Positions 1-64,000 of a DNA stretch of 64,000 nt are shown piece after piece (within the stretch, counting starts at the first letter, position 1; the number at the start of each line of letters is the position of its first letter). Origin of the DNA: Flavobacterium noncentrifugens (GTDB lineage: Bacteria; Bacteroidota; Bacteroidia; Flavobacteriales; Flavobacteriaceae); the NCBI RefSeq assembly GCF_900100375.1, contig NZ_FNEZ01000002.1, positions 806,001 through 870,000 on the forward strand. Direction: 5' to 3'. The notes under the pieces were generated by a model, which saw only the letters and a list, made by a program, of their open reading frames with translations, was not told where the DNA came from and ran no database searches. The position numbers and the translations under genes are program-made.

Positions 1-2
1 GC

Positions 3-563
3 CTATTTTTTAAAATCGCTTTCAAGGATCGAATAAATCACCGTATCCAAAAACTTCCCGTTGTAATATTCATTTTCCCTTAAATGCGCTTCTTTTACGA
101 AACCATTCTTCTCTAAGACTTTTGCCGATGCGCAATTTTCGGGATCGATAATCGCTTCGATCGAATGCAGTTTCATTTCATTAAAACCAAAAGCGACGAC
201 TTTTTCAATGGCTTCTGTGATGTAACCTTTTCCATGAAAATCCGGATGCAGCATGTAACCGATCTCGGCGCGGTAGTGCTCGGGTTTTATGCGATAATGA
301 CCAATGATGCCAATGAGTTTTGGATTGCTCTTTACAGTGATTGCCCAATTGATGCCTTCGTTATTTTCGATTTTATCATTGATCATGTCAATGTGCGATT
401 GGGCTTCTTGAATATTTTCTACCAATGGGCGCGGAATGTATTTCATGGTTTCGGCGTCTGAACGAATGGCAAAAATCTCATTTACGTCATTCGATTCTAC
501 GCGCCTCAGCAACAGCCTGTGTGTTTCCAAATTCGGAAAAGGAGAAAAATTAATCTCGAGCAT
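3..563 (-). CDS. GNAT-family N-acetyltransferase (RimJ/RimL type)
   Basis: Likely transfers an acetyl group from acetyl-CoA to an amine of a protein or small molecule in the cytoplasm; the substrate cannot be told. The N-terminal ETHRLLLRRV stretch, the central EIGYMLHPDFHGKGYITEAI segment (acetyl-CoA pyrophosphate loop) and the late ENCASAKVLEKNGF helix are typical of the RimJ/RimL branch, and the length (about 186 aa) fits. I place the start at the ATG at 563 rather than the GTG one codon upstream. The gene overlaps the 3' end of the upstream hydrolase gene by 14 bases on the same strand, so the two are probably co-transcribed. Confidence 0.88.
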   Translation of the reverse strand: MLEINFSPFPNLETHRLLLRRVESNDVNEIFAIRSDAETMKYIPRPLVENIQEAQSHIDMINDKIENNEGINWAITVKSNPKLIGIIGHYRIKPEHYRAEIGYMLHPDFHGKGYITEAIEKVVAFGFNEMKLHSIEAIIDPENCASAKVLEKNGFVKEAHLRENEYYNGKFLDTVIYSILESDFKK

Positions 564-1503
564 CACTATTTTTATTTAAAAAATCCACTATTTTTTTATT
601 TACGATTTCAGATTGGTCGATCGAAATGAAATGACCTGCATTTTCGATAATCGCCGTTTCACAATCCGGAAGCAATGCTTTGGCTTTCTCCAAAACCTTT
701 ACATTGTTGATCACGTCATGATCGCCAACCATGACCAGCACAGGAATTTTCAATGACGAAATGTCCTTTTCCCGAAACTGCAGCATCTTCGTGAGTCCGG
801 GTTTGCTTTTTCCATATTTATTGGCAAGATAGAATTGTTCTTTGTATTTCGCATCAATTTTTTCAGGATAAAATGAAAAACGGTCAAAAAAGATGGCCAG
901 CTTGGCGCGGTCGGGAAACATTTTCAGGACCAAAGCTGTAAGTGCTTTTCCCTTTTTGTCGACACCGCCAAAAGTTTGTGCCGGGCTTACAAGGATGAGT
1001 TTTTTTACCCGATTTTCAGGCTGTAGCGCCAGATAAGTCGCAATCCAGCCGCCACGAGAAGCGGCTACGAAATTGATATGCTCCAAAGCATACCAATCGA
1101 AAATTTCAGTAAAAAACTTAATCATTTGCTTGTTGCTGAGGTCGGGCAGGTTCATCAGCGACTTTCCAGCTTCAACGGGATAATCAATTGCATACACGCG
1201 GTACTCTTTACTGATTGCTTTGATATTTGGAAACCACATTGTAGAACTCGCATCGGTCCCGTGAAATAAAACGACAGGTTCGCCGTGTTCCGGCCCGCTG
1301 ATGATCACGTGTGCCAAGCCAAAAGTCGTGGGCACGTCATCTTCTTTAAAAGGGACATTCCACAACGATTTTAGGGTGTCGTCATAAGCAGCAACATATT
1401 TTGCCTTGCCTTCTTTTGTTGGAAAAATAAAATCATTTGAAGTTCTCGTAACGGCGCAACTGGAAACAATCAGCAGTAAGGAAAGTAATAAAAAATGGCG
1501 CAT
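550..1503 (-). CDS. Alpha/beta hydrolase, putative lipoprotein
   Basis: Predicted esterase/lipase-like hydrolase. The N-terminus has a hydrophobic stretch ending in a lipobox-like LLLIVSSC, so it is probably a lipoprotein facing the periplasm or outer membrane. The fold is shown by the oxyanion-hole segment VVLFHGTDASS, a nucleophile elbow that reads AASRGG (Ser as nucleophile in S-R-G-G), an acid-loop VLVMVGDHD and the C-terminal NAGHFISIDQ carrying the catalytic His. The substrate is unknown. It forms an overlapping pair with the acetyltransferase gene downstream. A TAATTTTG motif on the minus strand at 1551-1558 could be its -7 promoter box, but I find no convincing -33 partner. Confidence 0.85.
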   Translation of the reverse strand: MRHFLLLSLLLIVSSCAVTRTSNDFIFPTKEGKAKYVAAYDDTLKSLWNVPFKEDDVPTTFGLAHVIISGPEHGEPVVLFHGTDASSTMWFPNIKAISKEYRVYAIDYPVEAGKSLMNLPDLSNKQMIKFFTEIFDWYALEHINFVAASRGGWIATYLALQPENRVKKLILVSPAQTFGGVDKKGKALTALVLKMFPDRAKLAIFFDRFSFYPEKIDAKYKEQFYLANKYGKSKPGLTKMLQFREKDISSLKIPVLVMVGDHDVINNVKVLEKAKALLPDCETAIIENAGHFISIDQSEIVNKKIVDFLNKNSDARD

Positions 1504-1638
1504 CGGCTTTTTGTGGTATTTGTAAAACGGACAGCGTAAAATGTCCGCAACAAAATTAGGATGTTACAAAAAAACGTTTCTAATATCTATCACAATATAT
1601 GTTACAAATACTCTATGTTTAAAAATATTAAAAAGTGC

Positions 1639-2490
1639 TTAAAATATTTCAATGCTGAAAGCCGCTTCAAATGTTTTTTTCGGGTTTAATATTTGAATGC
1701 CGCCTTTTTCGATGAGGTTTCCATTCGATGCAGCGCTGTCAGAATAACCAAACCAAGGTTCGATGCACAAAAACGGCGCGCCCACTTTTGTCCAGATCCC
1801 AAGATCGGGAAAATCTGAAAAACCAACTTTTATCCGCGGTTTCCCGTTCTCAAGAATGGTAATTTTTTTTGCCGGAACTGATTTGAAGACCAATGCGTCA
1901 TTTTCAAATAATTTGTAACCAAGTGTAAGTGTTTTATCCGTTAAGTGCAGCGTTGAAGTCTGATCGGAAATTAAATCTTTGTCAAGCAAATGATACGCTA
2001 ATTCTTGATTGGTTTCAAATTTCAGGCTGTAATCTTCAAAATTTTCTGACAAAGCAAAAGCCGGATGCGCTCCGAGTGAAAACGGCATTTCAAAATCGTT
2101 TTTATTGATGACTCTGTAACGTGTTTTAAGCGAATTTTCATTTAAAGTATACTCAACCTGAAGCTCAAAATGAAATGGATAAACGTTCAGGGTTTCATCT
2201 GAATCAGTTAATGAAAAAACGATACTATTTTCAGATTTTGACAGAACCGAAAACTCACGATCACGTGCAAATCCGTGCCTTGACAAATGATACTGCTGAT
2301 TGTTGTACAAATAGGAATCATTTTTTAATGTTCCAACAATCGGGAAAAGCACGGGCGAATGCTTGCCCCAGAACTTCGGATTTCCTTCCCAGATGTATTC
2401 TTTACCGGAATGGTTTTTTAGAGAGATTAATTCGGCGCCATTTTCTAAAAACCTTGCGATTATTCCTGATTTTGAAATGATTGTATGCAA
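1639..2490 (-). CDS. Aldose 1-epimerase family protein
   Basis: Member of the galactose mutarotase / aldose-1-epimerase superfamily, which interconverts alpha and beta anomers of hexoses or hexose phosphates in the cytoplasm. Visible family features are the ENGAELISLKNHSGKEYIW N-terminus, SPVLFPIVG, the HGFARDREF segment with a conserved His/Arg, the LGAHPAF motif with the catalytic-region His, and the C-terminal CIEPWFGYSD with the likely catalytic Glu. It is about 283 aa and resembles the LacX/YeaD-like branch. The start appears to be TTG at 2490: no ATG lies in frame before a stop a few codons upstream. No operon partner on this strand. Confidence 0.88.
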   Translation of the reverse strand: MHTIISKSGIIARFLENGAELISLKNHSGKEYIWEGNPKFWGKHSPVLFPIVGTLKNDSYLYNNQQYHLSRHGFARDREFSVLSKSENSIVFSLTDSDETLNVYPFHFELQVEYTLNENSLKTRYRVINKNDFEMPFSLGAHPAFALSENFEDYSLKFETNQELAYHLLDKDLISDQTSTLHLTDKTLTLGYKLFENDALVFKSVPAKKITILENGKPRIKVGFSDFPDLGIWTKVGAPFLCIEPWFGYSDSAASNGNLIEKGGIQILNPKKTFEAAFSIEIF

Positions 2491-2585
2491 AATATTTTAA
2501 ATTTTAATAGTTTTTCTTGGCTGGTAAATATATTTCATTAAATTTATAATCCCAATTAATCTACTAATAATTAAATTGTAACCCT

Positions 2586-2867
2586 ATGCAAACCAATTTC
2601 GAAACCATCGAGAAGGAACATATCGATTCCCTTCAGTTCCCTAAAAGTGATGTTTTAAATGACCGCGACGAAAAATACCAGCGCGAAAGCGAACTCAACC
2701 GCGCCTTGTCATTAGGCAATCTGGAACACTCAAAAATTAAGATTTTCTTTGAAGACAGCCAGTCTAAAAAAGTTGTTGAAACCACAGTTTGGGGCGTCAC
2801 TGACCAAATGGTCATCCTCAAAAAAGGATTTTCGATACCCATCAACAGGATTTACAAATCGTTATAA
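2586..2867 (+). CDS. Small conserved-looking hypothetical protein
   Basis: Unrecognised 93-residue acidic/charged protein without a signal peptide or membrane segment. The C-terminal half (SKKVVETTVWGVTDQMVILKKG followed by a SIPINRIYK end) reads like a small beta-barrel of the type found in short Bacteroidota hypothetical proteins that sit on RNA or other proteins, but no motif supports a function. It begins with ATG 96 bases from the divergent epimerase start and is followed by a 109-base gap before the M1 peptidase start. Confidence 0.6.
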   Translation: MQTNFETIEKEHIDSLQFPKSDVLNDRDEKYQRESELNRALSLGNLEHSKIKIFFEDSQSKKVVETTVWGVTDQMVILKKGFSIPINRIYKSL

Positions 2868-2976
2868 AATACTCCAATGAAAAACATCAGCCTCGGTTGG
2901 TGTTTTTTTTTGCTTGCCAATTTCAATATTGCAATTAATTGAAGTAATTTTACGGCATCATTCTGATTTTAAATAC

Positions 2977-5223
2977 ATGAAAAATATCTTCAGTAAAATG
3001 CTTTCGATGGCATTTTTATGTGCGGTTTCAGTAGTAAACGCACAGGAAAACCCCATTTCAAAATACAATTATTCCGAAACTTTTGCGAATAACTTTTACA
3101 GTAGAAACGGCAATGAATTTCGTTCGGCAAGCGGACAGCCCGGACGGAAATATTGGCAGAATCACGCTGATTATGCACTGACTGCAAAACTAAACGAACA
3201 GGCACGAGAAATTTCAGGCTCAGAAATACTGACTTACACGAACAACAGTCCGGATAAATTGTCTTTTCTATGGATGAATGTCGACCAGAATTTATTCGAT
3301 AAAGATTCGCGCGGGCTTGCACTGATCCCGCTTGAAGGCAGCCGAAATGGTGCAAACGGAGAAGTTTTCGACGGCGGCCATAAAATCAAATCGGTTAAAG
3401 CGATTACCACATCCAAAACTGGATCTTCAGAAACCGAACTTAAATTTAATATTTACGACACGCGCATGCAGATTGTACTTCCGCAGGAACTTGCAGCAAA
3501 CGGCGGCGTAGTCAAAATCAAAATCGAATTTTCGTTCATTTCCCCGATTTACGGATCGGACAGAATGGGGATCCAAGATACGAAAAACGGTCAGATATTC
3601 AGTGTTGCCCAATGGTATCCGAGAATGTGCGTGTATGACGACATTCGTGGGTGGAACACGAATCCATACCTTGGCGCAAGTGAATTTTATCTCGAATATG
3701 GCGATTTTGACATCAACATTATAGCACCGGCAAACCATATTGTAGTTTGTTCGGGTGAGCTTGTGAATGCGAGTGAAGTGTATACCTCAGAACAGCAAAA
3801 ACGCTGGGCTGCTGCAGCACAAAGCGATAAAACGGTTGCGATCCGTTCTGCGGATGAAGTAATGAATCCGGGTTCACGCCCGTTAGGAAAAGCGACACTC
3901 AACTGGCATTTCAAAATGAAAAATGCTCGTGATGTTTCCTGGGCTTCATCGGCGGCATTTGTGATCGATGCAGCGAAGATCAATCTTCCTGACGGAAAAA
4001 AATCAATGGCGATTTCGGCGTATCCAGCTGAAGTTGGCGGCAACGATGCCTGGGGCAGGGCAACAGAATATACAAAAACATCAATAGAGAATTATTCAAA
4101 AAGATGGTTTCAATATCCTTATCCCGCGGCTACAAATGTCGCTACAAATGCGAGCGGAATGGAATATCCGGGAATTGTTTTTTGCGGTTGGGATGCAAAA
4201 GGCCTTGATCTTTGGGGTGTGACCGATCACGAATTCGGGCATTCGTGGTTTCCGATGATTGTGGGTTCAAATGAGAGGCTCTTCGGATGGATGGACGAAG
4301 GTTTCAATACGTTTATCAATTCGCTCAGCGAAACCGATTTCAACCATGGCGAATACAAAAGCCCGGCGGCTGATATGAATCAATCTGCATCATACCTCAC
4401 CAATCCGCAACTGGAAAGCGTGATGAGTTCTGCAGATAACATGCAGGAAAAAAATATCGGCGTTTTATTGTATTTTAAACCAAGCGCAGCCTTGACAATT
4501 TTGCGGGAACAGGTTTTGGGAGAAGCGCGTTTTGATCTTGCTTTTCAGACCTATATTTCCCGATGGGCGTTTAAGCATCCGTCGCCAGACGATTTTTTCA
4601 GGACGATGGAAAATGTTTCAGGAGAAGATTTAGGCTGGTTCTGGAGGGGATTTTTCATCAATAACTGGAAACTTGACCAGGCGATCACTGGTGTGAAATA
4701 CCTTAAAAATGATCCGGCAAAAGGTTTGGTGGTAACTGTTGAAAATCTTGAAAAAATGGCGATGCCTGTGGTACTTTCGATCAAAACCAAAAGCGGAAAA
4801 ATATTAAACGAAAACCTTCCGGTGGAGATCTGGCAGCGCAACAAAACTTGGACCTTCAAATATCCGTCCACAGAAGAAATTGAAAGTGTCACAATCGATC
4901 CGAATCATGTGTTTCCAGACAGCAATGCAACAAACAATAGTTGGGTTTCTGGGAAAAACACTTTGGAAAAAGATGTAATTGCAGAACAATATATCGGAAC
5001 TTACGCCAATAAAAAACAACCAAAAGCAAAAATAATCTTTACAGAGAAAAACGGATTTTTGATGTTTAGTTTTGGAAGAAGAGAACAAATGTTATATCCG
5101 ATCGGACCCGATAAATTTGAAAACCGCGCCCCACAAAATATGGTATTCCAGTTCAATGCCGATAAATCAATGGTAGCGTATGTTTACGATAATGTGACGT
5201 ATGAATTTTTAAAAGAGAAATAA
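2977..5223 (+). CDS. M1 family metallopeptidase (aminopeptidase-like), secreted
   Basis: Predicted zinc aminopeptidase of the M1 (gluzincin) family. The catalytic zinc motif HEFGH at 4228-4242 is followed by the downstream Glu in [10 protein letters not shown], matching HExxH-(18)-E. The gluzincin exopeptidase motif appears as the shifted SGMEYPG. A signal peptide ([22 protein letters not shown], cleaved near AQ) argues for start at 2977 rather than the earlier ATG, and for a periplasmic or secreted location. The C-terminal about 150 residues form an M1-associated beta domain. At about 748 aa it is normal for the Bacteroidota M1 branch that degrades peptides outside the cytoplasm. Confidence 0.92.
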
Positions 5224-5242
5224 TCTAGGTTGGATTTTTAAT

Positions 5243-5269
5243 AAAAAGCACCCATTTGAGGTACTTTTA
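5243..5269. terminator. Bidirectional hairpin between convergent genes
   Basis: The sequence AAAAGcACC-catttga-GGTaCTTTT forms a stem with one mismatch flanked by A and T runs, placed between the converging 3' ends of the M1 peptidase gene and the TonB-like gene. It would end transcription from both sides. Confidence 0.6.
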
Positions 5270-5755
5270 TTCTATATTGAAGTTAATCGGATAATTGTAA
5301 AGGCAGCGCACGGTTTGGCCGTCTTTCTTAGCCGGAATCCACTTTTCATTAAATGCGGTAATCACCCGAACAGCTTCTTTTTTGAGTGAACTGGATTGTT
5401 CGGCGTGAAGTTCTTTCTGGGCTTCCGTTTCGATTTTCACCTGATCATCGCCATTTGAAACCAGGTCTTTCACATTGACATAAAAAGCCTTCACATCACT
5501 GGTGGTTCCGTTTGGTTCTACGATAAAACTGACAAATATTTTGATCTGCTTGTTCTTGATCTGCGGAAATTTAAAATTGCTCCCGATGAAAACCGACAAT
5601 TCGTTGATGCCGTTTTTTAACTGCGGTTTCGAATCGACATCCGGCGTGCGGAAAACCTTTTCAGAAGCGGCAGCCGTCATATTTGTCGCCACATTATTTT
5701 GTGCCGATGCCGCGACAGACATAAAAGGAAGAATCATAAACAGCCACTTTTTCAT
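5267..5755 (-). CDS. Secreted TonB C-terminal-like protein
   Basis: 162-residue exported protein with a clear signal peptide (MKKWLFMILPFMSVAASAQ). The mature part contains the pattern NELSVFIGSNFKFPQ ... QIKIFVSFIVEPNGTTSDVK ... VITAFNEKWIPAKKDGQTVR, which matches the TonB C-terminal fold common in Flavobacteriia. Unlike true TonB it lacks an N-terminal membrane anchor and proline-rich linker, so it is probably a periplasmic stand-alone domain and not an energy transducer (inference). No partner genes nearby explain it. Confidence 0.72.
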   Translation of the reverse strand: MKKWLFMILPFMSVAASAQNNVATNMTAAASEKVFRTPDVDSKPQLKNGINELSVFIGSNFKFPQIKNKQIKIFVSFIVEPNGTTSDVKAFYVNVKDLVSNGDDQVKIETEAQKELHAEQSSSLKKEAVRVITAFNEKWIPAKKDGQTVRCLYNYPINFNIE

Positions 5756-5823
5756 ATCGTATTTTTTTCAAATATATAGAAATTTTCTGTTTTCAAGCGC
5801 TAAGCATTTCAAATTCATACAAA

Positions 5824-5853
5824 TAAAAAGCCGGATTTTACATCCGGCCTTTC
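5824..5853 (-). terminator. Rho-independent terminator for the small minus-strand gene
   Basis: Reading the minus strand, AAGGCCGGAT-gtaaa-ATCCGGCTTTTT is a strong GC-rich stem followed by a T run, directly after the stop of the gene ending at 5858. Confidence 0.8.
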
Positions 5854-5857
5854 ACAT

Positions 5858-6124
5858 TTAATCTTCGTAATAATTGAAATTTCCCGTTTCGTCTGACAGC
5901 AGAATTTCGACCTTTGTCAGCGTATCTACTTTTTTGGTTGCTGGCTTGTGGTCTGAATTGAAAAGCACATTGATAATGCTTTTTCTGCTGCGCAACAATT
6001 CGATCGTCTTTTCGATCAATTTTTCCTCCTCTATGTTTATGAAATGGTCGTTTTCATAAAGTAAACCGGGAATTTTAATGATCACATTTGTTTTATCCAT
6101 ACATTGATTTTTGAGTTTGTGCAT
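5858..6124 (-). CDS. Small hypothetical protein
   Basis: Unrecognised 88-residue protein (80 residues if it starts at the second ATG, 6100, which begins MDKTNVIIKIPG and may be the real start). It is rich in Lys, Glu and Ile, with no signal peptide, membrane segment or known motif. It is followed by a strong terminator of its own and lies downstream of clpB on the same strand after a 132-base gap, so it is probably an independent unit. Confidence 0.55.
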   Translation of the reverse strand: MHKLKNQCMDKTNVIIKIPGLLYENDHFINIEEEKLIEKTIELLRSRKSIINVLFNSDHKPATKKVDTLTKVEILLSDETGNFNYYED

Positions 6125-6256
6125 AGCAAAGCCAAATCAAGTATGCTTCAATTTACGGATAAAAAATCACGGAAGATTTAACATTTAATGAAAATCTTCT
6201 GTTTTTGGGTAATGATGTAACTATTTATCGGTTATCTGAAAATCGGCCATCAGAAT

Positions 6257-8863
6257 TTACTCTATTTCTTTCGTTTGATTGCGAAAAACCAATTGGCCGT
6301 CAAATGCATCGATCAGAATAATGCTGTCGGTTGCAATCGCTCCCGAAAGGATTTCCTTTGAAAGCTGGTTCAAAATGTCCCTTTGAATGACGCGTTTTAC
6401 AGGCCTTGCGCCAAATTGCGGATCGTAACCTTTTTCTGATAAGTACGCGATCGCTTCCGGAGTGGCATCCATGGCAATCCCTTGTTGTGCGAGCATTTTC
6501 GTAATTGACTTCAACTGCAATCCAACAATTTGCTGGATGTTCGCCGATGTTAACGGTGTAAACATTACGATCTCGTCAATCCTGTTGATGAATTCCGGGC
6601 GGACGGTTTGTTTCAGCAACCCTAAAACTTCGATTTTTGCCGCTTCAGTCGCTGCTTCAACGCTGCCTTTAAGGTTTTCGAATTTCTCCTGGATGATCCC
6701 GCTTCCCATGTTCGATGTCATGATGATGATCGTATTTTTGAAATCTGCCAAACGTCCTTTGTTGTCGGTCAAACGCCCTTCATCCAAAACCTGCAACAGG
6801 ATATTGAACGTGTCCGGATGTGCTTTTTCAATTTCATCTAACAAAATCACAGAGTATGGTTTTCTTCGTACGGCTTCGGTCAATTGTCCGCCTTCATCAT
6901 AGCCTACATAGCCCGGAGGCGCGCCAATCAAACGGCTCACGCTATGTCTTTCCTGGTATTCGCTCATGTCGATCCTGGTCATGGCGTTTTCATCATCGAA
7001 TAAATATTCGGCCAATGCTTTCGCTAATTCGGTTTTTCCGACGCCGGTTGTTCCAAGGAATAAAAAAGTTCCTACTGGCTTTTTTAAATCCTGCAAACCT
7101 GCGCGGCTTCTGCGTACGGCATCACTTACTGCCTGGATTGCTTCTTCCTGCCCGACAACGCGTCTATGCAATTCATCTTCAAGTTTCAGCAATTTTTCGC
7201 GTTCGCCCTGAAGCATTTTAGTTATCGGGATTCCGGTCCATTTGGCAACGACTTCGGCAATGTCTTCGCGCGTCACTTCTTCTTTGATCAGTGAAGTGCC
7301 ACCTGATTGGTTTTCTGCCAATTGCTTTTGCAGATCTTCCAGTCGAATTTGTGAATCTTTGATTTTTCCGTAACGGATTTCGGCCACTTTTCCATAATCG
7401 CCGTCGCGTTCTGCACGTTCTGCTTCGTATTTAAAATCCTCTATTTCTGTTTTTACGGTTTGGATGGCATCAACAACGTCTTTTTCTGATTTCCATTTGG
7501 CAAAAATTTCATTGCGATCTTCTTTAAGATTTCCGAGTTCCATTCCGAGGCCTTTAAGCTTGCTTTCGTCATTTTCACGTTTGATCGCTTCGATCTCGAT
7601 TTCAAGCTGCATGATTTTGCGGTCTAAAACATCGAGTTCCTCAGGTTTTGAATTGATTTCCATGCGCAGTTTTGACGCTGCTTCATCCATCAAATCGATC
7701 GCTTTGTCAGGAAGAAATCGGTTCGTAATGTAACGCTGCGATAATTCAACCGCCGCAATGATCGCATCGTCTTTAATTTGGACTTTATGATGGGTTTCGT
7801 ATTTTTCCTTGATGCCGCGCAAGATTGAAATCGCACTTTCGGTATCCGGTTCGTCGACCATCACCTTCTGGAAACGCCTTTCGAGCGCTTTGTCTTTTTC
7901 GAAATATTTTTGGTATTCATCGAGCGTCGTAGCGCCAATGGCACGCAGTTCGCCTCTCGCCAACGCAGGTTTCAGGATGTTTGCAGCGTCCATCGCGCCA
8001 TCACCGCCGCCAGCTCCAACGAGCGTGTGGATTTCATCAATAAACAAAACGATATCGCCTTCAGCAGATGTAACTTCTTTTACAACCGATTTCAATCGTT
8101 CTTCGAATTCGCCTTTGAATTTTGCGCCTGCGATCAATGCGCCCATATCGAGGGAAAAAACGACTTTGTCTTTGAGGTTCTCCGGCACGTCGCCATCGAC
8201 AATCCTGTGCGCCAAACCTTCCGCGATTGCGGTTTTACCAACTCCGGGTTCGCCTACGAGCATCGGATTGTTCTTTGTTCTTCGGGTTAAAATCTGCAAG
8301 ACGCGGCGGATTTCTTCATCGCGGCCAATTACAGGATCGAGCTTGCCGTTTTTAGCGAGTTCGTTAAGGTTTTTTGCATATTTATTTAAAGCGTTGTAAT
8401 TTTCTTCGGCAGATGCAGAAGTGACGCGTTCGCCTTTTCGGAGTTCGTCAATTGCTGATTGCAAGCCTTTTTCGGTAACACCCTGGTCTTTTAATATTTG
8501 TGCGACTTTGCTTCTTGATTTGAAAATGGCGAGGATCAGATGTTCGATCGAAACATATTCATCGTTCATTTTCTTGGCGATGATTTCAGCTTCATTCAGC
8601 GCCGAATTGGCATCACGCGAAAGCGAAAGGCTTCCGCCTGAAACTTTTGGGAAGCTTTGAATCGTGCTGTCTAAGATTTGCTGGAACAGCGGCACATTCA
8701 CATTCAATTTTTTAAGGATAAATGGCGCTACATTTTCATCGACTTCAAAAATAGCCTTGAAAATATGCTCATTCTCGACTTGTTGCTGGCCATAACTCTG
8801 AGCGATTACCTGTGCTTGCTGCAAAGCTTCCTGGGATTTAATGGTTAAGATATTTATATTCAT
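6257..8863 (-). CDS. clpB: ATP-dependent chaperone ClpB
   Basis: Hsp100 disaggregase that, with DnaK, threads and rescues aggregated proteins in the cytoplasm. Domain order is complete: Clp N-domain repeats (TIKSQEALQQAQ), NBD1 with Walker A GEPGVGKTAIAEG and Walker B LFIDEIHTLVGAGG, the long coiled-coil middle domain (about residues 400-530), and NBD2 with GTTGVGKTELAKALAEY and ILLDEIEKAHPD. The C-terminal end carries the FGARPVKRVIQRDI sensor-2 region. I start it at ATG 8863 (868 aa, the normal family length), not at the longer frame to 8941. The upstream region has two GACAAAATGTC palindromes that may control it. Confidence 0.97.
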   Translation of the reverse strand: MNINILTIKSQEALQQAQVIAQSYGQQQVENEHIFKAIFEVDENVAPFILKKLNVNVPLFQQILDSTIQSFPKVSGGSLSLSRDANSALNEAEIIAKKMNDEYVSIEHLILAIFKSRSKVAQILKDQGVTEKGLQSAIDELRKGERVTSASAEENYNALNKYAKNLNELAKNGKLDPVIGRDEEIRRVLQILTRRTKNNPMLVGEPGVGKTAIAEGLAHRIVDGDVPENLKDKVVFSLDMGALIAGAKFKGEFEERLKSVVKEVTSAEGDIVLFIDEIHTLVGAGGGDGAMDAANILKPALARGELRAIGATTLDEYQKYFEKDKALERRFQKVMVDEPDTESAISILRGIKEKYETHHKVQIKDDAIIAAVELSQRYITNRFLPDKAIDLMDEAASKLRMEINSKPEELDVLDRKIMQLEIEIEAIKRENDESKLKGLGMELGNLKEDRNEIFAKWKSEKDVVDAIQTVKTEIEDFKYEAERAERDGDYGKVAEIRYGKIKDSQIRLEDLQKQLAENQSGGTSLIKEEVTREDIAEVVAKWTGIPITKMLQGEREKLLKLEDELHRRVVGQEEAIQAVSDAVRRSRAGLQDLKKPVGTFLFLGTTGVGKTELAKALAEYLFDDENAMTRIDMSEYQERHSVSRLIGAPPGYVGYDEGGQLTEAVRRKPYSVILLDEIEKAHPDTFNILLQVLDEGRLTDNKGRLADFKNTIIIMTSNMGSGIIQEKFENLKGSVEAATEAAKIEVLGLLKQTVRPEFINRIDEIVMFTPLTSANIQQIVGLQLKSITKMLAQQGIAMDATPEAIAYLSEKGYDPQFGARPVKRVIQRDILNQLSKEILSGAIATDSIILIDAFDGQLVFRNQTKEIE

Positions 8864-8953
8864 ATATTTTATTTTAAGTTTAACAGATAAACCATTTGAG
8901 TTTTCTAAATTTGATTGGGCTGCTTTCAAATTACAGTCCAATAGGAAAAAACC

Positions 8954-8996
8954 GACAAAATGTCTGCACGATCAATTTTTTAGCAGACAAAATGTC
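8954..8996. promoter_or_regulatory. Pair of GACAAAATGTC palindromes between clpB and ytxJ
   Basis: GACAAAATGTC occurs at 8954-8964 and again at 8986-8996, exactly 32 bases apart (about three helical turns). A third partial copy, GACAAAATG, at 9006-9014 contains the ATG of ytxJ. On the minus strand the first palindrome contains a TTTG that could be the -33 element of clpB, with TAATTTG about 22 bases further on. Being a paired operator for a stress regulator is inference. Confidence 0.5.
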
Positions 8997-9011
8997 CTAA
9001 ACCAAGACAAA

Positions 9012-9398
9012 ATGGGAATATTCAATTTCGGAAACAGCAATAATAAAGGTACGGAATCTTCAAAAATAGGTTGGAACAATTTAACAGATTTGCAACAGTT
9101 AAATGAAATTCAGGAAGAATCAAACGAAAAGCCGGTTGTGATTTTCAAGCACAGCACGCGTTGCAGTATCAGCCGTATGGCTTTGAAGCAATTTGAAAAT
9201 GAATTTGACCTGCATGGAGAAGTGAAGCCGTATTTTTTAAATTTGATCGAACATCGTGATGTTTCAAATGAAATCGCAAACCGTTTTCAGGTTGTGCATC
9301 AATCGCCGCAAATTTTATTAATTAAAGACGGAAAATCGGTTTATGATACTTCGCATGACCGGATTGATGCAGAAGTTTTGAAAAGTAAAATCAGCTGA
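9012..9398 (+). CDS. ytxJ: Bacillithiol system redox-active protein YtxJ
   Basis: Small thioredoxin-fold protein (128 aa) of the monothiol bacilliredoxin family, thought to remove bacillithiol from oxidised protein thiols. The active-site region reads FKHSTRCSISRMAL, with a single Cys where glutaredoxins have CxxC, and the cis-Pro region is HQSPQILLIKDG. The ORF runs open to 8841, but ATG 9012 (MGIFNF) gives the normal family length. It is divergent from clpB and shares its control region. Confidence 0.9.
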   Translation: MGIFNFGNSNNKGTESSKIGWNNLTDLQQLNEIQEESNEKPVVIFKHSTRCSISRMALKQFENEFDLHGEVKPYFLNLIEHRDVSNEIANRFQVVHQSPQILLIKDGKSVYDTSHDRIDAEVLKSKIS

Positions 9399-9400
9399 AA

Positions 9401-10708
9401 TTAAACCGGTACGGCAGGAATATAAATATCGAATGTTGCGCCCTTATTTAATTCGCTCGTCGCGGTGATAAAACCATTGTGGTTTTCTACAATTTTTCTT
9501 ACAATCGTAAGCCCGATTCCGGTTCCTTCGTAATCTTTCTTATCGAGCAGCTTTTGAAAAATCTCAAAAATTTTATCTTTATATTGTAAATCAAACCCGA
9601 TTCCGTTGTCGCTTACGCTGATATGGCAATAATCGACCGGCATCGGAAATTTCAGCATATTGTCATTTTCATTTTTGATATAATTGCTTTCGATATAAAT
9701 GTGCGGCGGCAATTCTGGCTTGGTAAATTTAAGTGAATTGCCAATCAGATTTTGCAGCAATTGCTTGAATTGAAACGGGATGATGTATGCTTTTCCGAGT
9801 TCAGGCATTTCAATAGTCGCATTTTTTTGCTGCAGTTCTTCTTTTAAAGCAGCCATGACTTCCTTGACAATCTTATTTAGATCGGCATATTCAAATTTTC
9901 GCTCTGTTTCGGTAGTTCTTGAATAAGCAAGCAAATCATTGATCAGGTTTTGCATATGGAGCGCTGAATGCTGTGAACGTTCGAAATAATATTTTCCTTT
10001 CTCGGATAAATTTGAATATTCTTCGGTCAAAATCCTGTTTGAAAATGCTTGGATTTTTCGCAAAGGTTCCTGAAGGTCGTGACTGGAAATAAAAGTAAAT
10101 GATTCAAGTTCTTTATTGATAATAAGAAGTTCAGCAGCGCGCTTTTCTTTTTCCTGGTTTTGGAACAGCAACTCGGCATTTGCGGTTACAAGTTCAGCAG
10201 CGCGCTTTTCCTTTTCCTGGTTTTGGAACAGCAACTCGGCATTTGCGGTTACAAGTTCAGCAGCGCGCTTTTCCTTTTCCTGGTTTTGGAACAGCAACTC
10301 GGCATTTGCGATTACAAGTTCAGCAGCGCGCTTTTCCTTTTCCTGGTTTTGGAAAAGCAGTTCGGCGTTTGCTACAATAAGTTCTGCGGCACGATTTTCT
10401 TTTTCGTGGTTTTGAAAGGCAAGTTCAGCGTTGGCAATTATAAGTTCCGCGGCCCGGTTTTCTTTTTCCTGGTTTTGAAAGGCAAGTTCAGCGTTGGCAA
10501 TTATAAGTTCCGCAGCCCGGTTTTCTTTTTCCTGGTTTTGAAAAGCAAGTTCAGCGTTGGCGATTACCAATTCAGCGGCACGTTTTTCTTTGTCGGCTAT
10601 TTGAAAAGCGAGATTTTTATTGGCAGTAATTAATGCTGCGGCGTTATTTAATGTATCGTGTTCCTCGTTGATATTTGTTTTACCGGTAGCATTTAATTTT
10701 TTTTTCAT
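9401..10708 (-). CDS. Cytoplasmic sensor histidine kinase with tandem coiled-coil repeats
   Basis: Signal-transduction kinase with no membrane segment. The N-terminal part is seven near-identical 21-residue units (AAELVxANAELxFQNQEKEKR), which should form one long coiled coil. Then comes a HisKA dimerisation domain with the phospho-acceptor in FISSHDLQEPLRKIQ, and a HATPase domain with N-box LIGNSLKFTKP, G1 DNGIGFD and G2 GTGIGLTI. There is no receiver domain and no cognate regulator next to it. The start is ATG 10708, with a GTG three codons upstream possible. This HisKA type (SHDLQEPLRKI) recurs in the kinase at 20457. The repeats may act as a rigid spacer or ruler (inference). Confidence 0.92.
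   Translation of the reverse strand: MKKKLNATGKTNINEEHDTLNNAAALITANKNLAFQIADKEKRAAELVIANAELAFQNQEKENRAAELIIANAELAFQNQEKENRAAELIIANAELAFQNHEKENRAAELIVANAELLFQNQEKEKRAAELVIANAELLFQNQEKEKRAAELVTANAELLFQNQEKEKRAAELVTANAELLFQNQEKEKRAAELLIINKELESFTFISSHDLQEPLRKIQAFSNRILTEEYSNLSEKGKYYFERSQHSALHMQNLINDLLAYSRTTETERKFEYADLNKIVKEVMAALKEELQQKNATIEMPELGKAYIIPFQFKQLLQNLIGNSLKFTKPELPPHIYIESNYIKNENDNMLKFPMPVDYCHISVSDNGIGFDLQYKDKIFEIFQKLLDKKDYEGTGIGLTIVRKIVENHNGFITATSELNKGATFDIYIPAVPV
10139..10579 (-). repeat. Seven in-frame 63-bp tandem repeats in a kinase gene
   Basis: 441 bases = 7 x 63 bp, each encoding one 21-residue AAEL...KR/NR unit. The units fall into two subtypes: three copies with AELAFQNQEKENR and four with AELLFQNQEKEKR. 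Neighbouring copies around 10195-10320 are almost identical at the DNA level, indicating recent duplication by slippage or recombination. Confidence 0.95.
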
Positions 10709-10818
10709 CTGATGCACTTAGATCCCAAAGATAGTGTAAGTATGGGTAGGTTTTTAGACAATTTGCAATCGTTTTGAGAAGGACAATTTTTTTTCGGATA
10801 TTTCCAGTTTAACCAATA

Positions 10819-10848
10819 AAAAACTCCAGTTGTAACACCGGAGTTTTA
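10819..10848 (-). terminator. Terminator of fumarylacetoacetase gene
   Basis: AAAACTCC-(a)g-ttgtaaca-c(c)-GGAGTTTT forms a stem with T run when read on the minus strand, just after the stop of the gene ending at 10871. Confidence 0.75.
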
Positions 10849-10870
10849 AATACATCTATATTAGAAAATC

Positions 10871-12154
10871 TTATTTTCTTACAAACGGCGGCAATAATTT
10901 CGTACAAACTTCACCAAAGCCAATCCTTACTTCATTGTTCTTGCAGAATCCTTTGATGGTTACCGAATCATTATCATTAATAAATTTACGATCAGTTCCA
11001 TCTTTCATTTTAATCGGATTTTTACCGTTCCACGTAATTTCAAGCATCGATCCAAAGCTGTCTGATGTCGGCCCGGAAATCGTTCCCGAACCCATCATAT
11101 CGCCCGAATTCACTCGGCAACCATTAGACGTATGGTGCGCCAATTGTTGGCACATCGACCAGTACATGTATTTAAAATTTGAATTGGAAACCACGACCGC
11201 TTCGCCATTTTCAGGCTCAATCGAAACTTCCAAGCTAATGTCGTAAGCATGTTTTCCTTTTTGCTGCAAATACGGAAGCGGCGTTGGATTTTGTTTCGGC
11301 CCTTTGATTCTGAAAGGTTCCAAAGCATCCATCGTTACAATCCACGGAGAAATTGACGTTGCAAAGTTTTTTGCCAGAAATGGGCCAAGCGGTACATATT
11401 CCCATTTCTGGATGTCGCGCGCGCTCCAGTCGTTCAGCAACACCATTCCGAAAATATAATCTTCGGCTTCATGAACCGGAATGTTCTCGCCCATAATATT
11501 GGCATCTGTTGTAATGAAACCCATTTCAAGTTCAAAATCAATCGACCTCGACGGCCCGAAAACGGGTGTTGTTTCGCCCAAAGGCAAAGATTGTCCCATT
11601 GGCCTGTGCACCGGAATTCCCGATGGCACAATCGAAGAACTGCGTCCGTGATATCCTACAGGAATGTGCAGCCAGTTTGGCAACAATGCGTTTTCAGGAT
11701 CGCGAAACATCATCCCGACATTCGTTGCATGTTCTTTGCTTGAATAAAAATCGGTATAATCACCAATGAGCACAGGAAGCTGCATTTCTACATCTTCAAT
11801 ATGGCAAACGATAATGGTGCGGTGGTCTTTGTTGTCGCGCAATTCAGAGTTTTCAGAGCCAAAAATATCTGCAATGCGGTTGCGCACCAAACGCCAGGTT
11901 TTTTTTCCGTCAGAAATAAAATCGTTCAGCGTGTCCTGCATGAACATGTCATCAGTCAGTTCAATGCCTTCAAAATAATTCAACTGCTGCAAAGCGCCCA
12001 GATCAATAGCATAATCTCCGATTCTGGTTCCAATGGTCACAACGTCGTCTTTGGTGATGAATACCCCAAATGGAATATTTTGTATGGGAAAATCACTGTC
12101 CTGCGGCACGTCTAACCAGGATTTACGATTCGGATTATTTGCAGTTATTGGCAT
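10871..12154 (-). CDS. fahA: Fumarylacetoacetase
   Basis: Hydrolyses fumarylacetoacetate to fumarate and acetoacetate, the last step of tyrosine/homogentisate breakdown in the cytoplasm. The 427-residue protein matches FAH throughout: an SH3-like N-domain, then YTDFYSSKEHATNVGMMFRD, the VGYHGRSSSIVPSG segment, the metal-binding FELEMGFI, LNDWSARDIQKWEYVPLGPF and the C-terminal HHTSNGCRVNSGDMMGSGTI. No other tyrosine catabolic gene lies beside it; it is a single gene with its own terminator, divergent from glyA. Confidence 0.95.
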   Translation of the reverse strand: MPITANNPNRKSWLDVPQDSDFPIQNIPFGVFITKDDVVTIGTRIGDYAIDLGALQQLNYFEGIELTDDMFMQDTLNDFISDGKKTWRLVRNRIADIFGSENSELRDNKDHRTIIVCHIEDVEMQLPVLIGDYTDFYSSKEHATNVGMMFRDPENALLPNWLHIPVGYHGRSSSIVPSGIPVHRPMGQSLPLGETTPVFGPSRSIDFELEMGFITTDANIMGENIPVHEAEDYIFGMVLLNDWSARDIQKWEYVPLGPFLAKNFATSISPWIVTMDALEPFRIKGPKQNPTPLPYLQQKGKHAYDISLEVSIEPENGEAVVVSNSNFKYMYWSMCQQLAHHTSNGCRVNSGDMMGSGTISGPTSDSFGSMLEITWNGKNPIKMKDGTDRKFINDNDSVTIKGFCKNNEVRIGFGEVCTKLLPPFVRK

Positions 12155-12229
12155 TTTTGGGTTTGTATTTGTTAAAAAATTTCAGTTATCAAATATATCA
12201 TTATTGATGTATTTAAAAAACGATTTTCG

Positions 12230-12237
12230 TACTTTTG
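12230..12237 (+). promoter_or_regulatory. Candidate -7 box of glyA promoter
   Basis: TACTTTTG fits the Bacteroidota TAnnTTTG box and lies 26 bases before the glyA ATG. The -33 element is weak: only TTG at 12204-12206, at a rather long spacing. Confidence 0.45.
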
Positions 12238-12262
12238 GAAAGTTTTAACTTAAAATTATAAA

Positions 12263-13537
12263 ATGCAACACGACGAACAAATTTTTGACTTAATTCTTGA
12301 AGAACAGGAAAGACAAATTCACGGATTGGAACTGATCGCTTCAGAAAACTTTGTCAGTGACGCAGTGATGGAAGCTGCCGGCTCCTGCCTGACAAACAAA
12401 TATGCAGAAGGCTATCCGGGCAAAAGATATTATGGTGGATGCGAGGTTGTTGACGTTGTTGAGCAAATCGCAATCGATCGTGCCAAAGCGCTTTTCGGAG
12501 CGGAATATGCCAACGTGCAACCGCATTCTGGCTCTCAGGCCAATACCGCAGTATATTCGGCTTGCTTAAAACCCGGAGATAAAATTTTAGGTTTTGATTT
12601 GTCGCATGGCGGACATTTGACACACGGTTCCCCGGTGAATTTCTCTGGGAAATTATACACGCCGTCTTTCTACGGTGTTGAAAAAGAAACAGGCCAATTC
12701 GATTACGATAAAATTCAGGAAATTGCGACAAGAGAGCAGCCTAAAATGATCATTGCAGGCGCATCGGCCTATTGCCGCGACATGGATTTTGAGCGTTTCA
12801 GAAAAATTGCAGACAGTGTGGGCGCGCTTTTATTGGCCGATATTTCGCATCCGGCAGGATTGATCGCCAAAGGTTTGATGAACGACCCGATTCCGTATTG
12901 CCATATCGTAACGACAACAACACACAAAACATTGCGCGGACCAAGAGGCGGAATGATCTTAATGGGTAAAGATTTTGAAAATCCATGGGGTTTGACGACG
13001 CCAAAAGGAGAAGTCAGGATGATGTCGGCGTTATTGGATCTTGCTGTTTTTCCAGGAAACCAGGGCGGGCCATTGATGCACATCATTGCGGCGAAAGCGG
13101 TGGCATTTGGGGAAGCGTTGACTGATGAGTTTTTCCATTATTCGATGCAGGTTCAGAAAAATGCAAAAGCCATGGCCGAAGCATTTATGAAAAGAGGCTA
13201 TGATTTAATTTCGGGCGGAACTGACAACCACATGATGCTAATCGATCTCAGAAATAAAAACATCACAGGTAAAGAAGCTGAAAATGCTTTGGTAAAAGCC
13301 GAAATTACGGTCAATAAAAACATGGTTCCGTTTGACGACAAATCGCCTTTTGTAACATCGGGAATCCGTATTGGAACACCTGCAATTACAACCAGAGGTT
13401 TGGTCGAATCGGACATGGAAAAGATCGTTGACATGATCGACCGCGTACTGATGAACCATACCAATGAAGACATTATTGCTGAAGTAGGCGACGAAGTCAA
13501 TGAAATGATGAGCGAACGCGCGATTTTTGTTTTCTAA
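12263..13537 (+). CDS. glyA: Serine hydroxymethyltransferase
   Basis: PLP enzyme converting serine and tetrahydrofolate to glycine and 5,10-methylene-THF, the main one-carbon source. The full-length 424-residue protein shows [12 protein letters not shown], the [19 protein letters not shown] segment, [10 protein letters not shown], and the PLP-lysine region [14 protein letters not shown]. It is a single gene with an upstream TAnnTTTG-type box and a strong terminator immediately downstream. Confidence 0.98.
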
Positions 13538-13561
13538 AATTCCCCTGTAACAAATACATTG

Positions 13562-13588
13562 AAACCCGCACCAATCCTGCGGGTTTTT
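13562..13588 (+). terminator. Rho-independent terminator of glyA
   Basis: AAACCCGCA-ccaatcc-TGCGGGTTT followed by a T run, 24 bases after the glyA stop. Confidence 0.9.
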
Positions 13589-13627
13589 TATTGAACGAAA
13601 TTTTTTTGAAAATAATCGGTATAATAA

Positions 13628-13657
13628 TTTGTTCGTACGAAAAATTTCCTACCTTTG
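13628..13657 (+). promoter_or_regulatory. Promoter with embedded palindromic operator for the blaI-like gene
   Basis: A -33-like TTTG (13628-13631) and a -7 box TACCTTTG (13650-13657) are 18 bases apart. The spacer holds a perfect 10-bp palindrome TTCGTACGAA at 13632-13641, placed so that a bound dimer would block the polymerase. This fits autorepression by the BlaI/MecI-type protein encoded immediately downstream (inference from position). Confidence 0.65.
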
Positions 13658-13672
13658 AAATGTTCAAACAAA

Positions 13673-14065
13673 ATGACCATGGAAAAGAATATGCAATCGG
13701 AACCGACAAAATCAGAACTCGAAATTTTACAGGTGCTTTGGCAATTTGGCCCGTCGACCGTAAGATTGGTAAACGACAAATTAAACGAGCAGAAAAGGGC
13801 AGTGCAATACACATCGACTTTAAAACTGATGCAGATCATGGCAGAGAAAGAAATGCTGACCACAGATAAGTCGAGCATGAAACACATTTACAGCGCGGCG
13901 ATCGAAGAGAAAAAAACGAAAGGATTTTTACTTGATAAATTCGTCGATGCGATGTACAATGGTTCCAGCAGCAGTTTAATGATGCAATTGCTTGGAAATA
14001 AAAAAACATCACAGCACGAAATTGACGAGATTAGAAACCTGCTCGACAAACTCGAAAACAAATAA
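13673..14065 (+). CDS. BlaI/MecI/CopY-family transcriptional repressor
   Basis: Winged-helix repressor that binds as a dimer and is inactivated by cleavage when a partner M56 membrane protease senses a signal. The N-terminal PTKSELEILQVLWQFGPSTV and QKRAVQYTSTLKLMQIMAEK segments are the family wHTH, and the C-terminal part is the dimerisation/cleavage region. I take ATG 13673 (MTMEKN) over the TTG further upstream. It lies 18 bases before the BlaR1-like gene, the usual repressor-sensor pairing. No beta-lactamase gene lies nearby, so the regulated target is probably the downstream operon with the TonB-dependent receptor. Confidence 0.93.
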   Translation: MTMEKNMQSEPTKSELEILQVLWQFGPSTVRLVNDKLNEQKRAVQYTSTLKLMQIMAEKEMLTTDKSSMKHIYSAAIEEKKTKGFLLDKFVDAMYNGSSSSLMMQLLGNKKTSQHEIDEIRNLLDKLENK

Positions 14066-14083
14066 CCATTAAATACAGCGATT

Positions 14084-15778
14084 ATGGTAAATGATATGTT
14101 ATTAAAAGCGATTTCATGGACATTGGTTCACTCGGTTTGGCAGGGATTTTTACTGGCATTTTTTGCCGGATTGGTCATTTTACTGACGAAGAAATCAACT
14201 TCGGCGCTGCGTTACAATATTCTTGCAGGTTTGTTTGTCGGATTTTTGGTTGTGAGCGGATTGACGTTCAACTATGAATTCCAAAATCAAAATGCAGAGA
14301 CGATCACGCGGCTAAATTTGCCAGTCCAGGATTTGCAGCTTCAATTCGGGCAAACCGGAGCAACGATTATTTATAGCGATTATTCCCAAATCATCATCGA
14401 CTTTTTAAACCACAATGCCAACTTCATCGTACTAATTTGGTTCCTTATTTTCAGCATCCGTTGCTTCGGAATTTTTGGAAACCTCAGTTATATTTACAGG
14501 ATCCGAAATTACAAAACCCAGGCACCATCGCAATTTTGGCAGGATAAAATAGCCGAATTGGCGACGCGCATCAAACTTCACAAAACCATTGTATTGCTCG
14601 AATCGAGATTGGTCAAAGTGCCGTCGGTAACCGGATTTATGAAGCCAATGATCTTGATTCCGGCCGGATTATTAGCCAATCTGCCACAAGACCAGATTGA
14701 AGCCATTTTATTGCATGAACTTGCACACATCCGCAGAAAAGATTACGCCATCAATATTTTGCAAAGTTTCGCCGAAATCTTGTTTTTCTTCAATCCGGGC
14801 TTGCTTTGGGTGTCGTCGATTTTGCGTGACGAACGCGAGAATTGCTGTGATGATATTGCGATTTCGGCTACAGAAAATAAATCTGGTTTTGTGCATGCTT
14901 TGGTTTCTTTTGAAGAATACAATCTCAAAAATAATTCACTTGCGATGGGATTTGGTAAAAGTAAAAACCATTTGCTTAATCGTGCCAAACGCATTATTTA
15001 CGACAACAATAAAACGCTGAATTCGATTGAAAAAACGTTGCTTTCTGTAAGTTTGGTTGCCATTGCAGTAATTTTAGTGGCTTGTTCCAACAGGAAAATG
15101 ATGGAAATTCCATTTGAAAGCCCAATCAGTTCGCGTACAAATGTAGCCTACGAAAAGCAAATTTTTGAAGCAGATCAGGCTGCAGCCAAAGCAGATTTGT
15201 TTGCCCAACAAGCCGATATCCAGGCAGCGGCAGCAGTTTGCAAACCTGAGGAAGCCGATGCCGTTGCCGCACAAGCCGACGCTGAAGTTGCACAAGCGGA
15301 TTTCGAAACAGCAAAAGCAGATGCGATTGCAGCACAAGCTGATTTTATTGCGAAACAAACCGATGTTCAAGCAAAACAAGCCAATGCACAATTGAAAAGG
15401 GTAGAAGCGGCAGCAAAACCGCAAAAAGCAGAAAAAATCAGAACAACCACATCAACCACGACAACAGTTACCGGCGATCAACCTGAAAAAGTCCAACGTT
15501 CAGTCGTTCATGTAATAACCGGAATTACGGGCAACGATTTGCCATCAAATATCGATGTCGATCAGTTGACAAATAACATCATATCTGATCTGATTTCTGA
15601 AAAGATCATCAACACAAATAACAACCTTTCGTACCTGCTTTCACACGATGCTTTGATCGTGAACGGAGTCAAACAACCGCAAAATCTGCAAAGCAAACTC
15701 AGCACGAAATATGTAAAATCGAAAGACATTTCGATTGCTTACAATTACGAATACAACACAAAAACGTCGGCTAAATAA
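14084..15778 (+). CDS. BlaR1-like M56 membrane metallopeptidase with Ala/Gln/Asp repeat tail
   Basis: Membrane zinc protease of the M56 family that would cleave the BlaI-type repressor. Hydrophobic segments near residues 15-35, 42-62 and 113-135 precede the cytoplasmic zinc motif HELAH (residues 211-215) and the later DERENCCDD acid ligand region. A fourth membrane segment near residue 320 (VSLVAIAVILVACS) leads to an extracytoplasmic tail. The tail does not look like a penicillin sensor domain: it holds a low-complexity stretch of AQAD/KQAD-type units (about residues 355-440) and then an unrecognised C-terminal 120 residues. It could sense envelope or mechanical signals (inference). Confidence 0.9.
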   Translation: MVNDMLLKAISWTLVHSVWQGFLLAFFAGLVILLTKKSTSALRYNILAGLFVGFLVVSGLTFNYEFQNQNAETITRLNLPVQDLQLQFGQTGATIIYSDYSQIIIDFLNHNANFIVLIWFLIFSIRCFGIFGNLSYIYRIRNYKTQAPSQFWQDKIAELATRIKLHKTIVLLESRLVKVPSVTGFMKPMILIPAGLLANLPQDQIEAILLHELAHIRRKDYAINILQSFAEILFFFNPGLLWVSSILRDERENCCDDIAISATENKSGFVHALVSFEEYNLKNNSLAMGFGKSKNHLLNRAKRIIYDNNKTLNSIEKTLLSVSLVAIAVILVACSNRKMMEIPFESPISSRTNVAYEKQIFEADQAAAKADLFAQQADIQAAAAVCKPEEADAVAAQADAEVAQADFETAKADAIAAQADFIAKQTDVQAKQANAQLKRVEAAAKPQKAEKIRTTTSTTTTVTGDQPEKVQRSVVHVITGITGNDLPSNIDVDQLTNNIISDLISEKIINTNNNLSYLLSHDALIVNGVKQPQNLQSKLSTKYVKSKDISIAYNYEYNTKTSAK

Positions 15779-15870
15779 TCCACAAAGATTTCAGTAAAAT
15801 TTTATTCGCCCAATCAGCGAACAGGAATTGTTGTGCTTTCAATCATCAATCAAAAACGAACATCAATCAC

Positions 15871-18321
15871 ATGAAAAAAATCTTAAAAGCCATTTTCCTG
15901 CTGCTAATTTTGCAATCGGGAATCTTATCGGCGCAGACCGGAAAAATCACAGGAAAGTTAACTTCTTCAGATAAAAAGCCACTGGAATCGGTTTTGGTTT
16001 CCTTGCTCAGGGCAAATGACAATTCGCTTATCAAAACCGAAATATCTGAAGCCAACGGCAGTTTTTCGTTTGAATCGCTCGGGGCAAATGAGTATCTGAT
16101 CGTTGTTGAAAATCCGGGTTACAAAACTTTTCAATCGCAAACCATTTCCATTTCTGCTGGAAAGCCTGAAATCAAATTGGCTGAGGTTGTTCTAATTGCT
16201 TCGGAAATCTACAAGCTTGATGAAGTAACGGTGACCAAAAAGAAACCTTTTGTAGAACGGAAACTCGATAAGACCGTTGTGAATGTAGATGCGATGATTT
16301 CAAATGCAGGTTCGGATGCGATGGATGTCCTTGAAAAATCTCCCGGAATTACAGTCGACCAAAACGGTACGATTACGTTTAAAGGCAAAACCGGCGTGGT
16401 GGTTTTCATTGATGACAAACCTACCTATTTATCAGGTTCTGAACTGGAAGCCTATCTGAAATCGTTGCCTGCAAGCACGATTTCGCAGATCGAATTCATG
16501 ACCAATCCGCCTGCGAAATATGAAGCTGCAGGAAATGCCGGAGTCATCAACATCAAAACCAAAAAAAGCAAATCGAAAGGTTTTAACGGCAGTTATTCGT
16601 CGCGGCTTTCACAGGGAAAAGCAACGCATACGCGCAACGGACTGAACCTGAATTACAAGAATGATAAGATCAGGATTTATGGAAATGCAAATTATGCGAC
16701 CCAGCAATTTTTAACCGATTTGTACATTTTCCGGAATTATAAAAACGAAGATCAAAGTACGAAAGCGCTGTTTCACCAAAACACGCACATGGACAATACG
16801 GTGAATACGGCAAATGGAAAAATCGGGCTGGATTATTATGCTTCGGAGAAAACCACTTGGGGCATCAGTTTTACGGGATTGGCGAAAAATGGAACGGACA
16901 AATCTGATGGAAGCAGCCGGTTGACGAATGCTGCTGCGATTTTAGATTCGACAATTATTGCGGATAATAAGGAAAAAAAGAAATTCAAAAATGGCGGAGT
17001 AAATCTGAATTTCAGCCATGATTTTGACACGATTGGGCGAAAATTTTCAGCAGATCTGGATTTCCTGACGTATTCTGACAATACCGATCAACGTTACAGA
17101 AATTACATTTATCAGCCCGATAATTCGCTCAGCAGCAGCGATGAATCGACCGGAAAACTGCCGTCAAAAATCAATATTTATGCCTTTAAAATGGATTACA
17201 GCAATCCGTTGAAAAAGGAAGGTACGATTGACGCGGGTTATAAAATCAGTTATTCCAAAACTGATAATGTTGCTGGTTACGCTAATGTTTTTGGCGATGT
17301 TTCGATTCCGAATTACGACAGCAGCAACCATTTTAAGTATGATGAAATGATCAATGCGGTGTATGTGAATTTCAGTAAAAGCTTTGGAAGGTTTTCATTT
17401 CAGTCGGGTTTGCGTTTGGAAAATACAGTTTCAAAAGGCAACCAGCTTGGGAATATCATGAAGGAAGCTTCGGTTTTTAAGAAAGATTATACGAATTTGT
17501 TTCCGACATTTTATGCGATGTACAAACTCGACTCATTAGCTAATAAACAGGTTGTTTTTTCTTTTGGAAGAAGGATTGACCGGCCATATTACCAGGATTT
17601 GAATCCTTTTTTGAGTCCACTTGATAAATTCACATTTTATGCGGGAAACCCGTATTTGAATCCGTCTTTTTCGAATAACTTCGAATTGTCATACCGATAT
17701 AAAAGTTTGTTCAGTACGACGCTGACTTACGGACATACAAAAGACAATATTGACGAAACCATCGAGATCAACAACGGCATTTATTACAGCCGTCCGGGAA
17801 ACATTGGCAAAAGCCAAACCTGGAGCATTAATGCCGAATCAGAATTTGAAATTACAAAATGGTATTCGGCAAACGTATATTCAGAAGTTACGAACCTGAG
17901 TTACAAAAGCAAATTGTATACGGAAGAACTCAATACAAACGGTACTTTCTTTTTTGTATTGGTCAACAACAAGTTTAAATTTGGGAAAGATTGGTCGGCA
18001 GAATTGTTTGGCAGGTACATTTCAAGCGTCGAATCTGGTCAGGTGACGACAGACCCGAAAGGCACGGTGAATTTTACGATCCAGAAGAAAATCTTAAAAG
18101 GTCAGGGAAGTCTCAGGCTTGGCATAAATGATATTTTTTATACGAATATCAACAGCGGCGTGATCAACAACCTTAAAAACACATATGCCGATTATGACAA
18201 CCGCGGCGATACACGTTTTGGCGCACTGACTTTTACGTACAGTTTCGGTAAAAGTTTTGAATCGAAAAACAGCCAGGAACGAAGCGGTGCGGAAAGCGAA
18301 CAGAACCGAGTGAAAAATTAA
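15871..18321 (+). CDS. TonB-dependent receptor, outer-membrane beta-barrel
   Basis: Outer-membrane transporter of 816 residues. It has a signal peptide (MKKILKAIFLLLILQSGILSAQ), an N-terminal carboxypeptidase-regulatory-like domain (TGKITGKLTSSDKKPLESVL), a plug region (residues about 115-235, LDKTVVNVDAMISNAGSDAM) and a C-terminal 22-strand-type barrel ending in GALTFTYSFGKSF. The substrate is unknown; this subgroup lacks a SusD partner. It follows the BlaI/BlaR1-like pair by 92 bases on the same strand, suggesting that pair may control it. Confidence 0.92.
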   Translation: MKKILKAIFLLLILQSGILSAQTGKITGKLTSSDKKPLESVLVSLLRANDNSLIKTEISEANGSFSFESLGANEYLIVVENPGYKTFQSQTISISAGKPEIKLAEVVLIASEIYKLDEVTVTKKKPFVERKLDKTVVNVDAMISNAGSDAMDVLEKSPGITVDQNGTITFKGKTGVVVFIDDKPTYLSGSELEAYLKSLPASTISQIEFMTNPPAKYEAAGNAGVINIKTKKSKSKGFNGSYSSRLSQGKATHTRNGLNLNYKNDKIRIYGNANYATQQFLTDLYIFRNYKNEDQSTKALFHQNTHMDNTVNTANGKIGLDYYASEKTTWGISFTGLAKNGTDKSDGSSRLTNAAAILDSTIIADNKEKKKFKNGGVNLNFSHDFDTIGRKFSADLDFLTYSDNTDQRYRNYIYQPDNSLSSSDESTGKLPSKINIYAFKMDYSNPLKKEGTIDAGYKISYSKTDNVAGYANVFGDVSIPNYDSSNHFKYDEMINAVYVNFSKSFGRFSFQSGLRLENTVSKGNQLGNIMKEASVFKKDYTNLFPTFYAMYKLDSLANKQVVFSFGRRIDRPYYQDLNPFLSPLDKFTFYAGNPYLNPSFSNNFELSYRYKSLFSTTLTYGHTKDNIDETIEINNGIYYSRPGNIGKSQTWSINAESEFEITKWYSANVYSEVTNLSYKSKLYTEELNTNGTFFFVLVNNKFKFGKDWSAELFGRYISSVESGQVTTDPKGTVNFTIQKKILKGQGSLRLGINDIFYTNINSGVINNLKNTYADYDNRGDTRFGALTFTYSFGKSFESKNSQERSGAESEQNRVKN

Positions 18322-18343
18322 ACTAAATTTTTTTTGAAATTTT

Positions 18344-18407
18344 ACCATTAAGGGATTAAGAAAATTAAGCGTTGCGCCTTGCTTAATTTTCTTAATCCCT
18401 TAATGGT
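18344..18407. repeat. 27-bp perfect inverted repeat with 10-nt loop
   Basis: Arms 18344-18370 and 18381-18407 are perfect reverse complements, with loop gttgcgcctt. A T-rich run follows. It lies 22 bases after the TonB receptor stop and may act as a terminator, but the arm length is unusual for one and suggests a REP/MITE-like unit. Confidence 0.9.
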
Positions 18408-18550
18408 TTGATTTTTTTTAAGGGTTTATTTATTTATAACCTACATCGAAATCATTTAAGGTTAATGCGAATACATTATTGTTGCAAAATATATTGAATA
18501 AGAAAATTTACAACTACCTCACAATAAAAAAATATTTTGGCACTGAATAA

Positions 18551-18586
18551 TTTGAGCCGTATGCCTTTTAAAAAAGTGTAAATTTG
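18551..18586 (+). promoter_or_regulatory. Candidate promoter of the MiaE-like gene
   Basis: TTTG at 18551-18554 and a good TAAATTTG at 18579-18586, 24 bases apart (slightly long), lie 34 bases before the chosen ATG. Confidence 0.5.
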
Positions 18587-18619
18587 CAATCGGTTTTTTC
18601 ATTTCAAAATTCAAATCTT

Positions 18620-19213
18620 ATGTCAGTATTACGCCTGCAATTGCCAACCGATCCGCGCTGGGTCAATATCGTTGAAAAAAACATTGAAGAAATCCTGACG
18701 GATCATGCCTGGTGCGAACAAAAAGCAGCTTCGAATGCGATCACGATCATTACGATTAATTCGGAATACCCGGATCTGGTAACCGATATGCTGGCTTTGG
18801 CCAAAGAAGAAATCGAGCATTTTGAAATGGTTCACGAGATTATCAAAAAACGCGGATTGAAACTCGGCCGCGAGCGCAAAGACGAATATGTTGGTGAACT
18901 CGCCCAATACATGAAACGCAGCAACACCGGAAGCCGTGTGTCGGGATTCGTAGAAAGACTGCTGTTCTCTGCGATGATTGAAGCAAGAAGCTGTGAACGT
19001 TTTAAAGTGCTTTCAGAAAACATTCAGGACGAAGAATTATCAGCATTTTACCGCGAACTCATGGAAAGTGAAGCCGGGCATTATACTACTTTTATTACGT
19101 ATGCACGCAAATACGGACACGGAATTGACGTGGAAAAACGTTGGCGCGAATGGCTCGATTTTGAAGCATCGATCATCGAGAATTATGGCAAGAGCGAAAC
19201 CATCCATGGATAA
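18620..19213 (+). CDS. miaE: tRNA-(ms2io6A)-hydroxylase MiaE-like protein
   Basis: Ferritin-like non-heme diiron enzyme that hydroxylates the isopentenyl group of 2-methylthio-N6-isopentenyladenosine at tRNA position 37. The 197-residue protein carries diiron ligand pairs in KEEIEHFEMVH (ExxH), IEARSCERF and MESEAGHYTTF (ExxH), and the family start LRLPTDPRW appears here as LQLPTDPRWV. I use ATG 18620 because it gives the usual N-terminus. It is monocistronic between the inverted repeat and the AraC gene. Confidence 0.88.
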   Translation: MSVLRLQLPTDPRWVNIVEKNIEEILTDHAWCEQKAASNAITIITINSEYPDLVTDMLALAKEEIEHFEMVHEIIKKRGLKLGRERKDEYVGELAQYMKRSNTGSRVSGFVERLLFSAMIEARSCERFKVLSENIQDEELSAFYRELMESEAGHYTTFITYARKYGHGIDVEKRWREWLDFEASIIENYGKSETIHG

Positions 19214-19404
19214 TTTAAGCAAATTTTAAGATTCATAAAATCATTTATGAAAGCAATGATATTGGTTAAAAATCAGCTTTTTACGCTGAATTACATCTAC
19301 TGACCGTTTATTTTTGTTGAATAATCGTCAAATATTTTTACGCATATATAAATTTTCGAGTATATTTATACAATTATTGTAGAACATTTATAATTTGCCT
19401 TTTA

Positions 19405-19968
19405 ATGAAGCTTTACATAAAATATGACGGTATTGTAGCCTGCAGGGTCATTTTGCAGGAACAATTGGAACGGCTGGAAGTAAAATACCAGCTTTTGGAT
19501 CTTGGAGAAATCGAGATTAGTGAAGAAGTTACGGAAGAAACTTTTGCCGAGCTTCAAGAATCACTTAACAAATACGGGATTTTCATCCTCAACAACCAGA
19601 AAAGCCAACTGATCCAGCGCATTAAAGATGCAATCGTGGAAATGGTTTATGAAAAAGACAAATTGCCAACAACGACAATTTCGCATTATTTATCTGAAAA
19701 ACTGAATTTTAGTTATGGATACATTGCGAATATTTTCTCGGAATACACGTTTACTTCCATTGAGAATTTTATTATCATCCAGAAGATCGAGCGTGCCAAG
19801 AAACTCATTGTTGAAGAAGAATTAACATTAACAGAAATCTCATACAAACTCAATTACAGCAGCGTTGCCCACTTATCGAGCCAGTTCAAAAAAGTAACCG
19901 GACTGACACCCTCCATGTTCAAGAGGATCATCGACAAGCGCCGTTTGCTCGTAAACCAGGTTGAATAA
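19405..19968 (+). CDS. AraC-family transcriptional regulator (short)
   Basis: 187-residue DNA-binding protein. The C-terminal 100 residues hold the two AraC helix-turn-helix motifs: LSEKLNFSYGYIANIFSEYT and LTEISYKLNYSSVAHLSSQF followed by KKVTGLTPSMFKR. The N-terminal 80 residues (MKLYIKYDGIVACRVILQEQ) are not a cupin; this short domain is common in Flavobacteriia regulators that accompany two-component genes. It lies 23 bases before a response regulator and a histidine kinase on the same strand, so it probably belongs to that signalling operon. Confidence 0.88.
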   Translation: MKLYIKYDGIVACRVILQEQLERLEVKYQLLDLGEIEISEEVTEETFAELQESLNKYGIFILNNQKSQLIQRIKDAIVEMVYEKDKLPTTTISHYLSEKLNFSYGYIANIFSEYTFTSIENFIIIQKIERAKKLIVEEELTLTEISYKLNYSSVAHLSSQFKKVTGLTPSMFKRIIDKRRLLVNQVE

Positions 19969-19991
19969 AAAAGACAAAAATAACCCCACCC

Positions 19992-20444
19992 ATGATTACA
20001 CACAAAGATCCGATTCAAATATTCCTCGCGGATGATGATGAAGATGACCGCAACTTTTTCTCTGAAGCCATTACTGAGCTTAAGATGGAAAACCGGGTCA
20101 CAACGTTCAAAGACGGAAAAGACCTGATGGATTATCTCGAAAAACCAGATTCCAGGCTGCCGCACATTCTTTTCCTCGATTTGAATATGCCTTGCAAAAC
20201 AGGGTTCGACTGTTTAAAGGAAATCAGGGCAAACAGCAGGTTTAAGGATATTTCGATTGCGATTTATTCGACTTCTTCGTCTGAAAAAGACATTGAGGAA
20301 ACTTTTGTTGGCGGTGCAAACATTTACATTAAAAAACCAAACGACTTTTCAAAACTGAAGAAAGTGATAAAAGATGTCGTTAACATTAACTGGCAATTCC
20401 ATTCTTCCGGACTTAATAAAGAAACTTTTTTCTTTAGTATTTAA
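19992..20444 (+). CDS. Single-domain response regulator (CheY/Rcp1-like)
   Basis: 150-residue receiver domain without an output domain. The acidic pocket is in IFLADDDEDDRNFF, the phospho-acceptor Asp is in HILFLDLNMPCKTGFD, the switch Ser/Thr is in AIYSTSSSE and the conserved Lys is in NIYIKKPNDF. It is of the Rcp1-like type usually phosphorylated by bacteriophytochrome or PAS kinases. The gene is 12 bases upstream of the kinase gene, its probable partner. Confidence 0.92.
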   Translation: MITHKDPIQIFLADDDEDDRNFFSEAITELKMENRVTTFKDGKDLMDYLEKPDSRLPHILFLDLNMPCKTGFDCLKEIRANSRFKDISIAIYSTSSSEKDIEETFVGGANIYIKKPNDFSKLKKVIKDVVNINWQFHSSGLNKETFFFSI

Positions 20445-20456
20445 TGGTTGAAAATA

Positions 20457-22247
20457 ATGAAATTTCCGAAGCTTTATAAAAGCACCCAAATCTTCAAAAT
20501 AGCATTGGTCATCGCGATTGTCGTGATTGGCTACATTGCTTCGGTGTTTTGTTCGAAGATGAAAAGCCTCGATGCTTCGGTAGAACTGATCGCCACTTCA
20601 AACCAAACGCAGCTTGAACTCGAAAAACTGCTGTCGATCATCAGCAATTACGAGACAAGCCTTCGCAGTTACATCATCACAAAAGACGATGTTTATCTTA
20701 AAGACCGTTTCCTAAGCCGCGGAGAAATTGCGCTTAATATCAAAAAATTAAAATTGCTTACTTCTGATAATCCAATCGTAAATAAAGATTTGGACAGCTT
20801 GCAGCGTATGTTTGATCACCGGTTTAAGCTTTTTCGTGAAACCCTGACCATTGCAAAAAGTAACAATTTCGATAGGAACGAACTTAATGAAGCGCTGCTC
20901 AAAAGCACGAATTTCACGAATCAGATGCGCGCTTTCGTTTATAAACGCATCAATACCGAATCCCAAAAGCTCAAGAAACTCAACGACAACCACCAGTTTG
21001 AACTCGAAGATTCGATCGTAAGCGCCTTTTTGCTCGTTCTTTTATCGCTGCTGATTTTGCTGTTGTCCTTCAACAAAATGCGCGTTGACATCCATGAACT
21101 TAAAAAAACCAACGACGAACTCAAATTCCTGAACCATTCTTTCAACAATGCCGAGAAAATTGCAGGTTTCGGGCATTGGAAATACAATTTGGATACCCAG
21201 AAATATACGTTTTCAGATAATTACTACAGGTTGATGGGCGTGGAACCGCAGGAATTTCAGTCCAATCTCGAAAATGCAATGAATTTTATCCATCCCGATG
21301 ATGCAGAATATGTACTGAAAACACACAAACAATCGCTGATTGACCATCAATCCACCAATATCATGTTGCGTTACGTTTTGAAAAGTGGCGAGATCAGATA
21401 CATTAGGTCGGTTGGAAGTTTTATGCGAAACAGCCTTGGTAATTTGGTTAAAGTTGGCGTGAATTATGACATTACCGAACAATACCAGAAAACGCTCGAA
21501 CTCGAAGAAAGCAACAAACACCTCAAAGCGATCAACAGCGAACTCGAATCGTTCAATAATATCGTAAGCCACGATTTGCAGGAACCGATGCGCAAGATCC
21601 AGATGTTTATTTCAAGGTTGCATGAAAAAGAAGCCCATGTGCTTTCGGATCAGGGGAAAGAATATTTCTCGAAGATCAACCTTGCGGCAAACAGAATGCA
21701 GACTTTGATGATCGACTTGGTAAATTATACGCGAACGATCAAAGGCGATAAAGTGTTTGTGAAAACCAGCCTTGAAAAAATCCTCGATCAGGTTCAGGCC
21801 GATTTATCCCAGAATATTGAGGAGAAACAAGCGAAGATTACGGTTAAAAATCTTCCGGTAATCCAGGCTATCCCGTTTCAGATGGAGCAGCTTTTCATCA
21901 ATCTGATCAGCAATTCATTGAAATACAGTAAGGAAAATGTTGTTCCGAAAATCAGCATTACAGGAGAAAAAATCAATGGCAGCGATCAGTATGAAGACAT
22001 TTCCATATCGGATAAAAAATGCTATAAAATTGTAGTTTCAGATAACGGAATCGGATTCAAACAGGAATATGCCGAAAGGATTTTCATGCTCTTCCAGCGC
22101 CTCGAAACCGATTCGAAATATACCGGAACCGGGCTCGGGCTTGCCATCTGCAAAAAGATCATTGAAAACCACAACGGTTTCATCAAAGCAAAATCAGCTC
22201 CTGGTGAAGGCACGAAATTCTTTATTTACCTTCCGAAAAATAGTTAA
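20457..22247 (+). CDS. Membrane sensor histidine kinase, CHASE3-like and PAS domains
   Basis: About 596 residues. A first membrane helix near the N-terminus (IALVIAIVVIGYIASVF) and a second around residue 190 (AFLLVLLSLLILLLSF) bracket a helical periplasmic domain like CHASE3. Then comes a PAS domain (about residues 220-345, AGFGHWKYNLDTQKYTFSD) with PAC, a HisKA domain with the acceptor in NNIVSHDLQEPMRKIQ, and a HATPase domain (LISNSLKYSKE, DNGIGFK, GTGLGLAI). The start is ATG 20457, not the TTG three codons earlier. It is in an operon with a receiver protein and an AraC regulator. Confidence 0.93.
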   Translation: MKFPKLYKSTQIFKIALVIAIVVIGYIASVFCSKMKSLDASVELIATSNQTQLELEKLLSIISNYETSLRSYIITKDDVYLKDRFLSRGEIALNIKKLKLLTSDNPIVNKDLDSLQRMFDHRFKLFRETLTIAKSNNFDRNELNEALLKSTNFTNQMRAFVYKRINTESQKLKKLNDNHQFELEDSIVSAFLLVLLSLLILLLSFNKMRVDIHELKKTNDELKFLNHSFNNAEKIAGFGHWKYNLDTQKYTFSDNYYRLMGVEPQEFQSNLENAMNFIHPDDAEYVLKTHKQSLIDHQSTNIMLRYVLKSGEIRYIRSVGSFMRNSLGNLVKVGVNYDITEQYQKTLELEESNKHLKAINSELESFNNIVSHDLQEPMRKIQMFISRLHEKEAHVLSDQGKEYFSKINLAANRMQTLMIDLVNYTRTIKGDKVFVKTSLEKILDQVQADLSQNIEEKQAKITVKNLPVIQAIPFQMEQLFINLISNSLKYSKENVVPKISITGEKINGSDQYEDISISDKKCYKIVVSDNGIGFKQEYAERIFMLFQRLETDSKYTGTGLGLAICKKIIENHNGFIKAKSAPGEGTKFFIYLPKNS

Positions 22248-22249
22248 AA

Positions 22250-22753
22250 ATGATTGTCATTGCTGAAACAAACGATTACGAAACCATCCGAGACATTGCG
22301 CATAAAACCTGGCCGCTGACTTACGGATCAATACTTTCAAAGGCCCAGCTCAATTACATGCTGGAATTGTTTTATTCGGCGGAAGCCCTTCAGATAAATG
22401 CTAACGAAAAAAACCATCATTTCCTGCTGGTAAAAGAAAATAAAGAAGCATTGGCGTTCCTTTCATACGAACATCAATACCAGGAAAGACCGATTACACG
22501 CATCCATAAAATTTACATTCTTCCTGAAACGCAAGGAAAAGGAATTGGGAAATTGCTGATCGATTGTGTAGAAGCTTTGGCCAATGAAACAAAATCTGAA
22601 AAGCTTTCATTAAACGTAAACCGATACAATAACGCGCAATTTTTTTACAAAAAACTGGGTTTTGAAATTGTTGCCGAAGAAGATGTGAAGCTTGATCACG
22701 GTTACCTTATGGAAGATTACATCATGGAAAAACCGCTACTGGGAAAGTACTAA
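22250..22753 (+). CDS. GNAT-family N-acetyltransferase
   Basis: 167-residue acetyltransferase. Motif A is visible as IHKIYILPETQGKGIGKLLI and motif B as NVNRYNNAQFFYKKLGFEIV, giving the acetyl-CoA site; the substrate is unknown. The ATG is 2 bases after the kinase stop, so it is probably read from the same message. Its 3' end overlaps the convergent pentapeptide-repeat gene by 18 bases. Confidence 0.9.
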   Translation: MIVIAETNDYETIRDIAHKTWPLTYGSILSKAQLNYMLELFYSAEALQINANEKNHHFLLVKENKEALAFLSYEHQYQERPITRIHKIYILPETQGKGIGKLLIDCVEALANETKSEKLSLNVNRYNNAQFFYKKLGFEIVAEEDVKLDHGYLMEDYIMEKPLLGKY

Positions 22754-23317
22754 ATCGTGTTTGAAAAGCAAACCTTTGACTTCTGCTTTTGAAAAAACGG
22801 CCTTTTTAATTTTTGTTTTTTCAGGGTCGATCGTATAATTGCGGCTCGTGAAGAAATCGGCTTTGTTGGCGATTGCTTTTCCAAATTCACTTCGGTACAG
22901 ATCGCAATTGTCGAATAAAACTCCGGTCAAATCGGTGCTCATGAAATCGACTGCGACCATGCTGCAATCTTTAAAAGTAGTTCCTTTAATTTTTAGCGTA
23001 TAAAATTTTGACAAATCGAGATTGCAGTTGTTGAAATGAATTTCGAAAATGAGTTTGTCGCACATGGCAAAATTCACTTCCCGAATCTGACAATAGTTAA
23101 AAGTCACCGTCCTGAAAGCGACAAAATTGATTTTAGCTCCGCTGAAATTGCAGTCATTAAAAATGCAATCGATAAAAGTCACGGCTAAAAAAGTGCAGGC
23201 GCTAAAATCGCAACCGTTGAATGTGCAGCCTTCAAATTCCTTAAAATTGGCGTCGGATTCACCATAAATAATGGCATCGTAAATGGTTTCTGCGAAATAT
23301 TCGGGGACTGTTCTCAT
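22736..23317 (-). CDS. Pentapeptide-repeat protein
   Basis: About 193 residues built from repeats of the A(D/N)LxX kind: FNGCDFSACTFLAVTFIDCI, FNDCNFSGAKINFV and MSTDLTGVLFDNCDLYRSEF. This gives a right-handed quadrilateral beta-helix. Relatives such as Qnr/MfpA mimic DNA and protect gyrase, but many have no known role, and nothing here proves a gyrase function. I take ATG 23317 (MRTVPEYF) as start; an upstream ATG at 23359 is possible. Confidence 0.88.
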   Translation of the reverse strand: MRTVPEYFAETIYDAIIYGESDANFKEFEGCTFNGCDFSACTFLAVTFIDCIFNDCNFSGAKINFVAFRTVTFNYCQIREVNFAMCDKLIFEIHFNNCNLDLSKFYTLKIKGTTFKDCSMVAVDFMSTDLTGVLFDNCDLYRSEFGKAIANKADFFTSRNYTIDPEKTKIKKAVFSKAEVKGLLFKHDLVLSQ

Positions 23318-23479
23318 GGGTTTTACAAAGTAACAAAATTTCGGGCTGGGAAATGCCAACTTTTCGCAGCTTGTTAATGTTGATTTAAAGCTGCATTTTA
23401 AGTCGGAAAAATAAAACCAAACCGTTAAATTTACACTCGGAATTTTTCCAGGCCGACTTCTAAAAATACCGTTCTATCT

Positions 23480-24769
23480 ATGGATACAGAAAATCCTCTT
23501 CCGCCACCGACAGGCTTCTTCGGGAAAAATCCATCTTTAAAAATCAGGGAATTCCAGACTTATCTGTCGCTGCGTTTCGGGCTGATCTTTGCGCTCAACA
23601 TGCAATCTACAATCATCTATTATTGGGTATACCATATTACGAATGACAAGCTGGCGCTGGGTTTGGTTGGGCTTTCTGAAGTGATTCCGGCGATTTGCTG
23701 CTCCTTTTTTTCCGGACATGTCGTCGATCAGAACGAAAAGCGGAAAATGGTATTGCTTTGTGTGTTGGCCTATATTTTTATTGGCGGAGGCCTGCTTTTT
23801 CTGGCCTTGCCGGTAACCGAATCGCATCTCGATGTTTATGATATCGTGCATTTGGTGTATTTCTTTGTTTTTCTTGGCGGGATTTTACGCTCGTTTTATG
23901 CGCCTTCGATGTTTTCATTATTCGGATTGGTCGTGCCGAGACCGCTGTATCCAAATGCTACCAGCTGGAGCAGCATGGCGTGGCAGGCAGGATCTGTCGT
24001 TGGGCCGCTAGTTGCTGGTTTCCTGATTGCCTGGCACGGCATTCCTGCGGGATTGGGTGCTGTTTTGGGGATTGAACTGTTGTTATTGATCCCGATTTTG
24101 TCCATTGGCGTAAAGCCGATCATGAAAAAAGAAAAGGAACCCGTTTTGCAGAGCGTTACCGAAGGATTAAAATTCGTATGGAAAACGCCTGCACTTTTAT
24201 CGGCGCTAAGCCTTGATATGTTTTCGGTATTGTTTGGCGGTGCGGTCGCATTGCTGCCGGTGTATCAGAAAGAAATCCTGCACGTTAATGAAATGGGCTT
24301 TGGGATTTTGAGGTCGGCGCCTGGAATTGGCGCGCTGCTGACTCTGGGATTGCTGGCTTTTTTACCCTTGAAAACCAGACCCGGAAGGAAATTATTTATT
24401 TCTGTCGGATGTTTTGCTTTGACGATCATTATTTTCGGGATTTCGACAAATTTTTACCTGTCGTTTTTCATGCTGCTTTTATCAGGAATGTTTGATGCCG
24501 TAAGCGTTGTCATCAGAAGTACGATTTTGCAATTGGTTACCCCGGATCACATGCGCGGACGTGTATCGGCAGTCAATACGATGTTCGTGAGTTCATCAAA
24601 CGAGCTTGGCGATTTCGAAAGCGGGTTGATGGCGCACTGGCTTGGAACTGTAAAAGCCGTTGTTGCCGGAGGCTGCATTACCCTTGGTGTGGTCGTGACA
24701 ACTTATTTCAGGGCGCCACAATTGCGAAATTTTACGTTTGACGAAGACGAAAAGAAAAACGAAGGTTAA
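23480..24769 (+). CDS. MFS transporter (EntS/TetV-like exporter)
   Basis: 429-residue inner-membrane protein with about 12 hydrophobic segments. It belongs to the MFS_3 / enterobactin-exporter-like group: the LGLVGLSEVIPAICCSFFSG and VVDQNEKRKMVL loop match motif A, and ATSWSSMAWQAGSVVGPLVAG is the conserved TM5 region. The TPDHMRGRVSAVNTMF segment is typical of the family. It likely exports a small molecule or drug by proton antiport. It is monocistronic, with the 3' end overlapping a convergent hypothetical gene by 4 bases. Confidence 0.92.
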   Translation: MDTENPLPPPTGFFGKNPSLKIREFQTYLSLRFGLIFALNMQSTIIYYWVYHITNDKLALGLVGLSEVIPAICCSFFSGHVVDQNEKRKMVLLCVLAYIFIGGGLLFLALPVTESHLDVYDIVHLVYFFVFLGGILRSFYAPSMFSLFGLVVPRPLYPNATSWSSMAWQAGSVVGPLVAGFLIAWHGIPAGLGAVLGIELLLLIPILSIGVKPIMKKEKEPVLQSVTEGLKFVWKTPALLSALSLDMFSVLFGGAVALLPVYQKEILHVNEMGFGILRSAPGIGALLTLGLLAFLPLKTRPGRKLFISVGCFALTIIIFGISTNFYLSFFMLLLSGMFDAVSVVIRSTILQLVTPDHMRGRVSAVNTMFVSSSNELGDFESGLMAHWLGTVKAVVAGGCITLGVVVTTYFRAPQLRNFTFDEDEKKNEG

Positions 24770-25047
24770 CGAAATCCCCAATATTCAAGAAGTTCAGCAT
24801 CGTTTTTTGCTGCCAATTTTAAGATGCGGATAATTTGTGCTTCGACGATAGCAAGCAATTGGGAAACATCGGTTAAATCGTCACTTATATTTTCGGTATT
24901 GAGATGCAAAATGTTCTCAAGATCTTTTTTAACCCAATAAACCTGGAGCAATTGTTCCTGAAATGAAGTAGGGAATAGGTTTGATGTAAAAGGATTGTCA
25001 GAAGACAACACCATTTCTGGATTGCCTTTGTAAGGGAAATTTTTCAT
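24766..25047 (-). CDS. Hypothetical protein
   Basis: Unrecognised protein of 93 residues from ATG 25047 (MKNFPYKGNPEMVLSSDNPF). It is mainly alpha-helical and Leu/Ile/Glu rich in the C-terminal half, without signal peptide or membrane helix. It is convergent with and overlaps the MFS gene by 4 bases. Confidence 0.55.
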   Translation of the reverse strand: MKNFPYKGNPEMVLSSDNPFTSNLFPTSFQEQLLQVYWVKKDLENILHLNTENISDDLTDVSQLLAIVEAQIIRILKLAAKNDAELLEYWGFR

Positions 25048-25536
25048 TGTGAGAGTTGATTTAGGGAAAAACAAATGTACGCTTTTAGGTTTATTTTTTT
25101 GGATTGATTTAGTTAAAATTCTATTAGATATGTTGATGGTACAACTATTTTTGAATCAGTTATTAGTAAGATAACTTTGAGCATTTAAACAAATCACAAA
25201 TAATCAAACTAAAAATGCTATAAATGCGTATGGTTATATGTTTATATTTTTTTGAAGGCGAATAGTTTATTTTGATTGAGTTTGACTTTATCAACAATTC
25301 CTACAAATATTTAAAAAACATTGAGGAAGTTGATTGTAGGACGGATTTGCAGGTTATTCATCGGGAATCATTAGTTTTTTCAAGAAATAATTACTTTATT
25401 TGCATGGAAAAATGGAGTTGGGTATCACCGCTTTATAAATATTTAAGCGACGAACTACAATTTTTATCCAAATCTATAACACCTAAAATAAATTTAAACC
25501 TACAAGAATGTTTAATCTTAAAACCAATTTAATCCT
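25048..25536. other. AT-rich intergenic stretch before the T9SS protein gene
   Basis: About 490 very AT-rich bases. An 86-codon frame with a TTG start (25272-25532) is open on the plus strand but has no recognisable motif, no ATG start and low-complexity codons. I do not call it a gene. The 5' control region of the large secreted protein must lie here, but I see no clear TTTG/TAnnTTTG pair. Confidence 0.5.
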
Positions 25537-28500
25537 ATGATAACAAATTTACTTTTTTTGCGTAAAAAGTTGGCGGGCAATATGTTGTGTATCGTCTTTT
25601 TTGCATTGCTGTTTTCGGCTGATGCTTTTGCGCAGGTTCCGACAATTACAGCTGTCTCTCCAACGAACGTGAGTACACGTACTACCATCACTATAACAGG
25701 TACAAACTTCTTGACGACTACTTCTGTGAAATTTGGAGGTACTGCGGCAGCCAGTTTTACTATAGTAAACAATACAACGATTACTGCTTTTGCTACGACA
25801 TCGGGAGCTGTAACGGTTACAAGGGCAACTGGAACGGCCACAGGCCCTGCCATTACAATGGCAACAAATACTGCCGTAGCAAATGCATCAGCGCTGAACC
25901 GGATTATCACAGACTATGGAGCTTCGGGTTACTGGTCATCAACAACTACAAGTGCTACCCCAGCAAATCAGCCTGATACAAGGCATAACCTTCTCGCTTT
26001 TGGTGTTCTTGCCGGTAGCGTTACTACCGTTTATTCGACAGGTGCTGCAGATGCTAATTTAAATACACGCGTCACTTATACCGCCGGAGATTTTCGCGCT
26101 TTTCCTTTTACAACCGTTCCCGGATCAACTTCAGCAAGCAGCTTTTTAGCTATGGCAAACACTATTGACGGCAGCGCGGGTACAACAAATTATCTTGCGA
26201 GCACCATTATTAACCTTAGGGTAAAAGATGTGCTCACAGATGGAATTAAAGGCCTTGATATTGGAACCGGACTTACAAATGTGTCTACAGGCGCTAATTT
26301 TGAGTTTAGTATTAATGGAATCGTTACTTCTAAAATAGCTGACACCGAACCGGATATCGTTTTGGCACAAATTGCAGATCCTTCGACAGCAACTACAGTC
26401 GATTATTATATGTTTACAGATGCCAGCGGGAACGTTGTTGGAAATGTAGTCAATACAGGATTTAAAACCATCGCAGCCATTGGAACCTATAAAGTAGATT
26501 TATTTACCCTGGCTTCCGGACAGTCTTATGCAACAGTTCCTCCGAGCGGGAATGGTGCTGCAGGTGCTGCTACGCGTGACATCCGTATGATAGGTTTAAA
26601 TCTTTCAGACTTTGGTATTACCACTGCAAATGCAAGTTTTGTTACAAAATTTAAAGTGTATTCAGGCGGAGACAATGATGTTCCCTTCTATTCTTACAAT
26701 GCTAATGCTATTACAATCATTCCGGTAATTACCACACATCCTGTCTCTCAGGCGGTTTGTACCAATGCAGGGACGAATGTGACTTTCACAGTGGCTGCAA
26801 CGGGAGACGGATTGTCTTACCAATGGAAGAAAAACGGAACAAATATTCCGGGAGCAACTTCAACTTCCTATACAATTACAAATGTAGCTTTGTCTGATCT
26901 TGCAGACTATACTGCAGTTGTAAGCAATGTTGGTGGTAATGTAACAAGCAATACTGCAAGTCTGACATCAATTACAGCAACATCTACAACCTGGACTGGA
27001 GCTACAAATTCTGACTGGAATACGGCGAGCAACTGGACTTGCAGTGTAGTTCCAAGTACTACAATCAGTGCAAATATTCCGGTTGTAGGTACAGTTTATC
27101 CATTGCTTTCGTCTGTTACTGGTATTTGTAAAGACCTTATTGTAGCAAGTGGTGCTAGTGTTACTGTTAATGATACCGGTGTTTTGGATATTGCAGGAGC
27201 TATCAATAATTCAGGGGTGATAAATACGGTAAACGGAACAATTGCATTTTTGGGCACATCTGCACAGACGATTCCTTCAAATGCCTTCCAGGGCAATACA
27301 ATTAAGAATCTTATTATAAACAACACGGCAGGAGTGACGATGTTAGGTAATAACGATCTAACAGGTGTTCTTACTCTTACAGCTGGAACATTTGCAACAG
27401 GAAATCACCTTACTTTAAAAAGTAATATCAATACAACAGCAATGATTGCTCCCGTAACTGGTACTATTAGCGGTAATTTGACTATTGAGAGATTTATTCC
27501 TTCAAGAAGGGCTTTCCGCTTCTTGTCTTCTCCAACTACAGGAGAAACAATTCGCTCAAACTGGCAAGAAGGCGCGCCGACTATCGATCCTGTAGGGCTT
27601 GGTACTGATATTACTGGTGCTGGTGGTGCAACGAATGGATTTGACGTTTCAGGCAGTAACAATCCGTCATTATACACCTTTTTGAATCAAAACCCTGCGG
27701 CAGGCACAAGTTGGTTCGCATCAACAAGTACAAATGTACCAATGGTTGCTGGTGTTCCTTACCGTATTTTGGTACGTGGTGACCGTACAGTAAATCAAGC
27801 ATTAAACAATTCGCCTTCATCGGTAACGACTTTGCGTACGACAGGTACAATTAAAACGGGTGATGTTGTGGTGACTGATTTAAACCAAAATGCAAGCGGT
27901 TTCAGCCTTATTGGAAATCCATATCAGGCGCCTGTTGACATGGCTGCCGTAATGACTGATGCTTCATCATTACTGAATAAAAATTTCTATTACGTTTGGG
28001 ATCCGACAAGAAATACAAAAGGAGCTTATGTTACAGTCACTTTACCTGCCGGAAGCAACAATTTCTCTGGATCTGTAGCAGATAAATACCTTCAGCCAGG
28101 ACAAGCTTGCTTTATTCAGACTGCTACTGCCGGTGCGCCGACATTGACATTCAAAGAGTCGCACAAGCATACGGCAATAGCTACAGCAACAATATTCAAA
28201 GCTGAAGAAAATCCGGCTAATATGGTGTTTACATTATATGACAGTACTGTTCTTGCAGCAAATGGAGTGGCTGCAGATGCTTTTGTAGTTCGTTTTGATG
28301 AAAATTACACGAATGAGGTTGATGCTTTCGATGCGATCAAACCAACCAATCAGGATGAGAATATCGGATTGATGAATAGTGGGAAAATATTAAGTTATGA
28401 AAGCAGGGCTTTGCCGGTTGCATTAGATATCATCCCGATTTCACAAACACAATACAGAACGACAAGTTACGTTTATAAGGTTGCCGTTAACGGGATTTCA

Positions 28501-28920
28501 AATGTTAATGCTTATTTATTGGACAAATTGACCAATACCAGAACAGCATTGACAAATGATTCAGAAACAACGGTTCCGTTTACTGTTGACAATGCAGTTG
28601 CAGAAAGTATTGCTGCCAATCGTTTTGACATTGTATTTGAAAACTTGCTTGCCACTTCTGAGAACGCTTTTGCAAATGCATTGAAAATATATCCGAACCC
28701 AGCTTCAGATAAATTCTTTGTAAAACTTCCAACAGGTACCGATGGAGCAGTAAATGTGAAATTAGTCAATACATTGGGACAAACCGTTTATAGCACAACA
28801 GGAGCTTCTGAAAACGGAATTTTGAAAGTACAACCGAAAAATACTTTGCAAAGCGGTATTTATATGGTACATATTTCAAATGGTAGAAACACAACGATTG
28901 AAAAATTAATTATAAAATAA
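25537..28920 (+). CDS. Large T9SS-secreted protein with IPT/TIG and Ig-like domains
   Basis: 1127-residue exported protein. Signal peptide to about residue 33 (LLFSADAFAQ), an IPT/TIG domain (about 36-115), and a region of about 280 residues with no clear family. An Ig-like domain follows (about 395-475; VSQAVCTNAGTNVTFTV and YQWKKNGTNI), then a beta-rich stretch starting TTWTGATNSDWNTASNWT, and a C-terminal T9SS type A sorting domain (LKIYPNPASDKFFVK ... SGIYMVHISNGRNTTIEKLI). The last domain directs export by the type IX system and attachment to the surface. The role is probably adhesin-like (inference). The Thr/Ala-rich composition suits a surface protein. Confidence 0.9.
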   Translation: MITNLLFLRKKLAGNMLCIVFFALLFSADAFAQVPTITAVSPTNVSTRTTITITGTNFLTTTSVKFGGTAAASFTIVNNTTITAFATTSGAVTVTRATGTATGPAITMATNTAVANASALNRIITDYGASGYWSSTTTSATPANQPDTRHNLLAFGVLAGSVTTVYSTGAADANLNTRVTYTAGDFRAFPFTTVPGSTSASSFLAMANTIDGSAGTTNYLASTIINLRVKDVLTDGIKGLDIGTGLTNVSTGANFEFSINGIVTSKIADTEPDIVLAQIADPSTATTVDYYMFTDASGNVVGNVVNTGFKTIAAIGTYKVDLFTLASGQSYATVPPSGNGAAGAATRDIRMIGLNLSDFGITTANASFVTKFKVYSGGDNDVPFYSYNANAITIIPVITTHPVSQAVCTNAGTNVTFTVAATGDGLSYQWKKNGTNIPGATSTSYTITNVALSDLADYTAVVSNVGGNVTSNTASLTSITATSTTWTGATNSDWNTASNWTCSVVPSTTISANIPVVGTVYPLLSSVTGICKDLIVASGASVTVNDTGVLDIAGAINNSGVINTVNGTIAFLGTSAQTIPSNAFQGNTIKNLIINNTAGVTMLGNNDLTGVLTLTAGTFATGNHLTLKSNINTTAMIAPVTGTISGNLTIERFIPSRRAFRFLSSPTTGETIRSNWQEGAPTIDPVGLGTDITGAGGATNGFDVSGSNNPSLYTFLNQNPAAGTSWFASTSTNVPMVAGVPYRILVRGDRTVNQALNNSPSSVTTLRTTGTIKTGDVVVTDLNQNASGFSLIGNPYQAPVDMAAVMTDASSLLNKNFYYVWDPTRNTKGAYVTVTLPAGSNNFSGSVADKYLQPGQACFIQTATAGAPTLTFKESHKHTAIATATIFKAEENPANMVFTLYDSTVLAANGVAADAFVVRFDENYTNEVDAFDAIKPTNQDENIGLMNSGKILSYESRALPVALDIIPISQTQYRTTSYVYKVAVNGISNVNAYLLDKLTNTRTALTNDSETTVPFTVDNAVAESIAANRFDIVFENLLATSENAFANALKIYPNPASDKFFVKLPTGTDGAVNVKLVNTLGQTVYSTTGASENGILKVQPKNTLQSGIYMVHISNGRNTTIEKLIIK

Positions 28921-28927
28921 AGATTGC

Positions 28928-29140
28928 ATGAAAAAGAGAAAAAATCATATGAAAAAGAACCTATTCATGCTGGCTTTTTTACTGATGGTATTGGGGATTC
29001 AGCCAGTAATGGCTCAAGAAGGATTTGATCCTGATGTTGACGATCAGCCGGCTGCACCAATTGATGGGTATTTATATACAGGTTTAATTGCAGGCGCCTG
29101 CATTGCAATACTGAAACTTAGAAAAAGACAAGTATCATAG
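28928..29140 (+). CDS. Small PID-CTERM-like sorting protein
   Basis: 70-residue protein with a signal peptide (MLAFLLMVLGIQPVMAQ), a short acidic linker (FDPDVDDQPA), the tripartite C-terminal signal APIDGYL, one hydrophobic segment YTGLIAGACIAIL and a basic end KLRKRQ. This is the layout of the PID-CTERM protein-sorting domain seen in Flavobacteriia, analogous to PEP-CTERM. Almost nothing remains apart from the two signals, so the mature product is a very short acidic peptide. It is 7 bases downstream of the large T9SS protein gene and followed by a terminator, so it is probably in its operon. The second ATG (MKKNLFM, 28949) may be the real start. Confidence 0.78.
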   Translation: MKKRKNHMKKNLFMLAFLLMVLGIQPVMAQEGFDPDVDDQPAAPIDGYLYTGLIAGACIAILKLRKRQVS

Positions 29141-29151
29141 TTCATATTTAA

Positions 29152-29178
29152 AACCTCCAGATCTGGAGGTTTTTTTTT
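29152..29178 (+). terminator. Terminator of the T9SS protein operon
   Basis: The perfect palindrome AACCTCCAGATCTGGAGGTT is followed by a T run, 12 bases after the stop of the small PID-CTERM gene. Confidence 0.85.
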
Positions 29179-29266
29179 GGAAACTATGCATATCATACAA
29201 CCATTTTTGCAAATCGTATAATGTAAAATAGCTGTAAAATTCGTCAATTTGGAAGAAACTACAGCT

Positions 29267-29689
29267 ATGGAAACTAACGATACAACAACACTTAAAGTAA
29301 AGATTTGCGGCTCAATTGAATCGCCTCCAGAAAACAGCAGGGAGCAGTTTAAACAAAGTGTCATAGATACGGTTCTTCACATTCTGCTCACTCAAGATGT
29401 GAGTATTGAATATATTGGCTACAATCCGGGCCTGGCAGGTTTGCCGCTAGAAGATGATCAAACAACTGCGTATGAAGATTGTGTTTATGTAAGCCTGAAT
29501 GTAAGAGGAAAACATTTAAACCCGATGGAAGAAGAATCAAAAGAAGACATTATCAAAACCTTTGTTGAGGTATTTGAAAATAAGACCCATCGCCATTTAG
29601 AAATCGATTCCACACTTGTCGGAAAAGGAAAAAAACAGCGCATCATTGAAATGAGCAGCAACTGGAAATTATATCTTAACCATGGATAA
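29267..29689 (+). CDS. Hypothetical protein
   Basis: About 140 residues from ATG 29267. The frame extends to a TTG at 29249. I do not recognise a family. The protein is acidic with alternating beta/alpha-looking segments (LKVKICGSIESP, VYVSLNVRGKHL) and no signal peptide or membrane helix. It has its own terminator. Confidence 0.6.
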   Translation: METNDTTTLKVKICGSIESPPENSREQFKQSVIDTVLHILLTQDVSIEYIGYNPGLAGLPLEDDQTTAYEDCVYVSLNVRGKHLNPMEEESKEDIIKTFVEVFENKTHRHLEIDSTLVGKGKKQRIIEMSSNWKLYLNHG

Positions 29690-29728
29690 AAAATAAAGAT
29701 ATTTATTCGTTGGGGAATGGATAAAGCG

Positions 29729-29763
29729 AAAAAGCCTTTACACGTTTGTAAGGGCTTTTTTGT
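29729..29763 (+). terminator. Rho-independent terminator
   Basis: AAAAAGCCTTTAC-acgttt-GTAAGGGCTTTTTT is a stem with one G-T pair and a T run, 40 bases after the preceding hypothetical gene. It separates region 1 from the mannan locus. Confidence 0.85.
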
Positions 29764-29962
29764 TTGAAATTCTCAAATCATTTTAGGCAACATTTAAAGA
29801 AATTTACCATCTAGCAAAACTTCCCATCTTGCATTTATTCATAAAAAATACCGCAAATTTCATTAAAGACCTAAAAGTTATGAAGGATTTGTAGCGTTAT
29901 TTGATGATTTTGTATCTATTGTTTTTAAAAGGCTTGACTATCTTTACCTTAAAAATTAAAGA

Positions 29963-31039
29963 ATGGGCAAGCACAAATACCTGCCGTTGATGCTGTTTTC
30001 TTTTGTGTGTGCAATTGCAAGCGCATCGAAAACCGGTATATATACGATTGAAGGGCGTACTGAAATAACAAACGACCAAATAATTCTCATCGGTTCTGCA
30101 TCGTGGGTTGGATTTAAATTTAATGGGAATTCATGTAGCTTGTCTTTGCAGGCAATCGACACCTGGGATCATTATAACTTTATAGTTTTCGAACTCGACG
30201 GAAAATACCTGCGCAGGCAACGAATTGAGAGTATTGCGGCAAACTATATTGTCACAGCTACTGCCGGCATCCATACTTTAAAAATATTTAAGGCTACTGA
30301 AGCAGCCAACGGAAATGTAGCATTTTCTAGCGCAACCGCAGAAAAATTACTTCCGATGGATTTAGTTACCAGTAAGAAAATTGAATTTATAGGAGATTCA
30401 ATCACCTGCGGCATGGGCAATGATCTTGAAATTCCATGCAATACCGGGCAATGGTTTGACCAGCACAATGCCTATTTCTCTTACGGGCCGGTTACAGCAC
30501 GCGGTCTTCAGGCCAGGATGTTACTGAGTTCAGTTTCGGGATACGGAATTTACCGAAACTGGAATGATGAGCACACCGAACAGCCGGTACTTCCCGATGT
30601 TTATGACAATTTGTACCTAAATCTTGATGCATCCAAAAAATATAATTCTACTTTCAATCCGGATATTGTAACCATTTGCCTGGGAACAAATGACCTTTCT
30701 GAAGGCGATAAAATCAAACCGAGACTGCCTTTTGATGCCGCTAAATTTACCAAAGCATACATTGCTTTTATCCATACCGTTTACAAACAATCGCCACAAA
30801 CAAGGATTGTATTGATGAATAGCCCAATGGTTTCTGGTGATCGCAACACCTTGCTGGTAAAATGCCTCAAGGAAGTTGCCGCCGCTTTTGCGAATGATAC
30901 GCAGCACAAACCCATCTCGATATTCGAATTCAAACCGATGCAGCCCAATGGTTGCGGTTTTCATCCCGATATTGCAGATGATAAAATCATGGCCGACCAA
31001 CTCCACCCTTACCTAAAAAAACTGCTTGATGAAAAATAA
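29963..31039 (+). CDS. SGNH/GDSL esterase, CE2-like acetyl esterase
   Basis: 358-residue exported esterase that probably removes acetyl groups from mannan or other hemicellulose. A signal peptide (YLPLMLFSFVCAIASA) precedes an N-terminal jelly-roll-like domain (residues about 25-130). The SGNH hydrolase domain follows with FIGDSITCGMGND (block I Ser), TICLGTNDLS (block III Asn) and DQLHPY (block V Asp/His). This two-domain layout is that of carbohydrate esterase family 2. It overlaps the next esterase gene by 11 bases and begins the plus-strand arm of the mannan locus. Confidence 0.86.
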   Translation: MGKHKYLPLMLFSFVCAIASASKTGIYTIEGRTEITNDQIILIGSASWVGFKFNGNSCSLSLQAIDTWDHYNFIVFELDGKYLRRQRIESIAANYIVTATAGIHTLKIFKATEAANGNVAFSSATAEKLLPMDLVTSKKIEFIGDSITCGMGNDLEIPCNTGQWFDQHNAYFSYGPVTARGLQARMLLSSVSGYGIYRNWNDEHTEQPVLPDVYDNLYLNLDASKKYNSTFNPDIVTICLGTNDLSEGDKIKPRLPFDAAKFTKAYIAFIHTVYKQSPQTRIVLMNSPMVSGDRNTLLVKCLKEVAAAFANDTQHKPISIFEFKPMQPNGCGFHPDIADDKIMADQLHPYLKKLLDEK

Positions 31040-32405
31040 ATTAGGATTTTTATTTGCATTTTTACTTTCGATAAAAGGCTTTGCAAACATTACGCTTCCC
31101 TCTGTATTATCAGACCACATGGTGCTGCAACGCAACACAGGCGTAAAACTTTGGGGCTGGGCCAATCCAAATGAAGAAATTAAGATCACCATCGGCTGGA
31201 ACCAAAAGGAATATGTAATAAAAACAAACAGCCAGGCAATATGGGAAGTGGTCGTAGAAACGCCTGATGCCGGCGGTCCATTTGCAATTTCGTTTAAAGG
31301 ATACAACGAAGTCATTTTAAAAGACATTCTAATTGGTGAAGTCTGGCTGTGTTCCGGACAGTCTAATATGGAAATGACACCCAACTGGGGCATCAAAAAT
31401 GGGGAGAAAGAAGCCAAACGGGCCAACCATCCAAACATCCGTTTTTTTACGGTTCCAAAACTTACCGCTACCACGCCGCAAAACGATCTCAAAGGAAACT
31501 GGGAAGCATGTACGCCAGAAAGTATGAAAAATTTCAGTGCTGTCGGATATTTTTTTGCGCTGCAACTCCAGGAAAAATTAAACGGAATTCCTGTTGGATT
31601 GCTATCGTCAAGCTGGGGCGGATCACCTGCTGAAATCTGGATGCCCGAAGCATTGGTACAAAATGACCCGATCCTGCTTGCTGCTGCCACAAAACAAAAA
31701 GAAGACATTTGGGGCCCGAAACAGCCTGGGCGTGCATTTAATGCGATGATCTATCCATTGGTACAATTCCGCATTGCAGGAACAATCTGGTATCAGGGCG
31801 AATCTAATGTGGGTTCGACTGTTTATGAACTCACATTTTCAAGCCTGATCAATTCCTGGAGGGCATTGTGGAATGATGATTTTCCATTTTATTTCGTACA
31901 GATCGCTCCTTTTAACGACGGTTATCAACATGATGGCGGAGCAGTAATCCGGAACGCGCAGCGAAAGGTTTCGATGGATGTAAAAAATACGGCAATGGTG
32001 GTTACCGGAGATATTTCTACAACCGATGACATCCATCCGAAAGATAAAAAATCGGTTGGCGTCAGGCTCGCAAACCTGGCATTGGACAAGACATACGGAA
32101 TAAAAACAGGGGAAGCTTTCGGTCCGGTCTATGAAAAAATAAGTATAAAAAAAGACAACATTATCATTCACTTTGCTTACGCCGATGGCCTTCATTTTAA
32201 AAATAAAACGTCAAACTTTTTCGAAATCGCCGGAGCAGACAATGGCTATTTTCCCGCCAAAGCCGAAATCAAAAACAATACGATAATCGTAAAATCCGAT
32301 AAGGTCAAAAAACCCGTAAAAGTGCGTTACGCCTGGAAAAACGATGCGCAGCCGGATTTATTTAATGCGGCACAATTGCCGGCTTCGACTTTCGTCTCCG
32401 AATAA
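31029..32405 (+). CDS. Sialate O-acetylesterase-type (SASA) carbohydrate esterase
   Basis: 458-residue exported protein of the SASA family. Family blocks are LPSVLSDHMVLQRN, the Ser block WLCSGQSNMEM, GLLSSSWGGSPAEIW, IWYQGESNV and the catalytic His region DDIHPKDKKSVG. Despite the family name, location inside a mannan locus makes acetylated mannan the more likely substrate (inference). A signal peptide ends near KGFA. ATG 31029 is inside the end of the CE2-like gene, so the two are translationally coupled. Confidence 0.88.
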   Translation: MKNKLGFLFAFLLSIKGFANITLPSVLSDHMVLQRNTGVKLWGWANPNEEIKITIGWNQKEYVIKTNSQAIWEVVVETPDAGGPFAISFKGYNEVILKDILIGEVWLCSGQSNMEMTPNWGIKNGEKEAKRANHPNIRFFTVPKLTATTPQNDLKGNWEACTPESMKNFSAVGYFFALQLQEKLNGIPVGLLSSSWGGSPAEIWMPEALVQNDPILLAAATKQKEDIWGPKQPGRAFNAMIYPLVQFRIAGTIWYQGESNVGSTVYELTFSSLINSWRALWNDDFPFYFVQIAPFNDGYQHDGGAVIRNAQRKVSMDVKNTAMVVTGDISTTDDIHPKDKKSVGVRLANLALDKTYGIKTGEAFGPVYEKISIKKDNIIIHFAYADGLHFKNKTSNFFEIAGADNGYFPAKAEIKNNTIIVKSDKVKKPVKVRYAWKNDAQPDLFNAAQLPASTFVSE

Positions 32406-32453
32406 CTGCAAAGTCTTTCGACTTTCTATTTTTGACTTAAATTAAACCAAACC

Positions 32454-34730
32454 ATGAACCATAAATACCTGATTACGGGAATTTTTACCGTACTAAGCCT
32501 TGCCAATATGAATGCACAGAAAAAACAACATCTCGATGCGAAAAAACCAATTGAGGAACGCATCAGCCTGTTGATGAAGGAAATGACGCTCGAGGAAAAA
32601 GTCGGGCAAATGAATCAATACAACGGATTCTGGGATGTAACCGGGCCGGCGCCAAAAGGCGGAAATGCCGAACTTAAATATGAAAACCTTCGAAAAGGCT
32701 GGGTAGGTTCGATGCTTACGGTTCGCGGTGTTAAAGAAGTGCGCGCCGTACAGAAAATCGCCGTTGAGGAAACACGTTTGGGCATTCCGCTAATTATTGG
32801 TTTTGACGTCATCCACGGTTATAAAACTTTAAGTCCGATTCCGCTCGCAGAAGCCGCGAGCTGGGATATGGACGCGATTAAAAATTCAGCGTCCGTTGCA
32901 GCGGATGAAGCCTCTGCCGCAGGGATCAACTGGACTTTCGGGCCAAACGTAGACATTTCAAGGGATGCGCGCTGGGGCCGGATGATGGAAGGCGCAGGTG
33001 AAGATCCATATCTCGGCAGTAAAATCGCCACAGCAAGAATTAAAGGTTTTCAAGGCGATAATTTTTCAGGAAATAACAAAATTGCAGCCTGTGCGAAGCA
33101 TTTTGCCGCTTATGGTTTTGCCGAATCCGGGCGCGATTACAATACGGTAGACATCAGCAATTCGACTTTGTTCAACGTCGTTTTGCCACCGTTTAAAGCA
33201 GCAGTCGATGCAGGTGTAAAAACGCTGATGAATTCGTTCAACATCCTAAACGGAATCCCGGCAACGGGCAATGCCTTCCTGCAACGGGACATTTTAAAAG
33301 GAAAATGGAGATTTGACGGATTTGTCGTTTCTGATTGGGCTTCGGTGCGCGAAATGATCGCACACGGCTATGCCGCAAATGGGGCAGAAGCTACGATGAA
33401 AGCAGTAAACGCAGGTTCGGACATGGATATGGAATCGCATTTGTATGTCGCAGAACTTGCTAAATTGGTCAAAGAAGGCAAAGTAAAAGAATCTTTGGTT
33501 GATGATGCAGTCCGCCGGATTTTAAGGGTCAAATTTGAACTGGGCCTTTTCGACAATCCATACAAATATTGCGATGAAGCACATGAAAAAACCATTGGCA
33601 GCAAAGCCAATAACGATGCGGTTCTGGATATGGCGAAAAAATCAATTGTCCTGCTCAAAAATGATGGCGGATTGTTGCCGTTGAAAAAGAAAGGACAAAA
33701 AGTAGTGCTTATCGGCGCATTGGCTGCAGATAAAAACAGCCCACTCGGAAGCTGGCGCATCGCTTCCGATGACAATACCGCAGTTTCCGTTCTCGAAGGC
33801 ATGCAAAAATATGATCCTGCATTGGCATACGAAAAAGGAACCGATCTTACGATTGGAAAAACGTCATTTACCGAAGAATTGGTTTTCAATACAACGGATG
33901 AAAGCGGATTTGAAGCGGCAAAAAAAGCAGCTGCAACAGCAGATGTGGTTGTAATGGTGCTCGGCGAAAACGGCTTTCAAAGCGGCGAAGGGCGCAGCCG
34001 TACGAATCTTGACCTTCCGGGAAACCAGCAGGAATTGCTTGAGGCAGTTTATAAAGTGAATAAAAACATAGTTTTGGTACTTAACAATGGCCGTCCTTTG
34101 GCATTGCCTTGGGCTGCAGCCAATATTCCGGCGATCGTTGAAGCGTGGCATTTGGGAACCCAAACGGGAAATGCAGTCGCAGAAGTACTTTATGGCGATT
34201 ACAATCCGTCAGGAAAGTTACCGGTTTCGTTTCCGAGAAATGTCGGGCAGGTGCCGATCTATTACAACAATTACAGCACAGGCCGCCCGGTTGACAGCGA
34301 TAAAAATGTATTTTGGTCGCATTATTCAGACGTAGAAAAAACGCCATTATTTCCGTTCGGATTTGGATTAAGTTACACCACTTTCGAATATAAAAATCTT
34401 GAAGTATCCAAGGCAATTTATGCAAAAGGCGAAGCGATAAAAGTATCAGTTGTAGTGACCAATTCAGGAAATTTTGACGGAAAAGAAGTGGTGCAATTGT
34501 ACATTCACGACCAATCCGCAAGTCTTGCACGTCCGGTAAAAGAACTCAAAGGTTTTGAATTGGCAAGCCTTAAAAAAGGAGAAAGTAAGACCATCACATT
34601 CACGCTGACCGATAAAGAACTGGGCTTTTATGACAACGAAGGGAATTATTTAGTTGAGCCGGGCATGTTTAAAATCATGGTTGGAGGAAGTTCTGATAAA
34701 GGGCTTGAAAGTAGTTTCCAACTTAACTAA
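32454..34730 (+). CDS. bglX: GH3 beta-glucosidase (BglX-like)
   Basis: 758-residue periplasmic glycosidase that releases terminal beta-linked glucose (or related sugar) from oligosaccharides, useful for glucomannan fragments. Signal peptide ends near NMNA. The GH3 N-terminal barrel contains VIHGYKTLSPIPLA, the KHFAAYG segment and the nucleophile Asp in GFVVSDWASV. The C-terminal sandwich holds GENGFQSGEGRSRTNLDLPG with the likely acid/base Glu, and a fibronectin-III-like domain ends the protein (VVTNSGNFDGKEVVQLY). It is the last gene of the plus-strand esterase/glycosidase run. Confidence 0.95.
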   Translation: MNHKYLITGIFTVLSLANMNAQKKQHLDAKKPIEERISLLMKEMTLEEKVGQMNQYNGFWDVTGPAPKGGNAELKYENLRKGWVGSMLTVRGVKEVRAVQKIAVEETRLGIPLIIGFDVIHGYKTLSPIPLAEAASWDMDAIKNSASVAADEASAAGINWTFGPNVDISRDARWGRMMEGAGEDPYLGSKIATARIKGFQGDNFSGNNKIAACAKHFAAYGFAESGRDYNTVDISNSTLFNVVLPPFKAAVDAGVKTLMNSFNILNGIPATGNAFLQRDILKGKWRFDGFVVSDWASVREMIAHGYAANGAEATMKAVNAGSDMDMESHLYVAELAKLVKEGKVKESLVDDAVRRILRVKFELGLFDNPYKYCDEAHEKTIGSKANNDAVLDMAKKSIVLLKNDGGLLPLKKKGQKVVLIGALAADKNSPLGSWRIASDDNTAVSVLEGMQKYDPALAYEKGTDLTIGKTSFTEELVFNTTDESGFEAAKKAAATADVVVMVLGENGFQSGEGRSRTNLDLPGNQQELLEAVYKVNKNIVLVLNNGRPLALPWAAANIPAIVEAWHLGTQTGNAVAEVLYGDYNPSGKLPVSFPRNVGQVPIYYNNYSTGRPVDSDKNVFWSHYSDVEKTPLFPFGFGLSYTTFEYKNLEVSKAIYAKGEAIKVSVVVTNSGNFDGKEVVQLYIHDQSASLARPVKELKGFELASLKKGESKTITFTLTDKELGFYDNEGNYLVEPGMFKIMVGGSSDKGLESSFQLN

Positions 34731-34793
34731 TTGTCGATCGACTCAGAGTTGGAAGACTCAAAAAAGCAAGAAAGAGAAGTTTGTTTATTTGTG

Positions 34794-34827
34794 AAAAAAG
34801 GCTGCCGGATTATGGGCAGCCTTTTTC
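34794..34827. terminator. Bidirectional terminator in mannan locus
   Basis: AAAAAAGGCTGCC-ggattatg-GGCAGCCTTTTT between the convergent GH3 and GH5 genes, with A and T runs on both sides. Confidence 0.9.
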
Positions 34828-34830
34828 GGT

Positions 34831-36120
34831 TTATTGCAGTTGGTTGTTGTATTGCTTAATTAGTTTCAGCGTGGAAGCATCAGTTGAAAAAACACTATTC
34901 AAGCCTTGCGGTTCCTGCGGCGGATCGGTAGTCGGCGCATCGCCTTTGTTCCATTTTCCTGTTGGATTGACCGCTTTTCCTTCGCCTCCAAATCCCCAAA
35001 AATTAATTCCGGCCAATGTTTCGCCAGCCTTTTTGCTTTCGGCCAATCTTTTAAAGAACACTTCGTAAAATGCATCGCGGCTTGCTGTAGAAGTTCCGGG
35101 TAGCAGACTTTCATTTGCCCGCGGCAATCCAAATTCTTCGATCACGATTGGTTTTCCTAATTTTTTGGCGACGGCAACGTGTCCATTAATGTACTCAAGC
35201 GCTTTGCTTTCGGCGATCGGCAAGGTGTTTTCAGCATCTTCTGCTTTGAACCAGCCCCAGTTTTTTGGCCAAATGTGCATCGTTAAATAATCGATTCCGG
35301 GGTTGTTGTGCGTTCGGGCAAAAGTTTCCAGATCGTCATTCGAACCTGCTTTGCCTTCAGATCCGGTAGAAACCAAGTGGTTTTTATCAAGTTTGTGAAT
35401 AAACACTACTGTTTTGTTGAGCCATTCGGTAAATGCAGCCTCATTATCAACGGAAAATATGCGCGGTTCGTTGGCAAGCTGCCACGCCATAATTGCAGGG
35501 TCTTCGGTATATTTCTTTTTGGTGTAGGCATTTGTACGGCCTAAAACATAACGAATGTGGTTTTCAAATCCGGTTTTGCACGGATCGCAACTGTAAAATT
35601 GTTTAGTAAAATCCATGAATTGCGGCCAGGTGTTGGGCTTGATGTTTGGGTTCGGGATTTTTCCGTAACCGTTCCATTCTAAATATTGCGACATGCCGCC
35701 CGACCATTCCCAATTGTTCGTCAGGTATAAAACCGCATACATGTTGCGTTTTTCCATTTGTGAAAGTAGGAAATCTAGTCCGTCAAACAATTCCACATCA
35801 TATTTTCCCTGGGCAGTTTGCAAAGCCGGGGAAACGGTGTAATCGTAAGTGCCGCCATCGGCCCCGGCGAGAATTCTGAGGTTGTCGATTCCGTTGCTTT
35901 TCATCAGGTCGAGTTCGCGCAACAACCGTTCCCTGTCTCCGTATTTTTTGGAGGCCAATAACGCACCGTACCAATAATTTGTACCGATGTAAGTATACGG
36001 TTTGCCATCTTTTACAAAATGCGTTCCTTCTACTTTGATATAGGTTTTCTTTTGGGCATAACCGTCGGCAACGTTCAGTATAACGGCTGCTACCGCAATA
36101 CTTAGCAGAGGTATTTTCAT
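34831..36120 (-). CDS. GH5_7-like endo-beta-1,4-mannanase
   Basis: 429-residue secreted glycosidase that cuts the beta-1,4-mannan backbone. A signal peptide (MKIPLLSIAVAAVILNVADG) is followed by the GH5_7-type start YIKVEGTHFVKDGKPYTYIG with NYWYGALLAS. The catalytic acid/base Glu lies in MAWQLANEPR and the nucleophile Glu in PIVIEEFGLPR; DNLRILAGADGG is also typical of mannanases. It is the most distal gene of the minus-strand operon that runs back to the GH26 gene at 43424 and has a shared terminator. Confidence 0.93.
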   Translation of the reverse strand: MKIPLLSIAVAAVILNVADGYAQKKTYIKVEGTHFVKDGKPYTYIGTNYWYGALLASKKYGDRERLLRELDLMKSNGIDNLRILAGADGGTYDYTVSPALQTAQGKYDVELFDGLDFLLSQMEKRNMYAVLYLTNNWEWSGGMSQYLEWNGYGKIPNPNIKPNTWPQFMDFTKQFYSCDPCKTGFENHIRYVLGRTNAYTKKKYTEDPAIMAWQLANEPRIFSVDNEAAFTEWLNKTVVFIHKLDKNHLVSTGSEGKAGSNDDLETFARTHNNPGIDYLTMHIWPKNWGWFKAEDAENTLPIAESKALEYINGHVAVAKKLGKPIVIEEFGLPRANESLLPGTSTASRDAFYEVFFKRLAESKKAGETLAGINFWGFGGEGKAVNPTGKWNKGDAPTTDPPQEPQGLNSVFSTDASTLKLIKQYNNQLQ

Positions 36121-36132
36121 AATAGTAAGTTT

Positions 36133-37353
36133 TTAGTTTCCGATGTGGTAAAGATCAGGCAATTCGTTTTGAAGCAATGATTTTTGCTTGTTTGCAAACT
36201 GAATGAAATCTGCAGCGTTAGATGATGATGGTGTTGGAACATAATAACCGTTGTTGCTGTTGTTCCAAAACATTACAAAAGCCAGGTTGATATTGTTTCC
36301 GGTCATTGTGGTGTACAAATAATCGGAAAACCAATTCGGAATCACAGGGTTTGAAACTGTAACCTGGTAACCTGTTTCGGTTAGTGCGGCAATTTTAATC
36401 CGGGCATTGGCAAGATCCGAAAGTATCTTGAGCTTGGCATTGGCGCGCCCGGCACCAGCCGATCCCTGATTGTTCAGGTCGCCGTAATTGTCCATTCCCA
36501 AAACATCTACATATCTATCGCCGGGATAGCGGCTTAGGTAATTTGCTTCGGTTGCATACGAATTGTCGGGAGAAAAAGCATAGAGTACGTTGTGAACGTT
36601 TTTAGTGTTTTTCAGATAATCCACGGTAAACCGGTAGGCTGTTTTGTATTCTTCAGGCGTGCAATAATTGGCGCCCCACCAAAACCAGCTTCCGTCAAAC
36701 TCGTGAAAAGGCCTGAAAATGACTGGGATCGATTTGTTGTTTGCATCTTTAAGCGCATTCAGTACTAAAGCTACTTTATCAAGTTTCAATTTAAACCAAT
36801 CGTGATTCGCGCCGCCGGGTAATAGGCTTCTAAAAGCAGTTGCTTTTTCTGTGTCGGTCATATCCGATGCATAGAAACTTTCTTCATGGTTTGGCTCGCG
36901 CAAATGCCAGCAGAAAATGTTGATCATGCCTTTGCTGTAAGCTTCTTTCACATCATTTGTAATGATGATTTCCTGTTGATGGAACCAGTTTGATGCTTCT
37001 CCGGTATTGTTTTTATCGGTGATAAACATAAAATCGGAACCCAACAAAGCAGGATCATTTCCGGTCGTTTTTTTGATATCTGAATCGCCGCTGTTGTTTT
37101 GGTAAAAAGCATTAAAAGCATCCTGTTGGCCAACAGCAAAACCAGTTTTCGACAGTTTGATCAGATTGTAAAACAATGCGACGGTTTCATCAGTGGCATT
37201 GGGATCGGAAATATAAGTACGGACGTTTTGCGGAGTCAATACACTTTCCTCTTCAGGCGCAATTGTTGGGTTTTCTTCAGGTTTTTGATCTTCTGAAGAG
37301 CAGCCGCTTCCATAAAATAAAACCAGCAAAACAAAATAGGAAAGCTTTTTCAT
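36133..37353 (-). CDS. GH26 beta-mannanase, lipoprotein
   Basis: 406-residue endo-mannanase of family GH26, anchored by the lipobox FYGSGC (Cys18) and therefore probably on the cell surface or periplasm. The acid/base Glu is in VIFRPFHEFDGSWFWWG and the nucleophile Glu in AALTETGYQV; the NIFCWHLREPNHEE segment is also typical. It begins 13 bases upstream of the GH5 mannanase. It is a paralogue of the GH26 gene at 42276, with clear divergence in the N-terminal half, so the two may differ in position or chain length preference. Confidence 0.94.
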   Translation of the reverse strand: MKKLSYFVLLVLFYGSGCSSEDQKPEENPTIAPEEESVLTPQNVRTYISDPNATDETVALFYNLIKLSKTGFAVGQQDAFNAFYQNNSGDSDIKKTTGNDPALLGSDFMFITDKNNTGEASNWFHQQEIIITNDVKEAYSKGMINIFCWHLREPNHEESFYASDMTDTEKATAFRSLLPGGANHDWFKLKLDKVALVLNALKDANNKSIPVIFRPFHEFDGSWFWWGANYCTPEEYKTAYRFTVDYLKNTKNVHNVLYAFSPDNSYATEANYLSRYPGDRYVDVLGMDNYGDLNNQGSAGAGRANAKLKILSDLANARIKIAALTETGYQVTVSNPVIPNWFSDYLYTTMTGNNINLAFVMFWNNSNNGYYVPTPSSSNAADFIQFANKQKSLLQNELPDLYHIGN

Positions 37354-37370
37354 CCGGATAATCTTTAATT

Positions 37371-37916
37371 TTATTTGGTATTGGATTGGATCAATTTGTA
37401 ATTTTCTTCGGAAACCGCAATGACTTTGATGTCATCAAAAAACACAGAGCCATTTGTTTCTGCCAATGCGAGCATCAGGCGGAGTTTTTTGGCATCTTCG
37501 GGAACCTTAACTGTTTTTTTGTAAAGTGTCCAATCGGTCGTACCTAAAACGGTCGCTAGATTTTCATAACGGATGTTTTTTTCAGATGATGTAGCAAATT
37601 CTGCCGTCACAACCGCAGCGTTATAAGTTTCTTTTCCGCCTTCAACGGCATCGGTTTTTATCCAGGCACTGATTTCAACAGCATAACTGGTTTCCGGGAG
37701 CACCAAAATCTGGTCATAACCTTTCCATTGTTTCCCGGAAAACTGACTGATGTTCAGCGCGTTTTTTCCGGATTTTTTGACGTAAGCAGACAGCGTTCCG
37801 TTTTCTCCGCGCCAAAAGTTCAACTCCGATTCAAATCCGCCGTTTTTGACCAGATTGGCCTGCGCCAGGCAAAACATCGGAAGTAAAACAAGAAAATAAG
37901 CTAATTTATTTTTCAT
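37371..37916 (-). CDS. Secreted jelly-roll protein, probable carbohydrate-binding module
   Basis: 181-residue exported protein consisting only of a beta-sandwich that resembles CBM4/9-like domains: LVKNGGFESELNFWRGENG, NALNISQFSGKQWKGYDQIL, SYAVEISAWIKTD and the end LMLALAETNGSVFFDDIKVI. A signal peptide ends near CLAQ. No catalytic residues. It sits between GH26 and the epimerase in a compact mannan operon, so binding mannan or helping the enzymes is the likely job (inference). Confidence 0.78.
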   Translation of the reverse strand: MKNKLAYFLVLLPMFCLAQANLVKNGGFESELNFWRGENGTLSAYVKKSGKNALNISQFSGKQWKGYDQILVLPETSYAVEISAWIKTDAVEGGKETYNAAVVTAEFATSSEKNIRYENLATVLGTTDWTLYKKTVKVPEDAKKLRLMLALAETNGSVFFDDIKVIAVSEENYKLIQSNTK

Positions 37917-37921
37917 ACAAT

Positions 37922-39115
37922 TTATGGATTTTCAATGCGGTGAATTAGTTCAAGGCAGGCCCTGCCGTTATGATACGGGCATTTCCAGAATCCTGCTTTG
38001 TCTTTCAAAATAGGGGAATAATCTTCGTAAACGCCCCAGATCCATTCGCTGTTTTTGCTGTCGATAATATGATTTTTGATGAATGCCCAGTTTGTAAAAA
38101 CCACATCAAGATAGCTTTTATTGCGCGTGAGCTGCCAGGCATTGTAAAACCCGATCAGCAATTCCGCCTGCGGCCACCAGTGTTTTTCGGCTACGAACGT
38201 TTTTGTTTCGGGATCAAATTCATACCAGAGCCCGCCATCAGAATCAATGCCTTCTTTTGTCGCATCGGTCATTAAAATGGCATAATCGCGAAACCTGGAA
38301 ATCAATTTTTCGTCCTGAGTTACTTCTGCACATTGCAGCAGCAGCCAGGCGGCTTCGATGTCGTGTCCGTATGAAATCACATCCGGGCGTTCTTTCCATT
38401 GTTCGTCAAAAAATAACTTTAAGTGTCCGGTTTTGGTATTGATAAAATGGGTTTCGATGGTTTCGAGCAATTCAGTAATGATATTTTTCAAATCGGCATC
38501 TGGCCAGATTTTATAAAGATTCGCATACGCCTCAATGATGTGCAAATGTGTATTCATCGTTTTCTTTTCGTTGGCATCTTTATCGCTGAGGCGAAGGTCG
38601 TCCAGCGGTTTCCAATCGCGCGTGAATGCTTCGAGATAGCCTTTGTTTATAGGATCGTAGCTGTATTTTTGTATTTTTTCATACAAGCAGATCGCCATTT
38701 CGAGTGTTTTTGGATCATCTGAAATCGCATAATATTCCGAAAGTCCGTAAATAGCAAAAGCGATCGCATAGATCTGGTTTTTGGTATCTTTTGGATGGCC
38801 GAGATGATCAACGCTCCAAAAAATACCTCCAAATTCCGGATCGTAAAAAGTATTGGCCAGATAATGAAAAGCCCTTTCAGCAAGCGCTTGATGAACTTTG
38901 TTTTTAGTATTTTGATAAGCCGCCGCAAACGTCCATAAAATCCGCGCATTTAAAACCGAACCTTTTTCGGAATCGGTAATCTTGATTTCATTGCAATCGA
39001 TTTGCCCCAGAAACCCGCCATTTACATTGTCAACAGCCTGCTTTTCCCAATACAATAAAATCGCATCGAGTTCGGCAGTCATTTCTTTGCGGAGCTGTTC
39101 GATTTCGTAAGTCAT
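37922..39115 (-). CDS. Mannobiose/cellobiose 2-epimerase (AGE family)
   Basis: 397-residue cytoplasmic (alpha/alpha)6-barrel enzyme that converts beta-1,4-mannobiose to mannosyl-glucose by epimerising C2 of the reducing sugar. No signal peptide. Family residues include NARILWTFAAAYQ, the His in MNTHLHIIEAYANL, SYGHDIEAAWLLLQ and the catalytic EKHWWPQAELLIG. The gene stops 5 bases before the CBM-like gene start and begins 2 bases after the GH130 gene, matching the known epimerase-phosphorylase pathway. Confidence 0.93.
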   Translation of the reverse strand: MTYEIEQLRKEMTAELDAILLYWEKQAVDNVNGGFLGQIDCNEIKITDSEKGSVLNARILWTFAAAYQNTKNKVHQALAERAFHYLANTFYDPEFGGIFWSVDHLGHPKDTKNQIYAIAFAIYGLSEYYAISDDPKTLEMAICLYEKIQKYSYDPINKGYLEAFTRDWKPLDDLRLSDKDANEKKTMNTHLHIIEAYANLYKIWPDADLKNIITELLETIETHFINTKTGHLKLFFDEQWKERPDVISYGHDIEAAWLLLQCAEVTQDEKLISRFRDYAILMTDATKEGIDSDGGLWYEFDPETKTFVAEKHWWPQAELLIGFYNAWQLTRNKSYLDVVFTNWAFIKNHIIDSKNSEWIWGVYEDYSPILKDKAGFWKCPYHNGRACLELIHRIENP

Positions 39116-39117
39116 CG

Positions 39118-40305
39118 CTATAAAATTTCTTTGTTGTGATCTACTTGTTTAATAATCGTTTGTACCGAACCTGCTGAAGTAAAAGTGTCCTGCGGCGAAT
39201 GCAACACATAATCAACCAATTTTTCTACTGAAGAAACCGCGACGTGCATGCGCGTATCGGATGAAGCATAATATATATAAACCGTTCCGTTATCATCGGC
39301 GATCCAGCCGTTTGAAAACAAGACGTTGGAAACATCGCCAACTCGTTCAATACCTTCCGGAGCCAGGAAATGACCTGCAGGAACATGCGTTACTTTCGAA
39401 ATATCTTCAAGCGAAGTCATGAATAAATAACAGGTGTAGCGCAATCCGGCAGCGGTATTTCTTACGCCGTGGGCGAGATGAAGCCAGCCATTTTCTGTTT
39501 TAATCGGTGCTGGGCCAAGACCGTTTTTGAGTTCGTAAATCGTATGGTACACTTTTCCGAAGATGATCGTTTCGTTTTCTACAACAGGATTTTTCATGTC
39601 GGTTACAAATCCCAATCCGATGCCGCCACCGTTGCCTACATCGATAAAACCATCCTGCGGACGCGTATACAATGCATATTTTCCATTGACAAATTCGGCA
39701 TGCAGGACGACATTTCTTTGCTGGCCGGTGTTCGAAATCAAATCAGGCAATCTTTCCCAGTTGATCAAATCTTTGGTACGCACAATTCCCGCATTGGCTA
39801 TAGCCGAACTCGTATCGCTTTTTAGCGCTTTCGGGTCTTTTCTTTCTGTACAGAAAATCCCGTAGATCCAGCCGTCTTCGTGTTGCGTTAAGCGCATGTC
39901 GTAGATATTCGTATCTGGTTCTGATGTTTGTGGAATGACACATGGTTTTTCCCAGAATTTGAAATTGTCCACACCATTCGGGCTTTCGGCAATTGCAATG
40001 AATGATTTGCGGTCGGCACCTTCCACGCGAACAGCCAGCACATATTTGCCATTGAATTTCATCGCCCCGGCATTGAATGTGGCATTGATCCCGATGCGTT
40101 CCATCCCGAATGGGTTTGTTTTCGCATTCAGGTCATACCGCCATTCCAAAGGCGCATGAGCAGCCGTGAGTATCGGATTTTCATAACGATCATATATTCC
40201 GTTCGAATTTTGAAGCGGCAGGTTTGGCATTGCGATCAATTCCTGGTGCGACTTGTTTAGGCTGTCGTAATTGTGGATTTTTGCAATTGTTTCTGTTTTA
40301 GACAT
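39118..40305 (-). CDS. GH130 4-O-beta-D-mannosyl-D-glucose phosphorylase
   Basis: 395-residue cytoplasmic phosphorylase that splits mannosyl-glucose with phosphate to alpha-mannose-1-phosphate and glucose. GH130 features are NPFGMERIGINATFNAGAM, KYVLAVRVEGADRKSFIAIA, YDMRLTQHEDGWIYG with the proton-donor Asp region, and GLGPAPIKTENGWLHLAHG. The length and the RIGINAT segment fit the group 1 MGP type more than the mannan-oligosaccharide phosphorylases. It lies directly upstream of the 2-epimerase gene and downstream of the symporter gene. Confidence 0.94.
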   Translation of the reverse strand: MSKTETIAKIHNYDSLNKSHQELIAMPNLPLQNSNGIYDRYENPILTAAHAPLEWRYDLNAKTNPFGMERIGINATFNAGAMKFNGKYVLAVRVEGADRKSFIAIAESPNGVDNFKFWEKPCVIPQTSEPDTNIYDMRLTQHEDGWIYGIFCTERKDPKALKSDTSSAIANAGIVRTKDLINWERLPDLISNTGQQRNVVLHAEFVNGKYALYTRPQDGFIDVGNGGGIGLGFVTDMKNPVVENETIIFGKVYHTIYELKNGLGPAPIKTENGWLHLAHGVRNTAAGLRYTCYLFMTSLEDISKVTHVPAGHFLAPEGIERVGDVSNVLFSNGWIADDNGTVYIYYASSDTRMHVAVSSVEKLVDYVLHSPQDTFTSAGSVQTIIKQVDHNKEIL

Positions 40306-40340
40306 GTGGGTAAGTTTATATTCTTAAATGTATTCAGGTT

Positions 40341-42266
40341 CTAATAATCGGAAAGGCATTGCCACCAGGTTTTACGCATGGTAAACACAATGACCGAAAG
40401 CAGCGCGATGACCACGCCCAGCGCATTCCATTTGGACAGGATCAGGTACATCGGCAGCAGCGTTAATAAAATTTGCCCGGCAATTCCGAGTACGATATTG
40501 AGCATGTTGACCTTGAAGTTCTTGTTGCGTTCGAGTCCAGGATTTTCAGCCAATGCGATTTCGTGTATCGGTTTCCAGAATCCCCACGGCCTGACGGTTT
40601 TGTAAAATTCGATTAGGGTTTCGGTATTGGTTGCAGGCGCGGCATACGAACCGATAATGCAGGCAATCAGTTGGATGATGATGAATACCGGGAAAAAATA
40701 CAACATGCGCGTACCGTCAAAAAAAGTTGTTACGCCCGAAACGGACAAGGCTGGCGGAATGGCACTGGCAATGATCCCGGCAAGCATTCCGTAAAAATAG
40801 CCGTTGGCATTAAAGCGCCACCAGTACCATTTTAGAACATTGGCACAAACAAAACCACCGTAAAGTCCGGCCGTAATAATGTTGAAGATCATATTGACAT
40901 CTTTAATCAATAAGCCAAGCCCGACGCCGAGGCAAACCATGACAATACCGGAAATGTAACCCACGTTGATCACTTTTTTGCGTGGCGCATCGGGGTTGAA
41001 GAACTTGAGGTAAATGTCGTTTACGATATACGCCTGGCCGGCATTCAGCGTTCCGGAGAAGTTGCTCATAAACGCACCGAGAAATCCGGCAAGCACCAAT
41101 CCGACAAGGCCAACAGGCAAGTAATTGTTGATGACAGCAGGCATGATGTTTTCAAAATTCACGCCGTCGGCTGTGCGGTGCAGGTTTAGGTCTTTGAAAT
41201 AAAGCACGCCCAAAATGCAAAGCCCCATCGTCATGAAATACCGGATCGGGAGCAGGATGATTGAAATGAATCCGCTCATTTTACTAGCTTCTTCAGGTGA
41301 TTTCGTACTTAAGATTTTCTGGCAGTCGTAATTCGGCGCAGGCCCAGCAAGGCTTTTCAATACGCCCGAGAAAAACATCATGCTTACGATGGCCGAGAAT
41401 AATTTGTAACCGTCTTTTTGCAATTTAACCTGTGCGTCACCAAGAATCTGGCTCCAGTCGAGGCCGAGTTCTTTTCCGAAAAGCGGATTGTCCCAGCCCA
41501 GCGGCATGCGATCCGTAATGACAATTCCGGAATTGGCCAGATGCGTCATTGCAATAATCCCAACAAAAATAGAGCAGAAGATCATGATCATGTATTTGAT
41601 GAAATCGGCCAGGACAATACCATGCATTCCGCCAACTATGCTGTAAAACGTGGCTACGATGCAAATGCTGATGCCGTAGAATTGTGCTGTGGTGTTTTTG
41701 GCTGCAAAAAGCGCCGTTTCATAATCAGTAGTTCCCGGTAAAAATAATTCAAGATGCTTGTCAAGAAATGGAACATATTCTTTTATGGATTCGTATGGAA
41801 TAAATATTTCGAGGAATTCGCCTACGCCAACAAATGCATAAGCCATGTATCCGATGCAAAGCATTAAAGCGAAAACGACTACGATCGCATGGCTTTGCCG
41901 AACGCCTTTGTCTGTCAACCCGAAACGCGTTCCCAGCCATTCAGCTCCGGTCGTGGCATTGCTTCGGCGTAGCCATTTGCTCAGGAATACCATTAGGAAA
42001 ACCTGGTTAAAAACCGGCCACATCCACGGGATCCAGACGCTTTTAAATCCGTAAAGGAATGCCATGCTTACCAGCAGCATCGTTCCTGAAATATCAAACA
42101 TGTCGCTGGCATCGCTAAGCCCGAGCATATACCAAGGCAGTTTTTTTCCGGCCATGAGGTAATTGTCCTTACTTTTCTTTGCACGGTTTTTCATGATGAG
42201 GCCAATTACGATCATCAGTAAAAAATAAGCGCCAATAATAATAAGGTCTATAGTGGATAATTTCAT
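40341..42266 (-). CDS. Sodium:solute symporter (SSS family), probable mannobiose uptake
   Basis: 641-residue inner-membrane protein with about 14 hydrophobic segments, of the sodium:solute symporter family (STIDLIIIGAYFLLMIVIG, SKDNYLMAGKKLPW, GTRFGLTDKGVRQSHAI). Substrate specificity is not readable from sequence, but position immediately before GH130 and the epimerase suggests sodium-coupled uptake of mannobiose or mannose-containing disaccharides (inference). It is in the same operon, 9 bases downstream of a GH26 gene. Confidence 0.92.
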   Translation of the reverse strand: MKLSTIDLIIIGAYFLLMIVIGLIMKNRAKKSKDNYLMAGKKLPWYMLGLSDASDMFDISGTMLLVSMAFLYGFKSVWIPWMWPVFNQVFLMVFLSKWLRRSNATTGAEWLGTRFGLTDKGVRQSHAIVVVFALMLCIGYMAYAFVGVGEFLEIFIPYESIKEYVPFLDKHLELFLPGTTDYETALFAAKNTTAQFYGISICIVATFYSIVGGMHGIVLADFIKYMIMIFCSIFVGIIAMTHLANSGIVITDRMPLGWDNPLFGKELGLDWSQILGDAQVKLQKDGYKLFSAIVSMMFFSGVLKSLAGPAPNYDCQKILSTKSPEEASKMSGFISIILLPIRYFMTMGLCILGVLYFKDLNLHRTADGVNFENIMPAVINNYLPVGLVGLVLAGFLGAFMSNFSGTLNAGQAYIVNDIYLKFFNPDAPRKKVINVGYISGIVMVCLGVGLGLLIKDVNMIFNIITAGLYGGFVCANVLKWYWWRFNANGYFYGMLAGIIASAIPPALSVSGVTTFFDGTRMLYFFPVFIIIQLIACIIGSYAAPATNTETLIEFYKTVRPWGFWKPIHEIALAENPGLERNKNFKVNMLNIVLGIAGQILLTLLPMYLILSKWNALGVVIALLSVIVFTMRKTWWQCLSDY

Positions 42267-42275
42267 GTCTTGGAT

Positions 42276-43424
42276 TTATTTGGTGTATAATTTGGCAGCT
42301 GCGGCGTCTTTTTCAAAAAAAATATTGCTCAGATTGTAAAAATCAACAAAATCCTTTTCACTCGATTGCCCTTTGTATGGCGCGTAATAATGCATGCGTG
42401 GCGGATTCATGTATTCGTTCCAGCCGTGATTTCTCCAGACCAAAACGTATGAAATCTTATAATTGCCGATGGCTTGCAGAAGTGTTTGCGTCCACCATTT
42501 GTTGTAAGGAATTTGCTCATAGCCAGTTTCCGCGAAAGCAGTCAGTTTGTTTTGCTCTTTGGCGACCGCATCCATAGTACCAAATTGCCGCTGGCAATTT
42601 TCGATAAAAGAATTGTCGGTAGCCGGATCTTTGTATTGGTAATTGTCGAAGCTCAATACGTCGGCCCAACCGGCTCCGGGATAATATTCAAGGAATTCTT
42701 CCCGTGTTTTAAAATCAGAGGTGTTGTACACATAAATCAGGTTGTGTACGCCTCTGGACTGCAAATAGCCGAGGGTGAATTTCCATAATGATTTAAAATC
42801 TTCTGGCGAAGCGTTGTTTTTACACCACCAAAACCAGTTTCCGGTGAGTTCGTGATACGGCCTGTAAAGCACGGGAATCGGTTTTCCATTGGCATCTTTT
42901 AAAGAATTCAGGTATTTTGCCGCTTCATCGAGCCAGCCTTTGAATTTTTCATGCATTTGGCCTCCGGGAAGTATTGAAACTAATGTTTTTGGAGTAGTAT
43001 CCCAGGCATTTTTTGCGGTTAACGGATTGTCGGTATGCCAGCTTATCGTTACGATTCCGCCTCGTTTTCGCGCATCTTTGATGAATTCGCGCATTTTGTC
43101 GAATGGGATTCCGTCAATATTTTTATCTGATTTTTTTTCGAGTCCGCCAAGATCCCAGCCGTAAACTGCAGGATAATCGCCAGTCACATCTTTGACATCA
43201 CTTCTTCCGGGTTCGTATTTCCAGTTCACACCATAAGCAAGATCATCCTGATGACCGAACATGATGCCTTTTTGTGCAAACTTTTTAAGGTTGTTGTAGA
43301 GCACGACTGTTTCTGGCGTCGCATTCGGATCGGAAAGGGCAGAGGACGATTTTTTTACCTGCGCGTAGCCGGAACATGAAGCTATCAGTGCGGTAAGAAA
43401 AAAATAATATAAGGTTTTGGTCAT
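42276..43424 (-). CDS. GH26 beta-mannanase, lipoprotein (first gene of operon)
   Basis: 382-residue GH26 endo/exo-mannanase. The lipobox ALIASC (Cys17) predicts a lipoprotein. The acid/base Glu lies in VLYRPYHELTGNWFWW and the nucleophile Glu in TAFAETGYEQI; GIVTISWHTDNPLT and SFDNYQYKD are also in the family. It is the promoter-proximal gene of the minus-strand operon (GH26, symporter, GH130, epimerase, CBM, GH26, GH5), and its start faces the AraC regulator gene 202 bases away. Confidence 0.95.
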   Translation of the reverse strand: MTKTLYYFFLTALIASCSGYAQVKKSSSALSDPNATPETVVLYNNLKKFAQKGIMFGHQDDLAYGVNWKYEPGRSDVKDVTGDYPAVYGWDLGGLEKKSDKNIDGIPFDKMREFIKDARKRGGIVTISWHTDNPLTAKNAWDTTPKTLVSILPGGQMHEKFKGWLDEAAKYLNSLKDANGKPIPVLYRPYHELTGNWFWWCKNNASPEDFKSLWKFTLGYLQSRGVHNLIYVYNTSDFKTREEFLEYYPGAGWADVLSFDNYQYKDPATDNSFIENCQRQFGTMDAVAKEQNKLTAFAETGYEQIPYNKWWTQTLLQAIGNYKISYVLVWRNHGWNEYMNPPRMHYYAPYKGQSSEKDFVDFYNLSNIFFEKDAAAAKLYTK

Positions 43425-43583
43425 CGTCGGTTTTTTAGGTGTAAAATTCGGCAGTATTTACTAAAAATATAAATTTAATGGCTTAAAAAAACATTGCGCT
43501 TCTGAATTGCCATCATATTTTAGGAATACGCTAAATGTATTTTTCAAAGATAATTGGGCGGGCATCTTTTAATTAATAGTATT

Positions 43584-43627
43584 TTATCAATTATATATCA
43601 TATTATTGCAGTAAAATTATCAATTAT
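43584..43627. promoter_or_regulatory. Two direct TTATCAATTAT repeats before and over the araC-type start codon
   Basis: TTATCAATTAT occurs at 43584-43594 and 43617-43627, 33 bases apart in the same orientation; the second contains the ATG at 43626. Directly repeated sites at turn-multiple spacing are typical of AraC-family binding, so autoregulation is plausible (inference). Confidence 0.5.
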
Positions 43628-44504
43628 GAACAGCCAAAAAAATTTCTACAGGGAAATCGCTCCACTTTCTTCAGGCGACAGTTTTCTGGTTTTTGACCGG
43701 ATCAAGGACAATTTTGATTTTCCGGTGCATTACCATCCGGAATTTGAGATCAATTTTATCCTTAACGGTAAAGGTGTTAAACGGGTTGTGGGCGATAATA
43801 TTGAAGAAATTGAAGAAATTGAGCTCGTCCTCGTTGGTCCAAATCTATACCACGGCTGGGAATTGCACAAATGCAGGAACAAGCAAATACACGAAATTAC
43901 GATACAGTTTCACAACGACCTGCTGCATGAATCTTTGCTTTCCAGGAAAATCATGACGCCAATCCGAGACATGTTTCACCGTTCGATTCACGGCATCCTT
44001 TTTTCAAAAGAAACAGCAGAAGCGCTTACGCCAAGATTGCTTAAAATTTCAAGATTGGACGGAATGGATTATTTCCTTGAGATCATTTCGGTGTTGTATG
44101 ACCTTGCAAACTCAAGGAATCAAAGGCTTTTGTCAACTTTTACAGTAGATGCCGATACGTTTGAAGAGTATGATAAAATGAAATTGATTTATGAATTTGT
44201 ACAAAAGAATTTTTCTGAAAAACTCACTCTTGAAATGGTTTCAGATGTGGCAAGCATGAGCACGATTTCGTTCAACCGTTTTATTAAAAAGCGCACCGGA
44301 AAGACTTTTGTAGATTACGTAAATAACATCCGTGTGGGTTATGCCGCGCGTTGGCTGGTTGAAAAAGATTTGAGCATTTCTGAAATTGCCTTCAAATCGG
44401 GATTTAATAATATAGCCAATTTTAACCGAAACTTTAAGGTGATAAAAAAGTGTACGCCGAGCCAGTATCGGGAAGATTTTTCAGGACTCAGAAGGATCTT
44501 ATAA
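43626..44504 (+). CDS. AraC-family regulator of the mannan locus
   Basis: About 292 residues. The N-terminal cupin-like sensor domain (DFPVHYHPEFEINFILNGKG, the likely ligand pocket) is joined to a C-terminal double helix-turn-helix (LTLEMVSDVASMSTISFNRF and LSISEIAFKSGFNNIANFNRNF). ATG 43626 is chosen; the longer frame to 43554 would add residues with no support. It lies between the divergent minus-strand mannan operon and the plus-strand SusCD operon and is the natural regulator of both, probably responding to a mannan-derived sugar (inference). Confidence 0.9.
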   Translation: MNSQKNFYREIAPLSSGDSFLVFDRIKDNFDFPVHYHPEFEINFILNGKGVKRVVGDNIEEIEEIELVLVGPNLYHGWELHKCRNKQIHEITIQFHNDLLHESLLSRKIMTPIRDMFHRSIHGILFSKETAEALTPRLLKISRLDGMDYFLEIISVLYDLANSRNQRLLSTFTVDADTFEEYDKMKLIYEFVQKNFSEKLTLEMVSDVASMSTISFNRFIKKRTGKTFVDYVNNIRVGYAARWLVEKDLSISEIAFKSGFNNIANFNRNFKVIKKCTPSQYREDFSGLRRIL

Positions 44505-44645
44505 TAATTATGAAATTTCTATAATATCATATATTAAGCCTGTAATTTACTGATAATATAATTATAAGGTAGATTATTTACAGAATTCATTTCCGCAATC
44601 GTTATAAAGCAAAAATATTATCATCAAATGATATAATAATATTAA

Positions 44646-44673
44646 TTTGATGTTAAGGTGTGTTATAGATTTG
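44646..44673 (+). promoter_or_regulatory. Candidate promoter of the SusCD operon
   Basis: TTTG at 44646-44649 and TAGATTTG at 44666-44673 match the Bacteroidota -33/-7 pattern with a 16-base spacer, slightly short. Just upstream are AT-rich near-palindromes (around 44611-44642, ATTATCATcaaATGATATAAT) that could be activator sites. The long 5' leader of 91 bases is usual for susC genes. Confidence 0.5.
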
Positions 44674-44764
44674 TTAATTATAATCGAATATTTACAATGA
44701 CCTAAAAGATTACTGTTTCTCACCATTCAGCAATTAACAAACTAACTTAAACTTTCACTTCATT

Positions 44765-47700
44765 ATGAAAAAACATTTGTCTTATTTAAGCCATTGGGAT
44801 TTCGTTTTCAGACGAATTCCACTGCTGTTGTTATTATTACTCGCGGGCAGCGCTGCTCAGGCACAATCACTCGTTAAAGGTGTGGTTTCTGATGATAAAG
44901 GACTCACTTTGCCGGGTGTTTCAGTTACCTTAAAAGGCAGCACTAAAGGCGTTTCTACAGATTTTGACGGAAAATTTGAAATCAATGTCCCTGCCGATGC
45001 ATCCCTTACTTTTAGTTTTGTTGGATTTACCAGCCAAACGGTAAGTGTAAATGGCAAAACAACCATAAACATCAAACTTAAACAAAGCAGTGAAGATCTT
45101 AACGAAGTGGTTGTAATTGGCTACGGAACGCAAAAGCGGAATGATGTCAACAGTGCCATTTCTTCGATAAAAACAAAAGACTTAGAGAATTTGAAGCAGG
45201 TTTCTGTTGATCAGATGCTTCAAGGAAAAGCGGCTGGAGTTTCGGTGACAAATAACAGTGGCCAGCCGGGAAGTGCAGTATCGATTAGGGTGCGCGGAAC
45301 GACATCTATTACAGGTACAAACGAGCCACTATATATTATTGATGGTGTTCCGGTTTCGGGTGATGCGACCGGACGTTCCACTAGCGGTCGACCTGTTGCA
45401 GGGAACGATTTTTCATCTAACGGCGGAAGCGGAAGCAATGCAGTGAGTCCGTTGTCGATGATCAACCCGAATGACATTCAGTCGATTGACATCCTTAAAG
45501 ATGCATCTGCGACAGCGATTTATGGATCACGCGGAGCGAATGGCGTCATCATCATCACAACCAAATCAGGGAAAAGCGGCAATGGTAAAATCACCTATGA
45601 AGGCTATACTTCGACCCAAACGATTTACAAAGAACTCGATGTGCTGAACCTTCAGCAATATGCAAGATACCAGAACCAGTTGGCCGTTTTATACAACCCA
45701 TCGGCATTGCCAAGCGATGTCATCCGTCCGGAATTTGCACATCCTGAACTCCTTGGAAATGGGACAAACTGGCAAAAGGAAATTTACAGGACTGCGATGG
45801 CAAAAAGCCACCAGATCTCATTTTCAGGAGCAAAAGAAAATACCAGTTATTACCTGTCTGCAGGATTTTTAGACCAGGAAGGGATTATTATCGGATCAGG
45901 TTACAAACGTTATACGACAAGGCTAAACCTGGATACGAAAGTAAAGCCGTGGCTTCGTGTAGGTGCAAACCTTAATGCAGGGATTTCAAATGAAACCGTT
46001 ACGATCAACCAAAGTTACCAGGGTTTGATCAGCAATACTTTGCTACAGGCTCCGGATATGGCGATCCGCAATCCTGACGGTAGCTTTGCTGCACCGCCGG
46101 CAGGCCAGAATGTCAATTACTTCAATCCGGTTGCAGAAGCTTTGACGAAAGAAAACAAACTCGTACGTAAAAACTTCCTCGGAAATATTTATGCAGAAGC
46201 CAATCTTTTTAAAGGTCTGAAATACAGGATAGAAGTATCTGCAAATACAGAATTTAATGAGAATACAGAATTTGCACCGTCATTCGACCGGGGTTCACAA
46301 TACAACCTGACATCGGATCTTGCGGAAAGAAGGCAAAACTGGTACTCTACAAACATCAAAAATTTATTGACTTACGATTTTGGCATTAACAACCATAAAT
46401 TTACAATTCTTGCCGGTCAGGAAGCGCTTGACAGCCACTGGGAAGGCATGTTGGCTACAGCCGAGGGATTGCAGACCAATGATATCTACACTTTAAACCT
46501 TGCAGATCCTGCAAACAGAAAAGTAGATTATTACAAAGGAAGCGCATCGATAGCATCGCTTTTTGGGCGTATCATCTATGATTATGCAGGCAGATATGGC
46601 ATTTCGGGCTCAATTCGCCAGGACGTTTCATCTAAATTTGATCCCGCAGCGGAAGGACAAAAACAAAAAGGGGATTTTGCAGCATTTACAGTGTCATGGA
46701 AATTATCGGCTGAAAGTTTTATGGAATCGACACGCAAATACATCGACAACATCAAATTCAGGTTTGGTTACGGGGAAACCGGAAACCAGCAAATCCCGAA
46801 CAACCGCTATAGTGCGATCTTAAGACAGCAAAACTCAGGTTTGGGTGTGGGCTTTTTGCCTTCAAATTTCCCAAATCCGGATTTGACCTGGGAATCATTA
46901 GAACAAAAAAACCTTGGAATGGATTTTACATTATTTAATTCAAGACTTGCTGTAAACATTGATGTCTATAATAAAAAATCAAAAGGATTCCTTTACCAGG
47001 TGCCATTGGCAGTGTACCTCACAGGAGATTTACCGAATGAAGGCGGGCAATATGGCGGAATCGCAGCACCGTATTCAAACCTTGGTGAAATGCAAAACGA
47101 AGGGTATGACCTGACATTCAACTACAGTACGAAAGGCACCGGGAAATTTTCATGGAATTCAACGTTGGTCGTTTCACATTACAAAAATGAATTGTTGTCT
47201 ATCCAGGACGGACTTCCATTGACTTCTGCTGTGAATACCAATGGATACCAGCCGGTAGATGTTACCAATACAAGAGTAGGGAACCCAATCGGGATGTTTT
47301 ACGGTTATGTAACGCAGGGAATTTTCAACAATTTAGCAGAACTTAATGCGGCACCATTGCAATTCGGCCAAACCATAGGAACTGCTCCAGGGCAGACTTA
47401 TCTTGGAGACATCAGATATAAAGATGTCAATGGCGACAACGTGATTGATGCGAATGACAAAACTTTTATCGGAAACCCGCATCCTGATTTTACGTATGGT
47501 TTCACGAATAATTTCAAGTATGGCAATTTCGACTTATCGGTATTTTTGCAAGGCTCGCAAGGCAATGATGTCCTTAACCTAACCAAAAGAAATGGAACTT
47601 CGAATTCACAATTGTATACGAACCAATTGGTTTCCGCTGCCGATTTCTGGACGCCGACCAATACCAATGCAGCAAATCCAAGGCCGGTAAACAGCACAAG

Positions 47701-47986
47701 TACGCCAAACATCAATATTTCAGACAGATATATCGAAGACGGATCTTACCTGCGCATCCAAAACGTGACTCTTGGGTTTTCGCTTCCGGCCGACCTGATC
47801 TCAAAACTAAAGATGTCAAGAGTAAGACTTTACGCCAGCGCACAGAATCTGTACACGTTCACGAAATATGATGGTTATGATCCTGAAATCGGGTCATTCA
47901 ACCAAGATCCGCTTTTGACAGGTGTAGACAACGGAAGATATCCAACACCAAGGACATATTCTGTAGGCGTTAATGTAGAATTTTAA
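44765..47986 (+). CDS. SusC/RagA-family TonB-linked outer-membrane transporter
   Basis: 1073-residue barrel that imports mannan oligosaccharides with its SusD lid. Parts visible: signal peptide ending SAAQAQ, a carboxypeptidase-regulatory-like domain (GVVSDDKGLTLPGVSVTLKG), the SusC signature NEVVVIGYGTQKRNDV, a plug with IDGVPVSGD and SATAIYGSRGANGVIIITTK, then a 22-strand barrel ending in PTPRTYSVGVNVEF. It starts the operon SusC-SusD-SusE-like, followed by GH27 and GH5. Confidence 0.97.
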   Translation: MKKHLSYLSHWDFVFRRIPLLLLLLLAGSAAQAQSLVKGVVSDDKGLTLPGVSVTLKGSTKGVSTDFDGKFEINVPADASLTFSFVGFTSQTVSVNGKTTINIKLKQSSEDLNEVVVIGYGTQKRNDVNSAISSIKTKDLENLKQVSVDQMLQGKAAGVSVTNNSGQPGSAVSIRVRGTTSITGTNEPLYIIDGVPVSGDATGRSTSGRPVAGNDFSSNGGSGSNAVSPLSMINPNDIQSIDILKDASATAIYGSRGANGVIIITTKSGKSGNGKITYEGYTSTQTIYKELDVLNLQQYARYQNQLAVLYNPSALPSDVIRPEFAHPELLGNGTNWQKEIYRTAMAKSHQISFSGAKENTSYYLSAGFLDQEGIIIGSGYKRYTTRLNLDTKVKPWLRVGANLNAGISNETVTINQSYQGLISNTLLQAPDMAIRNPDGSFAAPPAGQNVNYFNPVAEALTKENKLVRKNFLGNIYAEANLFKGLKYRIEVSANTEFNENTEFAPSFDRGSQYNLTSDLAERRQNWYSTNIKNLLTYDFGINNHKFTILAGQEALDSHWEGMLATAEGLQTNDIYTLNLADPANRKVDYYKGSASIASLFGRIIYDYAGRYGISGSIRQDVSSKFDPAAEGQKQKGDFAAFTVSWKLSAESFMESTRKYIDNIKFRFGYGETGNQQIPNNRYSAILRQQNSGLGVGFLPSNFPNPDLTWESLEQKNLGMDFTLFNSRLAVNIDVYNKKSKGFLYQVPLAVYLTGDLPNEGGQYGGIAAPYSNLGEMQNEGYDLTFNYSTKGTGKFSWNSTLVVSHYKNELLSIQDGLPLTSAVNTNGYQPVDVTNTRVGNPIGMFYGYVTQGIFNNLAELNAAPLQFGQTIGTAPGQTYLGDIRYKDVNGDNVIDANDKTFIGNPHPDFTYGFTNNFKYGNFDLSVFLQGSQGNDVLNLTKRNGTSNSQLYTNQLVSAADFWTPTNTNAANPRPVNSTSTPNINISDRYIEDGSYLRIQNVTLGFSLPADLISKLKMSRVRLYASAQNLYTFTKYDGYDPEIGSFNQDPLLTGVDNGRYPTPRTYSVGVNVEF

Positions 47987-47998
47987 TTAAAAATCGAA

Positions 47999-49576
47999 AT
48001 GAAAACGAAAAAAATAAACGGTTATAAATTTTTTACTGCAATGTTGGCTCTGTTTGCAATGGCTTCCTGTACGGAAGATTTCACGAACAGGCCACCTGAA
48101 GATGCCATCAGCCTTGATGCTTATTACAGCACAAACGAGCAGGTCGAATCTGCAACAAACGGACTTTACAGCAGAACCTGGTTTCAGCTTGAAAACAAAT
48201 TTTTCTGGGCAGTTACAGAAGTAGGCTCGGGAAATATGTATACCAATTCGTCGGATGTGAATGCCTTGCGTACCTTTTCGCTTACAGGTACCGATCCCGA
48301 ATTAAAAAGAGGATGGAGCTCGCTCTGGGCAAATGTGGCTCAGGCCAATTCGATCATTAATTTTCTTGCCGCCCGTGTTGGCCCGGACGTTTCCGACAGC
48401 GTATTGCAAAATACCATCGGCGAGGCTTATTTCATGAGAGCGACGGCTTATTTTTACTTGGTAAGAATGTGGGGGCCGGTTCCAATTATTGAAAACAACC
48501 TGAACTATCAGTCAACACCAAAAATTCCGGTGAACAGAACTGAAGACATTTATACTCTGATCGAAAGGGATTACCTGATGGCAGCAGAAAAGCTGAATGC
48601 CAAGACCAGAGGATCAAATTATGCCGAAAACGGAAGGGTTTCTAAAGGATCGGCGAAAGCCATGCTTGCCAAAGCTTATTTGTACATGAAAGATTATGCT
48701 AAAGCTAAAGCCACGGCAGAAGAAGTGATCAATAGCGGGGAATTCAAATTATTGGGTGGTAGCATGTTGCCGGGTAAAAACTTTGGTGACTTATTTAAAT
48801 ATGCTGGAAATAACAACGAAGAATCCATATTTGCGCTGCAATGGAAAGGTGACGGAAATTATGGCTCGGCAAACAACTGCAATACGCAATTCGGCATCCA
48901 GACCAGCGCCGTATCTACTTCAAATGTTTCTTACGGTGGCGTATTTGCCCCATCTCAGGATGTATTGACTGCTTTTACTGCGGGTGACCTTAGAAGAAAA
49001 GAAACGATCATGTTACCGGGAGATTCCTATCCGGATGTAAAAGTGGTGCAGGGCGGATTTTTAACAGTTCCCTCGGCAGATGAAATTGGCGGGCAAAATG
49101 CAGGCGCTGCAATCAAAAAGTATTGCCTCGGAATCAAAGGGGACGCGGCAGGCCCGGCAGACCAGTGGGGAATGATGGACAACAATACCTACATCATGCG
49201 ATATGCAGAATTGCTTTTGATTCACGCCGAAGCCACTTTAGGCAATGCCGGAAGTACTTCCGATGCAGGTGCACTTGCTTCTTTCAATGCGGTTAGGGCC
49301 AGGGCAGGATTGTCAAATCTGGCATCGATCACATTTGATGATATCTTCAAAGAAAGAAGGAAAGAATTGTGTTTCGAAGGGGATTATTGGTTTGATCTTG
49401 GGCGCATTTCAAGAAGCCAGGCAACGACAATCATGGCGGCTCAAAACCGTGGAAACCGTATTACAGCCGAATATTTTACACCTGAGCCAGGCGATTTCCT
49501 GATTCCGTTCCCGGAAGACGATCTTGCTAAAAATCCGCTGTTGACCCAGCCGCCTGTACCTTATAACTTCAATTAA
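47999..49576 (+). CDS. SusD/RagB-family surface glycan-binding lipoprotein
   Basis: 525-residue lipoprotein (lipobox FAMASC) that caps the SusC barrel and binds the glycan. The TPR-rich SusD fold shows in the N-terminal AISLDAYYSTNEQVESATNG, AYFMRATAYFYLVRMWG, KGSAKAMLAKAYLYMKDYAK and the C-terminal FKERRKELCFEGDYWFDLGR. It is 12 bases downstream of susC and translated with it. Confidence 0.97.
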   Translation: MKTKKINGYKFFTAMLALFAMASCTEDFTNRPPEDAISLDAYYSTNEQVESATNGLYSRTWFQLENKFFWAVTEVGSGNMYTNSSDVNALRTFSLTGTDPELKRGWSSLWANVAQANSIINFLAARVGPDVSDSVLQNTIGEAYFMRATAYFYLVRMWGPVPIIENNLNYQSTPKIPVNRTEDIYTLIERDYLMAAEKLNAKTRGSNYAENGRVSKGSAKAMLAKAYLYMKDYAKAKATAEEVINSGEFKLLGGSMLPGKNFGDLFKYAGNNNEESIFALQWKGDGNYGSANNCNTQFGIQTSAVSTSNVSYGGVFAPSQDVLTAFTAGDLRRKETIMLPGDSYPDVKVVQGGFLTVPSADEIGGQNAGAAIKKYCLGIKGDAAGPADQWGMMDNNTYIMRYAELLLIHAEATLGNAGSTSDAGALASFNAVRARAGLSNLASITFDDIFKERRKELCFEGDYWFDLGRISRSQATTIMAAQNRGNRITAEYFTPEPGDFLIPFPEDDLAKNPLLTQPPVPYNFN

Positions 49577-49588
49577 AAAAACAGTATT

Positions 49589-50647
49589 ATGAAAAGTCTA
49601 AAAATTTCAGGCATTGGCATTCTTTTATTGCTATTGTCGTTCTTATCCTTAAACTCGTGTAGTGACGACGACAGCAAAACAAATGTTGGTGCGCCTCCAG
49701 TAATCTCGAGTGTCAGCGCATCTACAGTGGATGATAATGGAAATCCGACTGCGCTGACGCCGGTTAATTTAGGGTATGCCAATAATTATTACATCATCTC
49801 CGGATCAGGATTTACGTCTGTCCAAAAAGTATATTTTAACGAAACCGATACTTATTTTAATCCGGCATTTGTGACTGATAATACGATTATTGTCAATATC
49901 GACATTGATACGCCTTATGCCGATGCGTCGGATGAGTTGAAGGTCGTTACCGCAAATGGAACTGCAGTATATCATTTTGTGATTGCACCGCCAGCACCGC
50001 TTGTAAATAGTTTTAATCCGATCAATGCCGCTGCAGGTGAAACGGTTACGGTTTATGGTGATTTTTTCCTTGATCCTGTTGTTACTGTTGGGACAACGGC
50101 CGCCACGGTCATTTCTTCTACAATGACAGAAATCCAGTTTGTAATGCCTGCCGATTCCAATTACGACTATGTTGAAGTGACAACAATTTCAGGCTCAAAT
50201 ACGGCACCTCAAGCCATAGGCACTGCAATTTACGATGACGCACGTGCCAGCTTTGTTGAAAATTGGCTGGGTCCATGGGACGGTTCCGGCTTTACCGTTA
50301 ATACGAGCATTAAAATACAGGGAGAAAGTTCAATCGAAGCCAATTATACCGCATATACCGGATTTAAAATCCCAATGTTTGCATCACCTGTTTCAACTGC
50401 CCCATATTCTGGGATCAGGATTTCGTTAAAAAGCACCAAACCAGCTGGCAAAGTAAAAATTTACGTGAACGGAAATAATGGTGCAGGTAAAGAAATTGAA
50501 TTCACAAGCAACTGGACTTCAGTCGTTATTCCGTTTGCCGACCTAGGCGGCGCGCCAGCTTCCCTCAATGAAATTGTGATTCAGGAATTTGCAAATGCTG
50601 GAGGCGACAAATTATTCTTCGACGATATTGGTTTTATACTAAGATAA
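49589..50647 (+). CDS. SusE-like surface glycan-binding protein with IPT/TIG domains
   Basis: 352-residue lipoprotein (lipobox FLSLNSC near residue 24) that probably presents mannan chains to the SusCD complex. Two IPT/TIG Ig-like domains (about residues 35-130 and 131-215) precede a C-terminal beta-sandwich (FVENWLGPWDGSGF, ASPVSTAPYSGIRISLKS, KLFFDDIGFI) of CBM-like type. It is 12 bases after susD and has no enzymatic motif. Confidence 0.85.
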   Translation: MKSLKISGIGILLLLLSFLSLNSCSDDDSKTNVGAPPVISSVSASTVDDNGNPTALTPVNLGYANNYYIISGSGFTSVQKVYFNETDTYFNPAFVTDNTIIVNIDIDTPYADASDELKVVTANGTAVYHFVIAPPAPLVNSFNPINAAAGETVTVYGDFFLDPVVTVGTTAATVISSTMTEIQFVMPADSNYDYVEVTTISGSNTAPQAIGTAIYDDARASFVENWLGPWDGSGFTVNTSIKIQGESSIEANYTAYTGFKIPMFASPVSTAPYSGIRISLKSTKPAGKVKIYVNGNNGAGKEIEFTSNWTSVVIPFADLGGAPASLNEIVIQEFANAGGDKLFFDDIGFILR

Positions 50648-50736
50648 TATTTTACGTTTTGTTTGAGTTAGTTGAACATATTCCCTGGTAGCTTTATCAG
50701 GGAATTGTTTTTTTAATAATTTTTTAATTTACACAG

Positions 50737-51972
50737 ATGAAAATAATAAGGACAACCCTGATTGCTTTAACATCGACAATTGCCGTTTTTAGCCAGGGAA
50801 ATACGCATAGCCAGCCTGTTGGAAAGTTCGAAGGGCTTGCAATGACTCCGCCAATGGGGTGGAATTCCTGGAATACTTTTGAAACCAATATTGATGAAAA
50901 GCTCGTAAAAGAAACTGCCGACATCATGGTCTCTTCAGGAATGGCTGCCGCAGGATACAATTACATCGTACTCGATGATGGCTGGATGACAAGGGAGCGT
51001 GATGCCAATGGAAACCTCGTTCCGGATCCTAAGAAATTTCCCGGCGGAATGAAATCGCTTGTCGATTATGTACATTCTAAAGGTTTAAAATTCGGGCTTT
51101 ACAATTGTGCAGGCACAAAAACCTGCGGCGGATATCCGGGAACGCGCGGTTATGAATATCAGGATGCGCGATTTTATGCCGGATTAAACATTGATTTCCT
51201 GAAATACGACTGGTGCAATACCGAAGGAATCAATTCTAAAGAAGCTTACGCAACGATGAGCAATGCACTTAAAACAGCAGGAAAACCAATTGTTTTCAGC
51301 CTTTGCGAATGGGGCGATACCAAACCGTGGGAATGGGGCAAACCCATCGGAAACCTCTGGCGTATTTCTGGAGATATTTCTCCTTGCTTTGATTGTGAAG
51401 ACAAGCATGAAGGCAATTGGTCATCGTGGGGATTCATGAAAATTGCAGAAATGCGCAAAGACATTCGGAAGTTTTCCGGACCCGACCATTGGAACGATTT
51501 TGACATGCTTGAAGTAGGTGACGGCATGACAGATACCGAAGACAAAACCCATTTTTCACTTTGGAGCATGCTTTCATCGCCTTTGATAGCGGGCAATGAT
51601 TTGAGGAAAATGTCTCCTGAAACCAAACAAATACTGACAAACAAGGAATTGATTGCAATCAATCAGGACAAACTTGGCATTCAGGCATTTCAATATTCGC
51701 CCGAAAAAAACCTTGATGTCTGGGTAAAACCTTTGTCTGATGGAAATTGGGCAATTGCCTTTATCAACAGAAGTGAAAGTTCTAAAAATATCGTTTTTGA
51801 CTGGAAGAAAAATAATTTATCAGATGCCGATTTTGGCTTTACCGCCGATTTTAACCAAAAAACGTATCAAATAAAAGACCTCTGGAAAAATAAAAATAAC
51901 GGTACGACCGCTAAACCTTTCAAAGAAAACCTGGCCGCACACGATGTTATCGTACTAAGACTTACAAAATAA
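50737..51972 (+). CDS. GH27 alpha-galactosidase
   Basis: 411-residue exported enzyme that removes alpha-1,6-galactose side chains from galactomannan. Signal peptide then the GH27 start TPPMGWNSWNTF, YIVLDDGWMTRERD, the nucleophile Asp in DFLKYDWCNT, and the acid/base Asp region WNDFDMLEVG. A C-terminal beta domain ends the protein. The stop TAA shares bases with the ATG of the next gene (TAATG), so the two are coupled. Its presence shows the substrate of the locus is probably galactosylated. Confidence 0.96.
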   Translation: MKIIRTTLIALTSTIAVFSQGNTHSQPVGKFEGLAMTPPMGWNSWNTFETNIDEKLVKETADIMVSSGMAAAGYNYIVLDDGWMTRERDANGNLVPDPKKFPGGMKSLVDYVHSKGLKFGLYNCAGTKTCGGYPGTRGYEYQDARFYAGLNIDFLKYDWCNTEGINSKEAYATMSNALKTAGKPIVFSLCEWGDTKPWEWGKPIGNLWRISGDISPCFDCEDKHEGNWSSWGFMKIAEMRKDIRKFSGPDHWNDFDMLEVGDGMTDTEDKTHFSLWSMLSSPLIAGNDLRKMSPETKQILTNKELIAINQDKLGIQAFQYSPEKNLDVWVKPLSDGNWAIAFINRSESSKNIVFDWKKNNLSDADFGFTADFNQKTYQIKDLWKNKNNGTTAKPFKENLAAHDVIVLRLTK

Positions 51973-52937
51973 TGAAGCAATACAAATCCATTTTTAGTGC
52001 TTTGCTGTTCTTTTTTACAATGGCAAATCAGGCGCAATTTGTAAAACAACACGGGCAACTTCATGTCAACGGCACGCAACTTACAGATCAGAACAACCAA
52101 CCAGTTTCCCTTCGCGGAATGAGTTTTGGGTGGCACAGTTTCTGGCCCAGGTTTTACAATCAAAAAGCAGTAGGCTGGCTCAAAGATGATTTTCATTGCA
52201 ATGTCGTCCGTGCTGCTATGGGAATAGAAGTTGGCGACCGCAATTACCTTCAGGATCCTGAATTCGCAAAACAAAAAATTTGTGCCGTTGTCGACGGTGC
52301 CATAAAAGAAGGCATTTACGTCATAATTGATTGGCACAGCCATAATATCAATCTTAAGGAAGCCAAAGTTTTCTTTGCAGAAATGTCTAAAAAATACGGC
52401 AAGCATCCCAATGTGATTTATGAGATTTTTAATGAGCCTGATGAGGAAAGTTGGCCAGAAATAAAAGCCTATTCAGAAGAGGTTATTGCTGAGATTAGGC
52501 AAAATGATCCTGATAACATTATTCTTGTTGGCTGTCCGCACTGGGATCAGGACATTCATTTGCCTGCAGCAGATCCAATAAAAGGATTTTCAAATTTAAT
52601 GTATACGATGCATTTTTATGCAGCGACCCATGAAAAATGGCTCAGGGATCGCACCGACGAAGCGATTAAAAGCGGCCTTCCTGTGTTTATTTCAGAATCG
52701 GCCGGAATGGAAGCTACAGGTGACGGTGCCTTAAATTATAAGGCCTGGCAAGAATATATCAACTGGATGGAAGCAAAGCAACTCAGCTGGATCGTATGGT
52801 CGGTATCTGATAAAGACGAAAGCTGCTCTATTTTGAAAAAAACTGCAAAGTCAGAAGGGCTTTGGAAAGATTCAGATCTTAAAGAATCTGGGCTAAAAAC
52901 GAGAGAATATATCAGAAAATACAACTCTGGAATGTGA
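51972..52937 (+). CDS. GH5 endoglucanase/mannanase
   Basis: 321-residue exported GH5 enzyme, closest in look to the GH5_2-type cellulases. Signal peptide ends near NQAQ. Motifs are LHVNGTQLTDQNNQPVSLRG, GMSFGWHSFWPRFYN, IYVIIDWHSHN, the acid/base Glu in VIYEIFNEPDEES, and the nucleophile Glu in PVFISESAGM (usually SEWG; the Trp is replaced). In this locus it could cut glucomannan. It is the last gene of the operon and the last chromosomal gene before the tRNA-linked island. Confidence 0.92.
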   Translation: MKQYKSIFSALLFFFTMANQAQFVKQHGQLHVNGTQLTDQNNQPVSLRGMSFGWHSFWPRFYNQKAVGWLKDDFHCNVVRAAMGIEVGDRNYLQDPEFAKQKICAVVDGAIKEGIYVIIDWHSHNINLKEAKVFFAEMSKKYGKHPNVIYEIFNEPDEESWPEIKAYSEEVIAEIRQNDPDNIILVGCPHWDQDIHLPAADPIKGFSNLMYTMHFYAATHEKWLRDRTDEAIKSGLPVFISESAGMEATGDGALNYKAWQEYINWMEAKQLSWIVWSVSDKDESCSILKKTAKSEGLWKDSDLKESGLKTREYIRKYNSGM

Positions 52938-52974
52938 AAAAGTAAGTTGGACTTATGGTTTAAGATTAAATATA

Positions 52975-53004
52975 AAAAGTTCCAAATCTGATTTAGAACT
53001 TTTT
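52975..53004 (+). terminator. Terminator of the SusCD-GH27-GH5 operon
   Basis: AAAAAGTTC-caaatctgattta-GAACTTTTT: a 9-bp stem with A and T flanks, 38 bases after the GH5 stop. Confidence 0.75.
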
Positions 53005-53009
53005 ATTTC

Positions 53010-53026
53010 GTGACTTCGACTGGATT
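53010..53026. repeat. Degenerate extra att copy (tRNA-Arg 3' end)
   Basis: GTGACTTCGACTGGATT equals the 17-bp island att repeat with one change (C to T at position 6). It lies 97 bases left of the better copy and points to an older integration at the same tRNA. Confidence 0.75.
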
Positions 53027-53076
53027 TTGTTCCAAGATCCAAAATAGCTCCGCTTTGAAAATCACTAAAATAAAAA

Positions 53077-53106
53077 AAACGCTCAAGTAAACTTGGCGTT
53101 TTTTCT
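53077..53106 (-). terminator. Probable ancestral terminator of tRNA-Arg
   Basis: AAACGC(t)CAAGT-aa-ACTTGGCGTTT forms a stem with T runs on both sides. Read on the minus strand, it follows the 17-bp tRNA-end copy at 53123-53139 by 16 bases, where the tRNA terminator would sit before the island entered. Confidence 0.65.
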
Positions 53107-53122
53107 TTTTTGCGATTTATTC

Positions 53123-53139
53123 GTGACCTCGACTGGATT
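53123..53139. repeat. attL: 17-bp copy of tRNA-Arg 3' end
   Basis: GTGACCTCGACTGGATT is identical to 63798-63814, which contains the acceptor and T-stem end of the intact tRNA-Arg. Together they frame the island. Confidence 0.88.
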
Positions 53140-53197
53140 ACAACTTAAATTGGTTAGCCCTTTATTTACAGTGTTTCCGCAATGGTAATTTTATGAA

Positions 53198-53217
53198 GGG
53201 GTAATTATAGGGGTAAC
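53198..53217. repeat. Left arm-type direct repeat of island
   Basis: GGGGTAATTATAGGGGTAAC consists of two GGGGTAA units 12 bases apart, matching 63676-63695 at 18 of 20 positions in the same orientation. It lies 58 bases inside attL. Confidence 0.8.
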
Positions 53218-53220
53218 TAA

Positions 53221-53538
53221 TTATGGTTTTTGTAAATTTTTCTGAATTTCAGTTGTAACAATCTTTCGAGATTTCCTAGCTTGTTTTTTGATTTTTTTGT
53301 CACCCATAATATAAACTGCCCGATTTAGGTACGTTCGAAAGTTGGTTTGTTTTTTTCTTTTACTTATATCGACATGCGTCATTGTGTATTCTCCCTTTTC
53401 GTTCAATTCAAGAACCACTTTTTTATAAGAAGATGTTTTTTCAAGATTATGTTCTTCCTTCGGACGACTTACATTCTCATAAATTTTTTTAATCTGATTT
53501 ATAAATACAGCCTTCTTAGCGATCGGATTATTTTCCAT
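53221..53538 (-). CDS. Basic hypothetical protein at island left end
   Basis: 105-residue Lys/Arg-rich protein with no recognised domain and no signal peptide (KRKKQTNFRTYLNRAVYIMG, KKIKKQARKSRKIV). It sits directly beside the arm-type repeat and the att site, the usual place of integrase or excisionase genes, but it is too short for an integrase and lacks its catalytic residues. It could be an accessory DNA-binding protein or the remnant of a longer gene (inference). Confidence 0.5.
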   Translation of the reverse strand: MENNPIAKKAVFINQIKKIYENVSRPKEEHNLEKTSSYKKVVLELNEKGEYTMTHVDISKRKKQTNFRTYLNRAVYIMGDKKIKKQARKSRKIVTTEIQKNLQKP

Positions 53539-53854
53539 TGTTCTATACGTTCTAACCTTAAGTAGACTATTGCAGTTCCACCAGTGGATGGAAAGTTTGC
53601 AGGTTAAGATGTTGGAATATGTGGGGAGCTTTATGCGGAAGTAAAGGTGTTGGGAGAACGGTCTATTTGCAGGTATATCTTATAAATCGCAGGCGTTAAT
53701 TTGCTACTCTCTCCGCTCTGTATCGAACAAGCTTGAACTAAATTTCAAATTTTAATAATTCATGGTAATTAAAAAATAATTTGAGGTATATATATTTATT
53801 TTACTAACTTTATAACATTATAAATCAATGAATTAATCACTCTAAACCTAAGCG
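53539..53854. other. Leader region of the island operon with a short gene remnant
   Basis: Contains the open tail of a lost gene: the plus-strand frame at about 53560-53644 reads FHQWMESLQVKMLEYVGSF then MRK-stop, without a start region, followed by AT-rich sequence with the operon promoter. Confidence 0.45.
53780..53812 (+). promoter_or_regulatory. Candidate promoter of the island operon
   Basis: TTTG at 53780-53783 and TAACTTTA at 53805-53812 (one change from TAnnTTTG) are separated by 21 bases and lie 43 bases before the glycyl-radical-like gene. It suggests transcription by the host main sigma factor. Confidence 0.45.
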
Positions 53855-56413
53855 ATGCACCATAACGATGTTGATTATTGGAGATACCTTACTTCTCTTC
53901 ATACCGGTCATATTGACTTGCCTTCCCCTCGCGTCTGCCGACTTTTGGAAAGAATATTCCAGAGATGGAAAGAAAAACCACTTTGGCTTGACGAAAATGA
54001 TGTTGGCCACTTGTTTTTGGATCGCAATGACCTATCAGAAGAAGAACGAGATGAACTAGCTAAACTTCCCGTTTCCATTCGCAAATCACTTGCGGTTAAA
54101 AGAATGTTTGAAGTTATAACAAACCCATTTATCGCGGAAAAAGCTGGTTCTTTTAGTGTCGATCCAGATGAGTTGGTACTTGGTACAATGCCTCCTTTTT
54201 CGGTTGGTCAAGGAAAAGAATTTGTATTGTATTTAACTGAAGACGAAAGGTTAACAGCGATGCTTAGTTACTTGAGCGAACGTTCGCCAATGGGACACAT
54301 TGTGCCAAACCATGAACGAGCTGTGACTGTTGGTTTTAATGCCATTATAAACGATTGTGAAAAACTCGCTGCAAAAAATCCTGATCAAGAAAATTTTTAC
54401 ACTTCGGTAAAACTCTCACTCGAAGCCGTTATCTTTTTCGCAAGTCAGTATGCTGAAGAGGCTAAGCGAGTTGCTGCAACGCTCCCTGATGGTGACGCTC
54501 GCATAAGTTCATTGATTGCTGCCGCTCAACGACTGATTAAAATACCTGCACAAAAACCGGATACTTTTATCGAAGCAGTTCAGTGTATCTATATTTTGCA
54601 CTGCGCATTCCATTGGACGGCCGAAATTGTTCCTATTGGTCGTCTGGACCAAATTTTATTTCCATTTTACGAAAGGGACGTCCGGAATGGAATTTTAACG
54701 CCTACAGCTGCGCAAGAGATTTTAGATTGTTTCTGGATAAAGCTTGGGGAGCGGGCTATGCTAAACAGACGTCATATTGAAAACCGTTGTACGGCAACTG
54801 ATGGCGTGTTAACGGGCTTCTTTGGTTCATCAAATTATGATCAGGGTGGTTTAGCAAATCAATGGATGCAACAAATAACAATTGGAGGAGTACTTCCTAA
54901 TGATGAACAATATGTTACAGATGCCAGTAATGCGGTTACCCGCATGTGTATACAAAGCTCAAGAAGATTACCACTCAATAGCCCAACGCTTGACCTACGC
55001 GTGCATACTGATACTCCACAGGATATACTGGAATTAGCAGCACAAACTTTATTAAGCGGCGGTGCTCATCCAGTTCTTTTAAATGATGATAAGATTATCA
55101 AAGGATTAATTGAAGGCGGGGCTGGAAAAATTTCTTTATCTGCCGCCCGCAATTATGCCTGCGATGGCTGTTATGAAACTATGATTGCCGGAGAATCCGA
55201 GTTCAGCTTTGGTTTTGTTTCCGCTCCCGAACTCATTGAAAAAGCATTGAACCGCGGTGCTGGTCTTGCGGCCGCGGGACCAATACACCTAATCGGGACC
55301 AAAGACAGCTGGCGTACGGAAGCTGCTCCAGACATTACATCTTGGGATAAGTTTTTAAAATTGATAAAAGAACACATGGTCTTGAGTTGCCACAGGTATA
55401 TCAACACTTTAATGCTTAACTATGGCAATAAAGTTAATGTTTGTCCTTCGCCACTTTTATCAGCGTTTATAGGCGGATGCATTGAAAGCGGCAGGGATTT
55501 AACAGACGGAGGAGCCAGATACCATGTTTTCTCGCCTTTACTTACTGGTATTAGTACAGCAGCAGATTCCCTTTATGCAATAAAAAAACTTGTTTTCGAA
55601 GAAAAAGAACTTAGCCTAACCGAGCTATTGACCGCGCTTTCTACAAATTGGGGAGCAGGGTTGATACATTCGAACGAAAATGTTTTGCCTGCGTTGGGTA
55701 TCGCTGTATCACCAAAACGTATTGATGAAATAAGAACGCTATGTAATGATCAAGCAAAATTCGGCTTCGGAAATAAGGAAGTTGACGTATTGGCCTGGGA
55801 TCTTATCAATACTTTTTGTGATTGCGTGCATAATACATTTTCTTCATCTGTTCATCAGCAAGCTTATAAAGCACTTCAAAATAGATATAATAACAGCGTA
55901 AACACTTTTGATATTTCACTCATTCCCGGCGTCGGAACATTCGAGCAATATATGTTCAGCGGGTCTTTCTTGGGCGCCTCTGCTGATGGTCGTCGCTCTG
56001 GAGACGCAATAGCATCTGATCTTTCCCCGGCGCCTGTTCATCGCGATATTGCAGCAATACCAGCTAATGGTGTGAGTCGACATGCTCGCGTTGGCACGCT
56101 TGAGAAAAGTTTTGAAAGTTATGTTGATTCTTCCATGAACAGATTAGGCGATGGAGCCCCTGCTGATTATAATTTGCCGGAAGATTACCCGGTAGATCAG
56201 TTAGTCGCGCGACTTAGGGACTTTGCTAACGGTAATGGGGGTTCTATATCCACCTATACGGTAGCTGATCCAGCTACGTTTGCCAATGCCCAAAAAGACC
56301 CAGATAGTTACAATCTCTTACGTGTGCGAATGGGCGGTTGGACGGAGTTCTTTATATGTCTTTTTCCAGAGCACCAAGAACAGCACAGGCGCCGTCCACT
56401 ATTCATCTCTTAA
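53855..56413 (+). CDS. Glycyl radical enzyme homologue (pyruvate formate-lyase family)
   Basis: 852-residue protein with the full glycyl-radical-enzyme layout and length. The substrate-barrel segment GGAHPVLLNDDKII precedes the active-site loop NYACDGCYETMIAG: Cys439 aligns with the thiyl Cys, Glu441 is kept, but the usual Pro of GCxEP is Thr442. The C-terminal radical loop reads LRVRMGGWTEFF, giving Gly828 as the radical glycine with Trp in place of Tyr, followed by an unusual His/Arg-rich end. Family members do radical C-C, C-O or C-N cleavage without oxygen and need a radical-SAM activase; none is encoded nearby. It is the first gene of the island operon, 6 bases before the peroxidase gene. 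The reaction cannot be assigned. Confidence 0.85.
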   Translation: MHHNDVDYWRYLTSLHTGHIDLPSPRVCRLLERIFQRWKEKPLWLDENDVGHLFLDRNDLSEEERDELAKLPVSIRKSLAVKRMFEVITNPFIAEKAGSFSVDPDELVLGTMPPFSVGQGKEFVLYLTEDERLTAMLSYLSERSPMGHIVPNHERAVTVGFNAIINDCEKLAAKNPDQENFYTSVKLSLEAVIFFASQYAEEAKRVAATLPDGDARISSLIAAAQRLIKIPAQKPDTFIEAVQCIYILHCAFHWTAEIVPIGRLDQILFPFYERDVRNGILTPTAAQEILDCFWIKLGERAMLNRRHIENRCTATDGVLTGFFGSSNYDQGGLANQWMQQITIGGVLPNDEQYVTDASNAVTRMCIQSSRRLPLNSPTLDLRVHTDTPQDILELAAQTLLSGGAHPVLLNDDKIIKGLIEGGAGKISLSAARNYACDGCYETMIAGESEFSFGFVSAPELIEKALNRGAGLAAAGPIHLIGTKDSWRTEAAPDITSWDKFLKLIKEHMVLSCHRYINTLMLNYGNKVNVCPSPLLSAFIGGCIESGRDLTDGGARYHVFSPLLTGISTAADSLYAIKKLVFEEKELSLTELLTALSTNWGAGLIHSNENVLPALGIAVSPKRIDEIRTLCNDQAKFGFGNKEVDVLAWDLINTFCDCVHNTFSSSVHQQAYKALQNRYNNSVNTFDISLIPGVGTFEQYMFSGSFLGASADGRRSGDAIASDLSPAPVHRDIAAIPANGVSRHARVGTLEKSFESYVDSSMNRLGDGAPADYNLPEDYPVDQLVARLRDFANGNGGSISTYTVADPATFANAQKDPDSYNLLRVRMGGWTEFFICLFPEHQEQHRRRPLFIS

Positions 56414-56419
56414 GCGATT

Positions 56420-57703
56420 ATGATAATAAACTTCCCACTTCCGCAGCCAATAGTAAATGGTCCGTTTCAAACTGGTATCACAGATCCACAATGGCCTGTT
56501 TCTCCGCCTGAAATTATTTTGGATGACGAAGCGGCAAAAGAACAGTATGCTTTCGAGCGGGCAGGCAGAATTGACCCGCAGAATTTTTTAACTGTCGTTA
56601 CAGCTAATGTAAATGTCGATACAAAGGAATCGCTTTGCAGCTTGTTTAAAAGCTTATCAAGTTTTGTCAAAGCACAAATAACCAGATTGCCAGATGATAA
56701 CCATATACCAGTATTAAAGGAAATACCAAAAACCTGGCGAGTTACTATAACTGTTGGTTTGGGTAGTTTACTTTTTATTACTGCTGATGGCGATGACAGA
56801 TTTGGCATCAGACATTTAAAACCAAGGTGGCTTCGAACCATGCCCAAAGTAACAGGCGATACATTTGATCCCAGTAAAACCGCGACTGACCTGATTTTTT
56901 TAATATCAAGCGACCACCCGTACGTGAATATCTCTATTGCGAGGGCTTTAAGTCAAGGAAATTGGGGGCAACAGGGAATTAAGGAAAAGCGTATAATTGT
57001 TAAAACGATTGATCAAGGATTTTCGAGACCTGACCGACGTGAATTTTTAAGGTTTGACGACGGGATAGACAATTTATCCAATAGCAAAGATGACGAATTG
57101 GATAAATTTGTATATGTAACACAAAGCGATGGAGAACCTGCCTGGGCAACGAATGGAGCATACCTTGCATGGCGTAAAATAAGAGAGAATTTGCCTTTTT
57201 GGGAAGCTTTCGCAAATCACGAACAGGAAAAAATGATTGGCAGGAAAAAGGATTCAGGCGTACCGCTTTCAAGAGAGGTATCAGGCCCCAGCGGAATGGC
57301 ACCCGTATATCCTAACCCAAAAGACAAAGCAGATGGCCCATTGACAGCACATATTAGGAAGGTGCAGCCAAGAAGGCCTGGTACAGATTTATTTGGTGTA
57401 GCAGATTTGGAACGCCGTTTTCTAAGGCGTGGCTATCCTTATTTTGATGGTCTGGAAACCGGTACTGATAAAATAGCGTGTGGCTTATTATTTCTTGCGT
57501 TTACGCGTAACCTCAGAAAACAATTTGAATGGCCGGTTGAAAGCTGGCAAACCAATCCTGATTTTCCTGAACCGGGAACTGGTATTGATATTATGTATGG
57601 TAGCGGCGTTTTATCAAATGTTTCCGGAGGATACTATTTCTGTCCGCCCTCATTCATGAATGATAAAGATGCGTTTCTTGGTATGGCCTTATTCAAACAT
57701 TAG
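56420..57703 (+). CDS. DyP-type heme peroxidase
   Basis: 427-residue dye-decolourising-type peroxidase, which uses heme and hydrogen peroxide to oxidise varied substrates. The proximal heme His is H311 in LTAHIRKVQPRRPG, the distal Arg is R337 in ERRFLRRGYPY, and the C-terminal GLLFLAFTRNLRKQFEWPVE and GGYYFCPPSF blocks are classic. The GxxDG motif is present as RFDDG (residues 211-215): Asp214 is kept, but the first Gly is Arg. No signal peptide or Tat motif, so it is cytoplasmic; no encapsulin gene is adjacent. It lies between the glycyl-radical homologue and the protease-PLD gene in one operon. Confidence 0.9.
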   Translation: MIINFPLPQPIVNGPFQTGITDPQWPVSPPEIILDDEAAKEQYAFERAGRIDPQNFLTVVTANVNVDTKESLCSLFKSLSSFVKAQITRLPDDNHIPVLKEIPKTWRVTITVGLGSLLFITADGDDRFGIRHLKPRWLRTMPKVTGDTFDPSKTATDLIFLISSDHPYVNISIARALSQGNWGQQGIKEKRIIVKTIDQGFSRPDRREFLRFDDGIDNLSNSKDDELDKFVYVTQSDGEPAWATNGAYLAWRKIRENLPFWEAFANHEQEKMIGRKKDSGVPLSREVSGPSGMAPVYPNPKDKADGPLTAHIRKVQPRRPGTDLFGVADLERRFLRRGYPYFDGLETGTDKIACGLLFLAFTRNLRKQFEWPVESWQTNPDFPEPGTGIDIMYGSGVLSNVSGGYYFCPPSFMNDKDAFLGMALFKH

Positions 57704-57734
57704 TTTAAAAATTCAACCTTAACACAATATAAAC

Positions 57735-60527
57735 ATGACTCAACCCCGAAACGGCAGCTTGTCAGCTTTGCTTGAGCATACAAAGCTCAATGATCCCGAA
57801 TTATACAATGAATATATTGCATCGCAGCGGACCGAAGAATCACCTACTTTAATTGAAAAAGCCTCAACCAAGATAATTTCTGAAAAAGTTCAGTTAAACA
57901 ATATCTCGCTACTCGCTGACAATAAAGTAGAAGAGGCGATTGCATTAGCTAGACTGAGACCCGTACTCGTAATCAGGGATAATAAAGTTGTGCCTGAATT
58001 CGAAGGGCCGGATGTCGAGGTTTGGAAAGCTCGTATCATGGATAAAGATGTGGTTCTAAATGGGGTAATTCCTTCTATTGGCAGAGTTGAGGTAAAGAAT
58101 AACATCCTATATAACTGGGTGGGTACAGGCTGGTTAATTGATACAAATATCATTGTAACAAATCGTCACGTCGCAAGTCTTTTCAGTCAAAATAATGAAG
58201 GATTTGCTTTTAAAATGGGTTATCCAAGCGGCTATCAATCAGCACAAATGGATTTTCTTGAAGAAGACCAACGTACAAATACGCTCGAATTTGCAATAGA
58301 TCGTGTTTTATGGATGGCTGAGAATGATAATAGCCAGCCAGATGTTGCTTTTTTAAAGGTTAAAAGTATGTTAAACGGACCAGTGTTGCCTAAACCAATT
58401 CCATTGGCAGATACTGTTGGGGAAGGTGAAGTAGTAGTAACCATCGGCTATCCGGCACGTGATCCTGATGTGCCAGATCAGGAACTCGTTTTAAGCGTAT
58501 TTAAAAATATTTATGATAAAAAAAGACTTGCACCGGGTATTATTCTAAAAGTTAAGGAACATGAATTGCAACACGACTGTTCTACGTTAGGTGGAAACTC
58601 TGGCTCAGCAGTAATTAGCTTGGCAACGGGAAAAGCTGTAGGCTTACATTTTGCCGGATTATATTTGCAAGCTAATTTTGCTGTGCCGGCTGCCATAATT
58701 AAAGGCCTTTTAAGTAAATTAAAATCGGGGACATTAACTAGGCTGGCCACCGCCGAATCGTTAGCTAACAACGACGAAGTGAACAAACCTGTAAATATGC
58801 TGCCAGTATCTAATAACACCTTTACTTTCGAGGCAACGATTCCAATAAAAATCACTGTTGATATAGGAGGTATTAGCATTAATTCGAATCCGACAGGCGT
58901 ATCGCCTCTTGCTATTAGTCAATCGGTTAGTAGAAATAATTCCGATAGCGCACTCGATGCAGCGCGGGAAGCATTAATTGGCAAACCAGAGGTATTAAAT
59001 GTCAGAAAAGGGTATCGTTTCAAAAATGGCTGGATCACCAACGAGCGGGTTATAGTAGTAGAGTTAACAGAAAAGAAAGGAATTGAGGATGTGCTTAAGT
59101 CCGGCCAAGCGCCCATTCCGGCACAATTTTATGGCGTTGGTGTAGATGTGCGCACTGCTCCCTTAATAGATCAATTACAAAATCTCGGAATCCAGATTGA
59201 GGCGCCACGAGTTGCTTCAGGAGCCGGAGTATATAGAGAACCACCATTTTTAAAGTTGAATCCGGTAAAAGAAGTGATGAGTGCTATTTTCCATGTTAGC
59301 CCAGATTCTGGCTTCCCTAATTTAAAGGCATTCCTAGAACGAGTGGAGCAAAAACTTACTGCGACTATGTACGAGTGGGAGGTAAACCATATCAGCAATG
59401 CCATTTTTAAAGCAATTAATGTTAATGGTCGGACGCTTACTATGGTAACTCAGAAAAAGGGAACCAAGGCGGCGGTAGCGGACATGCAATTAAGACTTGG
59501 AAATAAATTTAAACATGTTTGGGCATCTGTTGGTGCAGGTAAGATTGTACCCAGCGCTTATCATATAAAAGTAGCAACGCGAGATAGAAAAGAGTTTTGG
59601 CTTAGTAGCGGTAATTGGAAAGATTCTAATCAGGCCGATATAAATCCGGCTGTCGAACATTCAACATTAATGACACCTTTGCGTGAGCATAATAGAGAAT
59701 GGCATGCGATTATTAAAAATGAAAAGCTTGCTGGCTTATTTGAGGATTTCATAAATTGGGATTTTCAAGAGGCACAGCGGGTACCCGCTGATGAAGCGCC
59801 AGAAATGGCTGATGTTGAAATATTTATACCAGATGAAGACTTTTTACCGGGAATTGAAAGCCCTGCTGTAGCTAAATACTTTTCGCCGCTAGTAATTATA
59901 AACCGGGAGTTAGAAATTCAACCATTTCTTACTCCTGATTGGGATGACCGAGGTACGAGGATTTTTATGGATTTCGTCACTAAAATGATAGATAATGCAA
60001 AAGCTGTAATTTATGTTGAAAATCAATCGTTTAATTTATTAGATAGCAATAATGAAGCTTTTGAGCGTTTTTTTGCCGTACTAAAGAAGAAACAAGATCA
60101 GGGGGTTGAAGTAAAAATTATTTTTCGCGATGGACGGGAATTTGGTAGCGCAAATGCTATTTCGTTAGAACGCCTTTTAGAGCGAATTAAAGATTTTGGT
60201 ATCAACACAGATAATATTAAAGTTCAAACGGGTTGTCATACGAAAGCGATTATAGTTGATCCGGAAAATCCCGACAATTGCGCGGTAATGTTTGGCAGTC
60301 ATAATCTTACAAATGCGGGCGCATTGTTTAATCGCGATGCAAGTCTATTATTAAAGGATAAGGAGGTAGTAGCCTATTACACCCAAATTTTTAAATTTGA
60401 TTGGGAAGTGCTAAGTAAGCAATTTGTACGAGCTGAAGCCGCCGGTGTCATAGTTGCTGTGCCTGGAGAACCAGCGCCACTGGGATTTAAAAAAGTAAAA
60501 ATGAGTGATCTGTTAGACCCTTCTTAA
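57735..60527 (+). CDS. Trypsin-like serine protease fused to two-HKD phospholipase D/nuclease
   Basis: 930 residues. An N-terminal helical stretch (about 1-105) precedes a chymotrypsin-fold protease (about 110-335): GTGWLIDTNIIVTNRHVA with His145, QPDVAFLKV with Asp203 and STLGGNSGSAVIS with Ser289, so the triad looks complete. Residues 350-500 form an unrecognised linker. The C-terminal half is a PLD module with both HKD motifs: HIKVATRD (His610, Lys612, Asp617) and HTKAIIVD (His835, Lys837, Asp842), the latter followed by GSHNLTNAG. No signal peptide. Such a module can cut phosphodiesters in lipids or nucleic acid. A protease joined to an effector suggests self-activated release (inference). 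Confidence 0.88.
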   Translation: MTQPRNGSLSALLEHTKLNDPELYNEYIASQRTEESPTLIEKASTKIISEKVQLNNISLLADNKVEEAIALARLRPVLVIRDNKVVPEFEGPDVEVWKARIMDKDVVLNGVIPSIGRVEVKNNILYNWVGTGWLIDTNIIVTNRHVASLFSQNNEGFAFKMGYPSGYQSAQMDFLEEDQRTNTLEFAIDRVLWMAENDNSQPDVAFLKVKSMLNGPVLPKPIPLADTVGEGEVVVTIGYPARDPDVPDQELVLSVFKNIYDKKRLAPGIILKVKEHELQHDCSTLGGNSGSAVISLATGKAVGLHFAGLYLQANFAVPAAIIKGLLSKLKSGTLTRLATAESLANNDEVNKPVNMLPVSNNTFTFEATIPIKITVDIGGISINSNPTGVSPLAISQSVSRNNSDSALDAAREALIGKPEVLNVRKGYRFKNGWITNERVIVVELTEKKGIEDVLKSGQAPIPAQFYGVGVDVRTAPLIDQLQNLGIQIEAPRVASGAGVYREPPFLKLNPVKEVMSAIFHVSPDSGFPNLKAFLERVEQKLTATMYEWEVNHISNAIFKAINVNGRTLTMVTQKKGTKAAVADMQLRLGNKFKHVWASVGAGKIVPSAYHIKVATRDRKEFWLSSGNWKDSNQADINPAVEHSTLMTPLREHNREWHAIIKNEKLAGLFEDFINWDFQEAQRVPADEAPEMADVEIFIPDEDFLPGIESPAVAKYFSPLVIINRELEIQPFLTPDWDDRGTRIFMDFVTKMIDNAKAVIYVENQSFNLLDSNNEAFERFFAVLKKKQDQGVEVKIIFRDGREFGSANAISLERLLERIKDFGINTDNIKVQTGCHTKAIIVDPENPDNCAVMFGSHNLTNAGALFNRDASLLLKDKEVVAYYTQIFKFDWEVLSKQFVRAEAAGVIVAVPGEPAPLGFKKVKMSDLLDPS

Positions 60528-60537
60528 ATGCAAATAA

Positions 60538-61443
60538 ATGAACACCAATTTAACAAAAATTAGCGATGTTGTGCTTGATTTTGACGGAACCTGCACCCAA
60601 ATACAGGTTATTTATCAGGCCTACCTGAATGATTATTTTCAAAACCTAATAGATTTTCTTCAAGTTAATTACGCTGATGTCTCGATAACTAGCGATGAAT
60701 GGCAGGCGGCGCAACAACAGATACGCGAACATTCGCCATCAGCAGGCTGGATGCTGGCAGGTTGTCCATCCGCTCCGGCTGCAGCCGATCCTTATATACT
60801 TGCGGATGAATCCGCGAAATTTCTACTCCGAAAAAAGGAAATTTACGTTAGCATACCTGCTGATATTAATGCCAGGGCTTATGCTGCCAATCCTGCACCT
60901 TGGCGAGATGATGTTTACGAGACCATCAATAGGTTAATTGAAAATGGTATAGATATTCATTTTGTTTCGAATTCGGGCACTAAAATGATAAATGGCCGTT
61001 TACAGGAATTGTTCGAAGGCGTAGCAGGGGTTCCAAAAAAAATAAATGTGCAAAGTGATGCTGCGAAGTTTAAAATTTGTGAGTTAGCATGGGATAACGA
61101 AACGGTAGCAAAAGATAATCGAATTTTATTTAATTGTTTGGCACCGGTTGCTTGGGGCAATCACGAAAGCGTAACTAGGCCTATATATATAAGACGGGGC
61201 GCCTATTTTGAAGCGATATGTAAAGTTTTTAATAACAATCTTCAAAAATTAAAAAGCACCGTATTTTGCGGTGATATCTGGGAGATGGATCTTGCAATGC
61301 CACACGCGTTGGGTGCGAACGTACATCTTCTCGATCGGGCTCATCCGTTTGAAACATATAATTTCGAGCTAAAAGCAGTCAGTAACTATGGGAATTTTGG
61401 AAAATCCGGAAAAAATTTTTCGTCTTTATTAGAATGGCTTTGA
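60538..61443 (+). CDS. HAD-superfamily phosphatase-like protein
   Basis: 301-residue protein of the haloacid dehalogenase superfamily. Motif I is VVLDFDGTCT (nucleophile Asp14, acid/base Asp16), motif II is HFVSNSGT, motif IV is FCGDIWEMDLA (Asp246, Asp251), and Lys in YFEAICKVF could serve motif III. A long insertion between motif I and II (about 120 residues) is the cap. It probably dephosphorylates a small molecule. It starts 10 bases after the protease-PLD gene and ends the four-gene operon. Confidence 0.82.
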   Translation: MNTNLTKISDVVLDFDGTCTQIQVIYQAYLNDYFQNLIDFLQVNYADVSITSDEWQAAQQQIREHSPSAGWMLAGCPSAPAAADPYILADESAKFLLRKKEIYVSIPADINARAYAANPAPWRDDVYETINRLIENGIDIHFVSNSGTKMINGRLQELFEGVAGVPKKINVQSDAAKFKICELAWDNETVAKDNRILFNCLAPVAWGNHESVTRPIYIRRGAYFEAICKVFNNNLQKLKSTVFCGDIWEMDLAMPHALGANVHLLDRAHPFETYNFELKAVSNYGNFGKSGKNFSSLLEWL

Positions 61444-61446
61444 TGC

Positions 61447-61824
61447 CTAAATGTTTTGGCCAATTATTATTACATTTTTATCGTAATCATATAAGGAAAC
61501 GAGCCTTACGTGTTCGTAATTCTGAATTTCATCTTTAAACAATACACCTTTATTTTTAAGATTTGCCACTACATCATCAAGTGACAAATCTTTATTAATT
61601 TGAAGCTCAATATTTATTGAACCCGTCATACCGGGAGCAGTGTTTGTTACAGGGTTCGCTGGATGCAATCCAATAATAAACCCATTACCAACATCAATTT
61701 CCGCCCATTCATTATCGATCCGGTTAATTAGTTTCAGTTGGAGTGTGTTTACATAAAATCCGATCGCATCATCCATAGATGATACATAAATTGAAGCAAT
61801 GGCGCCGGAAAATAACTTACTCAT
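61447..61824 (-). CDS. VOC-family (glyoxalase/bleomycin-resistance-like) protein
   Basis: 125-residue protein with the vicinal-oxygen-chelate fold: ASIYVSSMDDAIGFYVNTL, GFIIGLHPANP, NIELQINKDLSLDDVVANL and a final YDYDKNVIIIGQN. It could bind or modify a small molecule; metal ligands are not obvious. It converges on the HAD gene with only 3 bases between stops and is outside the operon. It looks intact, unlike its right-hand neighbours. Confidence 0.82.
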   Translation of the reverse strand: MSKLFSGAIASIYVSSMDDAIGFYVNTLQLKLINRIDNEWAEIDVGNGFIIGLHPANPVTNTAPGMTGSINIELQINKDLSLDDVVANLKNKGVLFKDEIQNYEHVRLVSLYDYDKNVIIIGQNI

Positions 61825-62135
61825 TTAATTGATTTTAAGTCTTAAATTTAATGAATTTTCTTAAGAGAAATCCATATCAAATAAATATTATTTTAAGACA
61901 ATAATAATTGTTTGAATCTAACAAACAGAGTTGAGACAGCTTGTCAACGGTGTTATGCTAATTTATTTGAAGTTATTCACACACATCACAGTTCAACCGG
62001 CTGAATTCTTTAGAAGGATGCAACTATTTGATAAATACTTTTAATAAAGCAATCTTACGTGTTATGCTTAAAATAAATGTAAGAAAGGTAAGAAAATTTA
62101 TTTTCAATATGTTTTAAGGTCGCTAGCTTGGGCTA
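61825..62135. other. AT-rich intergenic region in island
   Basis: About 310 AT-rich bases between the VOC gene start and the decayed response-regulator gene. I see no gene, RNA or clear hairpin; it holds the upstream region of the VOC gene. Confidence 0.5.
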
Positions 62136-62733
62136 TTATTTAATTACACCGAGGTAAACAGCCTTATAAATTAACCCAGCAATGTTTTTAACTTGAAGTT
62201 TTAAAAAAATATTTTTCCGGTGTGTTTCAATGGTGTTTTTGCTGATATTTAATTTTATGGCAATCTCATCAGTTGTAGATTCCTTTGCAACAAGCCCGAT
62301 GATTTCTTTTTCCCTTTACTCAAAATCGATTTACTGAACTCAAGTAAACTGCGGTCTGTGGAAATGCCATTAAAATGTTTTTCGTTCCTCAACACAATTC
62401 CTATAATCGCATAAATCAGATGCTGTTTGTCTGTTTCTTTCAACAGGAAACCATCGATGTCCTTTATCGATTGCATGTTGTTGAACATGCTTACAACCAG
62501 AATTTTGACCTCTGGAAAATCTTTATTAAGAATTTTTATAAGTTCGAGACCGTTCATTTGAGGCATCGAAATGTCGGTAATAATAATGTCGGGTTAATTT
62601 ACCTTTAATTTTAAAATTGCGTCTTTTGCTGTGTTTTTCGCGAAGGCTATTTCAAAGCCGGGCTCGTTTGACAGCACGGAGATTAACCCGTCTAAAAACA
62701 TTTATGATCATCGACTATTCCGATTGTTATCAT
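62136..62733 (-). pseudogene. Decayed NarL/FixJ-type response regulator
   Basis: Reading the minus strand through frameshifts gives a recognisable receiver plus LuxR-type HTH protein: start MITIGIVDDHK, then IIITDISMPQMNGLELI (phospho-acceptor region), VKILVVSMFNNMQSI, a short deletion, FLLKETDKQHLIYAI, and a C-terminal HTH with STTDEIAIKLNISKNTIETH and the end VKNIAGLIYKAVYLG. At least two frame changes and an internal stop make it non-functional. A partner kinase remnant lies just upstream. Confidence 0.8.
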
Positions 62734-62740
62734 TGCTTAT

Positions 62741-62965
62741 GTGGGGATATCGACTATAATAAAACTTCCGTTACCAATAATTGATTCAATATTTAAAGTG
62801 CCATTCAATGACTTTAAACGGTCAGCAATATTCTTTAGACCAATTCCGGTAACATCATCAGATTTGAATCCAATACATCATCTTCCACGATTATATTTAG
62901 GAAATTAGCGTGGCGTGTTATCGTCAAACTGACTTAGCTATTTCTAAAATCCGACGGATATTTAC
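62741..62965 (-). pseudogene. Remnant of a histidine kinase C-terminus
   Basis: Minus-strand frames give LTITRHANFLNIIVEDD, a frame change, then TGIGLKNIADRLKSLNGTLN and IIGNGSFIIVDIPT-stop. This is the HATPase end of a NarX/DesK-type kinase. The rest of the gene is gone. It pairs with the decayed response regulator downstream. Confidence 0.7.
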
Positions 62966-63051
62966 GCAGGATAAGGTTTTGGTTTAACACGTATTTTGGG
63001 AATTTGGCTAATTCACCTTCGTTTGAACTTTTATGATTCAATTCGTTATAA

Positions 63052-63480
63052 TCAGGGAACGATAAAATCGTTTACCCCGCCGAATTTAAAGTTGGTTTCT
63101 GAATAAAGTTTTGAATTTTTAAAGCATTCAAGCGTAAGCGCCAAATCTTCAAAATGTTCTTTAAATTTTGCCTTTGGATTTTTCGTATACTCATCTCCGG
63201 TATACTTAGAAGATATAATAATAACATCGAGTAGTTGATGTTCGAGCCGACTTTTGATACTAATCAATGCGCGTCGATCCCATGCGTCGTTTTATTTCCC
63301 TTAGCACCTTTTGATTTGTGTTTTACTCCTTTTATACACGATATTGTTTCATTTGATATTGCCGAGTTATATCAGAGTAGATCTTTGAAGAAAAAATCGA
63401 CTACTTTTTCGCCTTTTTCTCCAACAGTTTTTGACAATTCTCCCCATACGTCTTCATTTTATTGGATGGCTAATATATAA
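63052..63480 (-). pseudogene. Decayed gene, possibly nuclease-like
   Basis: The minus strand can be read, through stops and frame changes, as WGELSKTVGEKGEKVVDFFF, CIKGVKHKSKGAKGNKTTHG, then GIDALISIKSRLEHQLLDVI and IISSKYTGDEYTKNPKAKF, ending in FGGVNDFIVP. The last 71 codons are open (63052-63267). A GID followed by strand-loop-SSK layout faintly recalls PD-(D/E)xK nucleases, but the second acidic residue is not evident. I report it as a broken gene of unknown family. Confidence 0.45.
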
Positions 63481-63675
63481 AGAATAGTTCGTGTGTATTC
63501 GACGAAATGCGTGTTTAAAAAGAAAGTTATTAACCAAATTAACAAATATTGAGAATCTGTACATCTTTTTAACAAATCAAACTCTTTTTTTCATGTTGGA
63601 ATTTGTCTAAACTGCTTTGTCAAAATGCATCGAATTGAACAGTTATTTGTAATTGAAATCTTTTCAAATTAAAAG
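63481..63675. other. Non-coding right end of island
   Basis: Very AT-rich stretch between the decayed gene and the right arm-type repeat. No gene or recognisable structure seen. Confidence 0.5.
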
Positions 63676-63695
63676 GGGGTAAGTATAAGGGTAAC
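63676..63695. repeat. Right arm-type direct repeat of island
   Basis: GGGGTAAGTATAAGGGTAAC, matching 53198-53217 at 18 of 20 positions with the same 12-base unit spacing, 102 bases inside the right att copy. Confidence 0.8.
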
Positions 63696-63733
63696 AAAAA
63701 AGATATCAGAAGCTATTTTTTGATACTTTATAA

Positions 63734-63761
63734 AAACAAAAAACCCCAGAAAGACTGGGGT
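63734..63761 (-). terminator. Terminator downstream of tRNA-Arg
   Basis: On the minus strand AACCCCAG-tcttt-CTGGGGTT is followed by TTTTTGTTTTT, 38 bases after the tRNA 3' end. It belongs to the island side of the junction, so the element appears to restore termination for the tRNA. Confidence 0.85.
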
Positions 63762-63797
63762 TGTAGTATCAAAGAAAGTCATGTGCTTTCATTAGTT

Positions 63798-63814
63798 GTG
63801 ACCTCGACTGGATT
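63798..63814. repeat. attR: 17-bp repeat within tRNA-Arg 3' end
   Basis: GTGACCTCGACTGGATT, identical to 53123-53139; it covers the T-arm 3' side and acceptor end of the tRNA. Confidence 0.88.
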
Positions 63815-63872
63815 CAAACCAGTAACCTCTTGAGCCGTAATCAAGTGCGCTATTCAGTTGCGCCACGAGGCC
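63799..63872 (-). tRNA. tRNA-Arg (anticodon ACG)
   Basis: On the minus strand: acceptor stem GGCCTCG/CGAGGTC (one G-U pair), D-arm GCGC..GCGC, anticodon stem CTTGA/TCAAG with loop TTACGGC giving anticodon ACG (genomic 63836-63838), and T-stem ACTGG/CCAGT with loop TTTGAAT. The discriminator is A and CCA is not encoded. Its 3' end is the integration site of the island. Confidence 0.95.
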
Positions 63873-64000
63873 TAATGCGGGTGCAAATATAAGTATAAAT
63901 GTGAAATTTGCAAATTCAAAATGAAATAAAAATGTAAAAAAATACAATCAAAAACCTATTCTTCTAAAGCCCTTGAGGTTACATAATATTTCCAGCCAAT

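Follow-up and report, generated by a model that had tools for sequence, protein, structure and literature searches.

A glycyl-radical enzyme homologue and its peroxidase partner on a tRNA-flanked island of Flavobacterium noncentrifugens: a candidate conflict module

What is a homologue of the glycyl-radical enzymes (GREs), a family known from oxygen-free life, doing beside a DyP-type heme peroxidase, a fusion of trypsin-like protease and phospholipase D (PLD) parts, and a putative phosphatase in Flavobacterium noncentrifugens? The host is probably aerobic, since it possesses two COX1 genes and we did not find a class III ribonucleotide reductase in it. The glycyl radical is stable under strictly anoxic conditions and is installed by a dedicated radical-SAM partner, as described in PMC11528403. 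Our overall answer, plausible but tentative and drawn from sequence comparison, is that this is a rare cassette flanked by tRNA repeats, in which the DyP partner may replace the radical-SAM activase of the GRE as part of a conflict module with a protease-nuclease killing arm.

The cassette and its island

Within the window (the whole 64,000-nucleotide stretch of contig NZ_FNEZ01000002.1 that was analysed), the cassette comprises four forward-strand open reading frames (ORFs) at 53855-61443, accompanied by a convergent fifth gene and enclosed by repeats of a tRNA end:

53123..53139, + strand: left copy of a 17-bp tRNA-end repeat (exact repeat)
53855..56413, + strand: GRE homologue, 852 aa, with Cys439, Glu441, Gly828 and Trp829
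56420..57703, + strand: DyP-type peroxidase, 427 aa, with Asp214 and His311 (Pfam DyP domains, TIGR01413, residue conservation)
57735..60527, + strand: trypsin-PLD fusion, 930 aa (Pfam, residues, model and fold matches)
60538..61443, + strand: HAD-type phosphatase, 301 aa (weak PF00702 match; relative in locus L002)
61447..61824, - strand: VOC (glyoxalase-fold) protein, 125 aa, convergent, 3 bases past the HAD gene (PF00903)
63798..63814, + strand: right copy of the 17-bp repeat, inside the 3' end of tRNA-Arg (exact repeat)
63798..63872, - strand: tRNA-Arg (ACG) gene, the insertion site

The initial annotation described four same-strand genes separated by gaps of 6, 31 and 10 bases, which ORF coordinates and Pfam domains bear out, and the catalytic residues that it named are all present (Gly828 of the GRE, Ser289 of the protease, and His610 and His835 of the HKD motifs). 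Pfam identifies a PFL-like domain in the GRE (7e-106), N and C domains in the DyP (2e-9 and 3e-25), Trypsin_2 and PLDc_2 in the fusion (1e-14 and 4e-19) and PF00903 in the VOC protein (5e-5, over the cut-off), while the match of the HAD-type protein to PF00702 is weak and under the cut-off (7e-4). A single promoter region had also been proposed, yet promoter-like sites number 19 against a shuffle mean of 22.8, and terminator-like sites 8 against 8.0, so that this part of the description is not upheld. The VOC gene, which is likewise enclosed by the tRNA-end repeats, was missing from the earlier gene list.

The view of the locus as a tRNA-borne island is confirmed by the exact 17-bp copies of the tRNA-Arg 3' end that flank the cassette. 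This duplication, with a spacing of 10,675 bases, encloses 10.7 kb containing the cassette, the VOC gene, a 105-aa ORF and what looks like a decayed response-regulator region. An integrase was not seen among the listed ORFs of the window (judged from the ORF list alone), and G+C content does not set the cassette (41.2%) apart from the window (40.7%). The region at 61820-63500, inside the island, holds a response-regulator-like fragment together with short ORFs resembling decayed two-component genes. A third, weaker (71%) copy of the tRNA-end repeat lies at 53004-53031, 113 bases before the left one, and perhaps marks an older insertion, and an apparent polysaccharide-use cluster with glycoside-hydrolase-like ORFs, recognised from translations, occupies 44765-52937, just outside the left repeat. 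A candidate empty site in a same-genus genome (G141) was set aside, as the tRNA-Arg-like match and the flanking genes lie on different contigs.

A GRE linked to a peroxidase

The initial annotation regarded the four genes as a possible module, while allowing that their arrangement would be chance if homologues did not co-occur elsewhere, which they do. We compared 19 loci (the window, 15 from a GRE-only scan, two from plasmids and one from a viral-contig scan). One of these, L006, breaks off within the GRE and is left out, giving 18 readable loci; it shares a MAG with L016, and the two may represent opposite ends of a single locus. The GRE frames of L015 and L017 are interrupted, as is the DyP frame of L017, and their pieces were searched separately. 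The plasmid search returned 51 records, 40 of them listed, and four were opened (L017, L018, L019, L020). A DyP is present in all 18 loci that are readable past the GRE, either adjacent to it (11 loci: the window, L002-L005, L007-L010, L016, L017) or fused N-terminally to it as one chain of more than 1200 residues (7 loci: L011-L015, L018 and L044, the last an IMG/VR contig). The more distant GREs of L019 and L020 are without a DyP, and an ordinary activase then follows the GRE of L020. The orphan homologue of L019 (8001-9848), on a Novosphingobium plasmid, has the loop RIGGCSAYF, and neither a DyP nor a CxxxCxxC ORF of more than 180 aa was found within 17.8 kb of it.

Two further comparisons concern this linkage. 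Among the 120 metagenome matches listed for each protein (of 579 for the GRE, 223 for the DyP and 1742 for the trypsin-PLD fusion, from about 8000 scored candidates each, with 120, 119 and 119 distinct contig sizes), 23 contigs are common to GRE and DyP (22 without the window) and 6 to GRE, DyP and trypsin-PLD (5 without the window) when matched by equal size, which is no proof of the same contig, against a mean of 0.3 to 0.4 and a maximum of 3 in shifted controls. The two proteins also co-diverge: GRE and DyP distances correlate at 0.82 over 29 pairs, where 2000 permutations reach at most 0.40. These pairs come from the window, 7 loci and all but two of the 23 shared contigs (21); contig 8072 (partial DyP), L005, L016, L017 and the fused forms were left out.

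Gene order and partner genes vary between loci, and the HAD, VOC and protease/nuclease arm are not fixed. VOC relatives occur in 8 of the 19 loci, and trypsin-PLD together with HAD is confined to the window and L002, on which ground we rejected a strict four-gene system. Haloferula L002 possesses all five parts (trypsin-PLD, VOC, GRE, DyP, HAD) in a different order, its HAD relative, 38% identical, lying beside the GRE-DyP pair. What is conserved is the fixed core of DyP plus GRE, not the four genes as a strict set. Recurrence, gene fusion and homology nevertheless support a genuine module in which the redox pair forms one unit. An MBL-fold gene is present in L008, with a relative in L012.

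In the GRE relatives examined (the best 120 of 579 matches, E<=1e-60, from about 8000 scored candidates), Gly828, Glu441 and Trp829 are invariant (120/120) and Cys439 is found in 119 of 120; Cys439, Glu441 and Gly828 are kept down to about 31-37% identity. The GRE fold is present, with the thiyl-site Cys and the radical Gly aligned to the sites of choline lyase, which is the best fold match, 50 GRE rows scoring close. The radical loop reads RMGGW, as opposed to RVAGY in the solved GREs compared, where a Tyr takes the place of Trp829, and residues 821-840 are modelled at a pLDDT of 66-67. The cassette GRE differs from the PFL2, choline lyase and diol dehydratase enzymes (PF02901, TIGR01774) by the Trp after the radical Gly and by NCBIfam scores that are all far under the cut-off, as well as by having a DyP beside or fused to it and no activase found. 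It resembles the aminoacyl radical enzymes, as presented in PMC11528403, in being a GRE homologue with an altered radical loop; however, those enzymes replace the Gly and use radical-SAM activases, whereas the cassette GRE keeps the Gly and its activase is missing.

The GRE is rare among kin. It was found in none of 5 other same-genus genomes listed, in 2 of 299 same-family genomes (the window's own and that of Aureisphaera, locus L008), in 1 of 395 genomes of a class sample, a count that includes the carrier used as its centre, and in 1 of 394 and 1 of 397 genomes around two other carriers, each again including the carrier. It is closer to named relatives from other groups (Acidobacteriota 69% identity, Lacipirellula 65%, Mesorhizobium 64%) than to those of Flavobacterium, Aureisphaera and Psychroserpens (49-53%), and two cassette-type loci are plasmid-borne (L017, L018). 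Together, these patterns suggest that the GRE cassette has moved between lineages. Phage carriage was considered and set aside, as only 4 phage records matched, at no more than 26.4% identity.

Among the matches listed (of 223), stand-alone DyPs carry Asp214 and His311 in 120 of 120 cases; these we take to be the distal Asp and the heme-ligand His. The cassette protein scores over the cut-off of TIGR01413 and resembles the EfeB/deferrochelatase-type DyPs of that family in its two DyP domains and in Asp214 and His311, but it falls well under the EfeB equivalog cut-off (143 bits versus 428), is coupled to a GRE and has fused counterparts with altered distal residues. Indeed, of 6 fused DyPs aligned, all have the heme-ligand-type His, while five carry Glu instead of the distal Asp, which one retains, and none has the RR at 318-319; because of these two changes, the fused forms may not be ordinary peroxidases. 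The DyPs of L007-L009 and of 17 of the 120 listed relatives are extended at the C terminus by a segment containing the HAD-type motif DIDET (L008:13821-14501, for example), which Pfam matches to acid phosphatase under the cut-off (6e-4). A common HAD family was rejected: the window's HAD profile (3 sequences) and this extension show no similarity by hhalign (probability 0.1%), and the HADs near the GRE-DyP pair are therefore different ones.

The protease-nuclease arm

In the modelled trypsin-PLD protein, a V8-like protease (residues ~71-332) is joined by a low-confidence linker (340-397) to a PLD part (~500-930) with two HKD motifs and a PLD fold. The protease triad (H145, D203, S289) is intact in 120 of 120 relatives among the matches listed of 1742, and the trypsin part is ~40% identical to trypsin-NucA proteins. 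Fold matches of the PLD part include the PLD3/PLD4 exonucleases, at ~15% identity, and phospholipases, bacterial phospholipase D among them, within 1 Z. The arrangement recalls the trypsin-NucA conflict 'System 3' (Kaur et al. 2020, PMC7159879) in uniting protease and nuclease, with an intact triad, in one chain, but the NucA endonuclease of that system is absent from the window and a PLD stands in its place. The main text of that paper contains none of the terms peroxidase, phospholipase D and glyoxalase, and the DyP-GRE core is unmentioned. The earlier proposal of an HKD effector linked to a protease, as in bacterial conflict systems, gains support from recurrence, gene fusion and homology. 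The trypsin-PLD fusion is not an obligate companion of the GRE: only 6 of its 119 listed contig sizes recur among the listed GREs, and of the 19 loci it is present only in the window and L002.

NucA is found in L005 and L009, and CHAT or deaminase genes at other loci; contact with a known defence system was seen at 1 of 19 loci. In L005, a single ORF (16452-17912) reads as a VOC domain with a NucA endonuclease behind it, and in Flavobacterium sp. IB48 a Septu pair (PtuA, PtuB; L007:7962-10945) lies directly 3' of GRE-DyP-PLD. No nuclease was recognised in L012, L014, L018 or L044. The S1/P1 nuclease of L016 was not counted, being on the opposite strand with a signal-peptide-like start, and an Exo_endo_phos match in L003 is under the cut-off. 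PADLOC gave no match for GRE, DyP or HAD and only partial domain matches for trypsin-PLD, so identity with a known anti-phage system was rejected. Among full texts, with few subscription papers, we found none joining a GRE with a DyP, with defence or with other cassette parts, and none joining trypsin-like proteases, phospholipase D and defence; titles and abstract starts of a broader literature likewise yielded no description of GRE-DyP pairing. A defence role is suggested by the linked predicted protease-nuclease.

How the GRE might be charged

The window's genome (99.99% complete) encodes one PF02901 protein and 16 radical-SAM proteins. Nine of the latter are over the cut-off of MiaB, MtaB, RimO, LipA, HemW, HemN, BioB, PA0069 or RlmN, and the others are one UDG-linked type, one QueE-like and five B12-type proteins without an assigned role. 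None of the 16 is over the cut-off as a GRE activase: TIGR02494 has no match in this genome, and the one match to TIGR02493, the QueE-like protein, is sub-threshold (22.5 bits versus a cut-off of 231.75). In 14 relatives' genomes, whose completeness is unstated, some activase-like match exists in 11, but over the cut-off in a single genome, where it lies beside a classical PFL in L014; no activase relative was found beside the clade GREs in the loci. Since no usual activator gene was found in the genome and a DyP is always paired with the GRE, the DyP likely charges it. DyP fusion, the Trp beside the radical Gly and a host that is probably aerobic all agree with this view, although none of them proves it.

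The mechanism we favour, possible though somewhat unlikely in its full form, is that the heme peroxidase is the activase, an H2O2-fed DyP installing the glycyl radical in aerobic cells, so that peroxide would set off a suicide or defence switch built on the protease-nuclease. Peroxide would charge the DyP to a high-valent heme state, and the charged DyP could then oxidise the GRE through the invariant Trp829, leaving a radical on Gly828/Cys439. During infection or stress, a burst of peroxide in the cell would thus start bond cleavage by the GRE on a small, perhaps phosphorylated substrate, while the HAD and VOC enzymes might trim or neutralise substrate or product. That product, or stress, would cause the trypsin-like domain to cleave either a target or the linker of its own chain, and the freed PLD part, which resembles PLD3/PLD4 exonucleases, would degrade nucleic acid.

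Several alternative hypotheses may explain the same genes. An unrecognised host radical-SAM enzyme might activate the GRE in trans at low oxygen, with the DyP doing no more than clearing peroxide and so shielding the radical or the cell. According to PMC11528403, all described GREs do use radical-SAM activases, the host's five B12-type proteins have no assigned role and Chromobacterium has a PFL activase; yet neither the window's genome nor 13 of 14 relatives' genomes encode an activase over the cut-off, none of the loci has an activase relative except beside the PFL of L014, and a merely protective DyP leaves seven DyP-GRE fusions unexplained, which makes this reading unlikely. We would give a similarly low probability to a radical-free GRE domain acting as a binding or sensing scaffold for a DyP that does the oxidation chemistry. 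The missing activase, the departure of the loop from that of the solved GREs compared, its low-confidence model and the probably aerobic host all favour such a scaffold, but it would need no fixed Cys439, Glu441 and Gly828, and these persist in distant relatives.

A catabolic cluster, in which phosphodiesters lose a head group or sugar to PLD, PF04185 or HAD proteins and a GRE related to choline lyase and diol dehydratase breaks it down, is in our judgement improbable. It would account for choline lyase as best fold match (though 50 GRE rows score close), for the common phosphoester chemistry of PLD, PF04185 and HAD enzymes and for the phospholipase matches of the PLD fold; nevertheless, the annotated subset of locus genes shows no conspicuous transporter, dehydrogenase or microcompartment gene, and intracellular trypsin, CHAT, NucA and Septu neighbours fit it poorly. 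That the four genes came together by chance on the island is very improbable: gene order and partners do differ between loci, but linkage in 18 of 18, the fusions and contig sharing far over the control refute chance for the GRE-DyP pairing, and L002 unites all five parts.

Were peroxidase charging of the GRE to hold true, a GRE clade locked to a peroxidase, without a recognisable activase in the tested genome of a probably aerobic host, would represent a second way of making or using a protein radical. Protease-nuclease conflict systems would likewise gain a redox trigger, and glycyl-radical chemistry would enter aerobic cells.
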